Assembly (NCBI GenBank): GCA_025531455.1
Contig: JAMYHL010000031.1
Coordinates: 372,001-436,000, forward strand
Reading direction: 5' to 3'
Length of the DNA stretch: 64,000 bases
From: Apiotrichum sp. Y4204
Lineage: Eukaryota; Basidiomycota; Tremellomycetes; Trichosporonales; Trichosporonaceae
Part shown: in pieces, positions 1 to 64,000 of the stretch
Numbering within the stretch: the first letter of the stretch is position 1
Layout of the letters: every line of letters starts with the position of its first letter
Program-made: the position numbers and the translations under genes
Notes under the pieces: model-generated
What the model was told of the DNA's origin: nothing
Seen by the model: the letters and a program-made list of their open reading frames with translations, nothing else
The model's database searches: none

Positions 1-1
1 C

Positions 2-718
2 GAGGAAGACGGCGAGGACTGGGCGGGTGAGATTAGCGTTGACTCTGAGGACGAGGACGAGGGCAGCGACACCACGCCCTCCCGTGACTTTGACCGCGAC
101 CTCAACGACCGCCAGAATACTCCACCTGTGGACGGCACCAGCGACGACACCACCAACGACACCAACGGCAACACTTCCCCATCTCCGACCGAGACGCCGC
201 TGGTCACCCCCGCGACGGCCCACTTCGCCGCCTTCGACACCTTCCCGCAGCCGCAACACGGGTGCATCCCGCCACCGGTTACCTGTGGCAAACCGCTCCA
301 TGCCCAGGTCTACTCACCAGAGTTCCTTTCCCCGCCGTGCCACGCGTTCGCACTGCCCGCTTACGAGTATTTGCCCGAGTCGGTGCGTTCGCCGCTCAAC
401 GGCCCTGACAGCTGACCCTAGGTAACCGAGTTCGCCATTCATGTCGCGCTCAAGGACGAGGACGAGGTGCACCGCCGCATCAACGCGTTCATGTTTGGAG
501 AGAATTGTGGGTTTCTCACAGACGATGGTCGTAGCTTGCACTCACCAAAAGTGTTCCCATTCGGTATCAACCTCCACCAACAGATACGGAGTGAAGAAAA
601 TGAGGACGAAGCTCATACGTTCGTCAATATCATCACTCCCCACAACTGGCGAGGATTGTTCGAGGCCGAGATTCGCCAGATCTTCGTGGACGCCGTGGAC
701 GACGATAGCATCATGTAA
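2..718 (+). CDS. Hypothetical protein, 5'-truncated; putative member 1 of the tandem family
   Basis: Not recognised from known families. The frame is open from the left edge, so the start lies outside the window. The visible N-terminal part is acidic and Ser/Thr/Pro-rich. The first ORF stops at 413-415, but a 39-nt intron at 383-421 (GTGCGT donor, CTGAC branch, TAG acceptor, phase 0) joins it in frame to the second half. That second half reads TEFAIHVALKDEDEV, then HRRINAFMFGEN, and finally WRGLFEAEIRQIFVDAV, matching the domain of the genes at 14113-25107. A second in-frame intron at 507-551 (45 nt, phase 1) is possible at the same place where the other members have one. The stop at 716-718 overlaps a potential phase-2 donor (GTAAGG at 715), so the 3' end could extend by splicing. 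Membership of the family is inferred from motif pattern and intron phases, not from a search. Confidence 0.55.
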
Positions 719-897
719 GGCTCCGTCAGCGTCTGTTCCTCATGCCAGAATTTCTATGCGCCAACGGTTAGAGCCATGATCCACCCCTCTCTCCCCAACT
801 TCCAGTCCAGCACGAGCTGGTCTCGCTGGTCTCGCGGGTCTCGCCACCAGTGGTACATCCGTGACAATGGTATCCATGCGTCCAATACATCTTGCAT

Positions 898-3800
898 CTA
901 CGAACCGCCGTTAATCTGTACATGTTAGCTGAAAGATTCACAAAAATGTCAAACTCCAATACCCACCTTGTTCTTCACGCGCGTCAGGTACTGCGCATAG
1001 CTGTTCATCTGATCCATGCGGTCCTCGATGAGCAGGCTGAGCGCCCAGGACCGGAGGGCCGGCTCCGCATCGCTCTTGACCACGTAGAGGTACGGGCGGT
1101 AAACGCCGCGGCGCAGCTCGCGCGTCTTTGCGATAATGGCGTTGACACGCTCGTTGAACTTGTTGTCAAGAACCGGAAGAGTTGTCTTGCCGCCCTGGAG
1201 CTCAGCGTACGAGGGAAGGTCGAAAACGTCCTGGATGAGACGGGGGATGGCCGCCTGTCCGACCCAGAGGAACATGTTCTGGCCGTCCTCGATGAGGTAG
1301 AGACCGTGGTTCTCGAGCCGTTCCGATGTGAGGTTGAGCGGGGGAGGGAGAATGACGCCGTTCTCCCCGATGGTACCTGCCTGCTCGGGCATGTTGTGCA
1401 AGCAGTAGAAGCGTGCGTGGATGTAAGGGATGAGGGACTGGGTGGGGAGCGTGGTGAGGAGGTCCTGGGCGTAGGCGCGCAGGTCCGGGGGAATAGTCGA
1501 ACCCTCGCGGAGACCAACGTGCTTTGTGAGACCGCAGGCGAGAAGAGGGAGGAGAGCAAGGTTTGCGGGCGCAGCAAGCTGGGCAGAGGCACCTGCGGAT
1601 CCGGCAATCTGGTTCTTGTAGACCTGGAGCATGTCGCTGAGGCGGTTGAGGACAAGATTGCGCGAGTCGTCGAGTGACGAGCCGCTCATGCACTTCTCCA
1701 CGGCCTTGTTGGCAAGGAATGATGCGATCGCGATCTGGTCGGCCGAAGCGTAGAGCTGCGCCATCGAGTCGGTAGTCGGAATCGCCTGGGTGATGACGCG
1801 AATACGACGCTCGCCGTAGCAGGTGGTGTGGAGGACGGCCGTCTGAAGAACGATGAACGGCTGCTTGAGGTCGTCCTCGAGCTGAAGCTCGATAACATAG
1901 TTCTGGTCGAGCGGGAGCACGGGGAGCGCGAGCAGGTCGGTAGAGCGGATGAAGAAGTTGCCGTGGAACGCCGACATGCGCACGCCGCGCGAGGCACGAA
2001 CACGGATAACAGCCTCGAGTCCGATCGGCGAGGCGAGCACCTTGCCAAACTCGGTAGCAAACTTGATTGCCTCCTCGCCGCGAGACGCGTTGAAACCCGG
2101 GTAGAGGTAAGTCTGACCAGCAGTGTATCGGGGAAGACACGACAGGGTGGCGACATCGGTGTACTGCGAGGAGAAAAGGAACATGTCGACAGAAACCTGC
2201 GACTTTGAGCAGTCGATAGCGAATGTCTTGTAGAAGCTAGAACCAGCCTGGAGAAGCGAGCTCTCCTTGGAGGTGCCGAGAAGCTTGGGGTCGTCGCGGG
2301 CCTTGAGCGCGCCGGTGCCGAGAGTGGGGAGGGAAGCAGAGAGGGCGAGGATCTTGCCACCAATCTTGCCGATGAGCTCATGGGCAGCTTGCAGAGCCGA
2401 GCCGAGCGCGTTGCCAACGGTGTGCGAGTCCTTGAACATGTCCGAGAGCTTGCCAAGGAGGTTCTCAATAGCTGGTCGCGACTCGGTGAGGTTCACGAGA
2501 AGGTCGACAGGCTGGGGAAGGAAGACATCCTGGAGGTCCGAAACAACAAGCATCGTCGGCTCGGCATTCTCTCCCGCCGGAAGGGAGAAGAAGTGCAGGC
2601 TCGTCGAGACACCGATGAAGGCAATCTTTGTGCGGTTGTCCTGGTTGGGAATGTTGTCAAGCGACTCGAGGATCGCGCGCGCCGCAGTGGCGACCATACC
2701 CGATGCAATTGCCGGTTGGCTGACATCGATAACAAAGCAGTACACAGGAGGCTGCGGAGGACGAACCATGTACTCGGTAGGCGCGATAAACTCGACCACC
2801 GAGTGGTTGAGCTCCTTGCGAGCCCAGCGGTCAGCAGGCTTGTTCTCCAACGAGTTCCAGTCGAACAACTGGGGCACCTCGTTGCTCAGGCCACACATGC
2901 AGCACTTCCACCTGTTTCCGCCCTCGGTAAAGGTGACGAACGGGTTGATGTACACGCGGCAACGGCGGCAGCGGGCGATGACAGAGTCCGAGACCACGGG
3001 CACGGGGTCGTCGCCATCCGACTCGCGGTATGAGCGGTAGGGCGCCATGACGAGTGCGAGCGGCAGCTTGGACTTGTTGAGAAGCGACTGGGTCGTGGGG
3101 ATCGCCGCGAGCGTACAGCGCTGGTACGAGGGATTGGGGATAATGGAAGGGGACGCGCTGACGGCGGCGTTCGAGGGGAGAAGGGGAGGAGGCGGCGCGG
3201 CATCGAGCTGGCGAACATCCGGCTGCATGCCAATGAGGTTGACAGTGCTGACCGGGTGCATCTGCTTGGGCTCAGCATAGCCGCCAGGCTGCTGATAACC
3301 GGGTTGCGGCTGCGCGTAGCCCTGGTTCATGTTGAGATTCTGGAACTGGTTCGCCATCTGGTCAACGCCGGGTTGTCCGTACTGCGGCTGCTGCGGCGGG
3401 GCCTGCTGCTGGCTGGCACCGGGCGTGAAGAACTGAGGCGCCTCCGGCTGGGCCGGCTGCTGGGGGTAACCCGGCTGCTGGAATCCAGCGCCAGGACCGA
3501 CCCCAGCACCCGGACCGAAGCCAGGCTGCTGCTGCTGCTGACCCGAGCCGTACACCTCGGCCATCTGCGCGGTCGGGTACTGTCGCCGTTTAGAGTGGTG
3601 TGCAGGCGCGGCGGGTCCAGTCATCGGCGGAGGGGACGCGGCGTTGCCTCCAAAGGACGGCCGGGTGGGAACCTCGAACTGCGTGTGACCAGTGGCCGTG
3701 TCTGAGGTCAGTGCGGGAGCTCAGACGATACAACGGAAGCTCACCAAAGTAAACATACTGGCCGGATGCCGCATCCCTGGTGGTTAGTGTTGTTACTTGT

Positions 3801-3903
3801 GGACAACAATATGAGTTGTCGCAATGTTGGGTCGCCAACTCTCGAACTCTACTCACCAACGGGCCTCCCAGCCCTGAGGCAGCATAACGGGTTGAACGTT
3901 CAT
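898..3903 (-). CDS. SEC24: COPII coat subunit Sec24 with an N-terminal WW domain
   Basis: Sec24 is the cargo-binding subunit of the COPII inner coat, which forms with Sec23 on ER exit sites. Four exons (3903-3857, 3776-3745, 3701-967, 915-898) give 943 residues. The order is a WW-like domain (residues about 8-40), the conserved Sec24 start motif [12 protein letters not shown] (about 61-72), a Q/P/G-rich linker, a zinc finger with CRRC and CCMC pairs, the trunk with [18 protein letters not shown], beta-sandwich, helical region and a gelsolin-like repeat near the C terminus ([15 protein letters not shown]). The last exon codes only INGGS; without splicing the frame ends five codons later at 949, so the C terminus is slightly uncertain. 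The first two exons (47 and 32 nt) are supported by GTGAGT/GTGAGC donors, CTAAC/CTGAC branches and restored reading frame. SEH1 is divergent 581 bp upstream. Confidence 0.93.
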
Positions 3904-4484
3904 CGCGATCCGAGCTCGCCGTGTGTGTATGGGCGGTGCGCGGTGTGCGGGAACGAGGTTTTGGGTGGGTGTGAGGGGATGGAGAGATGCGAGAAGGAAT
4001 GGAGTGCAAGACGAGGGAGATGCGTTGACGCTGTTGATGCTGGAAGTGTGGGATCTGGCCAGCCAGGACGCGTTGGTGGATGGTGCTGGGGTGCAGTACG
4101 TGCAGTTGGGTGTGCTGGCTGGCTGCGTGGAAGTGCCAAGTGGCCGAACCAACGATGTCATGGCTCTCTTCCTGGCTGGGGCCGGTTCGGGTCACCAGCT
4201 CGCGTGGGTTTGATTCCGCTTAATCCAGATCCAGATCCACCAACACACACGTCACTTTCAAGGCACCTTCTGGGCTGGCGTCGATCTCCGCCATACAACG
4301 TGGTATTATCGGCGGTTCGGCAATACCAGTTCGCTGCTGGGCCCCGCCTTTGGCCCTCCATTGTGTGCATTCGGTTGATTGTTTGTGGTATTGTGGTTCT
4401 GGAGGTCGACGAAATGTTGCTCGTCACCATCAGCAGCTCCGTTCTCACCATCACTATCCTCTGCATCACCAGCACTCGCGCACC
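3904..4484. promoter_or_regulatory. Divergent promoter region SEC24/SEH1
   Basis: This 581-bp gap lies between the start codons of SEC24 (minus) and SEH1 (plus), so both promoters and both 5' UTRs must lie here. I see no TATA box or convincing open reading frame; the overlapping ORFs here are low-complexity and unsupported. Confidence 0.5.
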
Positions 4485-5692
4485 ATGCTCCAGACTAGCC
4501 TGCTGGCCACAGGGCATGCCGACCTCGTCACCCGTACGTCTATACTGCCCCAGCTATCACCATTGAAAGACAGCTGACCCCCAGACGTGGTGTACAACTT
4601 CTACGGCGACAGGCGTACGTCCGCTAATTTACGGTTGTCCGGCTAACATTCAGTGGCCACATGTTCCGCCGACCAGAAGATTAAGATCTACCGCAAGTCG
4701 GGCGAGGACGGGACGTGGGAGGTGGAGACAGAGTGGAAGGTGTGTTGACCCTCGAGGAAGGCGCTGACGGCAGGCCCATGACGCGGCGGTACTGCACCTC
4801 TCGTTTGCGCACCCGGTGCACGGCACGCTCCTTGCCTCCTCTTCGTATGACCGCACCGTGCGGATATGGGAGGAGCAGCACTCGTCGTCTACGACGATGC
4901 TCGGCGCGCCGCGCTGGGCCGAGAAGGGGACGCTGACGGGGTCCAAGGGCGGCGTGCGCGTCGTCGAGTTTGCGCCGCCAAACCCATCCTTTGGACTGCG
5001 CGTCGCCTCAATAGCCTCCGACTCGCACCTGCGGGTATACACGTCGCTGGACCCGGACCTGAGCGACTGGTCGCTTATTCACGACGTCCACATCCCCTCG
5101 CTCCCTGCTCCCGGAAGTGCAGAAGACCCATCAGCTCTCGTCCCCCAGGCGCCCCTCGAGCCCCCGACACCCGCAGAGGCAGCGACGGGCGGCTGGGGTC
5201 TGAGCTGGTGCAAGGAGAAGTGGTGGGGCAGTGTCGTCGCTGCGTTCGCGGGTAACTCGCCTGTCGCGAAGATCATTCTCCTCGACCCGTCCCCGACGTC
5301 GCTCGTTGTCCTCAAGCCGTCGACCTCGAGCCCGCTCACGTGCATCTCGTGGGCGCCGAGCTGCGGCCGCTCGTACCACCTCATCGCCACTGGTGCGCGG
5401 GACGGCACTGTACGCATTTGGCGCGTCGAGCCGCCCAGCTCCGAGGACGGCACGCTCACCTGGACCGCGGAGAACATTGCCGAGTTTGGAAAGGGCCCGC
5501 GCGTCGGCATGGTCGAGTGGAACGCGACCGGCACGACGCTCACCGCCTCGGACGACGAGGGCCAGATTAAGATTTACAAGCGTGAGTGGGATGAGGCTTG
5601 CGCTGAGGCTGACGACAGCGACTTATGCCAAGCACTGGAAGCTGCTGGGGAAGATGACTGCCGAGGAGCCCCTGGCGACGGAGGACAACTAA
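4485..5692 (+). CDS. SEH1: Nucleoporin/SEA-complex WD40 protein Seh1
   Basis: Seh1 is a WD40 beta-propeller of the Nup84 (Y) complex of the nuclear pore and of the SEA/GATOR2 complex that signals to TORC1 at the vacuole. Five exons (4485-4533, 4585-4614, 4654-4739, 4774-5581, 5619-5692) give 348 residues. Family signatures are GHADLVTHVVYNFYGDRL followed by ATCSADQKIKIY near the N terminus, then AHDAAVLHLSFAHP, LASSSYDRTVRIWEE, and GARDGTVRIWRV near the C terminus. The fourth exon begins after a 34-nt intron, and the last exon restores YAKHWKLLGKMT, the usual Seh1 end. The second exon is only 30 nt long. Histidine replaces the usual aspartate after DLVT at the first exon junction. Convergent with ATP23. 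Confidence 0.93.
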
Positions 5693-6070
5693 TAGACCGT
5701 GATGTACATGTGTATTGTGTGGTGACGTCCAGAAAGGTTCTGTTTTATTGACGGGTCGCTGAGTGGTGTTGCTCTGGGTGGCGGACAACCCCCTGTGATA
5801 CCTAGTTTGTTGACCATAATAACCTCTCAACGAGCTCTCCGCAGCGTCGGGACATCATTACAGCTCAGTTTAGCTGGTTTACGCGCGTCGCGCAGTATCG
5901 ATGGATATTCAAAATATACTCCGGTGAGGACGTTGCCTTTGCTCTAGCTTGTTCTCCCGCGCACGCTTTGATACAAGAGGAAAACCCTTCCCAGAAACAA
6001 CGCTGAGGTAAAGTCACGCAACAAGACTGAGCAGTTAGAAGTACATGCAATGCGGCCCTCTACCATCCCT
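5693..6070. other. Convergent 3' intergenic region SEH1/ATP23
   Basis: The 378 bp between the two stop codons should hold both 3' UTRs. No ORF of note, repeat or RNA gene was seen. Confidence 0.5.
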
Positions 6071-7138
6071 CTATCCTCTACAGCACTCTAGTAAATCTGC
6101 CGTCAGCCCAAGCACATTCTTATACATTTCACTCACCTCATCAAACGGCCGCGTGTCCTTGAAACAGCTGTCCCACACCTCGTTCACTGCCTGCTCGGCC
6201 ATCTCGTCGTTCTTGCACTGCGGGTGGCTCTTGACGCTCAGGATCGCGCGGCGCTTCACGCACGCCTGGTGCTGCTTCGAAAACGCCCAGGTGCCGCGCT
6301 CGCGCTCGCGCGACCAGTTGCAGTCGCCTGAGAGGTTTGCTGCGCGGATCTGATGTCAGCTGGGATGCGACGTGTGGAGGAGCACGAGCTGGCATTGCAC
6401 AGGACACCGAACATCTCGGCGCGTCGTTTCCTGCAAACCGCTTTTCAGTGGTCCGGCTGGCAATTGCAGCCCGACTAGAGCAAACGGCCGAGATCATCTG
6501 GTCCACGCTCTAAGGCTGCCTGCGGGGGAACAGCGTCGTCCTGTCTGCGGAGAAGCTGCATCATCATCCGTTCCAAATCGCAGGCCTCCCACCGTCCCAT
6601 CACGTATTTCTTGCTCTTCCCGAGCCTCGGCGCACTCACCTCAGTACACGCGTGATGACGCAGATTCATCCAGTCGACCTTGAACTTGCAGTGGTCGTAC
6701 GCGTGGATGAGCTCGTGCGCGAGCGTGTCCTCCATGTGCTTCTTGTGCATAAACCGGTTCTGGCACAGGAGAATGCCGTGGTCGGGCGAGAAGCCGCCAG
6801 CGCGCGTCTCGTCACACGGGTGGCACTGCATCGACGAGGACGGGAACTCGCACCCCGACATGCGCAGGTGCTTGAGGAGGAAGACGATCATCGGGCCTGG
6901 TGTCAGCGGCCGGCGCGAGAGTGTAGTTCCGCACTCGACACTCACTCGTCTCCATCAGGCTCTTCTTCCACTTTTCGCACCGGTCCCAGTCTTTCTCGAG
7001 CTTGCCCTGCTCCGCGAGCTTGTCGCGCTCCGCCTTGTCGGCGTCTGACAGCCCAAGGCCGGTGAACATCGCCATCGACTTGCGCCAGCTGTCAAACCCT
7101 GCTGCGGGCTCGTTTGCGCTGCTCGTAGTGTCGGACAT
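6071..7138 (-). CDS. ATP23: Mitochondrial inner-membrane metalloprotease Atp23
   Basis: Atp23 sits in the mitochondrial intermembrane space; it processes the Atp6 precursor and acts as a chaperone for F1Fo ATP-synthase assembly. Three exons (7138-6946, 6896-6640, 6349-6071) give 242 residues, normal for the family. The zinc protease motif HELIHAYDH follows KKHMEDTLA, with the catalytic Glu and two His present. Other signatures are [54 protein letters not shown] and the C-terminal [18 protein letters not shown]; the family's many cysteines, which form disulphides, are present. The second intron (290 nt) is far longer than most in this window; its boundaries are fixed by the conserved CTE-IRAA junction. 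Divergent to RPB10. Confidence 0.95.
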
Positions 7139-7621
7139 GCTGGCGGTGCGGAAATGAGCTGGTGGGCTGTATGAAGATCGATGGCGAGGTGCTGAAACTG
7201 ACGCGACAGGAATCTCGGGGCTCGGGGGCTCGAAATCGGCTTGGCAAGTGACTGACGTCGGAAATCATGTCGGAAATCTCCACCCCTGCCGCCACCCACA
7301 GCGCGCTTCGTCCTCCAGTCACTCCCTCCTCTTCACACCTTTTACGCAGAAGAACACTTGACATATCTCTGCCTTCTGGTTCTCAACGACTAGATTGTGC
7401 ATGCATAAGACGTGCAATGGTGTTCTTTGACATGCTCGACATATCGACATCATCTTCAAGTCCATCTAACGGGAGGCTCCAATAAGCCCTCCACACAAAC
7501 AATCAACTTTTTTGGTTCCGCCACCACTCATGTCCGTTCCTTGACAATCTTGAACTCGAGATATGACTTTAACGACATCAATCTCGATCCGTTCTTGTTC
7601 TTCGCGCAACCACTCGGCACG
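7139..7621. promoter_or_regulatory. Divergent promoter region ATP23/RPB10
   Basis: The 483 bp between the two start codons must contain both promoters. No TATA box was recognised. Short ORFs in it (for example at 7412) overlap the RPB10 start and have no family features. Confidence 0.45.
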
Positions 7622-8016
7622 ATGGTACGTGTACTGATAGGCGATAGAGCTCACCCGCAGATTATTCCGGTCCGGTGCTTCTCGTGCGGAAAGGTCGTCG
7701 GAAACCTCTGGGAGTCGTACCTCGAGCTCCTTGCAGCAGGTGTCGATGAGGGGTGAGTGCTCGGAGGTTGTGATCAGCTGTTCAAACCGCGATCGAGACC
7801 CAGGAAAGGATAGTGCTAACGTCCACAGAGATGCGCTTGACAAGCTCCAGCTGTATGCCAGGACAGGGGACGAAACTGATCGCAGGAAACGCTATTGCTG
7901 CCGCCGTATGGTCCTCACCCACGTCGACCTCATCGAGAAGCTTCTTCTCTACAACCGTGAGCTTCTGATCCCTGGGGGCAAGCTGACATCCAGCCCTTGA
8001 CCGTGACCGCTCTTAG
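7622..8016 (+). CDS. RPB10: RNA polymerases I, II and III subunit Rpb10 (RPABC5)
   Basis: Rpb10 is a zinc-binding core subunit shared by the three nuclear RNA polymerases. Five exons (7622-7624, 7661-7752, 7829-7852, 7886-7956, 7994-8016) give 70 residues, the normal size. The protein starts [15 protein letters not shown], continues WESYLELL and [20 protein letters not shown], and ends YNPLDRDRS. The zinc ligands are the CFSC pair and the CC pair. The first exon is only the ATG, followed directly by a GTACGT donor. Introns 1 (36 nt) and 3 (33 nt) are multiples of three without stops, so retaining them would insert residues rather than break the frame; removing them restores the exact family sequence. 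The gene is convergent with the downstream WD40 gene, with 57 bp between stops. Confidence 0.95.
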
Positions 8017-8073
8017 ATTCTGTACTTTTATATGCCATCCATCGACATACCCGGATTGCTACAAAGAAGATTA

Positions 8074-9501
8074 CTAGTACCGCGTGATGCGGCTGTCGCC
8101 ACCCGCGCACCACACGCTGTCGGGCGTGATGGCCCACGTCTCGATCGCCGTCGCCTCCCAACCCGCGTACTCCTCCTTCCCCTGCGCGGTGATGATTCCG
8201 TCGTTCACGGTCAGAGCCAAGCGGGCTGGAAGGCCGGATCCGGTGCCGACAAGGAGGTCGGTGTCGTCAAACTCGAGAGACAGGATTGGCGCCTCGTTGC
8301 GCTTGACCAGGGCGGGGCTGGTGCCCTCTGACACAAGGGACGCCATGCTGCGGAAAGCGATAGTGCCGTCTGCGTGTCCTGTGGCGAGAATCTGTGATGC
8401 GGGAGAGTACGCGATGGAGAGGAGCTTGGAGGACGTAGGGGATGGGACCGTGAAGAGAGGTGCGGATGCCGAGTCTGAGGAGACGAGGAAGGCGGTGATT
8501 GTGCCGTCGGGGGAAGCCGCAAGACTGACATGATCCTCCTCCACGCCAAGAGCGTGAAGCCCTGCGGGGTCCTCCACCACAACCATGCCATCCACAAACT
8601 TTCCTCCCTCCACGACCCACTTCTTCGCCTCCGCGCCCTGCCCGACGTCCCAGAGACGGACGGAGCCGTCCTTGCTCGCAGACAGCACTTGCCGCCCGAT
8701 GCCGAGGATGTGTGTCGCGGTGATGGCGCGGGTGTGGCCCTTGAGTGTGCGCGGGTTGACGCCTGTTTTGGAGGAGAAGATTCGCAAGGTCAGGTCTGAT
8801 GATGCGGTGAGGACGACCTGATGGGTGAGCACTTATTCCGTACAGTCACACACCTCCCCACTTGGGAACCACTGGACGTGGAGCACATCGCCCACATGAC
8901 CCTTGAGGGGCAGTGCAGCCGCCGGGTCAGAGGGCGACAGCACAACGCAGTACCCGTCCGGCCCGCCGATGACGAGCTGGCCCGCCTTGTCAGAATAGGC
9001 GAGGGTGTTGACCACGAGCTCTTGCTGCCTGTCAGCGTGGGATGTAGCTCACACTCACTGATGTCGGCGTCGGTTTCGTGAATGGCGGAGTAATGGTCTG
9101 GCGGGGGAAGCGAACAGGCAGGCTGGTGATGTTAAGGGAGGGCATCGAGACGAGGAAGTTTGTCTGCCGTGAGCTCATATGCAACATGTAGCTCACCTTT
9201 GAGACGCGCTCAATCTCGATTGCACCGCGCACAGCAATGTCCGAGCCACCACCTTCACGCTTCTCGACGCTGACCTTGCCGTGCACCGACTCGCTACCCT
9301 GTCGGTACTGCCATCAGTCTTCCGCCAGGCGCGCAGACGTACCCCCGACACCCAGATGTCTTCCTTGGCTACAGTCCCCTGCTCGACGTCGTCAAACACT
9401 GCGAGTGCATCGTGCTGCGTGTGAGATACGGATACGGACAACATTCAGTATCTCACCTGGATATCCACGTAGGGGAGCAGCTGGACGCGTTCGGCGCTCA
9501 T
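8074..9501 (-). CDS. Proteasome-assembly WD40 protein (PAAF1/Rpn14-like)
   Basis: Six exons (9501-9457, 9414-9343, 9307-9197, 9163-9059, 9024-8854, 8817-8074), all phase 0, give 415 residues. The C-terminal two thirds are WD40 repeats: GGPDGYCVVLSP, LKGHVGDVLHVQWFPSGEVV, SDLTLRIFSSKTG with PRTLKGHTRAI, and SASKDGSVRLWDVGQG. The run FPSGEVVL then NPRTLKGHTRAI then SKDGSVRLW is typical of proteasomal ATPase-associated factor 1, the relative of yeast Rpn14. These are chaperones that bind Rpt subunits while the 19S base of the proteasome is assembled. The N-terminal 110 residues, spread over four small exons, do not show a named domain. The alternative is another WD40 protein; the motif order makes PAAF1 the best match, from memory rather than a search. 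Confidence 0.75.
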
Positions 9502-10823
9502 TTTGATGGAGTGCAGTTGTTGTTGTTTCAAGCACGCGGGGACTTGGATCCATGTTGCGCTTCGTCATTGTTGGCAATGTGCATGACATTTCCGGTGGAG
9601 GTGGAATGGTTAGTGAATGACGTGTGTTTCAGAGCAACCCCTTTCGTATCAGTCTTCCCTTGCGCCGGACTGCATCCCGAACGGCCTCGCCCCGCCGGGA
9701 AGCGTCGAGAGGCGAGGGCGCAACGCCTCCGAATCTTGCGCCGATCCAGAACCCGGCGATCATGAACATCATGATATGCATGAGATGAAGCTTATGCCGA
9801 CTCGGTTCCGATGATTACAGTAGTGTGGTGGCATACTGGCAGTGAGCGCAGATCATGATCAGCGGATCTACGGATCATCAGGCCCACGCTACCGGGGAAT
9901 GGTTTCCATGCCTCGGCTCAGAACAAGCTTCTAGCAGCGCCGATCCCGATCCGTAGCGGCAAGGGGCGTCCAATGACGTAACGCCCAAAGCCGGAGCAAA
10001 TCGTGGACGCTATTGAACAAGATGGACAATTGATCCCACACGACAAACAACGGTGGACGGAAGAGCCTCGGGAGAATGAGCGCAAGCGCAAGGTCTGGGC
10101 ACAGCTCACGCTGATGCTGCGGAATTTCACAGCAGGTCATACAGGGCGCGGGCCGCAGAATGCATCATCGTGGGCTTGGCTGGCAGGACATGGCGCACAT
10201 GCAGCACGTTTGACCTCGGCGCGGACCTACTATGGGAAGCATCATGGATGCATCCTGCATCCTGATGCACCGACGTGGCTCGTCGCCGCGAGGTGCAGCG
10301 TCACAGACGGCCAGAGGTTGCGGAGAACATTCCAGCGGGGTAATGACCCAAAATCGGCGTCCCGGTGACGGACCTCGGGACGGAGCGCCAGTGTCGTGCA
10401 CAAACGTCATGCATCTGGCGCCCCCGCGCATCCAGAGTTACCCCGCATTGCGGCGGCACCGGCGGACAACGGCGCACGGGGGCGTTGTCACGTTGCGGGC
10501 AGACTCGGTGGTGGGCTCGGAAAAGATTCGCAAGGGTGCCACCTTCGGAGCTAGTCGGTGTACTGCCGTACCCCACAGAGTGTCCTCGGGTATCCAACCA
10601 CATCAGAGACAAGGGGTCTGGGGTAGATGTGATGCACTACGTACGACGTGGACTGGGCGCAAGCCCGTAGGGCGGGCGATGCCTGGCGCATGCGGGAAGG
10701 CTGGGCTGGGTGCTACCGCAATGGGCTTAGCCGAGATTGATATAGACTGACCTCTGATCTCACCATCTCTCGTTCTCCCTCTCTTTCTCTTTCTCCCAAA
10801 CCAAAACAAACCAACTAATCAAG
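9502..10823. other. Intergenic region upstream of the aldolase gene
   Basis: 1.3 kb between two divergently starting genes. No coding family features. The last 60 bp before the aldolase ATG are a pyrimidine tract (about 10767-10797) followed by an A/C-rich leader, a pattern common before highly expressed fungal genes. A TATA-like TGATATAGA occurs near 10738. ORFs here are GC-rich shadows without conserved motifs. Confidence 0.45.
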
Positions 10824-12124
10824 ATGTCTGCTGGTCTTCTTTCCCTCGTCAAGGTGAGTGCTCGTCGCTACTGCATCGGTCGCCGTCGCCATCATCGACG
10901 TCATCACCGTCATCATCCGCCACATTCACCTCAAATCACATCCACCATAAATCGACCCCCATCCAACCGATTTTCTTGCTTTCACAATGCATCGCTAACG
11001 TCTCGCAGCCCGGAGTTGTCTCGGGCAAGGAGTGCCGTACAGTTTTCGACCATGCCCGGGAGCACAAAGTGAGTGCATAGCGTTTTGAGGACTTGGGACG
11101 AAGAAAGAGGTGTGGGAGTGGTGGGCAGGTGGCAGTGTGAACGTGGCGTCTCCAGCCTGCCACAGTGGGCAGATTTGCATCCCCTGGGGATCTCTGCAGA
11201 GCTACAGACAGCTGTGATCATCAGGAGTGCCCTGCAGTTGCATGACTCGTACGAGCACTTTGTGCAGCAGCGGTATCAGCGATGACGGCGGTTGATCATT
11301 CAGTGGGGATTAGCCTCAGGGATCACCGGAGTGCCAAACCCGCTCTGCTGCGGTGAAAACAATCCGTCATAGCTGCATCCACGCTGCACCCCGCACCGTG
11401 TATGCTCTGCGCGCTGTCCGGAGTCCGCCCCAGAGCGACCCGCTGCGATGCTGGCAACGCTGCAGGCAACGCTGCTGCAACGCCGCACGGCTGATTCCCA
11501 CACCCTGCTCGCCCATACACCCAATTCGGGCCGTTTCCCACGTCCCCATGTGATATCACAGCTAACACCCGCAGTACGCCATCCCGGTATGTCCTGACCA
11601 GCCTTAATGTCTCTGCCCCATGCTGACCCGGTGTCTTTTGAAATCTAGGCCATTGTGAGTCACCGCCTGTTTTGGCCGAGCCGCCTTCAGCCCCTGACAT
11701 ACAGAACGTCACCTCGTCGTCGACCGTGAACGCCGCCCTCGAGGCCGCTCGCGACCAGAAGTCGCCCATCATCCTCCAGCTCTCGCAGGGTGGTGCCCAC
11801 TTCTTCGGCGGCAAGGGTCTCGCCAACGGCGCCGACCAGGCCGGCTCCATCGCCGGTGCCATCGCCGCCGCCCACTTCATCCGCTCCATTGCCCCCGCCT
11901 ACGGCATCCCCGTCATCCTCCACACCGACCACTGCGCCAAGAAGCTCCTCCCCTGGTTCGACGGCATGCTCGACGCCGACGAGGCCTACTTCAAGGAGCA
12001 CGGTGTCCCCCTCTTCTCCTCGCACATGCTCGACCTCTCGGAGGAGTCCAAGGAGGACAACATTGCCACCTGCGTCAAGTACTTCAAGCGCATGGCTCCC
12101 ATGGGCCAGTGGCTCGAGATGGAG

Positions 12125-12156
<32 letters not shown>

Positions 12157-12271
12157 CGACAACACTGGCGTCGACAACGCCTCGCTCTACACCCAGCCCG
12201 AGGACGTCTGGGACGTCTACCAGGCCCTCTCGCCCATCTCCCCCAACTTCTCCATCGCCGCCGCCTTCGGC

Positions 12272-12310
<39 letters not shown>

Positions 12311-12999
12311 TCGCCCGAGCTCCTCGAGAAGCACCAGGCCTACGCCGCCAAGCAGCTCAACCAGCCCGAGGGCTCCAAGCCCATGTGAGTACCTCTGGGG
12401 AGCAGGAGTGACGATTGTTTTGGAAAGGGGCTTGGTGGAAACAGTGGGATTAAAAACGTTGCCACAATGTGAAAACCATGTGGCACTGCCACATGCCACA
12501 CCTCCACTCTGCCACACCACCTTTCAACTCTCAACCTCGACATCCACCTCTGATGTTCATCTTCATTCCCACCGTCTCCACACTTCCACTCTCTTCTAGA
12601 CTGAACGAGAGCTTGCGGACATGCGTAGCATGCGTATGACACACGTGGAGACCCTTATTTTCACCCTGAAAATCGTCCAGACCGCTGACACCTCCCAGCT
12701 ACCTCGTCTTCCACGGTGGCTCCGGCTCGTCCGACAACGAGATCAAGACCGCCGTCGTCAACGGCGTCGTCAAGATGAACGTTGATACTGACACCCAATA
12801 CGCGTATCTTACCGGGGTTCGGGACTTCATCCAGAACAAGAAGGGCTACCTCCAGTCGCAGGTCGGCAACCCCGACGGCGAGGACAAGCCCAACAAGAAG
12901 TACTACGACCCCCGTGTCTGGATCCGCGAGGGCGAGAAGACCATGGGCAAGCGCGTTGGCGTCGCCAACGAGGACCTCGGCAACGTTGGCCGCTGCTAA
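10824..12999 (+). CDS. FBA1: Class II fructose-1,6-bisphosphate aldolase
   Basis: This zinc aldolase splits fructose-1,6-bisphosphate to dihydroxyacetone phosphate and glyceraldehyde-3-phosphate in cytosolic glycolysis and runs in reverse in gluconeogenesis. Six exons (10824-10853, 11009-11068, 11575-11586, 11649-11654, 11705-12384, 12699-12999) give 362 residues, normal length. Motifs include SQGGAHFFGGKG, the metal and catalytic site VILHTDHCAKKLLPW, EMEIGITGGEEDG, FGNVHGVYKPGNVKL, VFHGGSGSSDNEI and KMNVDTDTQYAYLTGVRDF. The exons coding YAIP (12 nt) and AI (6 nt) are micro-exons, needed to restore the HKYAIPAINVTSSS run. Intron 2 (506 nt) and intron 5 (314 nt) are unusually long. Codons are almost all C-ending, as expected for strong expression. 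Confidence 0.96.
11649..11654 (+). other. 6-nt micro-exon of FBA1 (codes Ala-Ile)
   Basis: GCCATT is flanked by a TAG acceptor (ending at 11648) and a GTGAGT donor (11655). With the 12-nt exon at 11575-11586 it restores the conserved YAIPAINVTSS sequence of class II aldolases. No other arrangement of nearby splice sites gave both conserved residues and frame. Confidence 0.8.
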
Positions 13000-14112
13000 A
13001 TGTTACGTGACATGTCGATAGGTTAAGTGATGCAAGCAGTCTCATGATGTCGTCGTGACGGGTGTGAGTGAGGGTGTCGTGGAAAGGTTGACGTGGCAGA
13101 TGGCGGATTTCTTCCGGTCTTCATTGGTCTGCACTGTGGCTTTGCCGCCTGGTGACTTCTGCAACGTCGCATGAACAACTAGCTGCACGCCAACGGAAGA
13201 GGGGACTAGGCGATGTCGAGAGGGATCGGTTGCGGAACAGTCAGTATGAGGTGGGATGTGCGATGGTAAGAGCCCACTTACGGTCTGCAGACAATTGTCT
13301 TCCAGAGGAACTTCCGTCGTGGCCTTGGCCATGTCCTGCATGCGGTCGGCCTCGAGATGATGGTCTACAGTAGTCACGAAAAGTCTTCACGCGACAGAGA
13401 TCGTTCTGCGGTGAGAATGCTTTCCCGCATCCATGTACCACTGAGTTACAGTTGCTCAGAGGCTCCTCTTGTGAAGGGGACGGGCTCCAAATGACACCCT
13501 GCTGTTCAGTTTGCATGCACAAGAGGTTCAAGAGGCGCCAGAAGAACAACCGCGTAAAGACTTTGATGTCTACTGTACATTTCACTGCTAAATGTTACAA
13601 TGCGCTTGAAGCCGCTGGGTTTTCTCCCGCCACACCTGGCTTGTCGGTGCCACAATCATCCGAACAAACTCTTACACCGCGCTGCACAAGCAGTTTTGCA
13701 GCTACGGGCTCAAACCTCTGGTAGGTTATGCATGTGCATGTTGAGTACGTTTTGAGATATTTTGTGCGAATTGATTGAATTTATTCGGCCTGCTGAGGCT
13801 TGTTTTCCACTTCATCCCCCACTACAAACGTTTCACTGCAACTGAAGGACTGCAGTACGTACCAGGGCCACTGATTACCCCATGGGGCGCACAGCGACAA
13901 AAACAAAGACAGCCCTGGGTGTAATGCCTTTGCAGACCGGGCGCGGGTATGAAGGGACGAGGGTGGGTGGGGGTGGCGAACGCATGGAGTGACGCGACAG
14001 AGGCCAGGGAGGCTAGGTGCTCATACTGGTGATCGCGAGGTCTTTGTCGTTGACCTCACACATTGCCAGAGCGGTTCCAGCAACTATTCACAACGCCTCA
14101 CACCCAACTACC
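13000..14112. other. Intergenic region after FBA1
   Basis: 1.1 kb with the FBA1 3' UTR and the upstream region of the next gene. No gene, RNA or mobile element was recognised. The short ORFs here carry no family motif. Confidence 0.4.
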
Positions 14113-14928
14113 ATGGAAACCTCTGACACCTCCGACTTTATCCGCCGGGGCCTGAGCAGCCCACTCCTGATTCCCACCGTTCTTTCCGGCAGCCCGTCCT
14201 CGACCACCTCGCTCTCGTCGGCGGAGGTCCCCGACTCAAGCGTCCACAGCGATATGACCGACAGCGAGTGGGACGGCAGCGACAACCCGCCAGGAATACA
14301 TGTGACCTCTTTCCAGATCCCGCTCGTCCTCGAACCCTGGCAGGTGGTGGAGTGTGAGACCATGATACACCGGTATCTCTACGAGACCTTCAGAGGTGAG
14401 TTCGGCGAAACGGACGCCACTGACCTCAGGGACGTGGGTATGCACCTGGGAATACAGCGGCATGGACACCGAATGCCAGGTGGAATGGAGCGAACCCCCG
14501 TCAGGCAAGGTCGAGGCGGCCTTGTCGGAGATTATCCACAGCTTCTTCCCGACCGAGTGAGTGCAATCTGATCTAGTGACGTCTTCAGTGATGGTAATTC
14601 ACATTCCTTCCCACACCCACGTCGAGCCATGGATCTCCGTCTCCGTCTTCGAACGATCGCCCCCTTGTCGCCTCGTCGCGCGCTTACTGACTCCAGTATC
14701 GTCATCACGCACATCGCGCCCCAACCAAGCGACAGCGGACACACGTCAGACACGGGCTCCAATCTCGACAGCGGCGGCACCCCAAGCGATGGCTACGTTT
14801 CTGCCAATTTCCAGTCCATTATGTCTGTAGACTCGTCGGAGGACTCGGGCGCGGATCTTTCGGGCGAGTCGGAGGACGAGGTTGATGACTGCGACTCAGG
14901 TGGGGAGCTCTCGGAGAATGGGATGTAG
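14113..14928 (+). CDS. Tandem-family protein 2 (unknown function)
   Basis: No known family. The Ser/Thr/Asp-rich N terminus (about 65 residues) is followed by the shared domain: FQIPLVLEPWQVVECETM, IHRYLYETFRG, then TWVCTWEYSGMDTECQVEW and GKVEAALSEIIHSFF, and an acidic Ser-rich tail ending DSGGELSENGM. Exons are 14113-14395 (phase-1 donor), 14430-14556 (phase-2 donor) and 14589-14928, giving 249 residues. An alternative acceptor at 14696 (CTGACTCCAG) keeps the same frame and removes a stretch that looks non-coding (about 36 residues), so the third exon may begin at 14697. DTECQV and EAAL..II.S are the parts most similar to the members at 16240 and 18446. Confidence 0.7.
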
Positions 14929-16239
14929 CTCCTCTATCACTAGACAGGTGCCGGCCCGCAACCGAGTGTGTGTACACAGAATACGCAGATTATATCGGAG
15001 ATGAATGCAGTGTATGTCGAGCGTGTGAAGAACGAGGATGCGCAAACGCCGTGGGCCGAGGCCACGGATCCGAGCTGCCGATCCATTGATAGTTATTCGG
15101 ATATCCATTGACCACCATGCATCAAGACCCGTCCCGCATGAGTAGCTCATAGCTGCAGAGATTATGGATCCTTGAAAGCGAGGCTGGGGATGGGGCGCGA
15201 CTAGCCATCGTGGGGGTTGGGCGCGCTTCCCACATAATTGTCGTGGAGTGGGAACATTCTCCAGCGACATGCTCCGGGACAAGCCAGGGGCGTGAGGCGA
15301 CGACGTTCGGCGGGGTCTCCGTTAACGAAACCGTGGAGCTCACAGGACTGGTGGTGCGCCGAGAAGCAACGACAGGTGGCATGCAGCGGCATGACGGATG
15401 GTTGATGTTGTGAGAAAGGCGTTCAGTGAATATGCCACACTGCCACACGGACCCACGCCCTCTTGTCCCTGGTCCAGAACAGTCCTTGTATCGCGCGTTC
15501 CTGATCGGATGACGATCTGCGATCAACACAACAACACCCGATCCTCCATCCGATCCATCCTCCAACTCCAGTCGTGTCGTCCAACATCGGTCATTCCCGG
15601 GCAGTACTCACGCGTCGCTGATTGACTTCTTACCGCTCCTTGCTCCTCGCTCCTCATTCCGCAGCGCGCGCCGCATCTAACAGCTCCCACGCTCCCATGC
15701 CCCAGGTACCTCGCACTCTCGCGGCGTCACTCGCGGGTCACAGATCATCATCCCCGAACGCCGCCCATCACGCCAAGCGCGCGGCGCACACAGCAACGAC
15801 CGCCGCGGCCAGTGCCGTTTCGCACGCCCCTCCGCTTTCACTGGCACGGGATCTGGTGGGGTGCAGCGGCGCACAGTAACGAGCCAGTCGCACTGCCCGA
15901 TTGACAATGTCGGATCATGCCATCCGCCGTCGTGGGTGAGGCGCGGCGCGATGATGGGGGACGGGCGCAGCGACGAGCGTGGATTTGACTGACAGTAGAT
16001 CATGGATTGCCCCAGTCTGACGAGCGGTAGGAAGCAACTAGGACTTTGCGAGCGAGGCCATTACTCCTCACGAGGGATAGCTGCAACTGCTCGCTGAGCC
16101 AGAACGGGTCTACGAAAGATATATAAACAACCCCTCTGGCGGTCTCCAAGTTCTTCACTAAGCTCCTCTTCTCTACATCTCTACTACTACTCCTCTCCGC
16201 GCAACAGCTCAACCAACCTCGCAAACCAACCAAGTTACA
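14929..16239. promoter_or_regulatory. Intergenic region and promoter of the 16240 gene
   Basis: 1.3 kb. The distal part is plain. The proximal part has a strong TATA box (TATATAAA, 16120-16127) 113 bp before the ATG, then a C/T-rich leader rich in CTACTACTC and AACCAACC, as in highly expressed fungal genes. Confidence 0.6.
16120..16127 (+). promoter_or_regulatory. TATA box of the 16240 gene
   Basis: A perfect TATATAAA lies 113 bp upstream of the ATG and is followed by a pyrimidine-rich leader. The position is appropriate for a fungal TATA box with a transcription start some tens of bases downstream. Confidence 0.7.
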
Positions 16240-17648
16240 ATGGTGAGTCTCGGGTTTCATCAATCCTCTCCTGTCCTCCCTCGTCTTCGCGATCACCTCA
16301 GACTTGATCACCATCACTTCTCCTTTCTCGCTGCCTTGGCAGCTCTACTTCTTACTCCTCGCTTCACCTCTTCTCGCCCTCTTTCTATGCCTCCCCTGCA
16401 CTTCTGCTGTGCTAACCCCAGCTCGCCCAGATCCAGAACCCCGTCTCGGTCTTCCGCTTCAACAAGGTCCTCACGGCTGACCAGGTCCTCGGCACCCAGG
16501 AGTTTGTTGTCGACCATCTTCTCAACACCCTCCAGGGCCGTGAGTACTGCTACCAACTCTATATCGACAGCAGCTAACGATCACAGAGAACTGGGCTCTT
16601 CACTGGAACCCCGCCGTTGATGCCACCGAGTGCCAGATCCTCTTCCCCATGATCCCCGACCGCATGACCCACATTCGTCCCATTGCCAACTTCTTCCAGC
16701 AGCACTTTATGGAGGAGTGAGTTCTGATCTGACCTTTGCCCTACTGACACTAGCCCCTCGGTCATCTACCGCCCCCGCAACGAGTTCATCGACCTCCTTC
16801 GCACCTACGACATGAACCGCTGCGTCGAGACCGGCGGCTGGGGCATGACTGTCATGTCTCGCCTCAACAACATTCTCGGCAAGGACATCACCGAGGTCCG
16901 CACCAAGATCGTCACCCCCACCGAGGTCATCTACAAGTACATCACCCGCGAGGCTCCCCTCATGGGCCAGGTTGGCCAGCTCGGCCAGCTTGGCCACTCC
17001 GTTGTCTCCCCCCTCGGCTCTTCGCTCGCCAACCCCATTACCCCTCTTGGTCTTGGCCACGAGCTCTACCGTGACTACCCCCACCCCATGTTCGCCAACA
17101 TGCCCCACCACCTTGTGCGCGGCTTCCGCAACCTCCTCGTCAACAACATGACCAACCTCTCCCCCGTCGGCCTCACCGCCCCCATTGGCCTCGCCGTCGG
17201 TGGCTCGCCCCTCGCTGACTGGGGCCTTCTCTCCCAGTGCCTCACCTCCAACCAGTTCGACTCGCTCGACGAGCAGGAGCGTCTCCACATGCTCCGCTAC
17301 ATGACCAACATGGGCTTCCCCTACCAGGCTCTCCTCGGCACCCAGGGCGAGCGCGTCACCCGCAACAGCATTGACCGTGTTGTCATCGACAAGCCTGCCC
17401 AGCTCGTCTCCCAGGGCTTCAACCAGGCCGTCTGCCAGACCCTCAACCCCGCGGCCGCTGCCGTCTGCGAGAAGCAGACCACCTCGGTCCAGGTCTCCCA
17501 GCAGCCCAACATCCAGACCTCGGTCGTCCCCAACATGACCACCATGGTCCCCAACGTCATGGGCAATGTCATGGGCCACTCCCTCGGCTCGCCTATCCTC
17601 ACCACCCCCATGATGCCGGCCGCCATCTTCAAGAAGACTGTCTGCTAA
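16240..17648 (+). CDS. Tandem-family protein 3, probably very highly expressed (unknown function)
   Basis: Not recognised. The exons are 16240-16242 (only ATG, followed at once by GTGAGT), 16422-16539, 16587-16716 and 16754-17648, giving 381 residues. Acceptor 16430 instead of 16421 would drop LAQ. Residues about 9-80 are the family domain: VFRFNKVLTADQVLGTQEFV, VDHLLNTLQG, WALHWNPAVDATECQILF and IRPIANFFQQHF. The remaining 290 residues are unique to this member: a region with RCVETGGWGMTVMSRLNN and YKYITREAPLMGQ, and a Met/Asn/Val/Gln-rich C terminus ending FKKTVC. No signal peptide or membrane segment is seen. Codon use is almost exclusively C-ending, like FBA1, and a TATA box precedes the gene, so strong expression is inferred. 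Intron phases are 0, 1 and 2, as in its neighbours. Confidence 0.85.
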
Positions 17649-18445
17649 TCCCCTAGCCAGTCTCCAGCCCCATCTCAATGCCCCGTGCCCCGTGCTCTAC
17701 AGCCAGCGAGGCTCATTGCGTGAGAGAAGTTTCATAAAGTAGTAAGGGATGTAACACTGTGCATTTCATAAAAACAAGTTGCGTTGCTTGGGCTCTCTCC
17801 ACTAGTACTTCTGACCACTCACTCACTTGACCACCTCCCATTCCCAATCCCACAGGGTCTGCTCATCTCTGGACACAATCATCAGTCTCAACTCCCTTGG
17901 CGGCAACTCGACAAGGACAGCTTCCTCACAAGCCTGCTCAATCTACTGTCGGACTTTGAACCCCCTGCTAAGACGCTCAACGGGTTCTTCTATCTTCATT
18001 CAGAGATTACCAATTACTAGAGCTTACCCCAGCCCTCTATATAGAGTCAAGAACAACTTCTCACTCCGTTAATGACAGCATTCCTTCACCTCCTTTCTAC
18101 TGGGGTCGGAATCAACACGAGCTAAGACCTGTAGGCTCTATTGACGTCAACAAACAGCCAAAGCCCAAAGCTACCATAATAGGCGGCGGACCGTGCCACA
18201 CCTTACCTTGCACTCAACGGAGGTACGAGGGGCACGGTCCCCCGCCTGGCGTCCTTTTCTGGGCGGCGCCGCGACACAACGCGTCTGAGGCGTCCACCGC
18301 GGTCCGAATCCCGGATAGCGAAAGGAGTCGGGAGAGGTATGTTCATACAGCTTGTCGTTCCCCGCGTGTTGGTCGTTGCAATGCGAGCGATCTACATAAA
18401 CCCCAAGCCCTGCGAGTTCCCTCGGGCTTCCCCACTCAACTGACA
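17649..18445. other. Intergenic region between family genes 3 and 4
   Basis: About 0.8 kb. Short ORFs at 17784 and 17827 have no conserved features. No RNA gene was identified. Confidence 0.4.
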
Positions 18446-19015
18446 ATGACTGCGCCGCTTAAGAGCATTCTCCGCATACCCACTGGCATGGACCAGTACA
18501 TTGCACTGCTTAGTCTCGAGAGCATCGTGCGCCAGCGTCTGAACAAGCTCCTTGGTGGTGGTGAGTCATCAGAACGTGGGTAGGGTAAGGGGCCCCTTCA
18601 AGCCCATCCCCTACACGAGACGAGCTGCTGACCTCAGAGAAATCACACTTGGGATGGGAGTATGCCGAGCACCACACAAGCGTCTACGTGTTCACCCTGT
18701 CGAAGCGGTACACGAAGAATATCGAGGCTGCACTGGTGCACATCATAAGGAGTTACCTCGGCACCACGTGAGTACCAGTGCCTTTCTTTCTCTAAGATTA
18801 GAACCCAAGTCGTCTTCAGCGCCGCACTCTCCGCTTCCCCTGTGATATCCTCTACTTCAAACGCCACAACAGCCCGCCAGCGCCATTCCTCGGCATATGC
18901 GCTGAAGATCCCCACTCCCCGCAGGTTCCCCGTTCCGCCTCATCCTGGGCAACTCGTGCTTGCGCCCGCGACCGGGTATGGCGGCGTGCTCATGCCGCTT
19001 CAGCAGAATGTGTGA
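18446..19015 (+). CDS. Tandem-family protein 4 (unknown function)
   Basis: The smallest member, found by splicing; no single ORF shows it. Exons 18446-18560 (phase-1 donor GTGAGT), 18638-18767 (phase-2 donor GTGAGT) and 18820-19015 give 146 residues in frame. The domain reads PLKSILRIPTGMDQYIALLS, LESIVRQRLNKLLGG, LGWEYAEHHTSVYVFTLS and KNIEAALVHIIRSYL. The tail is Ser/Pro-rich and ends GVLMPLQQNV; the member at 21541 has a similar CPLQQ after its domain. The third exon could contain a further intron (an acceptor-like CCCCGCAG near 18924), which I could not decide. No known family. Confidence 0.7.
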
Positions 19016-21540
19016 GATCAGAGACGGAGAGTACATACATAGACGGGCTGCGTAATGGATACGGGCATAGATCAGTGAACGTGGACAAGTTCTCAAGTGC
19101 CACTTTCGGCATCGTCGGGTGCAGGTTGCACGTGTGGCCGGCCACCAGTCAAACGATGCCAAACAAGCGCACAGCACCAGAACACAAGGTGACCTCAAAC
19201 GAGCAATCTTCCAATCGCACTGACCACAATCTCACAAAGGCCACTAACAAGAAACAGTATCCAAAGGGAGGCCCCACTTCTCTGTCAAGCAGATCCCGGA
19301 GCAAGCCTTCTCCGCGGCAGATGTGGCTGAGACACCCGGCGCAAGTTCGAATCCTTCGGCACCGGTCCGAAAGTGCACAAGGTGAAACATGCACTGCAAA
19401 CGGCAGGGAGTTTGTGTGTTCGGCGTGTCGCATGCCTGGGGCTGGCTCTCGGGTGAAGTGAGAATTTTGCCTGGAGAGCTTCTTACCCCAATCGGCCGAC
19501 TCGCATACCACAGAGCCACCCACGTAACTCTTCTGCTGATGGCGGTGGCGCACATGTGTGTTCCGACGGCGGGCCTGTGCGAGTGATGAAATAGCGGCTG
19601 ACAGAGACTGTTTGCGTTTTGCTTGGCCTGGCTTGAAATGCTGCGTGTTTCCCATTACAGCAGGCCGTGGGGGAGGATCCAGACAGCTGACGGCTGTCGA
19701 CAGTAGTGCAGTTTGTAACCGACAACGACAAGACTCATGTTCCTCCAGGGTGTGGGACCCCGTAGACATCGGAGAGCCGCAGTTATTCATGGCTTGCCCT
19801 GGGACTACTGGCGATCGATCAATGTTCGACCAGCATCGCCGATAGCTGAGGCCTTGTCAGGTGCCGCCGGTTTGCAGGTAACGGATGTGTGGGGTACATC
19901 GTATCCAGTCTGATCATGTTCGTTTCATGCACACACGCTTGTCGAACAAGTCGCCGCGTCATACCTGTTTGAAAGTCCAATCAAAGAATCAACGGTCGAG
20001 GCCCTCAGATGTCTCGAGAGCCCGCGGAGGTGCGGAACGATTGCAGGTAAGAATGGCCTCACGTAAGAATGCCTCAGAGAATGAAAGCGCAGACTTGCAG
20101 GTTCCCAGCACCGGTTCGGTACTGATACTGCCGGTGCTGTCGGCGTCCGAGGGACGTGTTTGGTCGGTGCTGTGTGCTGTGGCGTGTGTGTTGTACACGG
20201 GAGGGAGAGCATGTTCCACAGTGAAGGGTGCCTGAGGAACTCATTCCTCCAACATTTTACGGTCCATTGCCATCTATTCAGTAGCCCTCCCTGCGACGTG
20301 ATCCGGATGTGGCTCGTTCAACGCTCAGTACCATTGCTGTGTCGCCGCTCGTGCCCCCGACCTTTGGCCGCCAACGTTATCCTCCAACCTGTCCACGACT
20401 TCGCCGTGTCTGTGCTGCCGTGTATCGAAAGCCTGATCGCACTCTGCACTCCGGAATTCGTATTTCCCGGAGAGCGTGGCGCGCACATGACGCACCTAGG
20501 GAGCAGGGCATGAAGGGAGTCAAGGAAGTCACCCTGCTGGTTTTGTCCATCGAGGCTGAAGTCAACACACAGTGGTGAGCGTGCAGAACTGACTGTGCAC
20601 GCAGTTTACAGTGAAGGTGTCTGCCCACGCACGTCGATTGACGCGCAGCTTCTGCTTTGGGCTTGTGTTCACCCACGAGTCTGGCAGGTGGGTCTCGGAT
20701 GAGAATGGAACTGAGAGGTAGGTACCAGCAGCGTTCGCGCCTCCTGTGTTCCATTCCAGAAGCCTGGAGGCCACCACTCGTCCGTACATACACCGCCACC
20801 CAACATTGTGAATGTCTCTTCATTCCCTCCGCGCCATTCTCCCCTTCCTTCATGTCGACTCCCCCTAACCAAGGCGACACAACACACACGGTGGCGCTGT
20901 CAACATTGAAAATCAGAAACAGACATGAACCAGCTTTGGGCTACGAGGAGGGTCGGCTGCGTGCCTGAGTCTCCATCGAGTGTTGCAGTGTTAGTCCGTG
21001 ATCCATGGATTCGAGAGCATGGCTCTGCCCCTGCTCGAGAACCCGAACCCACTGACTCGCAACTGGGCAACTGTGCTACTGATCGCTCCTGAAATTCCTG
21101 TAACTGGATTACTACTGTACACCTGACACATGACGAGAAGACGCCACGCCAGTCGCCTCGCCATGGGTACCACGGTTTGAGCCGTACATTGCAGCTGTCC
21201 ACGGCCTACCTTGGCCTTCCCAGGTCCACGATCACTCAGCTTTGTGTGTCGCACCATGTCACACATACCGCTGCACGTCCAAGGGTAGCGACTGGCCCCC
21301 GCATCATGGCTGCTCGTGTCCTCGATACTTAATGTCCGCGAGAGATACCCAACCAGAGCCCCGTCACGGTGACCTCACTTTTACGCGGTTGGCTCGCGAG
21401 TCGCACTTCCAGCCTTGGTTTAACCTGCCCTCATGACCTCCATGCTCGGCCTCTCACTATCGGCAACGGCGACGGGGACAGCAATGCCTGATCCGCTGCT
21501 TCATCCGGCTGCTCATCACCCACTTCCTCCGCCCTCTACG
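19016..21540. other. Gene-poor interval between family genes 4 and 5
   Basis: 2.5 kb without a gene I can support. ORFs up to 213 codons occur (for example minus 19149-19790) but are Cys/Arg/Ser-rich, lack motifs and are typical of GC-rich chance frames. A B-box-like AGTTCGAATCC occurs near 19346, but no tRNA fold was found around it. Confidence 0.4.
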
Positions 21541-22544
21541 ATGGCACACTACGGCCCAACCCCAAACTCCCGCATCGTCTCCAGCTTCGACATCAACCCG
21601 ACGCGCAACGAGCTCTTCTTCGACCTCGTACGCCCCCGCCCCGACAGCCACTGACGGCAGCACGTGCTCTTCAACGTCGCCGAGCGCCTGTCCAACTGGC
21701 AGCTCGATTACACGCTCTGCAGCCTGCGACAGTATCTTGAGAACAAGCGGCGCGGCGCCGCGGACCGTGAGTGATCACCACATTAAACTGAGCTGAAAGT
21801 AGCGTTCAGGTGCCGCGTCACGGCCATTGAACAGGAAACGGCTGTGGGGATGCAGACCGAGTTCTGGATCACCACCAGTCGGTGGACTTGGACCAAGGCC
21901 TGCGATGAGGAAGTCAAGGACGTGCTGGCCCTCTTCCTTCCCATCCAGAGGTGAGTTTAGGGGAAGCGGGGGGCAGCTACCGGCACATCCTACAATGTGA
22001 CGCGCCGGGATACCTCTGATTTTGTGACGTGACTGACGCCAGCTCGGACATCAGCGTGTTGGGGTGGAACGTCCCCGCCGCCCTATGCCCCCTCCAGCAG
22101 GCGGTGGAGGAGATAGAGCTGCCCTCCCCGCTCCCGTCCCCGCCCGTCTCGCCACTAGAGGCACCGAGTCTCAAGGGCGACAAGTTCAGCAACTTTATCA
22201 TCGACGCGCTCGTCGCGTCCTGGGCGGAAATCCCGTCCCCAGGAGGCAACTCCTACTCGCCCCTCTCGTTTCTCGGCGACGACGGAGAGGTGTCCCCCAT
22301 CTCGACGCCGGACACCTCGCCCGAGTCGTCGCTGCAGTCTTACGCGACGACGCCAGAGTCGTCATTCGAAACTTCACCCGAGGACTACTACACCCCATCA
22401 GACGTCTACCGCTCGCCGTCCCCTGTAAACACCTACAGGCTCCCAGCCTGGCCCGAATGCGGGATCTCCATCTCGCGCGCCATCCCCCTCCCCTTCATTC
22501 CTGAGTCCCCCACCTGGACACCACTTACGCCGCACTCTGCCTAG
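21541..22544 (+). CDS. Tandem-family protein 5 (unknown function)
   Basis: Exons 21541-21627 (phase-0 donor GTACGC), 21661-21766 (phase-1 donor GTGAGT), 21803-21950 (phase-2 donor) and 22043-22544 give 280 residues. The domain reads HVLFNVAERLSNWQLDYTL, LRQYLENKRRG, then QTEFWITTSRWTW and DEEVKDVLALFLP. After it comes ISVLGWNVPAALCPLQQ and a Ser/Pro/Asp-rich, low-complexity tail of about 150 residues ending in TPHSA. The first intron has an in-frame stop, so splicing is required. In-frame ATGs lie upstream (21433, 21442), but the one at 21541 has the better context (A at -3, G at +4). No known family. Acceptor 21802 was chosen because it alone keeps frame with a YAG. Confidence 0.7.
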
Positions 22545-23555
22545 CTCTCGCGCTCTCCCCTCTTCATGCCTCATGCCTGACTACTGAATGAATTGCCACG
22601 CCGCACCCACGCCGCCTCGGACACTCCCCTACCACCTGGACACTTGAGTCGCTCTCTGTTGTAGCTTCCTGTATGTATGCTTGACGCACGTAGTTCTCGC
22701 CTACCCCTTGGCCGGAAAGGTTATGTCTCATGCGGAAAGTGTGTCATCGACCACGAGTTCCCACCACTGCTACTCCCACCGCCACGCCGGCTCGAGCGGG
22801 TGTTTGAGGACGCGAGCGCAGGGATGAAGTAGAATATCACATTGCGGAGTGCGTTCCGTGGTGATCAGTGCGCGTCTCGATCCCTTGGAGCGTGGGAATG
22901 TGCTCGAGTCGTTGGGAACAAGATATCTCTCAACACTTTGCGCTGGAACTCTGAAATCAGAACTCGACTGTGATTGAGAAGATGCATCGCCCCTCACATG
23001 AAACTCCTTCCAGTTTCGCTGGAACATGATCTCGGTGTTAGTCTTCACCGCTTTGCGTCTCGCCCCCGTGGAGATGTTGCAATGTTGTGTTGTCGCCGGT
23101 CCGAGCGCAGGGCCACCGTCGTGACCGCGTCGACAATCTCGAGGATTCAATGACGACTGAAGCAAGAGGGAACAATGCGCGTCTGCGGTTTTCCCTCGAT
23201 GCACCATGTGCAATGCGTTAATCCCGATATCCAGCGCGCCGCGATGATTCCAGACGCGTGAGTATGCGAGCCAAGTGCTCGTCACCATGTGGGATTGGGG
23301 AATGGAGTGGCTGACACGGGCTGTGTCTACGCACAGACCTGCAGCTCGTATGATCACCACAGCAGTGTCAACAAATAACGCCCACAAAAGAATGAGGAGG
23401 AGCAGCAAGCAAGCAAGCAAAAGCTCGAGACTTTCAACAGCACTGAAAAATCAAAATCAGTCACGAAAACTCTCCACATCACCATCGCCACTCAACGGGC
23501 ATACTGATCGCCCGAGACAACAACGTCAACAACAACGTCAGCTGCCGTCAAGATA
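22545..23555. other. Intergenic region between family genes 5 and 6
   Basis: 1.0 kb. The last 150 bp upstream of the next ATG are A/C-rich with CAACAACGTCAACAACAACG repeats, a likely 5' leader. Nothing else was recognised. Confidence 0.4.
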
Positions 23556-25107
23556 ATGGCCTACCCACCTCCAGGCGGCCACCGCACTTCGTACAGCAAC
23601 TATTCCCCCACAGGGTACGGCTACTCTGGAGCTCGATCGCCGGCTCCGCCCGCCCCCTCGGCGTACGGAGCGTCCGCGTCGTCGTCGTATTCATTCCCGC
23701 CCTCGCCGAACAGCTTCCCGCCGTCACCATACCAGCCGTTCCAGTATCCGGAGCCCTACCCTTCCGCCACTGACAGGCCGAGTCCCAGGCCAAACCCGAG
23801 AGAAAGCTTACAGTGGCCTGGGGCGCCGTCTCGCCCGGCATCAAGCTACGGCTACGGGGGTTACGGCTACGCCCCCTCGGAAGCCCCATCCGCCGCTCCA
23901 GCTCCTCCACCTCCTCCATCCCCAGCTCCCATGGTCCCCTCCGGCCCTCCCCCGCCAGGCGCCTCGCGAGCCCTCGGCCTCGGACTCACAAACTCGCCAC
24001 CGCCCGCGCCGCCCGTCCCCGTGCCCCCGGAGCCCGTGCGGTCGTATACCCCCGCAGCGTCGCAGGGCTTCCCGCCGTTCACGCCAAATCCTCAGAAATG
24101 GGATCCGGCAGTGATGGCGGCCATCCGCCAGCCGCAGCAGCCGCGCAGGAGAAGCGCGATTCCCGCTCCTGCACCCATCCAGGAGCGACAAGAGCGACAA
24201 GAACGACAAGAACGCCAGTACCCGCCGCCATGTCCCAGCCCTGGGCCGGGGCCAGGGCCCGGGACGGCGCTCTACTCGTTTCCCATGACCCCGGCCCCGA
24301 GCAACACGTACGCGCCACCCCCGCCCCCGCGCCTCCCCAGGCCAGTTACGCCGCCGTACAGCTCCCCGGATGTCCCCTTCGCAAATCCGAATCCGAACCT
24401 GAACCCGAACCCGAACGCATATCCGAACATTAGCGCGTATTCCGCCCAGCCCTACCCACAGCCTGATGGCGGATATCCCTACGGGCCGAACCAGGGATAT
24501 CCGACTAGCCCGCAGTTTGCGACCTTCAGCCACGGCGGCCATGGCGCGCTCTCGCCTCCGCCGCCGCATCCCCGGAACGGCTACGCGCTCCGCTCACCGA
24601 GTCCCGCCAAGGTGCCCGCCTCGTCGTTCCCCAACGACCCGCTGTACATCCCCCCGGACCAGCCATACTCGCTTGCGCCAGCGCCAGCCCTCGCACTGCA
24701 GATGCAGCTCCAGGCCCAGCAGACCCAACAGTACCAGCAGCCAATACGGCAGCGGACACCCGCCCCGCCGCCGCCGGAGAAGTACGCCGTGCTCAAGAGC
24801 ACCTGCAGCCATGTGAGTGATGCAGTGCTTTCCCGCTGACAGCAGTGCGTGAAGATCGCGGTACCACCCCTCGAGGGCGCGCTGTGGCGTGCCGTCCAGA
24901 CCAAAATAACCGACTTTCTCGTTAGGCAAGGCTGTAGGTATATCTTGGTGTGGTAGTGCTGATACAGACCCCGCGATGCGCACCCTCATCTCATGCGAGC
25001 CGTCAAAATACGACGAGATCTCCATACTGACGGTACACGTCCTTCCCGCGTGGAACGCGCGCCTTAACACCGAGGTCGTGAACATTGTGCGCGACGTAGT
25101 CGGCTGA
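23556..25107 (+). CDS. Tandem-family protein 6 with a 410-residue Pro-rich N terminus
   Basis: Exons 23556-24812, 24846-24933 and 24968-25107 give about 494 residues (one more if the acceptor is the preceding CAG). Residues 1 to about 410 are Pro/Ser/Tyr/Ala-rich and disordered, with short repeats (QERQERQERQERQ; NPNPNLNPNPN) and tyrosine-rich patches. The C-terminal 80 residues are the family domain: CVKIAVPPLEGALWRAVQ, TKITDFLVRQG, then MRTLISCEPSKYDE and ISILTVHVLPAW and TEVVNIVRDVV, with the stop directly after it. The first intron is phase 0 and the second (GTAGGT) phase 1, as in other members. Function unknown; a disordered N terminus on a small folded domain suggests a scaffold or regulator. 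Confidence 0.75.
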
Positions 25108-26587
25108 GTGTGCGGCAGGCCCATGTTCGTTTCTTCATTGTCAAATTCAAAAGCAGTCGCGCACCGCTCCTGCCTAGAGTTACGATTGTTGCATTAGAGC
25201 CGGTGATGTTATGCTGTGTTGGTGCATGTAGACCTGGACGGGGGACATTATCTGTACAGTTCAGAGTGTTCTTGAGCATGAAGTGTTAAAGTGGGAGGCA
25301 GAGGAGAAGAGGGGCCGTTACCAGAGACGCCGTGTGGTCGCGCCGGAGAGTGATGATAGGATGAATGGCGACGGGCCTGACGGCGCAAATCAAGGTGAGG
25401 CGAGCTGAAAGTATCAATAAGTTTAGTCGTTTAGTTTGCTTTGTACGTTCGTTGGTCCTTGAAGATGTATTCCCAGTCGCACATCCTCAACAATCACCAA
25501 CAATCTCTCAGTCGCTTCCTCTCCAAGGAAGACAGTCCTGTGGCCATTCCCGTTCTCGTGTGGCCGTGCTTGTCTGACGATCTGCGAGTAGCGAGCAGTG
25601 TGTAGTGTGTGTCGACAGCCGCGCCGGGCAAGAGCGACCATTCGCAACAAATCTCGGATCTCGGCCGCGGTGCGATCCATTGGCCACTGGCATTCAGCGC
25701 GCTGCAGCGCGCATATCGAACCAATGCACGAGATCTGAATATCAGGAGCGCATGGTCGCAAATAGGGACCAGCCCGAGGGCGGCGTGAGTGGTTGTAATC
25801 CCACTGCCATGGACCCCGGATTCCTATAATTCCTATCCTATCGTACTTGGGCCCATGGGTATGTGCTCGGGCAGGTCTCGGTGCGGCGCTACCCGTGTGC
25901 AGCTTGCTGTCCTGTCCAGCGATCAGAGGCTCAGAGGACGAGGGTGGGGTCGATGGTGTCAAGCATGTCAAGGATCAAGGACGTGTAGACTGAGCGCTGA
26001 GCGCTGAACCTTGTGATGGGATGCATGCATATGCATGAGAGTGGGTGAGAGGTGCGAAAAGCTCATTTGTGTACGTCATTAATGACCATGCCATGCTAGA
26101 GTGGAGGACGGGCTGGGGGGCTATAGCGGGGGGGAAGGCAAGAAGGTGGCTCAAGCTGGCAAAAAGGAAGGCAGAATGAGTGATAATGTTGCTTTCTGCT
26201 TGCTGATGCCTACGCTTGCATGAGATCCAGCTTGCATGAGATCCAGTCAACTCCGGTCGGCTCTGTCGGCTTCACAGTCAGCCCCGGGTCCTGGCGGGGC
26301 GGGAAGGGACAGCGCCAGCCAGGGGAGGTGTACCCCCAGGGCCCAAACCCAGTCTCGTGATCGACAAGAGGGAAGGTCACTCCATTCCTCGTTGTCTGGG
26401 ATGATGCCTGCCAACTTGCCAACTGGGCCACAGCTGACTTTGCCGGCAGCACTACGTACCTACGTACCAACTCACTTTCCCAAACCACTACCACCATCCT
26501 ACCTACACTCCTTTGCACTTTACATCCTCTCTCCATCTCTTTCATTCATCCCACCACTTCATCCACCTCCAATTTCCGCCCACCGGA
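25108..26587. other. Intergenic region upstream of the Zn2Cys6 gene
   Basis: 1.5 kb without a gene. A 16-bp unit (CTTGCATGAGATCCAG) is repeated exactly twice in tandem at 26215-26246. ACTACGTACCTACGTACC occurs near 26451 (an 8-bp repeat of TACGTACC). Confidence 0.45.
26215..26246. repeat. Perfect 16-bp tandem duplication
   Basis: CTTGCATGAGATCCAG is present twice head-to-tail, about 340 bp before the ATG of the Zn2Cys6 gene. The copies are identical, so this is a recent duplication or a duplicated protein-binding site. Confidence 0.85.
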
Positions 26588-29410
26588 ATGTCATCACAAC
26601 AAGGAAGCACAAACAACACACCAGCAGACACAGGTCTATCCACTGGCCCAAGCTCAGTAGCACCCTCCAAACCGTCATCGCCTCCCAAACAGCGTGTCAA
26701 CTGGAAGAATGGCCCCCCGAGCTGCAAGGAATGCGTGCGCCTCAAGCTAAAGGTGAGCAAAGCAGCCTCCAAGCTCCAAGTTTATCATTTAACATCTCCC
26801 TAGTGCTCGCGATCGTGGCCATGCTCAAGCTGCGTCCGTCGTGGATGTGCCAAGATCTGCCCCAACGGGACCTTGGCTGGTCGGTGCGTAGTGACTACGG
26901 GAGGTGGGAGGGAGGAATGAGGTGGTCGGAAATGCCCGCTCTGCATGCTCACCCCGCCGCGTCCTGATCTGCAATGGGACAGTGCTGACAATCTCCAGTC
27001 CATCGAAAGACGCCGCCAAGGTCGCGGCGCTACAGAAGGAGAATGAGGAGCTCCGGGCGCGTCTTGCGCACTTCGAGGGGCCGAATGTCCCGGGCGGACC
27101 TGCTCCGCGCCCAGCCGACGGGAACGTGCGGCCTGTAAGTTCATGTCTTCTGCAGAGATAGCATGTACTGACGCATCGCACAGAGCACTGGCAGTGACGA
27201 CGACTACCAGCCGTTTTCGGCCATCTCGCCAGAGGAGGCCGAGGTGGCCCCGGATCCCGAGCTACGCGACGACAACCACCTCGATACGGCTGACGGACCT
27301 GGCGTCGGCTTGATGGAGGTCTCACGCGAAGGCGCAAAATTCCTCGGTCGTGGCGCTGGCTCATTTTTTGTTTGTGAAGACGGCGAGGTGAGTCGTATTC
27401 TGTAGTGGTGACGCTCGATACGGTCATAGGTGACTCTCCGCTAACGGAAAGTCTACCCACCCGGCCCTGGTCTTCCCTTTCATGGCCACTGATCGCCAAA
27501 TCCTGACATCCGTCCACGAGCTATTCCCACCGGCAAACGAGGCGTTCGCGCTACTCAAGGCCTATGGTGCGTATCGGAGAATGCTTGCTGACCAAGAATG
27601 CGGGTGCGTTCGGACCTTGACTGACGCTTTAGACGATTTTGTGGAATGGATGTACCATCCTGCGGACAGATACGCGGTGGGCCACATTCTCGACGGCATC
27701 TACCACGGAAAGTCGATACGCGAGGCCATTCACCATGTTCCGCCCCATCGGTTGGCAACGGTGTTGATGGTGTTTGCCCTGGGAATGGAGTTCAGCGGCT
27801 ACCCCATGTCGCAATCGACCCCACTGTTCAACGCGGCCTCTGCCTTGTTGTGTGTCCCTGAACGCCATTTCATGGTGCGCCACTCCCTTGCCGCTGTGGA
27901 GACTCTCCACATGATGGTATCTTATCTGTTCAACCTGGGACACGCGGACGGCCCCAAAGCCGCGTGGCAGATACTGGGCTTGTGTGTGCGGTCGGCGTGC
28001 TCCATCGGCCTTCATCGCGACGCGTCCGAGTGGGGGTTGTCTGTGCAGCAGCAGGAGCACCGCCGGCGGCTGTGGTGGGAATGCGCCACTTATGATATCC
28101 TGCAGAGTCTCAACTTTGGTCGGCCATACTCGACACCACGCCAGCTGCACGACTGCAAGTGTCCGGATATGCCAGCAGACGGGGGCGTGACGCCAGACGA
28201 CTCTGTGTTCCATGTGTTCTTATACCGCCTCGGCGAGGCCTTTGTGCAGGTGGCCGACTACCTCGCCGCAACGGTGCTCCCCGACTACTCTGAAGTGGTG
28301 CGCATCGATTCCGAAATCCGTCGTGTCGAGGCTGCTGCCCCAGTCTGGCTCAAGTGGTCCGACTTTGGGGAGCTGGATCAATACCCGGGTCTGTCCCAGA
28401 AGCATGTGATCCAACAACATGCCGCGACAATGTTCTTCCACAAGGGATTGATGGGTGAGTCTCGGGTTTGGTGATTGCCGTGATTCGCCATGATTGCCGA
28501 TGCTGATTCCAGTCCTCCACCGTCCTTACTTTTTCAAGGCTGTGGCGAACGGCAACGAGCCTCTCCTCGGTCCATATGCGGCGTCGTTCACCACCTGTGT
28601 CACTTCGGCACGCAAGCACACCCGTCTCGCTGCAGACCTCCTCCGCCGCGTGCCAGAGGCTGCGTATGGGTGGTGGTTCTTTATCTGTGAGCTGCAAAAT
28701 GTAACTGTAAGCTGACAGACAGTCCACGCCTACACTGCGGCGGTTATCCAGTACACGGTACTGCGACGTGTCCCGCAGAGTATGATGGCGGACGACGTGC
28801 GGGCCGATTTCTACGCGTCGGTAGACATTATCGAGCAGATGTCGAACCGTTCCGGGCTTGCTCGCCGTGCTCTCCCCATGCTCAGCCGTCTGCGGCACCG
28901 CATACGCCAGTCGACTGCCGCTACCACCGAGAACACCACACCGGCGAACTCTACACCTGGAAACGGGGGCGACCACGCGCTGTTGGATATGCTGTTTGGA
29001 CCGTGAGTGAAATGACAGTGGGTGGGTGCTGATCAGAGCAGACACCACGATCCCTCTAATCACCCCAACCAGGGGAACGAGACCGGTGGGCCATATGGAC
29101 CAACCGCACACCCCGGTATCAATCCCCATCTTGCCAACGCAAACGTGTACGGCATGGATCCCGTCGCCTCGGGTTCCGCATTTGACACTGGTTTGATGCT
29201 CGGATTTGAACAGCCCCCGCCTGCGGCCCCGGGTGCCCCCCAAGACCAGATGTCCATCACTGACCCCCTCATCCAGACCCTGTAAGTACACTGCCGATCG
29301 AGCGCCGGCTTGCGTTATCTCAGTGACCGGTGTTTGCTGACAACAGCCTGTACTGGCACGCAATTGCGAATCCCGAGGGCCCCCAGGGGTGTCCAGTGCC
29401 CCAGCTGTGA
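26588..29410 (+). CDS. Zn2Cys6 fungal transcription factor with a Fungal_trans domain
   Basis: Ten exons give 759 residues. The N terminus carries a binuclear zinc cluster with six cysteines in the classic spacing C-x2-C-x6-C-x5-C-x2-C-x8-C, beginning CKECVRLKLKC and split by an intron before the third cysteine. A short coiled coil follows (ALQKENEELRARLAHFEG). The middle domain has the PF04082-type motif RSACSIGLHRDASEWG followed by RRRLWWECATYDILQSLNFGRP. The C terminus is Pro/Gly/Asn-rich and ends PQGCPVPQL. Such factors bind CGG-type DNA as dimers and control metabolic genes; the target cannot be told from sequence. An acetate-transporter gene follows 1.2 kb downstream on the same strand; I infer no functional link. 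Confidence 0.92.
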
Positions 29411-30626
29411 GGAGCCTGAGGAGTCTCCTGGACAGTCACCCTTCGTGCTTGTAATCGCACGAGCGTGACAAGACACGTAGAGTAATTTCTGTAGTTCTTT
29501 CGTTGCATATTCATTTCTGTTGTGGCTCTTTGCATGTGCGTTTTCCTGCAAATTACCGTGACGCGATTGGATTGGTCGTTAACCTCGGCAAGGTTGAGGC
29601 CGGAAGACTTTTCCGATCCTCTAGAGACACCCTGGGATCCGGATTGTGGCCCCGCACCAGTGTTTGGAGTTCATACTAGCTCATACTCGGACCTCCCGCA
29701 GCAGACCCAAGTTCAAACGTCGCGTCGAGATGTGGGGCCCTCGGGACGGTGGCCTTTTCCGAATGCACACTAGGGTAAACATGTGGAACATCACGTGCGC
29801 CGCTACTGTGGCGGTTCCCCGCTCCTTGGCACTGGAAGAGCAAGAAGTCGGGTCGGGAGGGGGAGGGCATACCTGTCGAGAGCGTTTGGGAGCAAGGCGG
29901 AGACCATACCCCGCTGTCCCCTTTGCCAGCGATGCTGCCCCGCCGAGCCCCGGTGCACGGAGGAGGATGACAGCACGCTGGACGCAGGACGCAGGGCTGA
30001 GGACGAAAAAATGGAAACGGCTGCATCAATCGACGGCTCCAGGATCAAGGAGCAGAGAATCCCTGTCTGTTTGCCTGTGGCGGAACGAGTGGCCTCCTGA
30101 TCTTTTGGCCTCCTGGCCGCCTGGGCGACTTATCGGGTCGGGTGCCTGGCGCGGGGCCCACAGCCCCCGCAGGAGACATGAGATGGACGCCATGTCGCGG
30201 CCATCGCCACCTATGGAGACGGCAGTGCGAGTGTGTGAGAGCGGGGGGGAAGCAGTAGGTGAAATGCAGGGAACAGAGGGGCTTCGAGGCAGCGGGGCAG
30301 TGGGGTGGGGGGGCGGGGCCACCGGAGCCCTCTGAGGATCACATTCGCCCGTGAGGGGAGATTTCCGGTTGGGTATCTATTGCCGAGGGGCGAGGGTGGG
30401 GGGTCGGAAGTGGCCTGCGATCTGATTGTGATGGGGCCGGAAGAGAGGCCGAGAAGAGAAAAGAGAGGCGAGGAAAAGTGAGATACATGGAGGTGGAAAT
30501 GGTACTTAAGCGCTGGTGTTCTGTCTGTCTTTCCTCCATTCCCAGCTTGCTACTGCCACTTGATCCAGCTCTGTAGAATCTAAAGCCACTCCACCACAAA
30601 ACGTACCCTCCCCCCACTAGTCCACA
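29411..30626. other. Intergenic region upstream of the acetate-transporter gene
   Basis: 1.2 kb. No TATA box or repeat. The 229-codon ORF at 29646 is Arg/Gly-rich, has no motif and is taken as a chance frame. Purine-rich stretches lie near 30430-30490. Confidence 0.4.
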
Positions 30627-31471
30627 ATGGCCCCAGCAGTCCCCGTAACCCCGGAGAACGGGCACGCGAACGGGCACGATGCCCCCGTCGCAACCGACAC
30701 GCCGCTCTACTATGGCGCAGGGGACGTCGAGAAGGCGGGCGGCGCGCCCGTCGCGCGCTTCATCACCCCGGGCGGCCACCCGGTCGACTTTTCCCAGCCC
30801 GCCATCCCCGTCCAGCACCGCAAGTTTGGTAACCCCCTCCCCGCGGGACTGTTCTCATTCGGGATGGGCCTCATGCTCATGGGCCTGTACACTGTCGGCG
30901 CGCGCGGGGTTACCCGTCCCCACGCCGGATTCCCCATGCTCGGTAAGTAGAGAGGATCCGCGAGGTTCGTGACAATTCCTGACTCGTTTCAGTCATGTTC
31001 CTTGGAATCACGCAGACACTCGTGGGATGGTTTGAAATGTTCCTCGGCAACACATTCTCAGCGACGATTTTCATCTGCTACGGCGGCTTCATCTGGTCGT
31101 TCCCTATGATGTTTGGCAACGAGCTCGGCACAATGACGGCGTTTACGGTCGAGGGCGCAGTTCTTCCAGAGTTCAACCAGGCCGTCGGGCTGTACTGCAT
31201 CCTGTGGGCCGTGCTCTCGTTCTTCTTCGTGCTCGCCGCCCTCCGCTCATCCGTCGCCGTGCTGGGCACGCTCTTCTTCGTTACGATCATGTTTGCGTGC
31301 ATGGCCGCGCAGTTTATGACCGGCACGGACGGCGCGCGCCTCGCGACCGGCGCGTTCCAGATTATTGCGGGCGTGTTTGGCTTCTGGGCCGCGCTGGCTG
31401 GATACTGGACGCCAGACGTCACCTATGCGTTTATCCGCGCGCCGCCCATCAACCTCGCCCCCGGGGCCTAA
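30627..31471 (+). CDS. GPR1/FUN34/YaaH-family acetate/ammonia transporter
   Basis: Two exons (30627-30942, 30993-31471) give 264 residues. The family signature near the first membrane helix is NPLPAGLFSFGMGLMLMGLY, a variant of NPAPLGL. It is followed by TQTLVGWFEMFLGNTFSATI, FICYGGFIWSFP, LYCILWAVLSFFFVLAAL, SSVAVLGTLFFVTIMFACMA and GAFQIIAGVFGFWAALAGYW: six hydrophobic segments. The N-terminal 70 residues are hydrophilic. Family members (Ady2/Ato in yeast) move acetate and other small monocarboxylates at the plasma membrane and are usually repressed by glucose. No regulatory site was identified. Confidence 0.93.
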
Positions 31472-34400
31472 GTGCGGTGCTTGGAGCTTGGAGTACAAGG
31501 GAGAGGGTCAGAAGGTCTATAGGTTACGCTTAGTCTAGTCTTTGTCAATGAGATTTGTCTGGAATAGCTGCTTTGGAACAGAGCCGTGGGAGCATAGCGC
31601 GGTGCGTCGTACGTGACTTCCGATGTGTCCGATGTGTTTTCTGGGTGAAGAGCCAGGGCAATCGCCCGAGTTACCATCCCTCTAGTGGTCAGCTGACAGG
31701 AAGTAAAGAATGGACGCGTACCACAGAGGTTGTGCTCTTCCGATCTCCCGGGCTGCCTTCCGTGTTCCGAGGTTGATTCTGAGCAAACCCCGGGCTGGCA
31801 GTTGAAGATCGGAAGCAATCCCGAAACCCGCTCTGCCTGTGACCATGGCCGTGACCGTACCCGGCGGCGGCCCCACCCAACCCACCCGGCCATCGTCTGA
31901 GCTTCTGCCACAAGCGCCACAACCTTGCATCCTCCTCCCATCTTTCCTCCATTGCACGGCAACGTGCCGAATGCCCGTGGCGGCGCCACATTGCGCGGGA
32001 GGAGTGATCGGGGGACATTTCCGGCATCTGTTCATGTCGAGCATTGTGCATCGGAGGTCCCGATCGATAAACGTTGGTCTGTAGGCATGTAAGTGTGGCA
32101 TGCGTGAAGCGTGGTCATTGCGTGGTGAGAACATGGTAAGACTCAAAAAAGAAACGTGGGAACCACCCGATCGGTTGAGCGTTCTTGTAATCTTGTGAGC
32201 TTGCGAATTGTTGCGTTCTTGCGTTCTTACACGTTCTCGCCACTTTACGAGCCCGTGATCGCGTCTTCTCACATCGTCACAATCTTACATCCCTTCTGTC
32301 GATCAAAGGCTAGACCGTTTCACGTCATAAGCTTCGGAGGTTCGGAGGTTCGGAGATTCGGACAAGGGCCCAGATCGCGACGCTCAACGCGGACGGAGGA
32401 TGTTTGGGATGGACTGGGTGGGCGATGGCGCTGACGGTTCTGCGGTTCTGTGCGTCATTTTGATCATCAATGAATTGGACGATGGACGATAGATAAGAAG
32501 GCGAGGCGTCCTGTATTGGGAAAGCAGGCAGAGCCACGTATCTAGTGGGTCCAGTCCAGACCTGGGATTCCACAATCGTCCATCCTCGCGCAACTGCCGT
32601 CTCAGGCCTCTGATTGCGTGTTAATGGCTCTGTCGTCATTCTGGGCTACGCGTTCGGGCGGTTTGCCATACAGGAATCACGCCATCCGCCGTATGCGGTC
32701 TTGGATCCTCGATCCTCGGTCCTCGATACTCGATCTGTGTCACTTGAACACACGTTCGTAGTATCCCCATGTGAGTATGTCAGCAGCTATAACGCCAAGA
32801 ATGTCACTTTCGATGCCCATGTCTATGCATGCTGGCCGCTGGCAGTGGCCGCTCGGTACTCGCCGCTGAACGCAGGGCACATGGCCCACTCCGTGGCGGA
32901 GTGTTGACACAAAAGTCGCCCACACTTGATCGCGGGCGGACCTAGTGGCTGGCTCCAGACCGTTATGCACCATGTGCTATACGGTACTACGGTACGACCG
33001 TTGTGCCATGTCTGTACTGCACAAGGTAAGCGGCGAGCTCCACTACCACCATACGCGCTCCGCGCTGCGGTGTGCCGTCCTGGCCGTCCACGCGTCCACC
33101 TTGCAGCTTGCAGTGCCGACACGGACCCGCCCGACATCGGACCTCGAGTCCCACATGCCACACGCCACCCTATGACGCTGTGGAGTCATCCTACCCTCCT
33201 ATCGTTTTGTTGTTCCCCGCGGCCAACGATAGGCACCGCGTTTTGAATTAGGCTTACGAACACACCACAACGAAGAGTTTTGAGATGGATATTGTTGTTG
33301 GAATCAGCTGATGGACTGGATGTCGGTGCCTGTACCTTCTGGCCTTGGACCTTGTGCTGGAATGTGGAGTGCCCACCTCCGACCCCCGTGGAGGACCGCT
33401 CGGCCGCGGAGATGTGATGTGGTTCTTGGGCAGGGCGGCGGATACCGACGTTTGCTTGGTTGCTATCGCTTCTGGAGTGGGTGCTTGATCAGCTTCGGGG
33501 TTGCTCAGCCGCGTTCGGCGGACGTCACCTGGACTTGATCCAACTGTTTGGCGTTTGTGCGAGTCGCGCACGGCATCGAGCGCATGCACTTGACGCCACT
33601 CTTGACTGTCGGCACTATGGGGTGGTGAGACACGCCCAGAGCATACGTGTAATATGCTCTCTTCGTGGAGTGTGATGTGGCAATTTGAGATCTTGACGAA
33701 GCGGGGTGCGAGGGTGTCCCAGCACCAAGGGCTCTATTGGATATCTCCATTGAGGCCAGGTCCCGAATCTGCAGCTCTGCAGGCTGTTATCTGTGGTGTG
33801 GTTGTGGCTTATCGCAATCGGCTGGTGTGGACGTGGCAGCTTCGTTATCAGCTATCCCACATCAGTCACAGTGCATTGTGTAGCGCGATTGTGCGATACG
33901 CGATACGCGTATGCGATGGATCAGTCGACAAGCTGCGTAGGAAGTGCGCACAGCATGCCCAGCGCTATCTATGAAACACGACATGTGATGCGATCGTACC
34001 GACCGTGATTGTGATAGGGAGCGCACAACAACACCGCAATGTCACAGGAGGATACGCCATCCGCCCTCCAGACTGCCAACGCAACGCACCCACTCAACCA
34101 TTCGCCTGGTTAGTCATTCGCCTGATTAGTCCCTATCTTGCTGTATCTCCATCTCGTCGGGGCAGATCGCGACGACTCGACACCTCGACCCTGCCTGCCC
34201 CTGTGGTCTTTGACCCTGCAGTCCAGGCCATCAGCGCCACCAAGAATCCACGGCCTAGCGTCGTCCAGCCCATGTTCAGATGTCCGTCATCTCCCGACTA
34301 GACTATCTGTGCCGATGCGCCGACGGCACGGTTTGCATACCGGGATCCGCTCTGGCGGAAGGAAGGGAGTCATATTCCTCACGCTACGCTAGCGCTGGTC

Positions 34401-35062
34401 GGTAGTCGGTATAGTCGGGCTAGTCGGGCCTAGGCCAAGAGCATAGGCGTAGGCATCGGGCAGCCACTGACCACTTGCCGTGCGGTCTTTACTCACCACG
34501 AAGACGAGGTGGAGGCGCGCCGGCGTGCCGTGCGTGGCCGTATCCGTATCCATTTCCATATCTTTGCCCTCATATCGTCGTAGGCGCGCTTGGCGGTCGA
34601 CGCGGCCCGCTCCACTCCTGCAGCCTCGATGTAAACACCATTAAGCATCACAGTCGCACAGCATGACCAGCATGCATGCCTCCCCAGCAGATATCCTTCA
34701 TGCCCCACCATGGCCCCGCTCGACGCTCGACGTTGACGGAGATGAGACCGCGGACGGACACGGACGATAAAGCATTGATGGTGGTGCCTGAAATAGAAGA
34801 GCAAGAAAAATAGCAGAGCAAAAAAAATGCGGTGAAAAATCTCAAAAATTTCAATCTCAAAGAATCCCGCCTCCCCAAGCTCCGTGCTCCACGCTCCGTG
34901 CTCCGTGCTCCGCTCACTTCCACCGCTCCCTCCCGGGGGGCAGGGATTGCGTGCAAACCCCCCGCCTGGCGCACGGCTGTTCTCTGTGACATGGCCTGGA
35001 CTGTGCAGTGCAAGGGATGCAGCTTGGCGCCCTGGACAAACAACGGAGGGTAGTGGCAGTGA

Positions 35063-35092
35063 CAGTGGCATGGACGGCAGTGGCATGGACGG
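35063..35092. repeat. Perfect 15-bp tandem duplication
   Basis: CAGTGGCATGGACGG occurs twice in tandem inside the gene-poor region. Copies are identical. No function is suggested. Confidence 0.8.
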
Positions 35093-35952
35093 CCGTCGTT
35101 CGGCACGAGTCTCGTAGCGTAGGGATGTCGATCACGGCCCTGAGGCTAGGCTCGAGTATGTCGCCACGACTCGAGCGCGATTGCGGCCTCGCGGTCGAGT
35201 CGCGAGTCGGCAGTCGCGAGTCTAGGCGGGAGGCGGCGCTCCGGCGTGTACGGCAGGATGAAACTTGGCTTGGAGTTGGAATGCCTACACGTTCCTCCCA
35301 GCTTCCATGCTGTGCTATCTCCCCGAACTTGCATGTTCCATGTGCGTGCGTTCCATCCCGAAACGCACTGCACAGAAGGATCTCGCACTCCAGTACGGAG
35401 AGTTGTACAATTGTACACCGCAGTGCAGTGACAAGAGCAGTGTGCGGAACTCGCCGCGTTCGCCGTGTTCACCGCCATGATATCTCAAAACAAAATGTAA
35501 ATGGCCGTAATCTCAAAAATAGCTGGCCAAGCGCACCACCACGAGCCCTCAGCAAGCTCAGCTCCACTCACCCGGCACGGGAGGCCGCCCCGGTTCGGGT
35601 CCTCTGCGCACACGTGCTCTAGCTTCTGGCCCGCGGCGGCGAGTACAGCTAGACTCCCCCGTGCCTAGAGCATTCCTCTGCTCATGTACGTGTGACGCGG
35701 CATGGCTGGCATGGGAAAGCAGAGTTCCAAGCCGCCAGCACATATTCAGGGTCCAGAGTCAGTAGTGTTGGGTGACGGCCGCGCTGCGCCGTGCTGAATC
35801 ATGGCCGTATCGGATTTGTAACCAGCAGCAGAGGAGGATGATAAACTCGACTCGGGCCCTGCCGCTGTGCGCCACCGCTATCGCTCCGTTTCCTGCGCAA
35901 TCTTTTGCTCGATTGCGCGACATGCACTCTCTCTGAGAAACTGCAAGGGTTG

Positions 35953-35959
35953 TATATAA
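35953..35959 (+). promoter_or_regulatory. TATA box upstream of the 36117 gene
   Basis: TATATAA in TGTATATAAGAACTCTGG lies 164 bp before the ATG at 36117, with an A/C-rich leader (CACCACCACAACTGCC) between. This supports the 36117 ORF as a real gene. Confidence 0.6.
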
Positions 35960-36116
35960 GAACTCTGGCGTGGAATGGAGGGAAACGGTGAACCCCCAGT
36001 CTGAACAAACATTGCAAACCAGCATTTCTCTTATCGCGCGGATCACCACCAAACCACATCTGATCGCCGCCACCACCACAACTGCCACTGCCACTTGATA
36101 TCACTACTGCCACACG

Positions 36117-36626
36117 ATGACGACCTCGTGCCCGGCCTCCCTCCTCGCAGCAAGCACAATAGACGACCCGGCCCTCCTCGAGCCAGACACATTCTACTAC
36201 ACGCCCTCGTCCTCTTCTTCTGCTCCATTCGACGCCTGGCGCTCCTCTCCCCACGCGTACAACATGACCGCGGACCGCCACGACGTGCTCTACGCCCGCG
36301 TCTTCGAGCCCCACCCCAAGCGCCTCGCCGAGGAGCGCGCCCGCCTAGGCCGCCGCGGCAAGCACGTCAAGATCCCTAAAGTCTTTGTGCGCCGCAACTC
36401 GGGCTCGCGCAACATTTCCCAAGCCGCCGCCGTCGCTGCTGCCTGGCGCGCAGAGCACACCCCTTCCCCTTCCCCGTCCCCTTCCCCGCTGCTCTCGACG
36501 CGCACAACGCGCGCAAGCACCAGCTCGGGCCGCTCCGTCGCTACCTCTGCCTCCTCCCTCTCCGTCAGCGAACGCCTCTCGTCGGCAGGCAAGGCTGTCC
36601 GCCGCGCCATCTCCCGCCGCACGTGA
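36117..36626 (+). CDS. Small single-exon hypothetical protein
   Basis: 169 residues in one exon, no known family. The N-terminal part has a Ser-run (TPSSSSSAPFDAW) and is neutral; the middle is basic (RHDVLYARVFEPHPKRLAEE, then RRGKHVKIPKVFVRRN); the C-terminal third has a repeated SPSPSPSP stretch, a TTRASTSSGRS run and a basic end AVRRAISRRT. It may be a nuclear or membrane-associated, phosphorylation-regulated protein, but nothing proves it. It is supported by an upstream TATA box and leader and by a long ORF with mostly C-ending codons. Confidence 0.6.
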   Translation: MTTSCPASLLAASTIDDPALLEPDTFYYTPSSSSSAPFDAWRSSPHAYNMTADRHDVLYARVFEPHPKRLAEERARLGRRGKHVKIPKVFVRRNSGSRNISQAAAVAAAWRAEHTPSPSPSPSPLLSTRTTRASTSSGRSVATSASSLSVSERLSSAGKAVRRAISRRT

Positions 36627-37808
36627 ATCGCCCGCGAAACACAAAGAACACAAAGAGAATCTCTCCCGCGCTCAGCTGCATCATCGTCGTCCACGCTCGT
36701 CCCCGATTCCATATCGCCAGCGCCCGTCATGCCGCAGCTTAAGCGCTTCGCGACCCCTGTGCATCGGCGCGCTATCGTGCTCGGCAAGGACACTCGGCGC
36801 GCGATCGCGCTCGGCCCCAACCAAGCCTGACTCCTAGCGAGTACGGCAGCCTGTACCCAGCCCCAGCTGCGTCCGCGACGCCACACCCAGCTCTCGTCCA
36901 AGCGACAGCCTGGCCGCGCTCGCCCACCACCACTCGAGAGCCCGGAGAGACGTGTATTCCCCCGACGTTGTCTTACGCCCCATTGTACTGTACTCAGAAG
37001 CCCATATTGTCTATAATAGCCAAGAAGCTAGTAGCTAGTAGTTGCCAAATGCCACCGTTGTAACAGTATGCCTTTTCCTTGTCGCTGCAACGGATGATGT
37101 GGCGCCCAGCCCAGGATTTATTTCCAGCACCGTACTGTACGTGCCTGGCGTTCAGGCTCCTGCGCTCAGGGAAACACACAATCACATGTCCAAAACCATA
37201 ACTCTCACCCGCCGGAGACTTGTCCGCGGAGCGAGGCGGACAATCTCCGAACCACATCCCGCCGGCGCATGCCAATGTCGCCAGAAGCCACAAGTCATAC
37301 TGTACATAGATAGATGATGCATTGAGCGAGCAAGTGGATTGTCGGCTCGGCTCGGCTGTTGCGTCTTGTTGGCGAGGGATTGCGCTCGCCGTGATGAAGT
37401 GTGCGCTTAGCTCGCCCTTTGGCGACAAAGGATCCACGAGCTTCCGGCCTGGCAGTCTGCAGGCGACGTCGATCGTGCCCCATTGTCTGGCCACGAAGAA
37501 CCAGTCGATGAGGTGACCTGGCGTGGAGCTGAGTGTATTTCCAGTTGACAGTGGACGATGCCCATTGTAAGGTTTTGGTTCACCATTGTTCTGGGAACAT
37601 CGCCCCCAGTTGATCGTGGCTGCGACATTTCTAGTGACCATTTTGCGGTGGGAAACTCTCCCATCGATCAGTCCACGATCAGTCCAGTATTCCCGGTCCA
37701 ACGTCATGATCAGTACTGTACGCGCATCTCCCGCGCGTTTCTCCTATTCCCCGTCCTGCCCCCAGCCCAGCTCTAATGACACATGCATCCCATGATACCC
37801 TGCCCAGC
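36627..37808. other. Convergent intergenic region before CTR9
   Basis: 1.2 kb between the stop of the 36117 gene and the CTR9 stop codon. No gene could be supported; the 237-codon minus-strand ORF (36994-37707) shows no motif. Confidence 0.4.
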
Positions 37809-40800
37809 CTACTCGTCGTCGTCCGGGGGCGGCGAGGCAGGCGGCGAGGCGGCTGGCGAGCCCGCCCGACTGCTCGCAGCGCTCGGAGCGCTCTTTGCGC
37901 CGCCGGCGCTCTTCTCGCTTGCCCCGTCGTCGAGGGGTACGTCGTCGGCGTCCTCGTCCGAGTCCTCGATGATCGCCTTGGACTTGAACTGCTTGCCCCG
38001 CCGCGACGTCTCCTCCCCCTCGTCTGGGTCTTCGCGCCGCGACTTTTTCTTTTTCTGCCGTCAGTCTTGTGTCTTGTGGGATACACGAAATGCACTCACC
38101 ATGGCCTTGAGCTTTGCGAGCGTCGAGCGGCGCGTCGCCTCGCCGTCCTCCTCGCCGTCCTCGCCGTCCAGGTCCATGCCGAGGTCCTCGTCGTCGCTCG
38201 GGCTCTTGCTCTTCTGCTTGCGCTTCTTGCTCTTGCGCTTGCGCCGCCGCCGGTCGTCGTCGCCCTCCTCGTCCTCGTCGTTGACAATGTCGCTCGCGTC
38301 CTTTTTGCGCTTCCGCTGCTCCAGCCGATCCTGCTTCCGCCGCTCCTCAGACGCGAGCTGCTCCGCCATCTGCGCCTGCCACTCGCGAGCCTCGTCACGC
38401 GCCTTGCGGCGTTCCTCGGCGAGCTCGGCCGCGCGGGCGTCAATCTTGGCCTGACGCTCGGCGGCAGCAGCCTCGATACGTGCCTGCTCTTGCTCGCGGA
38501 GGCGGCGCGCCTCCTCCACACGCGCAGCAGTCTCGCCCTCGTACGTCTCCTGCAGCGAGACCTGCTTCGGGCCCTGGTTCTGCAGCAGGTTCTCACCGTA
38601 CCGCGAGCGCTGGTTTGCAATCTCCGCATCGTACGGCAGCGGGCCCTTGTCGTCCGCCAGGGCGCGGAACGTGTTGACCGACTCCTGCGCGTCCTTGAGG
38701 GCAGCCTGCAGCTCCTCGAGCGTGCGGCGCGAAGGGTCGAGCGAGAGCATAATCTCCGCGCCCTTCTGCTGGATCATCGCAATGTTGTACAGGATCGCGC
38801 GGTCGCTCGGCTGGATATGCATTGCCTGCGGTCAGCTTCGTTACATTGCGGACAGCTCACCCTCTGTGCGTAGCTTAGAGCCTGGCCCATGGCGGAAAAG
38901 TTCGACTCCTTGTTCGCGTACGAGTACCACGCACGGCAGAGATACAGGAGCACAGACACCTTGTGCGGCCCGTAGGCGTTGAGCGCAGCGCCATACTACA
39001 TGTCAGCTGATACACCCATCCCACACTCACTGCTTCTATCGCGCGGTCCTCCTCGCCGCGGAGAAGATAACAGTGTCCGATATTGACATTAACCGGACCA
39101 TCAGGCAGCGAGTCCTTGATACGGCCGAGGACAGAGAGGGCCTGGCCCGCCAGACGGGCGCGATGCTTCTGGTCGTCCGAGCTGCCCGCCTGCGGCTGGA
39201 GTGCCTTGGGGGTGAGCGTGTCCTCCACGAGGGCGATCGCAAGGCCCTGTGCAGCAACCGCATTCAGCGGGTCCAGGCTCAGCGCACGCTCGTACGCCTC
39301 CGCACTGCGAAGATACTGCTTCGAGCGCTCCGCGAGCTCCGGTGCAGCTTTCGCCTCGCGGCCGAGAGTAAAGTGCAGCCACCCGAGCGCAGTGAACGTG
39401 AACGCGTCCTTGCGGTCGTACTTGAGCGTCTGCGAGGTGAACGCCAGCGCCTCCTTGTATGACCCAAGGGAGATGAGGAAGTTGGTGTACGCTGAGCGCA
39501 GGGTCAAGTTCGTCTCGTCCGCACGAAGACACTCCTTCAGGTAGTTGTGGGCCTCGGCATTACGGCCTGCGGCGCCGGCAATGGTTGCAAGGCGGACCTT
39601 AGCTGACGGTTAGTGACTTTCATCCGAGAGGGCCCAACCCACATTCCATATGTTCGGGGTGCTGCCGAAGCACATCGCGGTACCACTGGGCCGCCTTGAT
39701 CGAGTCTCCACTCTGCTCATTGGCGCGTCCAAGATCATACGCAATGACAGTCTTGAGCATGTCCGCCTCCTTGCCGTTCTCCTCTCCCATGCGCTGGATC
39801 GACTCCTGGAACATGCGTTCGGCAGTCTCCACGTCGCCCTGGATGGCGTACAGCGACGCGAGGTTGGTGTTCAATCGCACGGAGCGGTAGTCAACCGGCT
39901 GGTTCTCTTCTCCGTTCTCGGCGGCCGCCTCCTGCTTGATCTGGATTGCGGTTTGGTACGAGGTGATCGCCTTGTCGACGCTCTCCTCCTGCCACAGCTT
40001 GGCGAGCTCGACAAACACGTCTGGGTCCTGCGCGACGCCGCGCAACTTGACCCAGTCCTCGTCCGAGTCGGCGACGGTGTACTCCCTCTGAACCTCCGAA
40101 AGCATCGTGCGCGCGGTCTGCAGGTTCTTGGCCATCTCCTCTGGAGGCATTCCGGGGTGGGGGTACGCCAGCAGCGATGCCTGCAGTACAGTGAACTCCA
40201 AGGGCCCCTTCCCTCCCAGGCGCTTGGCGGTTTGCTCCACAAAGTTAAGCGCGTCACGGAGGTTGCCTGTTGTTAATACTTTGGGTGGCTGGCGTCACTC
40301 ACCGTTGTTAATGGCAATCTGTGCGAGCGTCAACTCGGCAATCATGTTCACACCCTGGGCGTCTTCGGCCTTGGCCGCCGCGATGTATGGACCTGCATCC
40401 GCGACATCGCCAGCAACAAAACCGAGACGGCCGCGCTCCGAGTTGGCGAGAATGGAATGCCGCTTGTTGTCGGCGTACTGGACTGCACGCTCAGCGAGCT
40501 TGGATGCAAGTGGGACGTTTCCGCCCAGACCAGCAACAGTGGCAAGGGCGAGGGCGGCGGCGGTGCTCTTCGTGTTGAGCTTGAATGCGCGCTGCACGTA
40601 TGACACGCCCTTCATCTCGGAGCGGATGCGGTACTCTGCGGCATGATGCGGTTCACGGGCAGTGTTCAGCGCGGCCAGACCGAGTAGAAGCAAGGGAGCC
40701 CAGGATTCCGGGTTCTGATGTCAGCTGTGTAGGGTGGACAAGCTCACCAGTTGCAATGACCTCTCCCACGCGGCGCGCGCCCGCTTCTTGTCCCCAAGAA

Positions 40801-41537
40801 CGTAGGCACAAAGGCCAAGACCTATCCTCGGATCCGGGCGCATGGTGGGGTTAAGCTGGAGCATAGTCTGGTAGGTGATGAGGGCGGCCTCGTGCTGTCT
40901 CCTTGCAAACTGCAGCCTTGCCTGCGCTGCGAGCGCCGCAACGTTGTTCGGCTGGCGTTGCAGTAGTTTGTCGACGGCCGTGTTCGCAACCACCGGCTGG
41001 CCGCGCGCGAGGCAAAGGAGAACTGATGTCAGATGCGAACAAATGCGTTCACTCACTCTTTCCCATGGCCACGCTGACAGGCTCGTCTTCTGGCAACGCT
41101 CCCGATGCGCGTAGCGACTCCTCGGCGCGGTTGAGGTGCTGCGTCGCCTCTGTGAGATGAAACTCCTTTGTCCGCGTTCCGGGCTTGATGATATCATACT
41201 TGGCGGATGGGAGGATCGTCTTCGGGGCCAATCTCGCAAGTGCCAGATGGAGATGGGCGAGCATGGCATGGAGGTTGACCAGCGCCATGTGGTCGGCATG
41301 GCGCGCGCCGCCAAAGAAGGAGATGCCGCGACGCAGCAGCTCCTCGGCGCGTCCCCATCGCCCACAGCGCCAGTGCTCGCGCGCAATCAATGTCCAGTCC
41401 TTGCACTCTGCCGAGTAGTCGACGAGGAGATCCGGGATGGCATCGGCAATGTCGGCCTCGGCGAGCGAGTCGAGTTCGAGATCCGTCTGGATGCCGCCCT
41501 GTCCGACAATGACGATGGTCCGGCTCTCGTCGGCCAT
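37809..41537 (-). CDS. CTR9: Paf1-complex TPR subunit Ctr9
   Basis: Ctr9 is the TPR scaffold of the Paf1 complex, which travels with RNA polymerase II and supports H2B ubiquitination and H3K4/K36 methylation. Eight exons (41537-41057, 41022-40748, 40714-40303, 40266-39643, 39602-39031, 38995-38861, 38825-38100, 38054-37809) give 1156 residues. The N terminus MADESRTIVIVG is followed by YSAECKDWTLIAREHWRCG, then many TPR repeats (for example ALLLLGLAALNTAREPH; LKYDRKDAFTFTALGW; VNVNIGHCYLLRGEEDRAIE). A long charged coiled coil follows with RRLREQEQARIEAAAAERQA, and the C terminus is Lys/Arg/Asp/Glu/Ser-rich, ending PPPDDDE. Shares a divergent promoter with THS1. Confidence 0.95.
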
Positions 41538-42081
41538 GGTGTCGACGCGTGGGTATCGATGCTGGGGAATGGATTACGATGTTGATAAAGTGTTTTCCTC
41601 AGCCGTGTATCGACTGTTGACGAGAAGGTGACGGATGGAGGGAGGTGAAGAGGGGATGGATGGAAGAGAGCTCGATGGAGGGGGAGATTGTTGTGACTTT
41701 TGTTCTGCTCATCGAAGACTGTTCGAGGGGAAGACAGTCACTGGGTGTGGTTGTCTTTGCAGGCCTAAAAATATTTAGGCTAACATCTGTCTCTGACGCC
41801 TATCCTTTGGGATCTTCACCTCCACATCTGACTAGGCGCGTTTGACATGGCCACCCGGTGATCCTTTGTGCCTTTTTTTCGTGTGAGATCCCTCGATCCC
41901 ATGGCAGCAGCAGCCCGAGTCGATAAAAATCCAGGCAGAGACATGCAAGACCATGGCACGCGCTCGCTGTCATTGACGACGTGCTCATCGACTCGATCCG
42001 CGATCCAAGAATAACACACTCTCTCTCTTCAGCTTTTATTCTTCTCTTCCTTTCACAACCACAAAAGCCTACAGGGCGTTT
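41538..42081. promoter_or_regulatory. Divergent promoter CTR9/THS1
   Basis: 544 bp between the two ATGs. It holds a near-perfect inverted repeat at 41763-41780 (GCCTAAA, four bases, TTTAGGC). The THS1 side has a T/C-rich leader (CTCTCTCTCTTCAGCTTTTATTC). No TATA consensus. Confidence 0.5.
41763..41780. repeat. Inverted repeat in the CTR9/THS1 promoter
   Basis: Two 7-bp arms (GCCTAAA / TTTAGGC) with a 4-bp AATA spacer. It lies 225 bp from the CTR9 ATG and 300 bp from the THS1 ATG, so it could bind a dimeric regulator. Function unknown. Confidence 0.6.
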
Positions 42082-44661
42082 ATGACCATTCGCCGCTTTT
42101 TCCTCTCGGCACCGTTAAGACCGCTCTTTGCTGCGCGTGGTATCCCATCGGCCCCTATCGCTAGGACCTCGCTTCCCCCTCTCATCTCAGCAGCATCATC
42201 CACCCTTCTTCCCTCCCCGATCGCCACTCACTACCGGCTTTGCTCATCCGCATCTCACAACATGTCCGCGCCTCCCGCCGCCGCCGCGGCCCAGAAGGCT
42301 GACAAGCCCAAGCAGCAGCAGCAGCCGAAGAAGGACAAGAAGGAGAAGCAGGGCAGCAGCGCCGTTGGCCCCAATGGGCCCATTGGCGCCGAGCTCGCCC
42401 CCCCGCCCGAGTACTTTGAGGAGCGTATCAAGATCTTTGACGAGTACATGGCAAAGTACCAGGCGTGGGTTGCCGAGCAGCCGCGCTCGCCCATTGTCAT
42501 CACCCTCCCGGACGGCAAGGAGGTCGAGGGCAAGGCATGGGAGACCACCCCGATGGACGTCGCCAAGGGCATCTCGACCTCGCTCGCCGACCGTGTGATT
42601 ATCGCAAAGGTCAACAACCAGGAGCTCTGGGACCTCAACCGCCCGCTCGAGGCGTCAGTTCAGCTTGCGCTCCTCGACTTTGACTCGCCTAACAACGACT
42701 ACGAGGCCCGCCAGGTCTTCTGGCACTCGTCTGCTCACGTCCTCGGCGAGGCGTGCGAGCGCTCATACGAGGGATGCTGCCTTGGTTACGGTCCCCCTCT
42801 TCCCGAGGGTGGTTTCTTCTACGACATGGGTCTTGCCAACAACAAGACCATCAACGAAGACGACTACAAGCAGATTGAGGAGGTCGCCAAGAAGGCTGTC
42901 AAAGAGAAGCAGGCATTCCAGCGCCTGTCTCTCCCCAAGGAGGTCCTCCTCGAGATGTTCAAGGTGGGTACTCGCGTCTGTTGTCCCGCGTATGCTGCTC
43001 ACACGCACACAGTACAACAAGTACAAGCAGCACTACATCAACGAGAAGGTTCCCGACGGCACCGAGTCGACTGTCTACCGTTGCGGCCCCCTCATCGACC
43101 TGTGCCTCGGTCCCCACGTCCCCCACACTGGCCGCGTCAAGTCGTTTGCCGTCACCAAGGTAAGCTTTTACCCTCAGCTGAACGCTGTTCTACGAAGCTG
43201 TAAGCTGACGCCCAGAACTCTTCCTCCTACTTCCTCGGTGACAGCGCCAACGACTCGTTCCAGCGTGTGTACGGGATGTCGTTCCCCGACTCGAAGCAGA
43301 TGACCGCGTGGAAGAAGCTTCAGGAGGAGGCCGCCAAGCGCGACCACCGCAAGATCGCAAAGGAGCAGGAGCTCTTTTTCTTCTCCGAACTTTCGCCTGG
43401 TTCGCCCTTCATGCTCCCTCACGGCATGCGCATCTACAACACGCTTCTGAAGTTTATTCGTGAGGAGTACCACAAGCGTGGCTTTGTCGAGGTCGGCACT
43501 CCCAACATGTTCAACTCGAAGCTCTGGGAGACCTCGGGACACTGGGAGCACTACGCAAAGGACATGTTCACGCTCAAGGTCGAGGAGGACACCTTCGCCC
43601 TCAAGCCCATGAACTGCCCCGGCCACTGTGTTGTCTTTGACTCGCGTGAGCGCTCGTACAAGGAGCTTCCCCTCCGTCTTGCCGAGTTCGGTGTCCTCCA
43701 CCGTAACGAGGCTTCCGGTGCCCTTTCGGGTATGACCCGTGTCCGTCGCTTCGTCCAGGACGACGGTGAGTGCTTACTGTGTGATGTCATCCCTGACCCT
43801 AGCCCACATCTTCTGCACTGTCGACCAGATCGAGGACGAGCTGTACTCGGCTATCGAGTTCCTTGACGCCATCTACAAGCCCTTCGGTTTCGACTACAAG
43901 GTCGGTCTCTCGACCCGTAACCCGGAGAAGTGGATGGGCGAGCTCGACGTGTGGGACAAGGCCGAGGCATCGCTCAAATCTGTGCTTGAAAACAAGATTC
44001 CCGGAAACTGGCACGTCAACGAGGCCGACGCCGCCTTCTACGGCCCCAAGCTCGACTTTGACCTTACCGACGCTCTTGGCCGCAAGTGGCAGTGTGGCAC
44101 CATCCAGCTCGACTTCAACCTCCCCAGCCGCTTCAACCTCCGTTACCGTGGCGCTGAGAACCCGAATGAGGCCGAGGTCGAGGCCGGTTCCCAGTTCCAC
44201 CGCCCCGTGATGATACACCGTGCCATTCTCGGCTCTCTCGAGCGCTTCCTTGCCATCATCACTGAGAACACCGCCGGCCGCTGGCCGTTCTGGCTTGCAC
44301 CGCGCCAGATCAACATCATCCCCGTCGCTGCGCCGTTCAAGGAGTACGCCCTCAAGGTCCAGAAGGCGTTCCAGGACGCCGACCTGTACGCCGAGTGCGA
44401 CATGACCGACAACACCCTCAACAAGAAGATCTTGAATTCGAGCCACAGGTGAGTCTAGCTATTCCGTTTACGACCTGAGCTAACCTCAGGCTGATTCCCG
44501 TCACTGTTGTTGTCGGCGAGGAGGAGGAGAAGAGCAACTCGATCAACTGCCGTTTCCGTGATGAGACCGAGAAGGGCCGTGCCCCCACCATCCCGCTTAC
44601 CGAGGCCATCGAGAAGCTCGTCGCCCTCAAGGAGGAGCGTGCCCCCATCTGCAAGATCTGA
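42082..44661 (+). CDS. THS1: Threonyl-tRNA synthetase, probably dual cytosolic/mitochondrial
   Basis: It charges tRNA-Thr. Five exons (42082-42963, 43013-43159, 43216-43765, 43803-44448, 44490-44661) give 798 residues. The first 60 residues look like a mitochondrial presequence ([20 protein letters not shown]; Arg/Ser/Ala/Leu-rich, no acids early). A second in-frame ATG at 42262 ([11 protein letters not shown]) starts the cytosolic form. The first ATG has T at -3 (weak context) and the second has A at -3, so leaky scanning is likely. Domains: TGS ([18 protein letters not shown]), editing domain ([17 protein letters not shown]), class II core with [30 protein letters not shown] and [18 protein letters not shown], and an anticodon-binding end. 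Codons are strongly C-biased. Confidence 0.95.
42262..42264 (+). promoter_or_regulatory. Alternative start codon for the cytosolic Thr-tRNA synthetase
   Basis: ATG in the context CACAACATGTCC lies in frame 180 nt after the first ATG, which has the weak context GTTTATGACC. Initiation here would remove the presequence-like first 60 residues and give the cytosolic enzyme. Inferred, not proved. Confidence 0.6.
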
Positions 44662-45169
44662 TCTAGCATCTTAGAATCCTAGATTTTTTGGTGTCTTGAT
44701 GGACAGCCGTGTCCCCTCCCTCCTCTTACGATCCCGGCCCGTGTGATTGTATCACGCCCCCCACGATCAGAGCTAGACGTCCTCTGCGACGCTGTCCCTG
44801 TGCATAATACATATGACGATGCAGTGTAGTGCATTTATTCTAGTGTGGCGATGCAGGATGCGTTGTTGCAGGCGAGTGAGCGTGAGTACGGAGCAGACCC
44901 GAGACCCCCCAAGAGCGAGTATTGCAAGTTGCGGGACCAGAATTGAACAACGACAGACCAAGACAAAATCAACACAAAGGGTAATGACGGAATCAAATCC
45001 TGCTCAACAAACAAGTCAGTCGCGCCTCGGAGAGTGGTGGGTGGTTGAGTGGAGTGGAGTGTTGGCTCTGGGTCTGGGTCTGAGCGCAAAACACTGTCAT
45101 CCACAACAACAAATACCATCCCAACAACTCATCACCCACCACTTCCCCCTATCCCCCCCCCTATCCACA
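44662..45169. other. Intergenic region THS1/separase
   Basis: 508 bp with the THS1 3' UTR and the separase promoter. An in-frame open stretch continues 5' of the separase ATG (ORF from 44813), but there are no conserved features and its composition differs. A pyrimidine run (CCCCCTATCCCCCCCCC) lies just before the ATG. Confidence 0.45.
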
Positions 45170-48100
45170 ATGTCAGCGCCAAAGCCCGCGACACGCACAA
45201 CGCGGGCAACCCGCTCGCGCAAGGACGACACGGACGCGCTGGCCTCTGAGCTCGACCGCGTGCTCAAGGTTGGGCAGCCCAAGCCCAAGGCAGCGGCGCC
45301 GACTAAGGCCGCCGTCCCTGCGAAAAGGGCACCGGCCAAGCCAGCAGCAGCGAGGCCAACCCCATCAACATCAACCAAGCCCACCCCATCGACATCTACC
45401 CGTCCCCGCGCTGTAAGCACTTCCCGGACAGAGGCGGCACGGAAAGAGGCCCGCGCACCGCGCACGACCGCCTCCGCGCCTTCCCCCGCGACCAAGGGCA
45501 AGACCAAGGAGGCGAAGGAGCCAGCACCAAAGTATCCATGGTGCGTTGCCGGCGAGCTGTCTGCGCGCGAGCGGTCGGTCGCTGCGCAGGCGGCGATAAA
45601 GGACGCTGTGCGGGCATCCCTCGAAGCGCAGAAGGAGGGCTTCAAGTGGGACGGCGGCAAGTCTGAGACTGCGACACGAGTCGATGCGGCGATTGCGAAG
45701 GGTGTTGCGGGGGTCGAAGTTGCGCGCGAGCTGTTCACCGGTCCTGCGAACTGCCTCAGTGTCGAGAAGGGCGCGATCAACCTCGCTATCCACTGCCTCA
45801 TTATGGATATGGTGGGTAGCTGATGCGTGTCAAGAACCAGCTGACCATCAGCATACGCAGGCATTGAATATTGTGATTGAGTGCAAGAAGGGTATCTTGA
45901 GGCTGTATGAGCATGAGCCCGTTCCCGAGCCGAGGTCTGCACCGAAAGCCTCGACATCAAAACTCAAGAAGCCAGCAGCACCGGAGGCAGACTTCCGCGG
46001 GTTGAGCACATTGCCTCTCCCGACCAGCGCTATTAGTGACGACGTGCGCGAGCTTATCTGCATTTTCGGGCTCGCCTCTTGGGCTTGTCTGCTTGTCCTC
46101 GGCAAGGTGGACGCAGAGGTAAGCTGAGGGGCGCATACTCAGCTGACATCAGAACATCGAAACACACCTCCCCGTGCCAACAGATTCCTCCGAACTCAGC
46201 CCCATCAACATTGCTCCCTCCCTGCCGTCCGCCGTGACCACGGTAGCCGTTCTGGCCTACCGCCCGCTCCGCTCCTTGAGTTTCCCCACCGGGACGCCTC
46301 AGTGGCTGCACAGCCGCAAGCTCTTGGCATTCTTGACAGCTGTTTGTGTGAGCAGGTCACACACCCCGCCAAACACAGCCGACAAACTGTGGGACTCGGT
46401 CGGACGGAGCGCGGAGACATACCTTCAGGAGCGCAAGGACGACGACGCCAGGCGCGAAATTGCCGCCTTTATCAGCGGGAACGTGAACATCGCAGAGAAG
46501 ATGTGCAATTCGCGGGGCGATAGCAGGTCGCAGTGGTTCATGGGAAGCTGGCCACAAGTCGTGGACATCTGGGTCGGAATCGGGAGAGCTCTCGGAGACT
46601 CGGCTATCATCGATCAGGCGCTCGGTGCCATGACGGCAGCCGTCTCTCTCGACAGCAGCAAGCGCTCCGCGTCCCCGGAATCATCGATATCCGCATCCAC
46701 ATCATCCACCCTCTCTACACCATCAGACGGAACAGCTGTTACCACACCGGAGGGATCCCCTCCGCCCTCCTTGCTGTCCGGCATCAGCTCATCCCGCGCC
46801 CTATCAGAGTTGACGTATGTCAGCGCACGGCTGGCCAAGTCTCTTCTGGTGATCGATACACTCGCCACAGCGTCCGGGTCCGACACCAGCGCCGTCCAGG
46901 AGGCACTTTCCGCCACCTCAGTGAAGGATATTCTTTCCCTCTTGTGCGCCCTCAGCGACACCGAAGCCAGTTCAAGCTGCGCCAGCACCTGCGTTCGCGG
47001 GTTGGAACGCTTACGGCGATCAGTGGTAAAGCTACTTGCTCAGCCGGCTTATCTCGCACCAGCACGGGAATGGCTCGCGGAGGTGTTCAACCTTATGGAG
47101 ACCACCTTCAACAATGTGAAGAGCGCCGGAGTTCTGCGCGCGGTTGTGAAGGACGGCCTCCCTGGCACTGTCGACTCGTGCTCCCACCTTCTCCGCATAG
47201 CAACCCTTCCGGCCGGCTCCGCAACGGCAGCCGCCCTCGTCGACCGGGCGTACGCCATCTGGGAGAACTATGGAGACTACCTCGATCTCGGCCCGCGCGT
47301 GGGGTACGGCGTCTTTTTGATCCAGTGTGTCCACAGCGTGGCGTATCGCTTGACCAAGTGCAACGCGTTGCGGGACGCTTACGATCTTGGTCAGCGCGCC
47401 TGCAACTGGACGATCGCCATGCGCCCGCTGGCCGAGGCGAACGAGACCGTCGCCGGTGCCACGGCTTGGCAGTCAGCCGTGGTCGCCCTCGCGAAGCGGT
47501 TTGAGCTCGTTGCCTACTGTGCGCCTGACAACAAAGCGGTACGTCTGACTCTTTCTGCAAAGCTGACTGTATCAGAAACTCTCAGCCTGCATCCTTGGTC
47601 TCATCAACCTTCCGTCAGCCGTGCTCACAAAGATCGAGAGCGCGGCCGGTACACAGTCGCTCTCTCCGATCTTTGCCAGCACCCACGATGCCGAAATTCT
47701 GTTTAAGCGCCTCGCTTCAATCTTCAGCACAGAGACGGACGAGAAAATCGAAGGCGGTATGCGTGACGTTTTCAAGACAGCAATGGAGACACGAGAACAG
47801 TCCAAAGTGCTTCGCGCCGCGATTCTCGAACAGGCTATCGACACAATTGAGCCAGCCCTCTTCCGTCCCCACGCGCAGGAGGCTATGCTGGAGCTGTGCG
47901 ACACGCTTCTCCAGATCTACACCGCGGAGTACCCTCTGCGTCGGATGCGGTAAGTGGTTAAAAGCCGTTCTTCTGCTAACCACTCAGTGTAATTGTGCGC
48001 CTCATGGGGGTGATTGTGGCGTGTGGTGCCATGCCTGACCGGTTCGACGCTCTCGCAGCGGAGGTCGCCAGCTTGGCGAATGCGGAACTTGGGGAGGACG

Positions 48101-51100
48101 CACAGCTTGCGCAGTTCAAGTTTGAGTACCAGTCCAGCGCGCTCATACTCGCCTGTCTCAACAAGTACCACACCGAGCTGGAGCCCGCAACGGTTGTGGC
48201 ACAGCTTGGCCGGGAGGCACTCGACATCATCCGCACTGCTGCCTTCCCTCCCAAGGAGCCGCCAACAGGAAAGCGGAGCGCCTTGTCTACCCGGACCAAG
48301 ACGCGCACAGCTGTGGCGACTCGCACCCCTACCACGCGGGCAACGAAGACGGCGACAAAGCCCGTGGCCGCGAAGCGCACAGTATCGAAGCCCGAGGTGG
48401 CCGGTGAGCTTACCTGATCTGCCTTCGTAAAGCTGACAGCAGCCGAGCCCCCGGTTGCAATTGCTGGTGACGACACTGGCCGGTTCACCCAGCTTCTTGG
48501 TAGGTTACCAGTTTGACGCCCCTGACACCAGGTTCTCTCGCGTCGCTCTTCGGTCTCCTTGGCCACGTCCTCCCTCGTCTCGAGACGCTCGAACTCCTCC
48601 GGGCCGTGCTCCGCACCTCGGAGGGCATGTCAGATGGTATGTGCAGCTTCGATTGAGGTTGCAAAAGCTGACAGACAGCCGTTGTCCACACCTCGAGCCT
48701 GCTCGCCGTCGAGTACAGCCGCCTCGGCAAGTTCTCGCGCGCTGCCAAGGTCTTCGCTCAGGCGCTCAAGCACGCCGACGACGCCAAGGTGTCTGCCGGG
48801 ACTATGGCCGACGTACATCTCCGCCACGCATGGTACCTCGCGTCAACGGGGCATGTCGACCACGCGTGTAGCGAGTACAGCGCGGCCGCGGAGCTCATGA
48901 AGACCATCCCGCCGTCCAAGAATGCCGGGTATAGTGCACACTACATAGCACTGTGTGCCGAGTCGGAGCGGCTCGCGCTTGCGAACACTGCTCTTGCTGC
49001 TATTAGGATGGCCGAGGTGAGTTGATGTTGATAGATGCCGCTAACTCTCAGACGGACGTTTCGTCAGCAATCGCCAGCCTGAACGCCGCTTATCGGCTGT
49101 GGTGCCGTGCCGCATCGGGTATCAGCCGCATTGCGATCAAGATGGATCCTACTGCAGAGGACAGCGCACCGCCGAGCCCGTCTCGTTCTGCTGGAATCAC
49201 TCCTCCAGGCTCGACTTCCCAGAAGCCCAAGAGCAACAGCTTTTACCTTGAGGGCAAGCGCCTCGGCGGCCTGCAGTGGTACTATGCTATGGGCCTGTTT
49301 GACTCAACTCTCGATCTCATAGCCGCACTCGCCCAGCGGGGAACGGTCAAGGAGTGCGAGTATTATCTCAATTCGCTGAAGCAGATGGTACCGTCTATAC
49401 GATCGACTGCCCTCGAAGCGCGTGTGTCCGCGCAGGATGCCGCTCTCGACGCAAGGAAGTTCAAGTACGAGTCCTCGGCTGCGAGCCTTCGCCACGCAGC
49501 AGAAGTGTTGGCCGTAAGGGATGGACCGGACGCGATTGAGCTCAAGCGCCTCCGCGGCGAGCTCTACTCGCGCCAGCAGGCGGCCCCGCAGGCAGATGAG
49601 TTCTTCACGATAGCCATAGAGGCACTCGAGTCGCTCAACGAGAACTTTGCCGCCGTCGAGTCCCACGCGTCCCCGAAGAAGGACCCTAAGGCGCTGATCA
49701 AGGAGCCGCTGCTCCCCCACGCTCTCGGCCACATTCTCCGCCAGCGTGCGTGGCTCCTCCGCGAGGCAGGCGAGATGGAGGAGTACGAGCACGTCATGCA
49801 GCAGCTCGAGCTCGTCCCCGAGGCTGCGGGCGAGAAGGTGAGTAGCAGCTAGCAGTAGTTGTTCGCAGCTGACATTACAGCCCGAGCAGCTCTTCCTCGA
49901 TGCGCGCGTAGCCATGTCCGAGGCATTCAACCACTTCAAGACGGACCTTTTCATGAGCTCACTTACTGAATCCACAATTGCTATGACAATGGCAACACCA
50001 GACAAGCGCAAGGACCGGCTGTCGACGCGACACGGCGCGAATGTTCTCCTCGAGCGCGCGGTGCAGGCTTTCCGGACCACGTTAGCAAGCGACGCCCGCA
50101 CGGGACGGGTGGAGGACGTCCGTCAGGCGTGTGTCTCGCTCGCTGTCCTTGGCGCGTTCCAGACCTCCCTGGGACAGGGATCACCCGCGATCACCTCCAT
50201 GGCGGCCGGCGTACTTGCCTCTGTCAGCTCGCTCACCCTCGACCGTGAGCTGATCCCCGCGATTGAGAGCAAGTTCCCGGATCCTGCTGTGAACGACCTC
50301 ACCTGGCCCCCGCTTGAGCGTGCGGCACTTAAAGGATCAGACCCCGCCGCGGCGTACTGGAATGAAGTAGCGACCAAGCGTAGTGCAGCTTCCATCCTCG
50401 ACAGGCAGTACGACCTCAAGTCGCTACCCTACTCGTGGGCGATTGTGAGCATTACCGTCACCGACGACCGGAACACGATGCTCGTCTCGCGGCACCAGAA
50501 CGGCTTCGACCCTGTCGTGTTCTGCATCCCGCTCGACCGCCAGGGGCGGCGCGAGGGCGACGACGAGAGTGAGCTGTTCACCTTTGACGCGGGAATCAAC
50601 GAGCTGGAGGCGATCATGGAGGGCAACGACGCGAGCATCAAGAGCATCTCGGGATGCGTCACGATGGAGGACCGCAAAGCGTGGTGGAACACGCGGTACG
50701 CACTTGATGCCCGGCTGGGGGAGCTGCTGGCCTCGATCGAGTTCTGCTGGCTTGGTGCTTTCAAGACGATTCTCAACCCCCGGCCCATCATCAATGCCGA
50801 AGCGTTCACTGCCTTCCGCGAGCGTCTCGATCTCATCTTCCAGGGCGCGCTTTCCAGCGCTGGCACCGACACACGGCGCGGCGCCCGCGTTCGCCTCAAC
50901 GACGCGCTTCTCGCCTGCTTTGCCACGCTCTCATCCAAGTGCAAGGACGAGGAAATTGAGGACCTGGTGTACTTTGTCTTGGACCAGTACCAGTTCCACG
51001 GGATTGCCGTTGCCCTCGCCGAGCTCGACTTTGAGCAGATTGGCGTGGACGTCAAGGCGGCTCTGGCGGATCTCGAGATGGCGACCGCAGGGACTCGCGA

Positions 51101-51884
51101 GCAGGAGAGCAAGGAGCACCTGCTGCTGGTGCTGGACAAGAACGTGCAAGGCATCCCGTGGGAGTCGCTCCCGATCCTCCTTGGGCGCGCCGTGAGCCGC
51201 ATCCCGTCCCTCTCTTTCCTCCTCGACCAGGTCGCGCTCGGCAACCACCTCGGGATCAAGCCTGACGGGCGGAACATTGACGCGAGCAAGACGGCGTACT
51301 TTATGAACCCCGGCGGCGACCTCACCGGCACCGAGGGGCGCTTCCGTGAGCGCCTGACGGGCCTACACGCCCGTGGGTGGACGGGCATCAGCGGGACAAA
51401 GCCGACCGAGATCCAGATGCAGGATGCGCTGCGGGACCGCGAGCTGGTCATGTGAGTGCATGTGCACTGCACGAGTAGATAGAGCACCGCTGACTTTAGG
51501 TACTTTGGCCACGGGGGCGGCGAGGAGTATATCCGCGGGTACAAGGTGCGCGCATTGCCGCGGTGCGCAGTGACAATGCTGTGGGGATGTTCGTCGGGCA
51601 AGCTGCGCGACCACGGCAACTTTGACCGCACGGGCACGCCGTACGACTATGCGCTTGCCGGCGCGCCGTGTCTCGTCGCCAACCTGTGGGACGTGACGGA
51701 CAAGGACATAGACCTCGTGACTGCCGAGGTGATGGACCTTCTTGGGCTGGGCGGGGAACGGCACGACGGAGGGCGCGGCATGTCCATTGTCCAGGCTGTC
51801 GCGAATAGCCGGCATGTGGCCAAGCTGCAGTACCTCACTGGCGCGGCGACCGTCGTGTACGGTGTCCCCGTGTGGATCCGGTAG
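45170..51884 (+). CDS. ESP1: Separase (peptidase C50)
   Basis: Separase cleaves cohesin (Scc1/Rad21) at anaphase onset. Eleven exons (1: 45170-45811; 2: 45861-46118; 3: 46153-47538; 4: 47576-47949; 5: 47988-48403; 6: 48443-48499; 7: 48532-48636; 8: 48679-49016; 9: 49052-49837; 10: 49881-51451; 11: 51500-51884) total 2105 residues with consistent phase. The N terminus is basic, Ala/Pro/Thr-rich. The helical repeat region is poorly conserved, as usual. The C-terminal protease has catalytic His in YFGHGGGEEYIRGYK, catalytic Cys in TMLWGCSSGKLRDHG, and ANLWDVTDKDIDLVT. The last splice site falls directly before YFGHGG. Exon 2 might start at 45852 (three extra residues). No securin gene is recognisable here. 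Confidence 0.92.
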
Positions 51885-51943
51885 ATGTAGCATTGATGCA
51901 TTGTACTTTTGTCAAGAAGAAGTGTGGCCTTACAGCTCTCTAT
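51885..51943. other. Convergent 3' gap between separase and the biotin gene
   Basis: Only 59 bp separate the two stop codons, so the 3' UTRs must overlap. Confidence 0.6.
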
Positions 51944-54870
51944 CTACTTGCCGACCTCGGCGAGAATCACCTCCTCCATGGCCCGCACGGTCTCCTCGGG
52001 CGTCCAGAGCGAGGTCATGACGTACACGACGTTGCCGAGCGGGCGCGAGTGGATCCGGAACGCGCCCCCCGGCGCCGCGACGGGGTGTCCGCGCAAGCGG
52101 TCGAGCACGCCCTGCGCCGTGTGTGATGCGTAGTCTGGAGTCAGGACAAACGAGAAGTTATAATATCCAAGTTACGTACCCGCCGTCTCGTCCTTGAGTT
52201 CGATGGCGAGCACGCTCCCCATGGCCATTGCGCCGGCGACATTATCGAGCTTGGAGAGGTCGTCTACGAACGCGCGGCGCCAGAAGCTCCAGCGCTGCGC
52301 GCCGCTCGCCTCCCAATCCTCCTTCGGGGCGTCCCACTCGCCTCGGGTCTCCGCGTCCGTGATCATCCGCAACGCTTGCAGGGCTACCGCACAGCCGACG
52401 GGGTTGGCCGTGTAACTGTGTCCGTGGAGGAGTGCGTCGACTTTACGGTCTGAGAGGAACGCGTCAAATATGCTCCTGGACGCAAGCGTCGCTGATAGCG
52501 GGAGGAGACCGCCAGTGAGGATCTTGGCGTACACGCTCACATCGGGCGTGGTGTGGAGAACTTCCGCGGCGGAATGGTATCCGAAGCGGTGGAGGCCCGA
52601 GAAGACCTCGTCATAAATAATCGGCAGGCCGCGCCATTCCGCCGCGTCCCGGGGGGATCGGAGCGCCGCGTCGTACCCGTCTCGGTTGGGGGTTCCGGAG
52701 AAAATGTCCTCGGAAGCGCGTACGACTTCGGCAAGGACGTGCTGGAAGAGCGGGTCGACAAAGACCATGCCGCCGGCGCCGAGGCAGGTCGGCTCGAGGA
52801 CGACGGCGCCGAATTTCCGCCCCGAGGCAGTGAGGCGCGAGAGCGTGCCCCGGATATGGGCGCGGTAGTACCCCGCCATGGCCGAGGTCTTGCGCGTCTC
52901 GAGATCGTAAATGTCCTTTAGCGAGTCGAAGGGGAGCTCCCACCCCGTCGGCGTGGAGGATTTCCCGTGGATGTCGGTTTCCTCGGGGAGGAGACTCCAC
53001 TGGTCGGGGCCTGTCGAGGAGACGGTCGCCACCCCGTCGCGGACCTGCACGACCGGCGGGGAGAACCAGTGCCCGCGCCCCTTGTACCAGTCGACAGCGG
53101 TGTTGAATGTCGACGCCGGAGTCGCGTCCATTGCGCCAATCTGGAGTTAGAGGTATTCAGCTTTTAAGCTTGGGTACGAGTTCTGCACCCACCGTGTCGC
53201 CATGGTATCCACCTCGGAGGCCGATCACGCCGACATCGCCACCAATCTCGCCCTCCCAGCCGTATCGCCGCCCGGCGGCGCGGAGCGCCATCTTGAGCGC
53301 GACCTCGATCCCCGTGCTCCCGTTATCCGAGTAGAACACCCGCGACGCCCACCCCTTACCGACAGTCGCGAGCAGCTCCTCGGCGAGCTTGAGTGCCGGC
53401 GCGTGCGTCCCGCTCGGGAAGAGCACGTGGCCGTACCGCCCTGCCGCCTCGGCCGCTGCCAGCGTCAAGGGCTCGCACGCGTGGCCGTGCGACTGGGTAA
53501 ACCAGCTTGCCGCGCCGTCAAAGTAGGGCGAGAGGAGCGACTCGGATTCAGCAGTGGTTTCAATGGTCTCGGTCTCTGCCTCTGCCGGCTTGGCCACCTC
53601 GGCCTCTGGCTTTGCCTCAGGCTTCGCATAGTACGCGTCAAAGTGGTCCCCGTGGGCCGAGTCAATGACCATGACCTGCTCGGGTTTGTTGATCTTCCAT
53701 CAGCGTTGCCAGACTTTGCATTTTGGCACTCACGAGAGCGTGCTGCGTGAACGGCCACCAGACCGAGTCGAGCGTGCGGCGGGGCATGCTCTCAATCTCC
53801 TCGATACGGCGCTTGTGCTTGTCCGCAAGGTGTTCCGCGACAGCTGCGCCCTCCTCCTTCTCCACGGCGGCATACCACTCCCCGAGCCGGCCAGCATCCT
53901 CCTCGACGCTCCCCTCCTTGTTCGGGGGCGCGCGAATATCAAAGAACCCTACACCCCGCTCGGCAAAGTATCCCTGCAAAAAATCGTCGTTCCGGTAGTA
54001 CGCGTCGTGCAGGCACAGCACGGCGCTGATGTCGTACCCGCGCAGCAGGAGGGACTCGTAGCTTGCCAGCGTGGTGGAGATGCCGCCGAGGTGCGGGGAC
54101 GCGACGAGGATACCGGGGAGGCGGAGGGGGCGGAGGAAGGTCGATTGCGTGTGCGGCGGGTGCAGTGCGGGAGAGTGGACGCCTGGAGTTAGATTCTGAG
54201 AAGGTCGGAGATGGGCTCTGGACTCTTCTGTCTTGAGGTCTCCGTTTCTCAGATCATCTCCGAGCTCTCAGTCCAACTCACCACCAGCCGTCTCGACAAA
54301 CAGCTCGCCCTCCTTGCCCGCGAGCTCTCGCGCGACTTCTCCAGCGTACGTCTCAACGCCGCGCACGAGCTGCGAATTATCCTTTGGAAACGGCTGCCGT
54401 CAGAGATATCAGTAGACATGCACGCACGAGATCAGGCGCAAGTTTGGCCGCGAGGTGCGGCGACATCGGCTCGCGGTAGCTGTATAGGTTGTGTGTGGAG
54501 ATGAAGGGCGAGTACGGCTTGGTGTGTCGCTCGACGAACCTGCAAGTCAGAATAGCTCGTGACTCAACTCTCGACTTTCAACCATTAACTCACCCCACAT
54601 CGCTCTCGGCGTCGGGGCCGGTGCTCACGGGCTTGAGGTAGAACACGCGTTTCCCGTCTGCGCCGGCGCGCGCGAGGCGCGCCGCCGAGGAGCGGAGCAG
54701 CGCCGTCGTGAGGAGTGTCTTGCCGACCTGCGGTAAGTTTCTGAGTTTCTTTGGCCTTTTCGTCGCTCACATCAGTGTTGGCTGCTGTCAGCGGTGGTTG
54801 TACACGGTTCTAACGGTTACTCACCGCCAAAGACCTGGTGCACGCGCAGGTTTGGGAAGAGGAGCGGCAT
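51944..54870 (-). CDS. Bifunctional dethiobiotin synthetase/DAPA aminotransferase (BioD-BioA fusion)
   Basis: Two consecutive biotin steps in one protein, as in other fungi and plants. Nine exons (54870-54825, 54814-like micro-exon, 54727-54594, 54539-54428, 54393-54282, 54182-53734, 53693-53193, 53140-52180, 52134-51944) give 838 residues. BioD half: VHQVFGANTD-VGKTLLTTALL P-loop, LKPVSTGPD, LFVETAGGVHSP and ILVASPHLGGISTTLASYE. BioA half: DSVWWPFTQHAL, VFYSDNGSTGIEVALKMALR, YHGDTIGAMD, IIYDEVFSGLHRFG, SVYAKILTGGLLPLSATLAS (PLP lysine in KILTGG), and HGHSYTANPVGCAVALQAL. The P-loop is split by an 11-nt exon (CCAACACTGAT, near 54782). An in-frame upstream ATG at 55050 could add a 60-residue presequence. 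Confidence 0.93.
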
Positions 54871-55951
54871 GGCGTCCGGAATGGGAGAGACAAGTGGCGA
54901 AGAGAAAGGCAGCTGCTCGGCCTTGATATTTAGTCTGCACTCCCTATGGGATATCTGGTTATCTTCGGCTGAACGCTTGCTGCTTGCGAGAATGGCGAGC
55001 TGCGCGAGGCGCCAGGCGCTTTTTGCGAGGCTGCGAGGCGACGAATTCATGTAACCGAGACAGTGACGCAGCCTGAACATGCCTGACATGCCTGACACCG
55101 ACACGGGCAGCCAACAGCATTCCGCAAATCCACAATTCCCCAGTCTTCGGCGTCGGAGTTCCGAGCCCGAAGAGAAGCGATGGACAGTGGACGCGACGGT
55201 TACTGCCCCCAGTTGACGCAACCGGATCTTGGGGGTGCGGGGTGCCCAGATAACAGCATGTTATGTAACATTAGTGTTATACTTAATGACGTGTAGTAAA
55301 TTCAGCCTGACACAAAATCGAGACTGGGGGTGTGTGCGGCAGTGCCTGTTCCTGAGGGAGAGAGAGTCTGGCCGATTGTCTGGAAAAGGGGGATTGTTTT
55401 GGATGGGCGCCAGTCGATCCAGTCGATCCTTTTTTGGTGTGAGAAATACAAGGAAGGAGGGAAGGAAGGAGAAGGGAGGAAGAGGGAAGAGAGAGACAGA
55501 GAGAGAGAGAGTGCATATAGGCAGTGCTCAGAGTGTTGCATGCATTGTGTCGTATCCTCGCACTGCACCTAGTGACTGCACCACAGCATGCGTTGCATGC
55601 GTTGCAGTTGCACCACAGCATGGCGCACCATGTGCTGTTCACTGTGGGCACCGGGTTGAACTCTGTATAGCTCTGTAGCCAATAATCTAAACATGCCGGA
55701 ACGTGTGGCGTGCTGTGCGCACAGGTGGTGCTGTATGATGCTGTAATCTAAACAAGCGGGCCGCAGAGAGAGAAGGGAAGGCGGAGTTACAGGTTTTGCG
55801 GAGAAGTGGTGCACTGCAAGTGCGCGTTCCAAGGCGATGCCTGCACTGTTCCGAGGAAGAAGGGGGACTGGCTGGACAGCGTACAGCATCGATCTGTGGA
55901 AGCGCTCTTTCTCGCGTCGTGTCATTGCAGTACTGCCGTGGGATCCATGTA

Positions 55952-55991
<40 letters not shown>

Positions 55992-56766
55992 CGTGCCTTG
56001 CCTTCCCTGGCGCCCGGTAGTTCTCCGCCGTTTTTCTTCCCTGTCTCCTGTGATCCTGTGTGCCTCTTCCCCCTCCACGCGCCTGGGCTGGCTGGCTGCC
56101 TGGCTGTCGCTCTGTCGCTCTGCGCCTGGCTCTTGTGTATCATCATCATCACCCATCGTCATTGTCTTCCTTTCCCTCCTTCCTCCGCAGTTCACTGCAA
56201 TCCGCATCGCCTTGCTCCTCCTCTCCTCTCCATCTCTACTAAGTACTTACTCTCTCCATCCATCCACATCTCGTGCTTTTCCATACCACATTCCTCTGGC
56301 TGCTCATCATCATCAATATCAGCATTACCACCACCATCATCACTCTTATCATCACGATCACCGTCATCAGCACTACTATTGCTACTATCACGCACAACAT
56401 TAAACACCACCATCTCAACCCCATCGCATTTCCTGGCTAGCGTCGCGTAGGCGTAACTATACAACGAGTCCACCGCCTGCCCAACCGCTCCGCGTCGTCT
56501 TCCCTCTCCCTGCTGCAGCATTATACACAACAGCCGCAGTCTCGAGTAACAAGGACATCACAACAAATCTCTCATCCCCCCACCCCTTACCCCAACTTGG
56601 AGCGCCTCTTCTTGTTGCCCCCTGCCCGTCGCGCCACCGAGCAATTCACGCGTCGCGCTTCACATCCACTCCCACATCCACATTTCTTCTCTCCGCTTGT
56701 CTCCACATTCACCCGCCCTACGAATCCCCACCTTTTCCCGCCTCGCAGTCCGCGTCGTGGTCAAGA
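54871..56766. other. Intergenic region with GA-repeats, divergent promoters
   Basis: 1.9 kb between the biotin gene and the F-BAR gene. It includes (GA)n-type runs near 55481-55512 and 55956-55990, a GGAAGGAGGGAAGGAAGG stretch (about 55450), TGCATGCATTG / GCATGCGTTGCATGCGTTGC near 55535-55610, and CATCATCATCA-rich tracts in the F-BAR leader (about 56130-56400). The latter is probably a very long CT/CAT-rich 5' UTR. No gene was supported. Confidence 0.5.
55956..55990. repeat. GA microsatellite
   Basis: A (GA)n run of more than a dozen units, slightly interrupted (GAGCGAGAGAGCG) at its 3' end. It lies about 0.8 kb upstream of the F-BAR gene and may vary between strains. Confidence 0.85.
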
Positions 56767-59700
56767 ATGGCCGAAGCAGCAGGCGTATCGGAATTCTCCC
56801 CGTCCGACTACCACGCCACCGCCGGGCCGTACGAGCACGCTAATCCCAACGGCGAGGAGAGCCAGGAGATAAAGTATGACCCTGCGCTCGACTTTTGCAA
56901 TGCCTTCTGGGGGCAGGGCAACCGCGGCTACGAGACGGTCACAACCCGTCTCGCCGGCGCCGCAGTCACCATCAACGAGCTCAAGCACTTCTGGAAGGAA
57001 CGGTAAGTGAAGACCTTCCGGGTCTGGGGTGGCCCCAGCGCGGCTCGGACTCTGCTCACTCTGCAGCGCCGCCATCGAGGAGGATTATGCGCGGCGCTTG
57101 GCCAGGCTTGCAAACATGTCGCTCGGCAGGGAGGAGGTCGGTGAACTGAAGGAGGCATTGCAGGCGATCCAGGTCGAAACTGCGGCTCAGGCATCCTACC
57201 ACCTCCAGCTCGGTGCCGATATCCAGTCGACCATTGAGCAGCCCACCGGCGAGTTTGCCAACCGCCTCGCCACCCTCAAGAAGGGTCTCCAGGCCAGCGT
57301 CGACAAGTCGTTTGTGAAAAAGACGCTCCAGGAGGGTCACATCCAGAAGGTGAATCGCATATTTGCGGGAACACGAGAAATGTCTCCGAACGCTAACGCC
57401 GCAGAGTCGGGACCGGTACAAAAACAACTGCCTCAAGCTTAACGAGTACACCGCCGAGGCCCGGCTCCACCAGGGCAACGGTGTGGAAAAGTACCAGAAC
57501 AAGATTGAAAAAGTCCGTGTCAACATGAAGAACGACGAGGCCGACCTCCGCGGCTTCCTCGATACGTACGAGTCGACAAACCAAAAGTGGGAGAACGAGT
57601 GGCGGACGTTCCTCGACGTGAGTGAGCTGATGGGTCCTGTTTCATGACGACCCGTCCGTGACCCCCGCTGACAACAGCACGCGCAGGACATTGAGGAGGA
57701 CCGCCTGGTCCTCACCAAGGACCTTGTCTGGTCGTACGCCAACGCCGTTTCACAGGTCTGTGTCGAGGATGACCAGTCGTGCGAGCGTATCCGCGAAAAG
57801 CTCGAGACCTTTGAGCCTGCCAACGACATGGCCAACTTTGCGCGCAACTGGGGCACTGGCAACAGCATTCCCGACTCGCCCGCGTTTGTCAACTATGCCG
57901 CCGGTGAGGACGACAGCACACACCCGGCCACCTTCCACCCTGCAAACTTCCGTCGCCTGTCGAACAAGCCGCCCATGGTCGCCCCGACGCGGCACATTGT
58001 CACCCAGGCTGAGGTGGATGGCATGGCTGCTGAGCAGCCGGCAGCGATCCCGCCGCCGCCCCCACCGCACGACGAGCCTGCCCCTCCTCCCGCAGCAAAA
58101 TCACCTTCCCCGCCTCCCCCTGCTCCCAAGGAGCCGTTGGCGGATGATGTGCAGCGCCTCACACTCCGCGATGAGCCGTCGGACGTACCCACGAGCGCCG
58201 CGTCATCCAAGCCACCCTTTGGCGGCATTGCGCTTCCCGGACTGGGAGAGAACTTTGCAACCACCCTTGGCGACATGGCCCCGCCAGGCGGCCAGGCATC
58301 CGGTCCTGCCCAGGGCCCGCCCAGCCCCAGTGCGCGTGACGTCGCCGACGAGATGGACCCGGTTGCCCGTGCCCTCGCCAACCTCCGTCGCGACCCTCCC
58401 GGACCTGACAGTGTCCGCCGCCAGCAGTCGGTGCGCCAGGCGGACTCGCTCTACTCTGCCAGTGGCTCCATCCGGAGCAACAACAATGCGCCTATCGGGA
58501 GCTCCAGCGTGGCGCGTGCTCCCTCGCCGTCGCCCAGCAACAATCGCGCTTCGGGAACGAGCTACCAGGGTTCTGGCCACCAGACGCGCGCCTCAGGTGA
58601 CTCTTCCCTCGTGCCTCCTGCGCCGGGCCACACGGCAGCCGCACTCGCAAGGTCGATGCAAGACTTTGAGCGCCGCGGCAGCACGAACCGCAATAGCGTA
58701 AACTACTCGGCTATCGCAGACTCGGTCGTCGGCTCGCGTCCAACATCTCCTGCGGGCAGCACTGGCCCCCGCGCCCCTTCGCCAGCGATGATGCAGCCCC
58801 CTTCGCAGGGTAGCGGCCACATTGCCGACACGGTGGTTCCCCAATACGGGCAGGCCTTCCCTGGCGAGCGCGCCCGCTCACGCCCGTCGTCGGTGTACTC
58901 TAACCGTTCGCGTGCCAACTCTATCAACGAAAAGACTCAGGCGCCCGTGAGTCCCCGCCAAGGCTATGTGGGTGTCGGCGCTGGAGGTAGTGCGCGCAGC
59001 CCGTCCCCCGCCCCTCCCACCGCGGCATCCTCCTCCAATCCCTCAGGTGCTCCAGTTCCGCAGAACATTGGTATCAGCCTCGACCAGCACGGTGGTGTTG
59101 CCCACGACTCGATGGCGGAGGCGTACCGCCGGCAGTACCAGCAGGAGCAGCAGCGCCAGCAGACGACCCCTGCGCCCGCAGCTGTACCCCAGCAGCAGCC
59201 CGCAGCGTTCCCGGACCCTCGCATGTCTGACCCCCGCGTGTCGTCGCCGTACCAGCAGCATCCCCAGCCCACGCAGTCACCCCCGACACAATACGCCAGC
59301 GGCTACCCGCAGCAGCAACAGCAGCAGGCATTCCCCGGACACCCGTCGAGTTATGATGCGCAGTCTCGCCAGCGCTCATACGACACGCAGCGCCAGCAGT
59401 CGTATGACACGAGCTCGCGCCACCCTTCGATCGACTCGCAGGCAGGCCGTCACTCGTACGATTCGCGCTATCAGCCGCACGAGGCGCCGCTGCCTGAGCA
59501 GACCCCATACCAGCCTCCCCAACAGCAGCAGCCGCAGCACCCTGGCTACCCGCAGCAGCAGTCTGGACAGTATGGAGCGTATGGACAGCAAGGAGCTCCT
59601 GGTTATGGTCCCAACTACCAACAGCACCAGCCCCAGCAGAGCGCTGCACAACTGCAACAGCAGCAGTACTACAACCAAAATGGCAACGGTTTCCGGCGCG

Positions 59701-60102
59701 AATCGGAGCCCCAGTCGCATCACAGCCACAATGACCCATACCGGTCTACTTCTCCTGCCGCTTTCGCTGCCCCCACGCAGCACCGGACACCGTCGCCACA
59801 CCCTACAATGTCGAATGCTCAGCCCGAGGCAGCGGGTCCGACCGACTGGGCGCCGGGTGGCGCGCCGGTGCTTTTCTACGTCAAGGCGCTGTACGACTAC
59901 GAGGCGCAGAGCCCGGCAGAGTTCGACTTCCAGGCCGGCGACATTATCGCTGTAACCGCCACGCCCGAGGACGGCTGGTGGTCGGGCGAGTTGCTCGACG
60001 AGGCGCGCCGTTCCCCGGGACGCGTCGACTTCCCGTCCAACTTGTGAGTACTAGTGCCGAGCACTCTACAATATACTAACACGCAGTGTCACTCTGTTCT
60101 AG
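56767..60102 (+). CDS. F-BAR and SH3 protein of the Cdc15/Hof1/Imp2 family
   Basis: Such proteins bend or organise the plasma membrane at the division site and scaffold the actomyosin ring and septum. Five exons (56767-57002, 57067-57349, 57405-57617, 57678-60043, 60087-60102) give 1037 residues. F-BAR at about 35-290: FCNAFWGQGNRGYETVTTRL, LKHFWKERAAIEEDYARRLA, DRYKNNCLKLNEY and LVWSYANAVSQVCVEDD. A long disordered, Pro/Ser/Gln-rich region follows (residues about 310-960), with PPPPPPH runs, many RQQS motifs and Q/Y-rich patches. A C-terminal SH3 domain has ALYDYEAQSPAEFDFQAGD, DGWWSGEL and FPSNFVTLF, the last residues coming from the 16-nt final exon. Confirms the frame. Which of Cdc15, Imp2 or Hof1 it corresponds to is not decided. 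Confidence 0.9.
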
Positions 60103-60877
60103 GCTGGCCGTGAGGAGAGGACAGGAGAGCGCGATGTCGATCGAGGTTAATGTCTAGTTGAGAGGGTATGCATTATGGATCCACTAGGTCTGATCTGTTG
60201 GCACTGACGGGGTGGGATGTTTGGATCCCGACGTGGTCGGGCGATCAACATTGATAAGGTGACATATCTTATCGAATGTTCCGCGTATGTTTCAGTCCGT
60301 GTGTGCTGTGTAAAATGCTTGCTAACTACAATTCACCAAGCACAGCGACTGTCCGTCCCTCCGGCGCGGGCCATGTGTGCAGCGCTCGGCGCAAGGCGGG
60401 GCAAGAATCGGCACCGAAAGAATAATTACGAATCGCATCTGCCTTCATCAATCAATCAATCTTTCATCACTGTCCGCACACCCCTGCCTCGTGCCATCAG
60501 TGTCACCAGTTGGGTATGCCCTGCTTCCTGCCATCAGTGCCATCACTCCCATCAGTGCCATCAGCAAAAGTTGGGTGCGAGGCGAGTGCGTGCTTCTCGC
60601 CATCAGTCCGAGAGTTGGGTGCGAGCAAACTGAAACATCGGATATGGATGCGAGAGCGGGGATGGGCGATTGGGAGCGAGGATGTGAGAGTGAGAGGAGT
60701 GTGAAGGCGGGTGCGAGAAATGTCCACCGCCGAGGTAAACGACATGGACCACCGACTCCGAGCCCGACGTATATCAACCTCGGGGCCATCCATGGATCCA
60801 TGCTCATCTCTCCCCAATTCTCCCCCCGATCCCTACCTAATCCCTCTATCCTGACCCTCACCTCCAAGATCTCCACA
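60103..60877. other. Intergenic region before the Q/P-rich gene
   Basis: 775 bp. An in-frame open stretch continues upstream (ORF from 60377), but it has no ATG in good context and is rich in chance codons; a TATA-like CGTATATCAA near 60767 and the leader GATCTCCACAATG favour the ATG at 60878. GCCATCAGTG-type repeats (TGCCATCAGTGCCATCAC) lie near 60525-60560. Confidence 0.5.
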
Positions 60878-62068
60878 ATGTCGGCACTCCCTCTGAGCGA
60901 CATCGACTACGACTCTATGCTGGATGAAATCCTCCAGATGGCGAATGCGCCAGGGCACGCCCTCGCCCCCGGCGACTTTATGCTGCTCGATGTACCCCCG
61001 GTTGACTTGTCGACATTGCCTACCCTCGATCAGGGTGCGGGCGACGTCGAGATGAGCGACAACACCACCTCTGACGCGGTCTTGCCAAACCCCAGCAACT
61101 TCATCAACTCCAACAACTCCCACAACTCCAACAACTCAAATAACGCTCATCACCCGCAGACCTCCCAAGTCGGAGTCCACACCTCCATCCCCAACCACCC
61201 GCAGCCCTCCCAGGCCTCTGCCTCTCAGGCCTCTCAGCCCATCCCCAACCAAACCAACCAGCTCACCGACGAGCAGCGCGCAATCCACGGCGACGTCAGC
61301 CCCGAGCAGCTGTTAGCCGAAATGTCCCAGTGGCGCGCCGAGCAGGCCCAGCAGCCCCAGCAGCCCCAGCAGGACCAGCAGCCCCAGCAGCCCCAGCAGC
61401 CCCAGCAGGCCGAGCAGCCCCGCCAGGCGTCCAACTCCGGCCGCGGCCGTCGCCCAAAGACCAAGACAACGACAAAGACAAAGAAGAGGGTCAAGTCGCA
61501 GAATAAGTCGCAGTCCTCCGCGTCGCGCGTCAAAGTGGAACAGGCCCAGCCCGAAACCCGAAACCAAGTCGCTGTCGCGGGCGTCGTCGGTGTCGCTGGC
61601 CCCGCTGGCCCCGCTCCCCCCGCTCCCGCAAACACCTTTGGCAACACCAACTTCGGGAACGGACACGCGTTCACCGCGCCGGCCTTGCCGCCCGCCACCG
61701 CCGGTACTGGCTTCACCGCGCCGCACATCGCTCCCGCCAACATGCCCTACACTGCACCCAACCCCGCAACCTACGCTGCACCCGCCCCCGCGGCCTACAC
61801 GGCACCCGCCCCCGCGGCATACCCCGCGCCCAACCCCGTCGGGCCAGCTCCGAACGCCACATATCCCGTCCCCACAGCCCACATCGACCCCACTCTCGCC
61901 GCCGCCAATACCGCTAATGCCGGGTCCGACACTGACATCGAGCCCGACGAGGACCAGGAGCCGTTCGAAATCCCCTCCCTAGAATGTAAGTGACACAGAG
62001 TGATATCCCCGCTGGCGCTGACGCTGACGGCAGGGCGTGCCTGGTGGCGGGTAGAAAAGAAAGAGTGA
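60878..62068 (+). CDS. Q/P/N-rich hypothetical protein, possible transcription regulator
   Basis: 380 residues from two exons (60878-61985, 62034-62068), no known family. N terminus acidic/hydrophobic (LSDIDYDSMLDEILQMANAP), then Asn/Ser-rich (NNSHNSNNSNN) and Gln/Pro tracts of QQPQQPQQ type, a basic patch GRGRRPKTKTTTKTKKRVK that could be a nuclear-localisation signal, a run of Ala/Pro repeats (AYTAPAPAAYPAPNP), and an acidic end DTDIEPDEDQEPFEIPSLE. If the GTAAGT at 61986 is used, the protein ends WRAWWRVEKKE; unspliced, it ends CK at a stop at 61991-61993. The acidic and Gln-rich segments resemble transactivation domains, but that is inference. Confidence 0.65.
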
Positions 62069-63084
62069 TCCGCGTCGTGTGTGTGTGTTTGTGTTTGTGT
62101 CTATGTGTTTTCGGCTGTGTTGTTTCTTCGTCGACGGGTGCCACACGACACTGCACGACCTCACTGTGAAACAACACAGGACAGCGCTCTGCCTTGCTTC
62201 CTGCAGTTTTGCGCATTGCACTGCCCCCCTCCCTCCTGTCGCACATGAGAGTGCGCACTCCAATCCACGGCCCAGAAATGGGATAGATCGAGCCCCGACC
62301 CACACCCTATGATGACCATAGTCGTTTCGTCCAGTTGCTCCAAATCCCTGTGTTATCCCCCTTATACGTACGACATGATCCATCTCCCCCATGCATATAT
62401 GCTCTATTATGGTACTTTCCCCAGTCGGCATTCCCAAGTGTACATGACGCAGGGCAATGCGTACAGTATGTTGTACTCGTGTTACTCGTGTTTGTTTGGT
62501 TCTGGATGTCTTAAATTCGTCTGAAAATCTCGGCCCTCCCGCCTTCCACAACCGACAAGGTAGGTGCAAGGGTAAGTGTAATCCTCCGTGCGCTTGCTCC
62601 CATATCCATATCCGTATCCGTTGTCTGGTCCCGGTATCAGCGCGTCCGAAAGCGGCAGAGACGACCCGGAAACGGCGCTCTCGGGACGCGGCACTCGGTC
62701 CCAATCGGGAGGAGAGACAGTCCGGGAACGCGGGAGACGAGGCACAGACACGCCCGGAGAAAACAGGAGCGGTAGCGGCAGGAGCGGCAGGAGTGGGTGG
62801 AGGGGGTGGAACAGTGGAACGGTGGGCAGCAGAATTAAAAAGTACAGAATAAAGGCTTCAAGGCTCTAGAATGCTAGATCAGGACAAGGGGGGGCCACAT
62901 GGGCACTACTTATTACAAGCACGGTCCGGTGTCATTTAAGATGTAACATTCTGCTTCTTTCGACCATGCATGCCGTCCATGCCGTCCAGAGATCCAGAGC
63001 CTTTGATACGAATGCTAGATGTGGGATACCGCGCCTGCCGTACTCGGACAATTTCCGCGCAGGGGCCAAAACTGACCAAATGGC

Positions 63085-63145
63085 AAAGGTGGTCAAGATG
63101 GTCAAGAGGGTCAAATGGCCAAATGGCAATGGCCAAATGGCAAGA
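63085..63145. repeat. Imperfect short-unit repeat (CAAATGGC / GGTCAAGA)
   Basis: Variants of TGGTCAAGATGG and CCAAATGGCAA succeed one another (GGTGGTCAAGATGGTCAAGA; ATGGCCAAATGGCAATGGCC). No coding frame is implied. Confidence 0.7.
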
Positions 63146-63390
63146 TGACAGCATAAGAGGCCATAGAGGCGCAGCTGCCGACCCCTTTTCTCGTCAGCAG
63201 GGCGTCCACCACGATGGAGAGTTTTGTGCCTCTGGAATGCTGGGTCTGGGCGTGCGACGTCTGTATCTTGTCCTGTACACTAGTACTACTGTTCATGTGC
63301 ACTCCATGTCGCGTGCGGCTCTTGCTCTTGGCACGATCCATGATCAGAATCAGGCCAGGGCGGGCTCGTAGGGACAGAAAGCGCAGAAGC

Positions 63391-63430
63391 ACGCCGCACG
63401 ACGCCGCACGGCGCCGCACAGCGCCGCGGC
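63391..63430. repeat. 10-bp GC-rich tandem repeat, four units
   Basis: ACGCCGCACG, ACGCCGCACG, GCGCCGCACA and GCGCCGCGGC follow one another with a period of 10. Two units are identical and two differ at one to four positions. Confidence 0.75.
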
Positions 63431-64000
63431 CCCCGTATCACCTGTCCCGGACGTGCGTGACTGTCTCGTCTCCTTGCTGAGGGGTCTCCGATTACTACTT
63501 CCACCCCGACCCCCACCCCCGTTTCCGTCTTCTTTTCTTCCTGGGCGTCATACTAGCCTCCTTGATCATCATGCACACCCTCCATGATGCAGCGACGACG
63601 GGGGAGCGACGAACAGCCAACGAAGAGCGATGACCCGCCAGTGATGCAGATGCCCCGCTGTGGTGTCGCTGGCCCGCTGGCTGTTGGCGTCGTCGCGCGT
63701 CATGGGATGCGAGGCCTGACGCCCGACGCCTGTCCGAGACCCGAGACTACCGGCCTGCCGGACTGCCGGCTGGCAAGTGCGGTTGTCACCAGCAGCGAGC
63801 AAGCCACGACAATGGCCGCCCAGATGCTGCATCGAGCAGTGATACCAGTGCATCGAGGGTTCGCCGGGGCTTATTGGGTGCATTGCGCCGCCGATTGAGC
63901 CATGAACCTTGAACCTTCACTTTGCACTGGGGGCACAGATTGCCTGCCTATTGTGTGCTAGCCAGCAAAGTCATCCGCTTAACCACATCGAGCAACAACG

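Follow-up and report, generated by a model that had tools for sequence, protein, structure and literature searches.

A tandem array of five genes with a shared intron plan and a probable common domain in Apiotrichum sp. Y4204

Five consecutive genes of Apiotrichum sp. Y4204, all in the same orientation and in one cluster, share an intron plan and appear to share a domain of about 75–90 residues, which sequence comparison indicates firmly for genes 1–3, very probably for gene 4 and likely for gene 5. The genes lie on the plus strand of a 64,000-nt stretch of contig JAMYHL010000031.1, which is called the window here. All five are under purifying selection, and the codon bias of gene 2 is at least as strong as that of GAPDH, because of which its product is predicted to be very abundant. 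The five-gene family is probably important. The array illustrates how intron positions can retain a family signal that has all but vanished from the protein sequence. To our knowledge, proteins of very high abundance are old and shared in nearly every case; codon bias of the GAPDH class in a gene without detectable relatives in the sequenced sister genera would, if true, be a rare test case that bears on how new genes attain high expression.

Gene models, introns and selection

Gene 1 (14113–14928; exons 14113–14395, 14430–14556 and 14697–14928) encodes 213 aa, with Ser/acidic tails on both sides of a domain that, taken up to the phase-2 intron, spans 14299–14556 and is interrupted by a 34-nt phase-1 intron (14396–14429). 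Gene 2 (16240–17648; 381 aa) has the exons 16240–16242, 16422–16539, 16587–16716 and 16754–17648, the first of which contributes nothing but the ATG and the last of which encodes 297 aa; its domain up to the phase-2 intron is 16440–16716, with the phase-1 intron at 16540–16586. Gene 3 (18446–19015; 146 aa; exons 18446–18560, 18638–18767 and 18820–19015) carries the domain at 18455–18767, again up to the phase-2 intron, with the phase-1 intron at 18561–18637. Gene 4 (21541–22544; 281 aa; exons 21541–21627, 21661–21766, 21800–21950 and 22043–22544) has its domain at 21661–21950 up to the phase-2 intron, a phase-0 intron at 21628–21660, a phase-1 intron at 21767–21799, and an acidic, Pro/Ser-rich tail. 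Gene 5 (23556–25107; 494 aa; exons 23556–24812, 24846–24933 and 24968–25107) consists of a 415-aa Pro-rich N-terminal tail and a C-terminal domain (24846–25107), with a phase-0 intron at 24813–24845 and a phase-1 intron at 24934–24967.

The first-pass annotation had named 12 intron donors and read from them a common plan, and both hold: all 12 lie at the positions and in the phases given, every intron is GT..AG, and splicing yields five full-length frames. Phase-1 donors are present in five of the five genes (14396, 16540, 18561, 21767 and 24934), phase-2 donors in four (14557, 16717, 18768 and 21951) and phase-0 donors in three, namely genes 2, 4 and 5 (16243, 21628 and 24813), with none in genes 1 and 3. 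The gene 5 domain stops where the other members carry the phase-2 intron, and a 1,257-nt exon precedes its phase-0 intron at the place where gene 2 has the ATG-only exon. Exon B, between the phase-1 and phase-2 introns, measures 127, 130, 130 and 151 nt in genes 1–4, and 140 nt to the stop in gene 5. The acceptor on which the phase-1 intron of gene 4 depends is weak, reading AAAG in the window. Six of the 12 introns are short (33–37 nt); introns of a 20–40-nt class are reported for Cryptococcus neoformans in the excerpted part of PMC11913375.

The genome around the window comprises 48.9 Mb in 182 contigs. One of these, C104, holds a second copy of the whole array in reverse orientation, 90.7% identical over 13643–25239, in which the intron plan is kept: 12 of 12 introns are GT..AG, and the weak acceptor of gene 4 reads AGAG. 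GAPDH-family matches in the genome also come as two pairs, and from these pairs and the second array copy we therefore infer that the genome is hybrid or diploid. At 48.9 Mb it is larger than the maximum of 42.4 Mb (mean 40.5 Mb) given for four hybrid Trichosporonaceae genomes in the excerpted part of PMC7026411. An exon of a class II fructose-bisphosphate aldolase flanks the array on one side and the frame of a fungal transcription factor of the Zn-cluster type on the other.

Comparison of the two copies showed purifying selection on all five genes. The five frames are intact and without internal stops in both copies, and their coding lengths differ by multiples of 3 only. Between copies, dN/dS for the whole gene and for the domain was 0.36 and 0.33 (gene 1), 0.22 and 0.18 (gene 2), 0.19 and 0.17 (gene 3), 0.10 and 0.07 (gene 4), and 0.22 and 0.079 (gene 5, with 0.248 outside the domain); the values for comparison were 0.038 for the transcription factor, 0.18 for a WD40 frame and 0.019 for the aldolase exon. 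Substitutions favoured the third codon position in most coding exons, the bias being weakest in exon 1 of gene 1 (7, 8 and 8 substitutions by codon position).

Homology and fold of the domain

In leave-one-out profile tests, genes 1, 2 and 3 were each recovered, with 0 of 2,000 shuffles as good. Tested against the profile of genes 1–3, gene 4 was equalled by 4 of 2,000 shuffles for the domain and 3 of 2,000 for the whole protein, and the gene 5 domain was not recovered (352 of 2,000). Global alignment anchored at the introns gave z scores, relative to shuffles or to Sec24 segments, of 5.4–8.7 for genes 1–3 against the other core genes, 3.6–3.8 for gene 4 (0 of 1,000 shuffles as good; its exon-A segment lacked three residues that precede the intron) and 2.3–2.7 for gene 5, for which 8 of 1,000 shuffles were as good against the other four genes and 19 of 1,000 against genes 1–3. 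Segments of 120 Sec24-type proteins, the only real-protein decoys in this alignment, matched the gene 5 score in 2 and 9 of 1,000 cases. MAFFT alignments that misaligned gene 2 and the exon-A pieces were left out of the statistics. The peptide fragments quoted in the first-pass annotation are all present, and its proposal of one domain in five genes stands for genes 1–3 and, very probably, for gene 4; for gene 5 it failed by profile but was weakly borne out by the anchored alignment.

Two results run against a domain common to all five. Pairwise local alignment reached 0 of 500 shuffles in two of the ten pairs (1–2 and 1–3), and in the other eight 45 to 472 of 500 shuffles were as good. When exon profiles of genes 1–3 were run over all six frames of the window, the exons belonging to genes 4 and 5 did not stand out, exon A of gene 4 reaching only E 6.1. 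It is unlikely that genes 1–4 form one family beside which gene 5 is an unrelated neighbour, its alpha/beta domain and two introns matching by coincidence. Such a coincidence would fit the profile result, the non-significant pairwise local alignments of gene 5 to the other members, and its want of a phase-2 intron and last strand; against it stand the anchored scores over both shuffles and Sec24 segments, a phase-0 intron followed by a phase-1 intron as in the other genes, an exon B of similar length, and strong constraint limited to the domain. We thus keep gene 5 as a likely fifth member.

Read by eye, the domain starts with a strand and helix 1, continues with two more strands and helix 2, and closes with a fourth strand, each helix being followed by an intron; in gene 5 it ends after helix 2, without the last strand. 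Helix 2 is amphipathic across the five members (hydrophobic periodicity, 0 of 2,000 shuffles). Among the other segments, likewise picked by eye, periodicity was marginal for strand 2 (p 0.028) and not significant for strand 1, helix 1 and strand 3 (p 0.26, 0.135 and 0.22). Judged from this order of elements, the domain would probably be a ferredoxin-like beta-alpha-beta-beta-alpha-(beta) unit. Structure prediction gave no confident model, with a pLDDT of 41 for the gene 4 domain stretch, read through one intron (AlphaFold2), and of 32 for the last exon of gene 2.

That the genes lie outside known families, as had been suggested at first reading, agrees with database searches, which gave no convincing match in Pfam, NCBIfam or PDB. 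With the five proteins (for gene 5, the last 80 aa only), nothing in Pfam rose above the cut-off, the match of gene 2 to YjjI (E 0.19) lying below it. With the domain rows, the best results were DUF7050 in Pfam (E 0.51, one of six), E 0.064 in NCBIfam (one of six), and in PHROGs one family of unknown function (E 0.0049, two of six members); the best PDB matches had just E 0.62 and 0.17. None of the five domains found a known family; those of genes 1–3 found each other, that of gene 4 did so weakly, and that of gene 5 did not by profile. Literature searches, too broadly worded to prove absence, found no account of such a family. It is possible, though somewhat doubtful, that the domain is not new and represents a known ferredoxin-like family, for instance that of Dabb, ACT or RRM proteins, diverged beyond recognition, the predicted strand and helix order being common to many such families. 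Divergence of this kind does occur, and according to the excerpted part of PMC7028367 it explains at most roughly one in three orphan genes. Against this reading, the domain queries reached nothing better than E 0.06 in Pfam, NCBIfam and PDB, and the one PHROG family is itself of unknown function.

Relatives and codon bias of gene 2

Genes 2 and 4 were compared with 5.8 billion predicted proteins, yielding 4,374 and 656 candidates, respectively, and none at E ≤ 10. A full Sec24 frame in the window (949–3624) served as database control: among the best 120 of its 1,427 matches, the closest were 88% and 83% identical, followed by Cutaneotrichosporon cavernicola and Vanrija humicola at 82%; Cryptococcus and Kwoniella lay lower, at roughly 69–76%. 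The nearest named Sec24 proteins are thus from Trichosporonales, in keeping with the Tremellomycetes that the first-pass annotation had pointed to. Trichosporonales proteins are present in the database, and genes 2 and 4 would qualify as orphan (taxonomically restricted) genes, in that relatives of the organism are represented there and gave no match. It is quite conceivable, if short of an even chance, that relatives exist in other Trichosporonales and are absent from the database through missed gene predictions, in which case the genes would not be orphans. Introns of 33–37 nt are easily mispredicted, and the search covered only predicted proteins and only these two genes; however, the 297-aa last exon and strong constraint of gene 2, the recovery of Trichosporonales Sec24 at 82% and of others at 83–88%, and the empty result even at E ≤ 10 all speak against it.

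Within the genome, searches with single proteins found members solely in the array and its second copy. These searches ignored introns, took the best 2–11 first-look candidates, and used the first 134 aa of gene 4 and the last 87 aa of gene 5; in one of the queries, the residues at two exon junctions were incorrect. Weak matches outside the array (seven loci, E 0.1–3.3) looked unrelated by eye and were rejected, and the last exon of gene 2 found no relative among viral and prokaryotic contigs. A sixth member in the window was likewise rejected, since only the array rose above threshold in the six-frame exon-profile scan. The best row outside the array (E 0.048; 31081–31422, minus strand, antisense to a GPR1/FUN34/yaaH exon) came from a profile built with genes 4 and 5 among its members, so that these two match it by construction. 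In the four intergenic stretches of the array interior, the runs of 50 or more codons without a stop included just one with a third-position excess, a 58-codon run at 21167–20996 on the minus strand with five third-position changes against four at the other two positions together.

The codon usage of gene 2 stands with that of highly expressed genes. A-ending codons are absent among its 357 degenerate codons and C-ending ones make up 71%; the last exon of its C104 copy has 0.4% and 72%, respectively. The corresponding values were 0.7% and 68% for two GAPDH frames, 0.9% and 60% for a frame of the EF-Tu family (EF-1 alpha by eye), and 1% and 69% for the aldolase exon. In genes 1, 3, 4 and 5, 10–14% of the codons end in A. 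The comparison used rows L044, L045 and the first row of L048; rows L047, L050, L051 and the second of L048, which were short or in the wrong frame, were left out, and L046 gave none. The remaining rows, L049 (a short piece) and L052, had 2.2% and 8.4% A-ending codons. A pattern scan placed a TATA-like sequence, a putative promoter element, at 16120–16130 on the plus strand, some 120 nt ahead of the point where gene 2 starts. Taken together, the codon bias, the TATA-like box and the intron right after the ATG make gene 2 look very strongly expressed. Its product is lysine-poor, and none of its hydrophobic segments is strong enough to span a membrane.

Origin of the array and comparison with known systems

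Outside the domain, the members have little in common. None of the 19 tail pairs scored above shuffles (the closest, 34 of 300), in agreement with the first-pass view that the flanking N- and C-terminal parts are unrelated, and the tails of genes 1, 4 and 5 are of low complexity. At the DNA level, just three matches between members were found, each of at most 24 nt, and because no longer repeat exists the duplications would be old. The first-pass annotation had also entertained a mobile module, that is, a domain put into five host genes by exon shuffling. Unrelated flanks and a domain that is N-terminal, central or C-terminal would suit such a module, but we hold it to be very improbable and rejected a mobile exon on intron phases: exon A is bounded by phases 0 and 1, exon B by 1 and 2 and the pair by the unequal phases 0 and 2, so that insertion into an intron would shift the frame. 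In addition, the single-protein searches showed members just in one tandem array and its copy, and the host tails have no independent relatives where tested. Because of this asymmetry and the single cluster, tandem duplication of whole genes in one orientation, with tails gained and lost thereafter, is the preferred origin.

We propose that an ancestral gene had the order start, phase-0 intron, exon A, phase-1 intron, exon B, phase-2 intron, and a last exon with strand 4 and the tail, where exon A would encode strand 1 and helix 1, and exon B strands 2 and 3 and helix 2. The ATG-only first exon of gene 2 may preserve this layout. After duplication, the copies would have retained the small alpha/beta domain while everything outside was replaced or lost. 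The domain could act as a homotypic association unit, such that gene 2 forms an abundant soluble intracellular assembly on which the other members, as weakly expressed paralogues (genes 1, 3, 4 and 5), would hang differing disordered tails. An old series of tandem whole-gene duplications combined with this association mechanism is the best explanation we have, and as a whole we regard it as evenly poised between right and wrong. More tentatively, and with the balance tilted well against it, the array may represent a new domain confined to one Trichosporonales lineage, whose founder would be a very abundant structural protein of recent origin, possibly self-assembling and decorated by its paralogues.

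Ferredoxin-like beta-alpha-beta-beta-alpha-beta domains include ACT, Dabb, HMA and RRM. The array domain would resemble these in how many strands and helices it has and how they follow one another, as far as inferred, and in its length of about 75–90 residues; it differs in that searches of Pfam, NCBIfam and PDB gave no sequence match and that it has no recognised motif, and its fold is inferred only. As a gene cluster, the array is like lineage-specific tandem arrays and taxonomically restricted genes in general (PMC7028367) in its local clustering, its fast-diverging tails and the lack of relatives for the two genes searched. Unlike such arrays, it keeps an intron plan through deep divergence, and one of its members has a codon bias of the GAPDH class.

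Intergenic DNA of the array

Comparison of the window with the second copy of the five-gene tandem array revealed low divergence (7–8%) in the intergenic stretches at 14940–16230, 19020–21535 and 22560–23550, and a divergence of 10% at 17660–18440. These values lie below the corrected synonymous divergence of genes 1, 3, 4 and 5 (15–30%). The intergenic DNA of the array may harbour constrained regulatory sequence.

Frames outside the array

A short way downstream of the array lies a fungal transcription factor frame (27482–28474), for which dN/dS between the two copies was very low (0.038). A separase-family (Peptidase C50) frame occupies 49914–51455.

Short introns

Six of the 12 array introns (14396–24967) are 33–37 nt long, close to the known lower limit for fungal introns.
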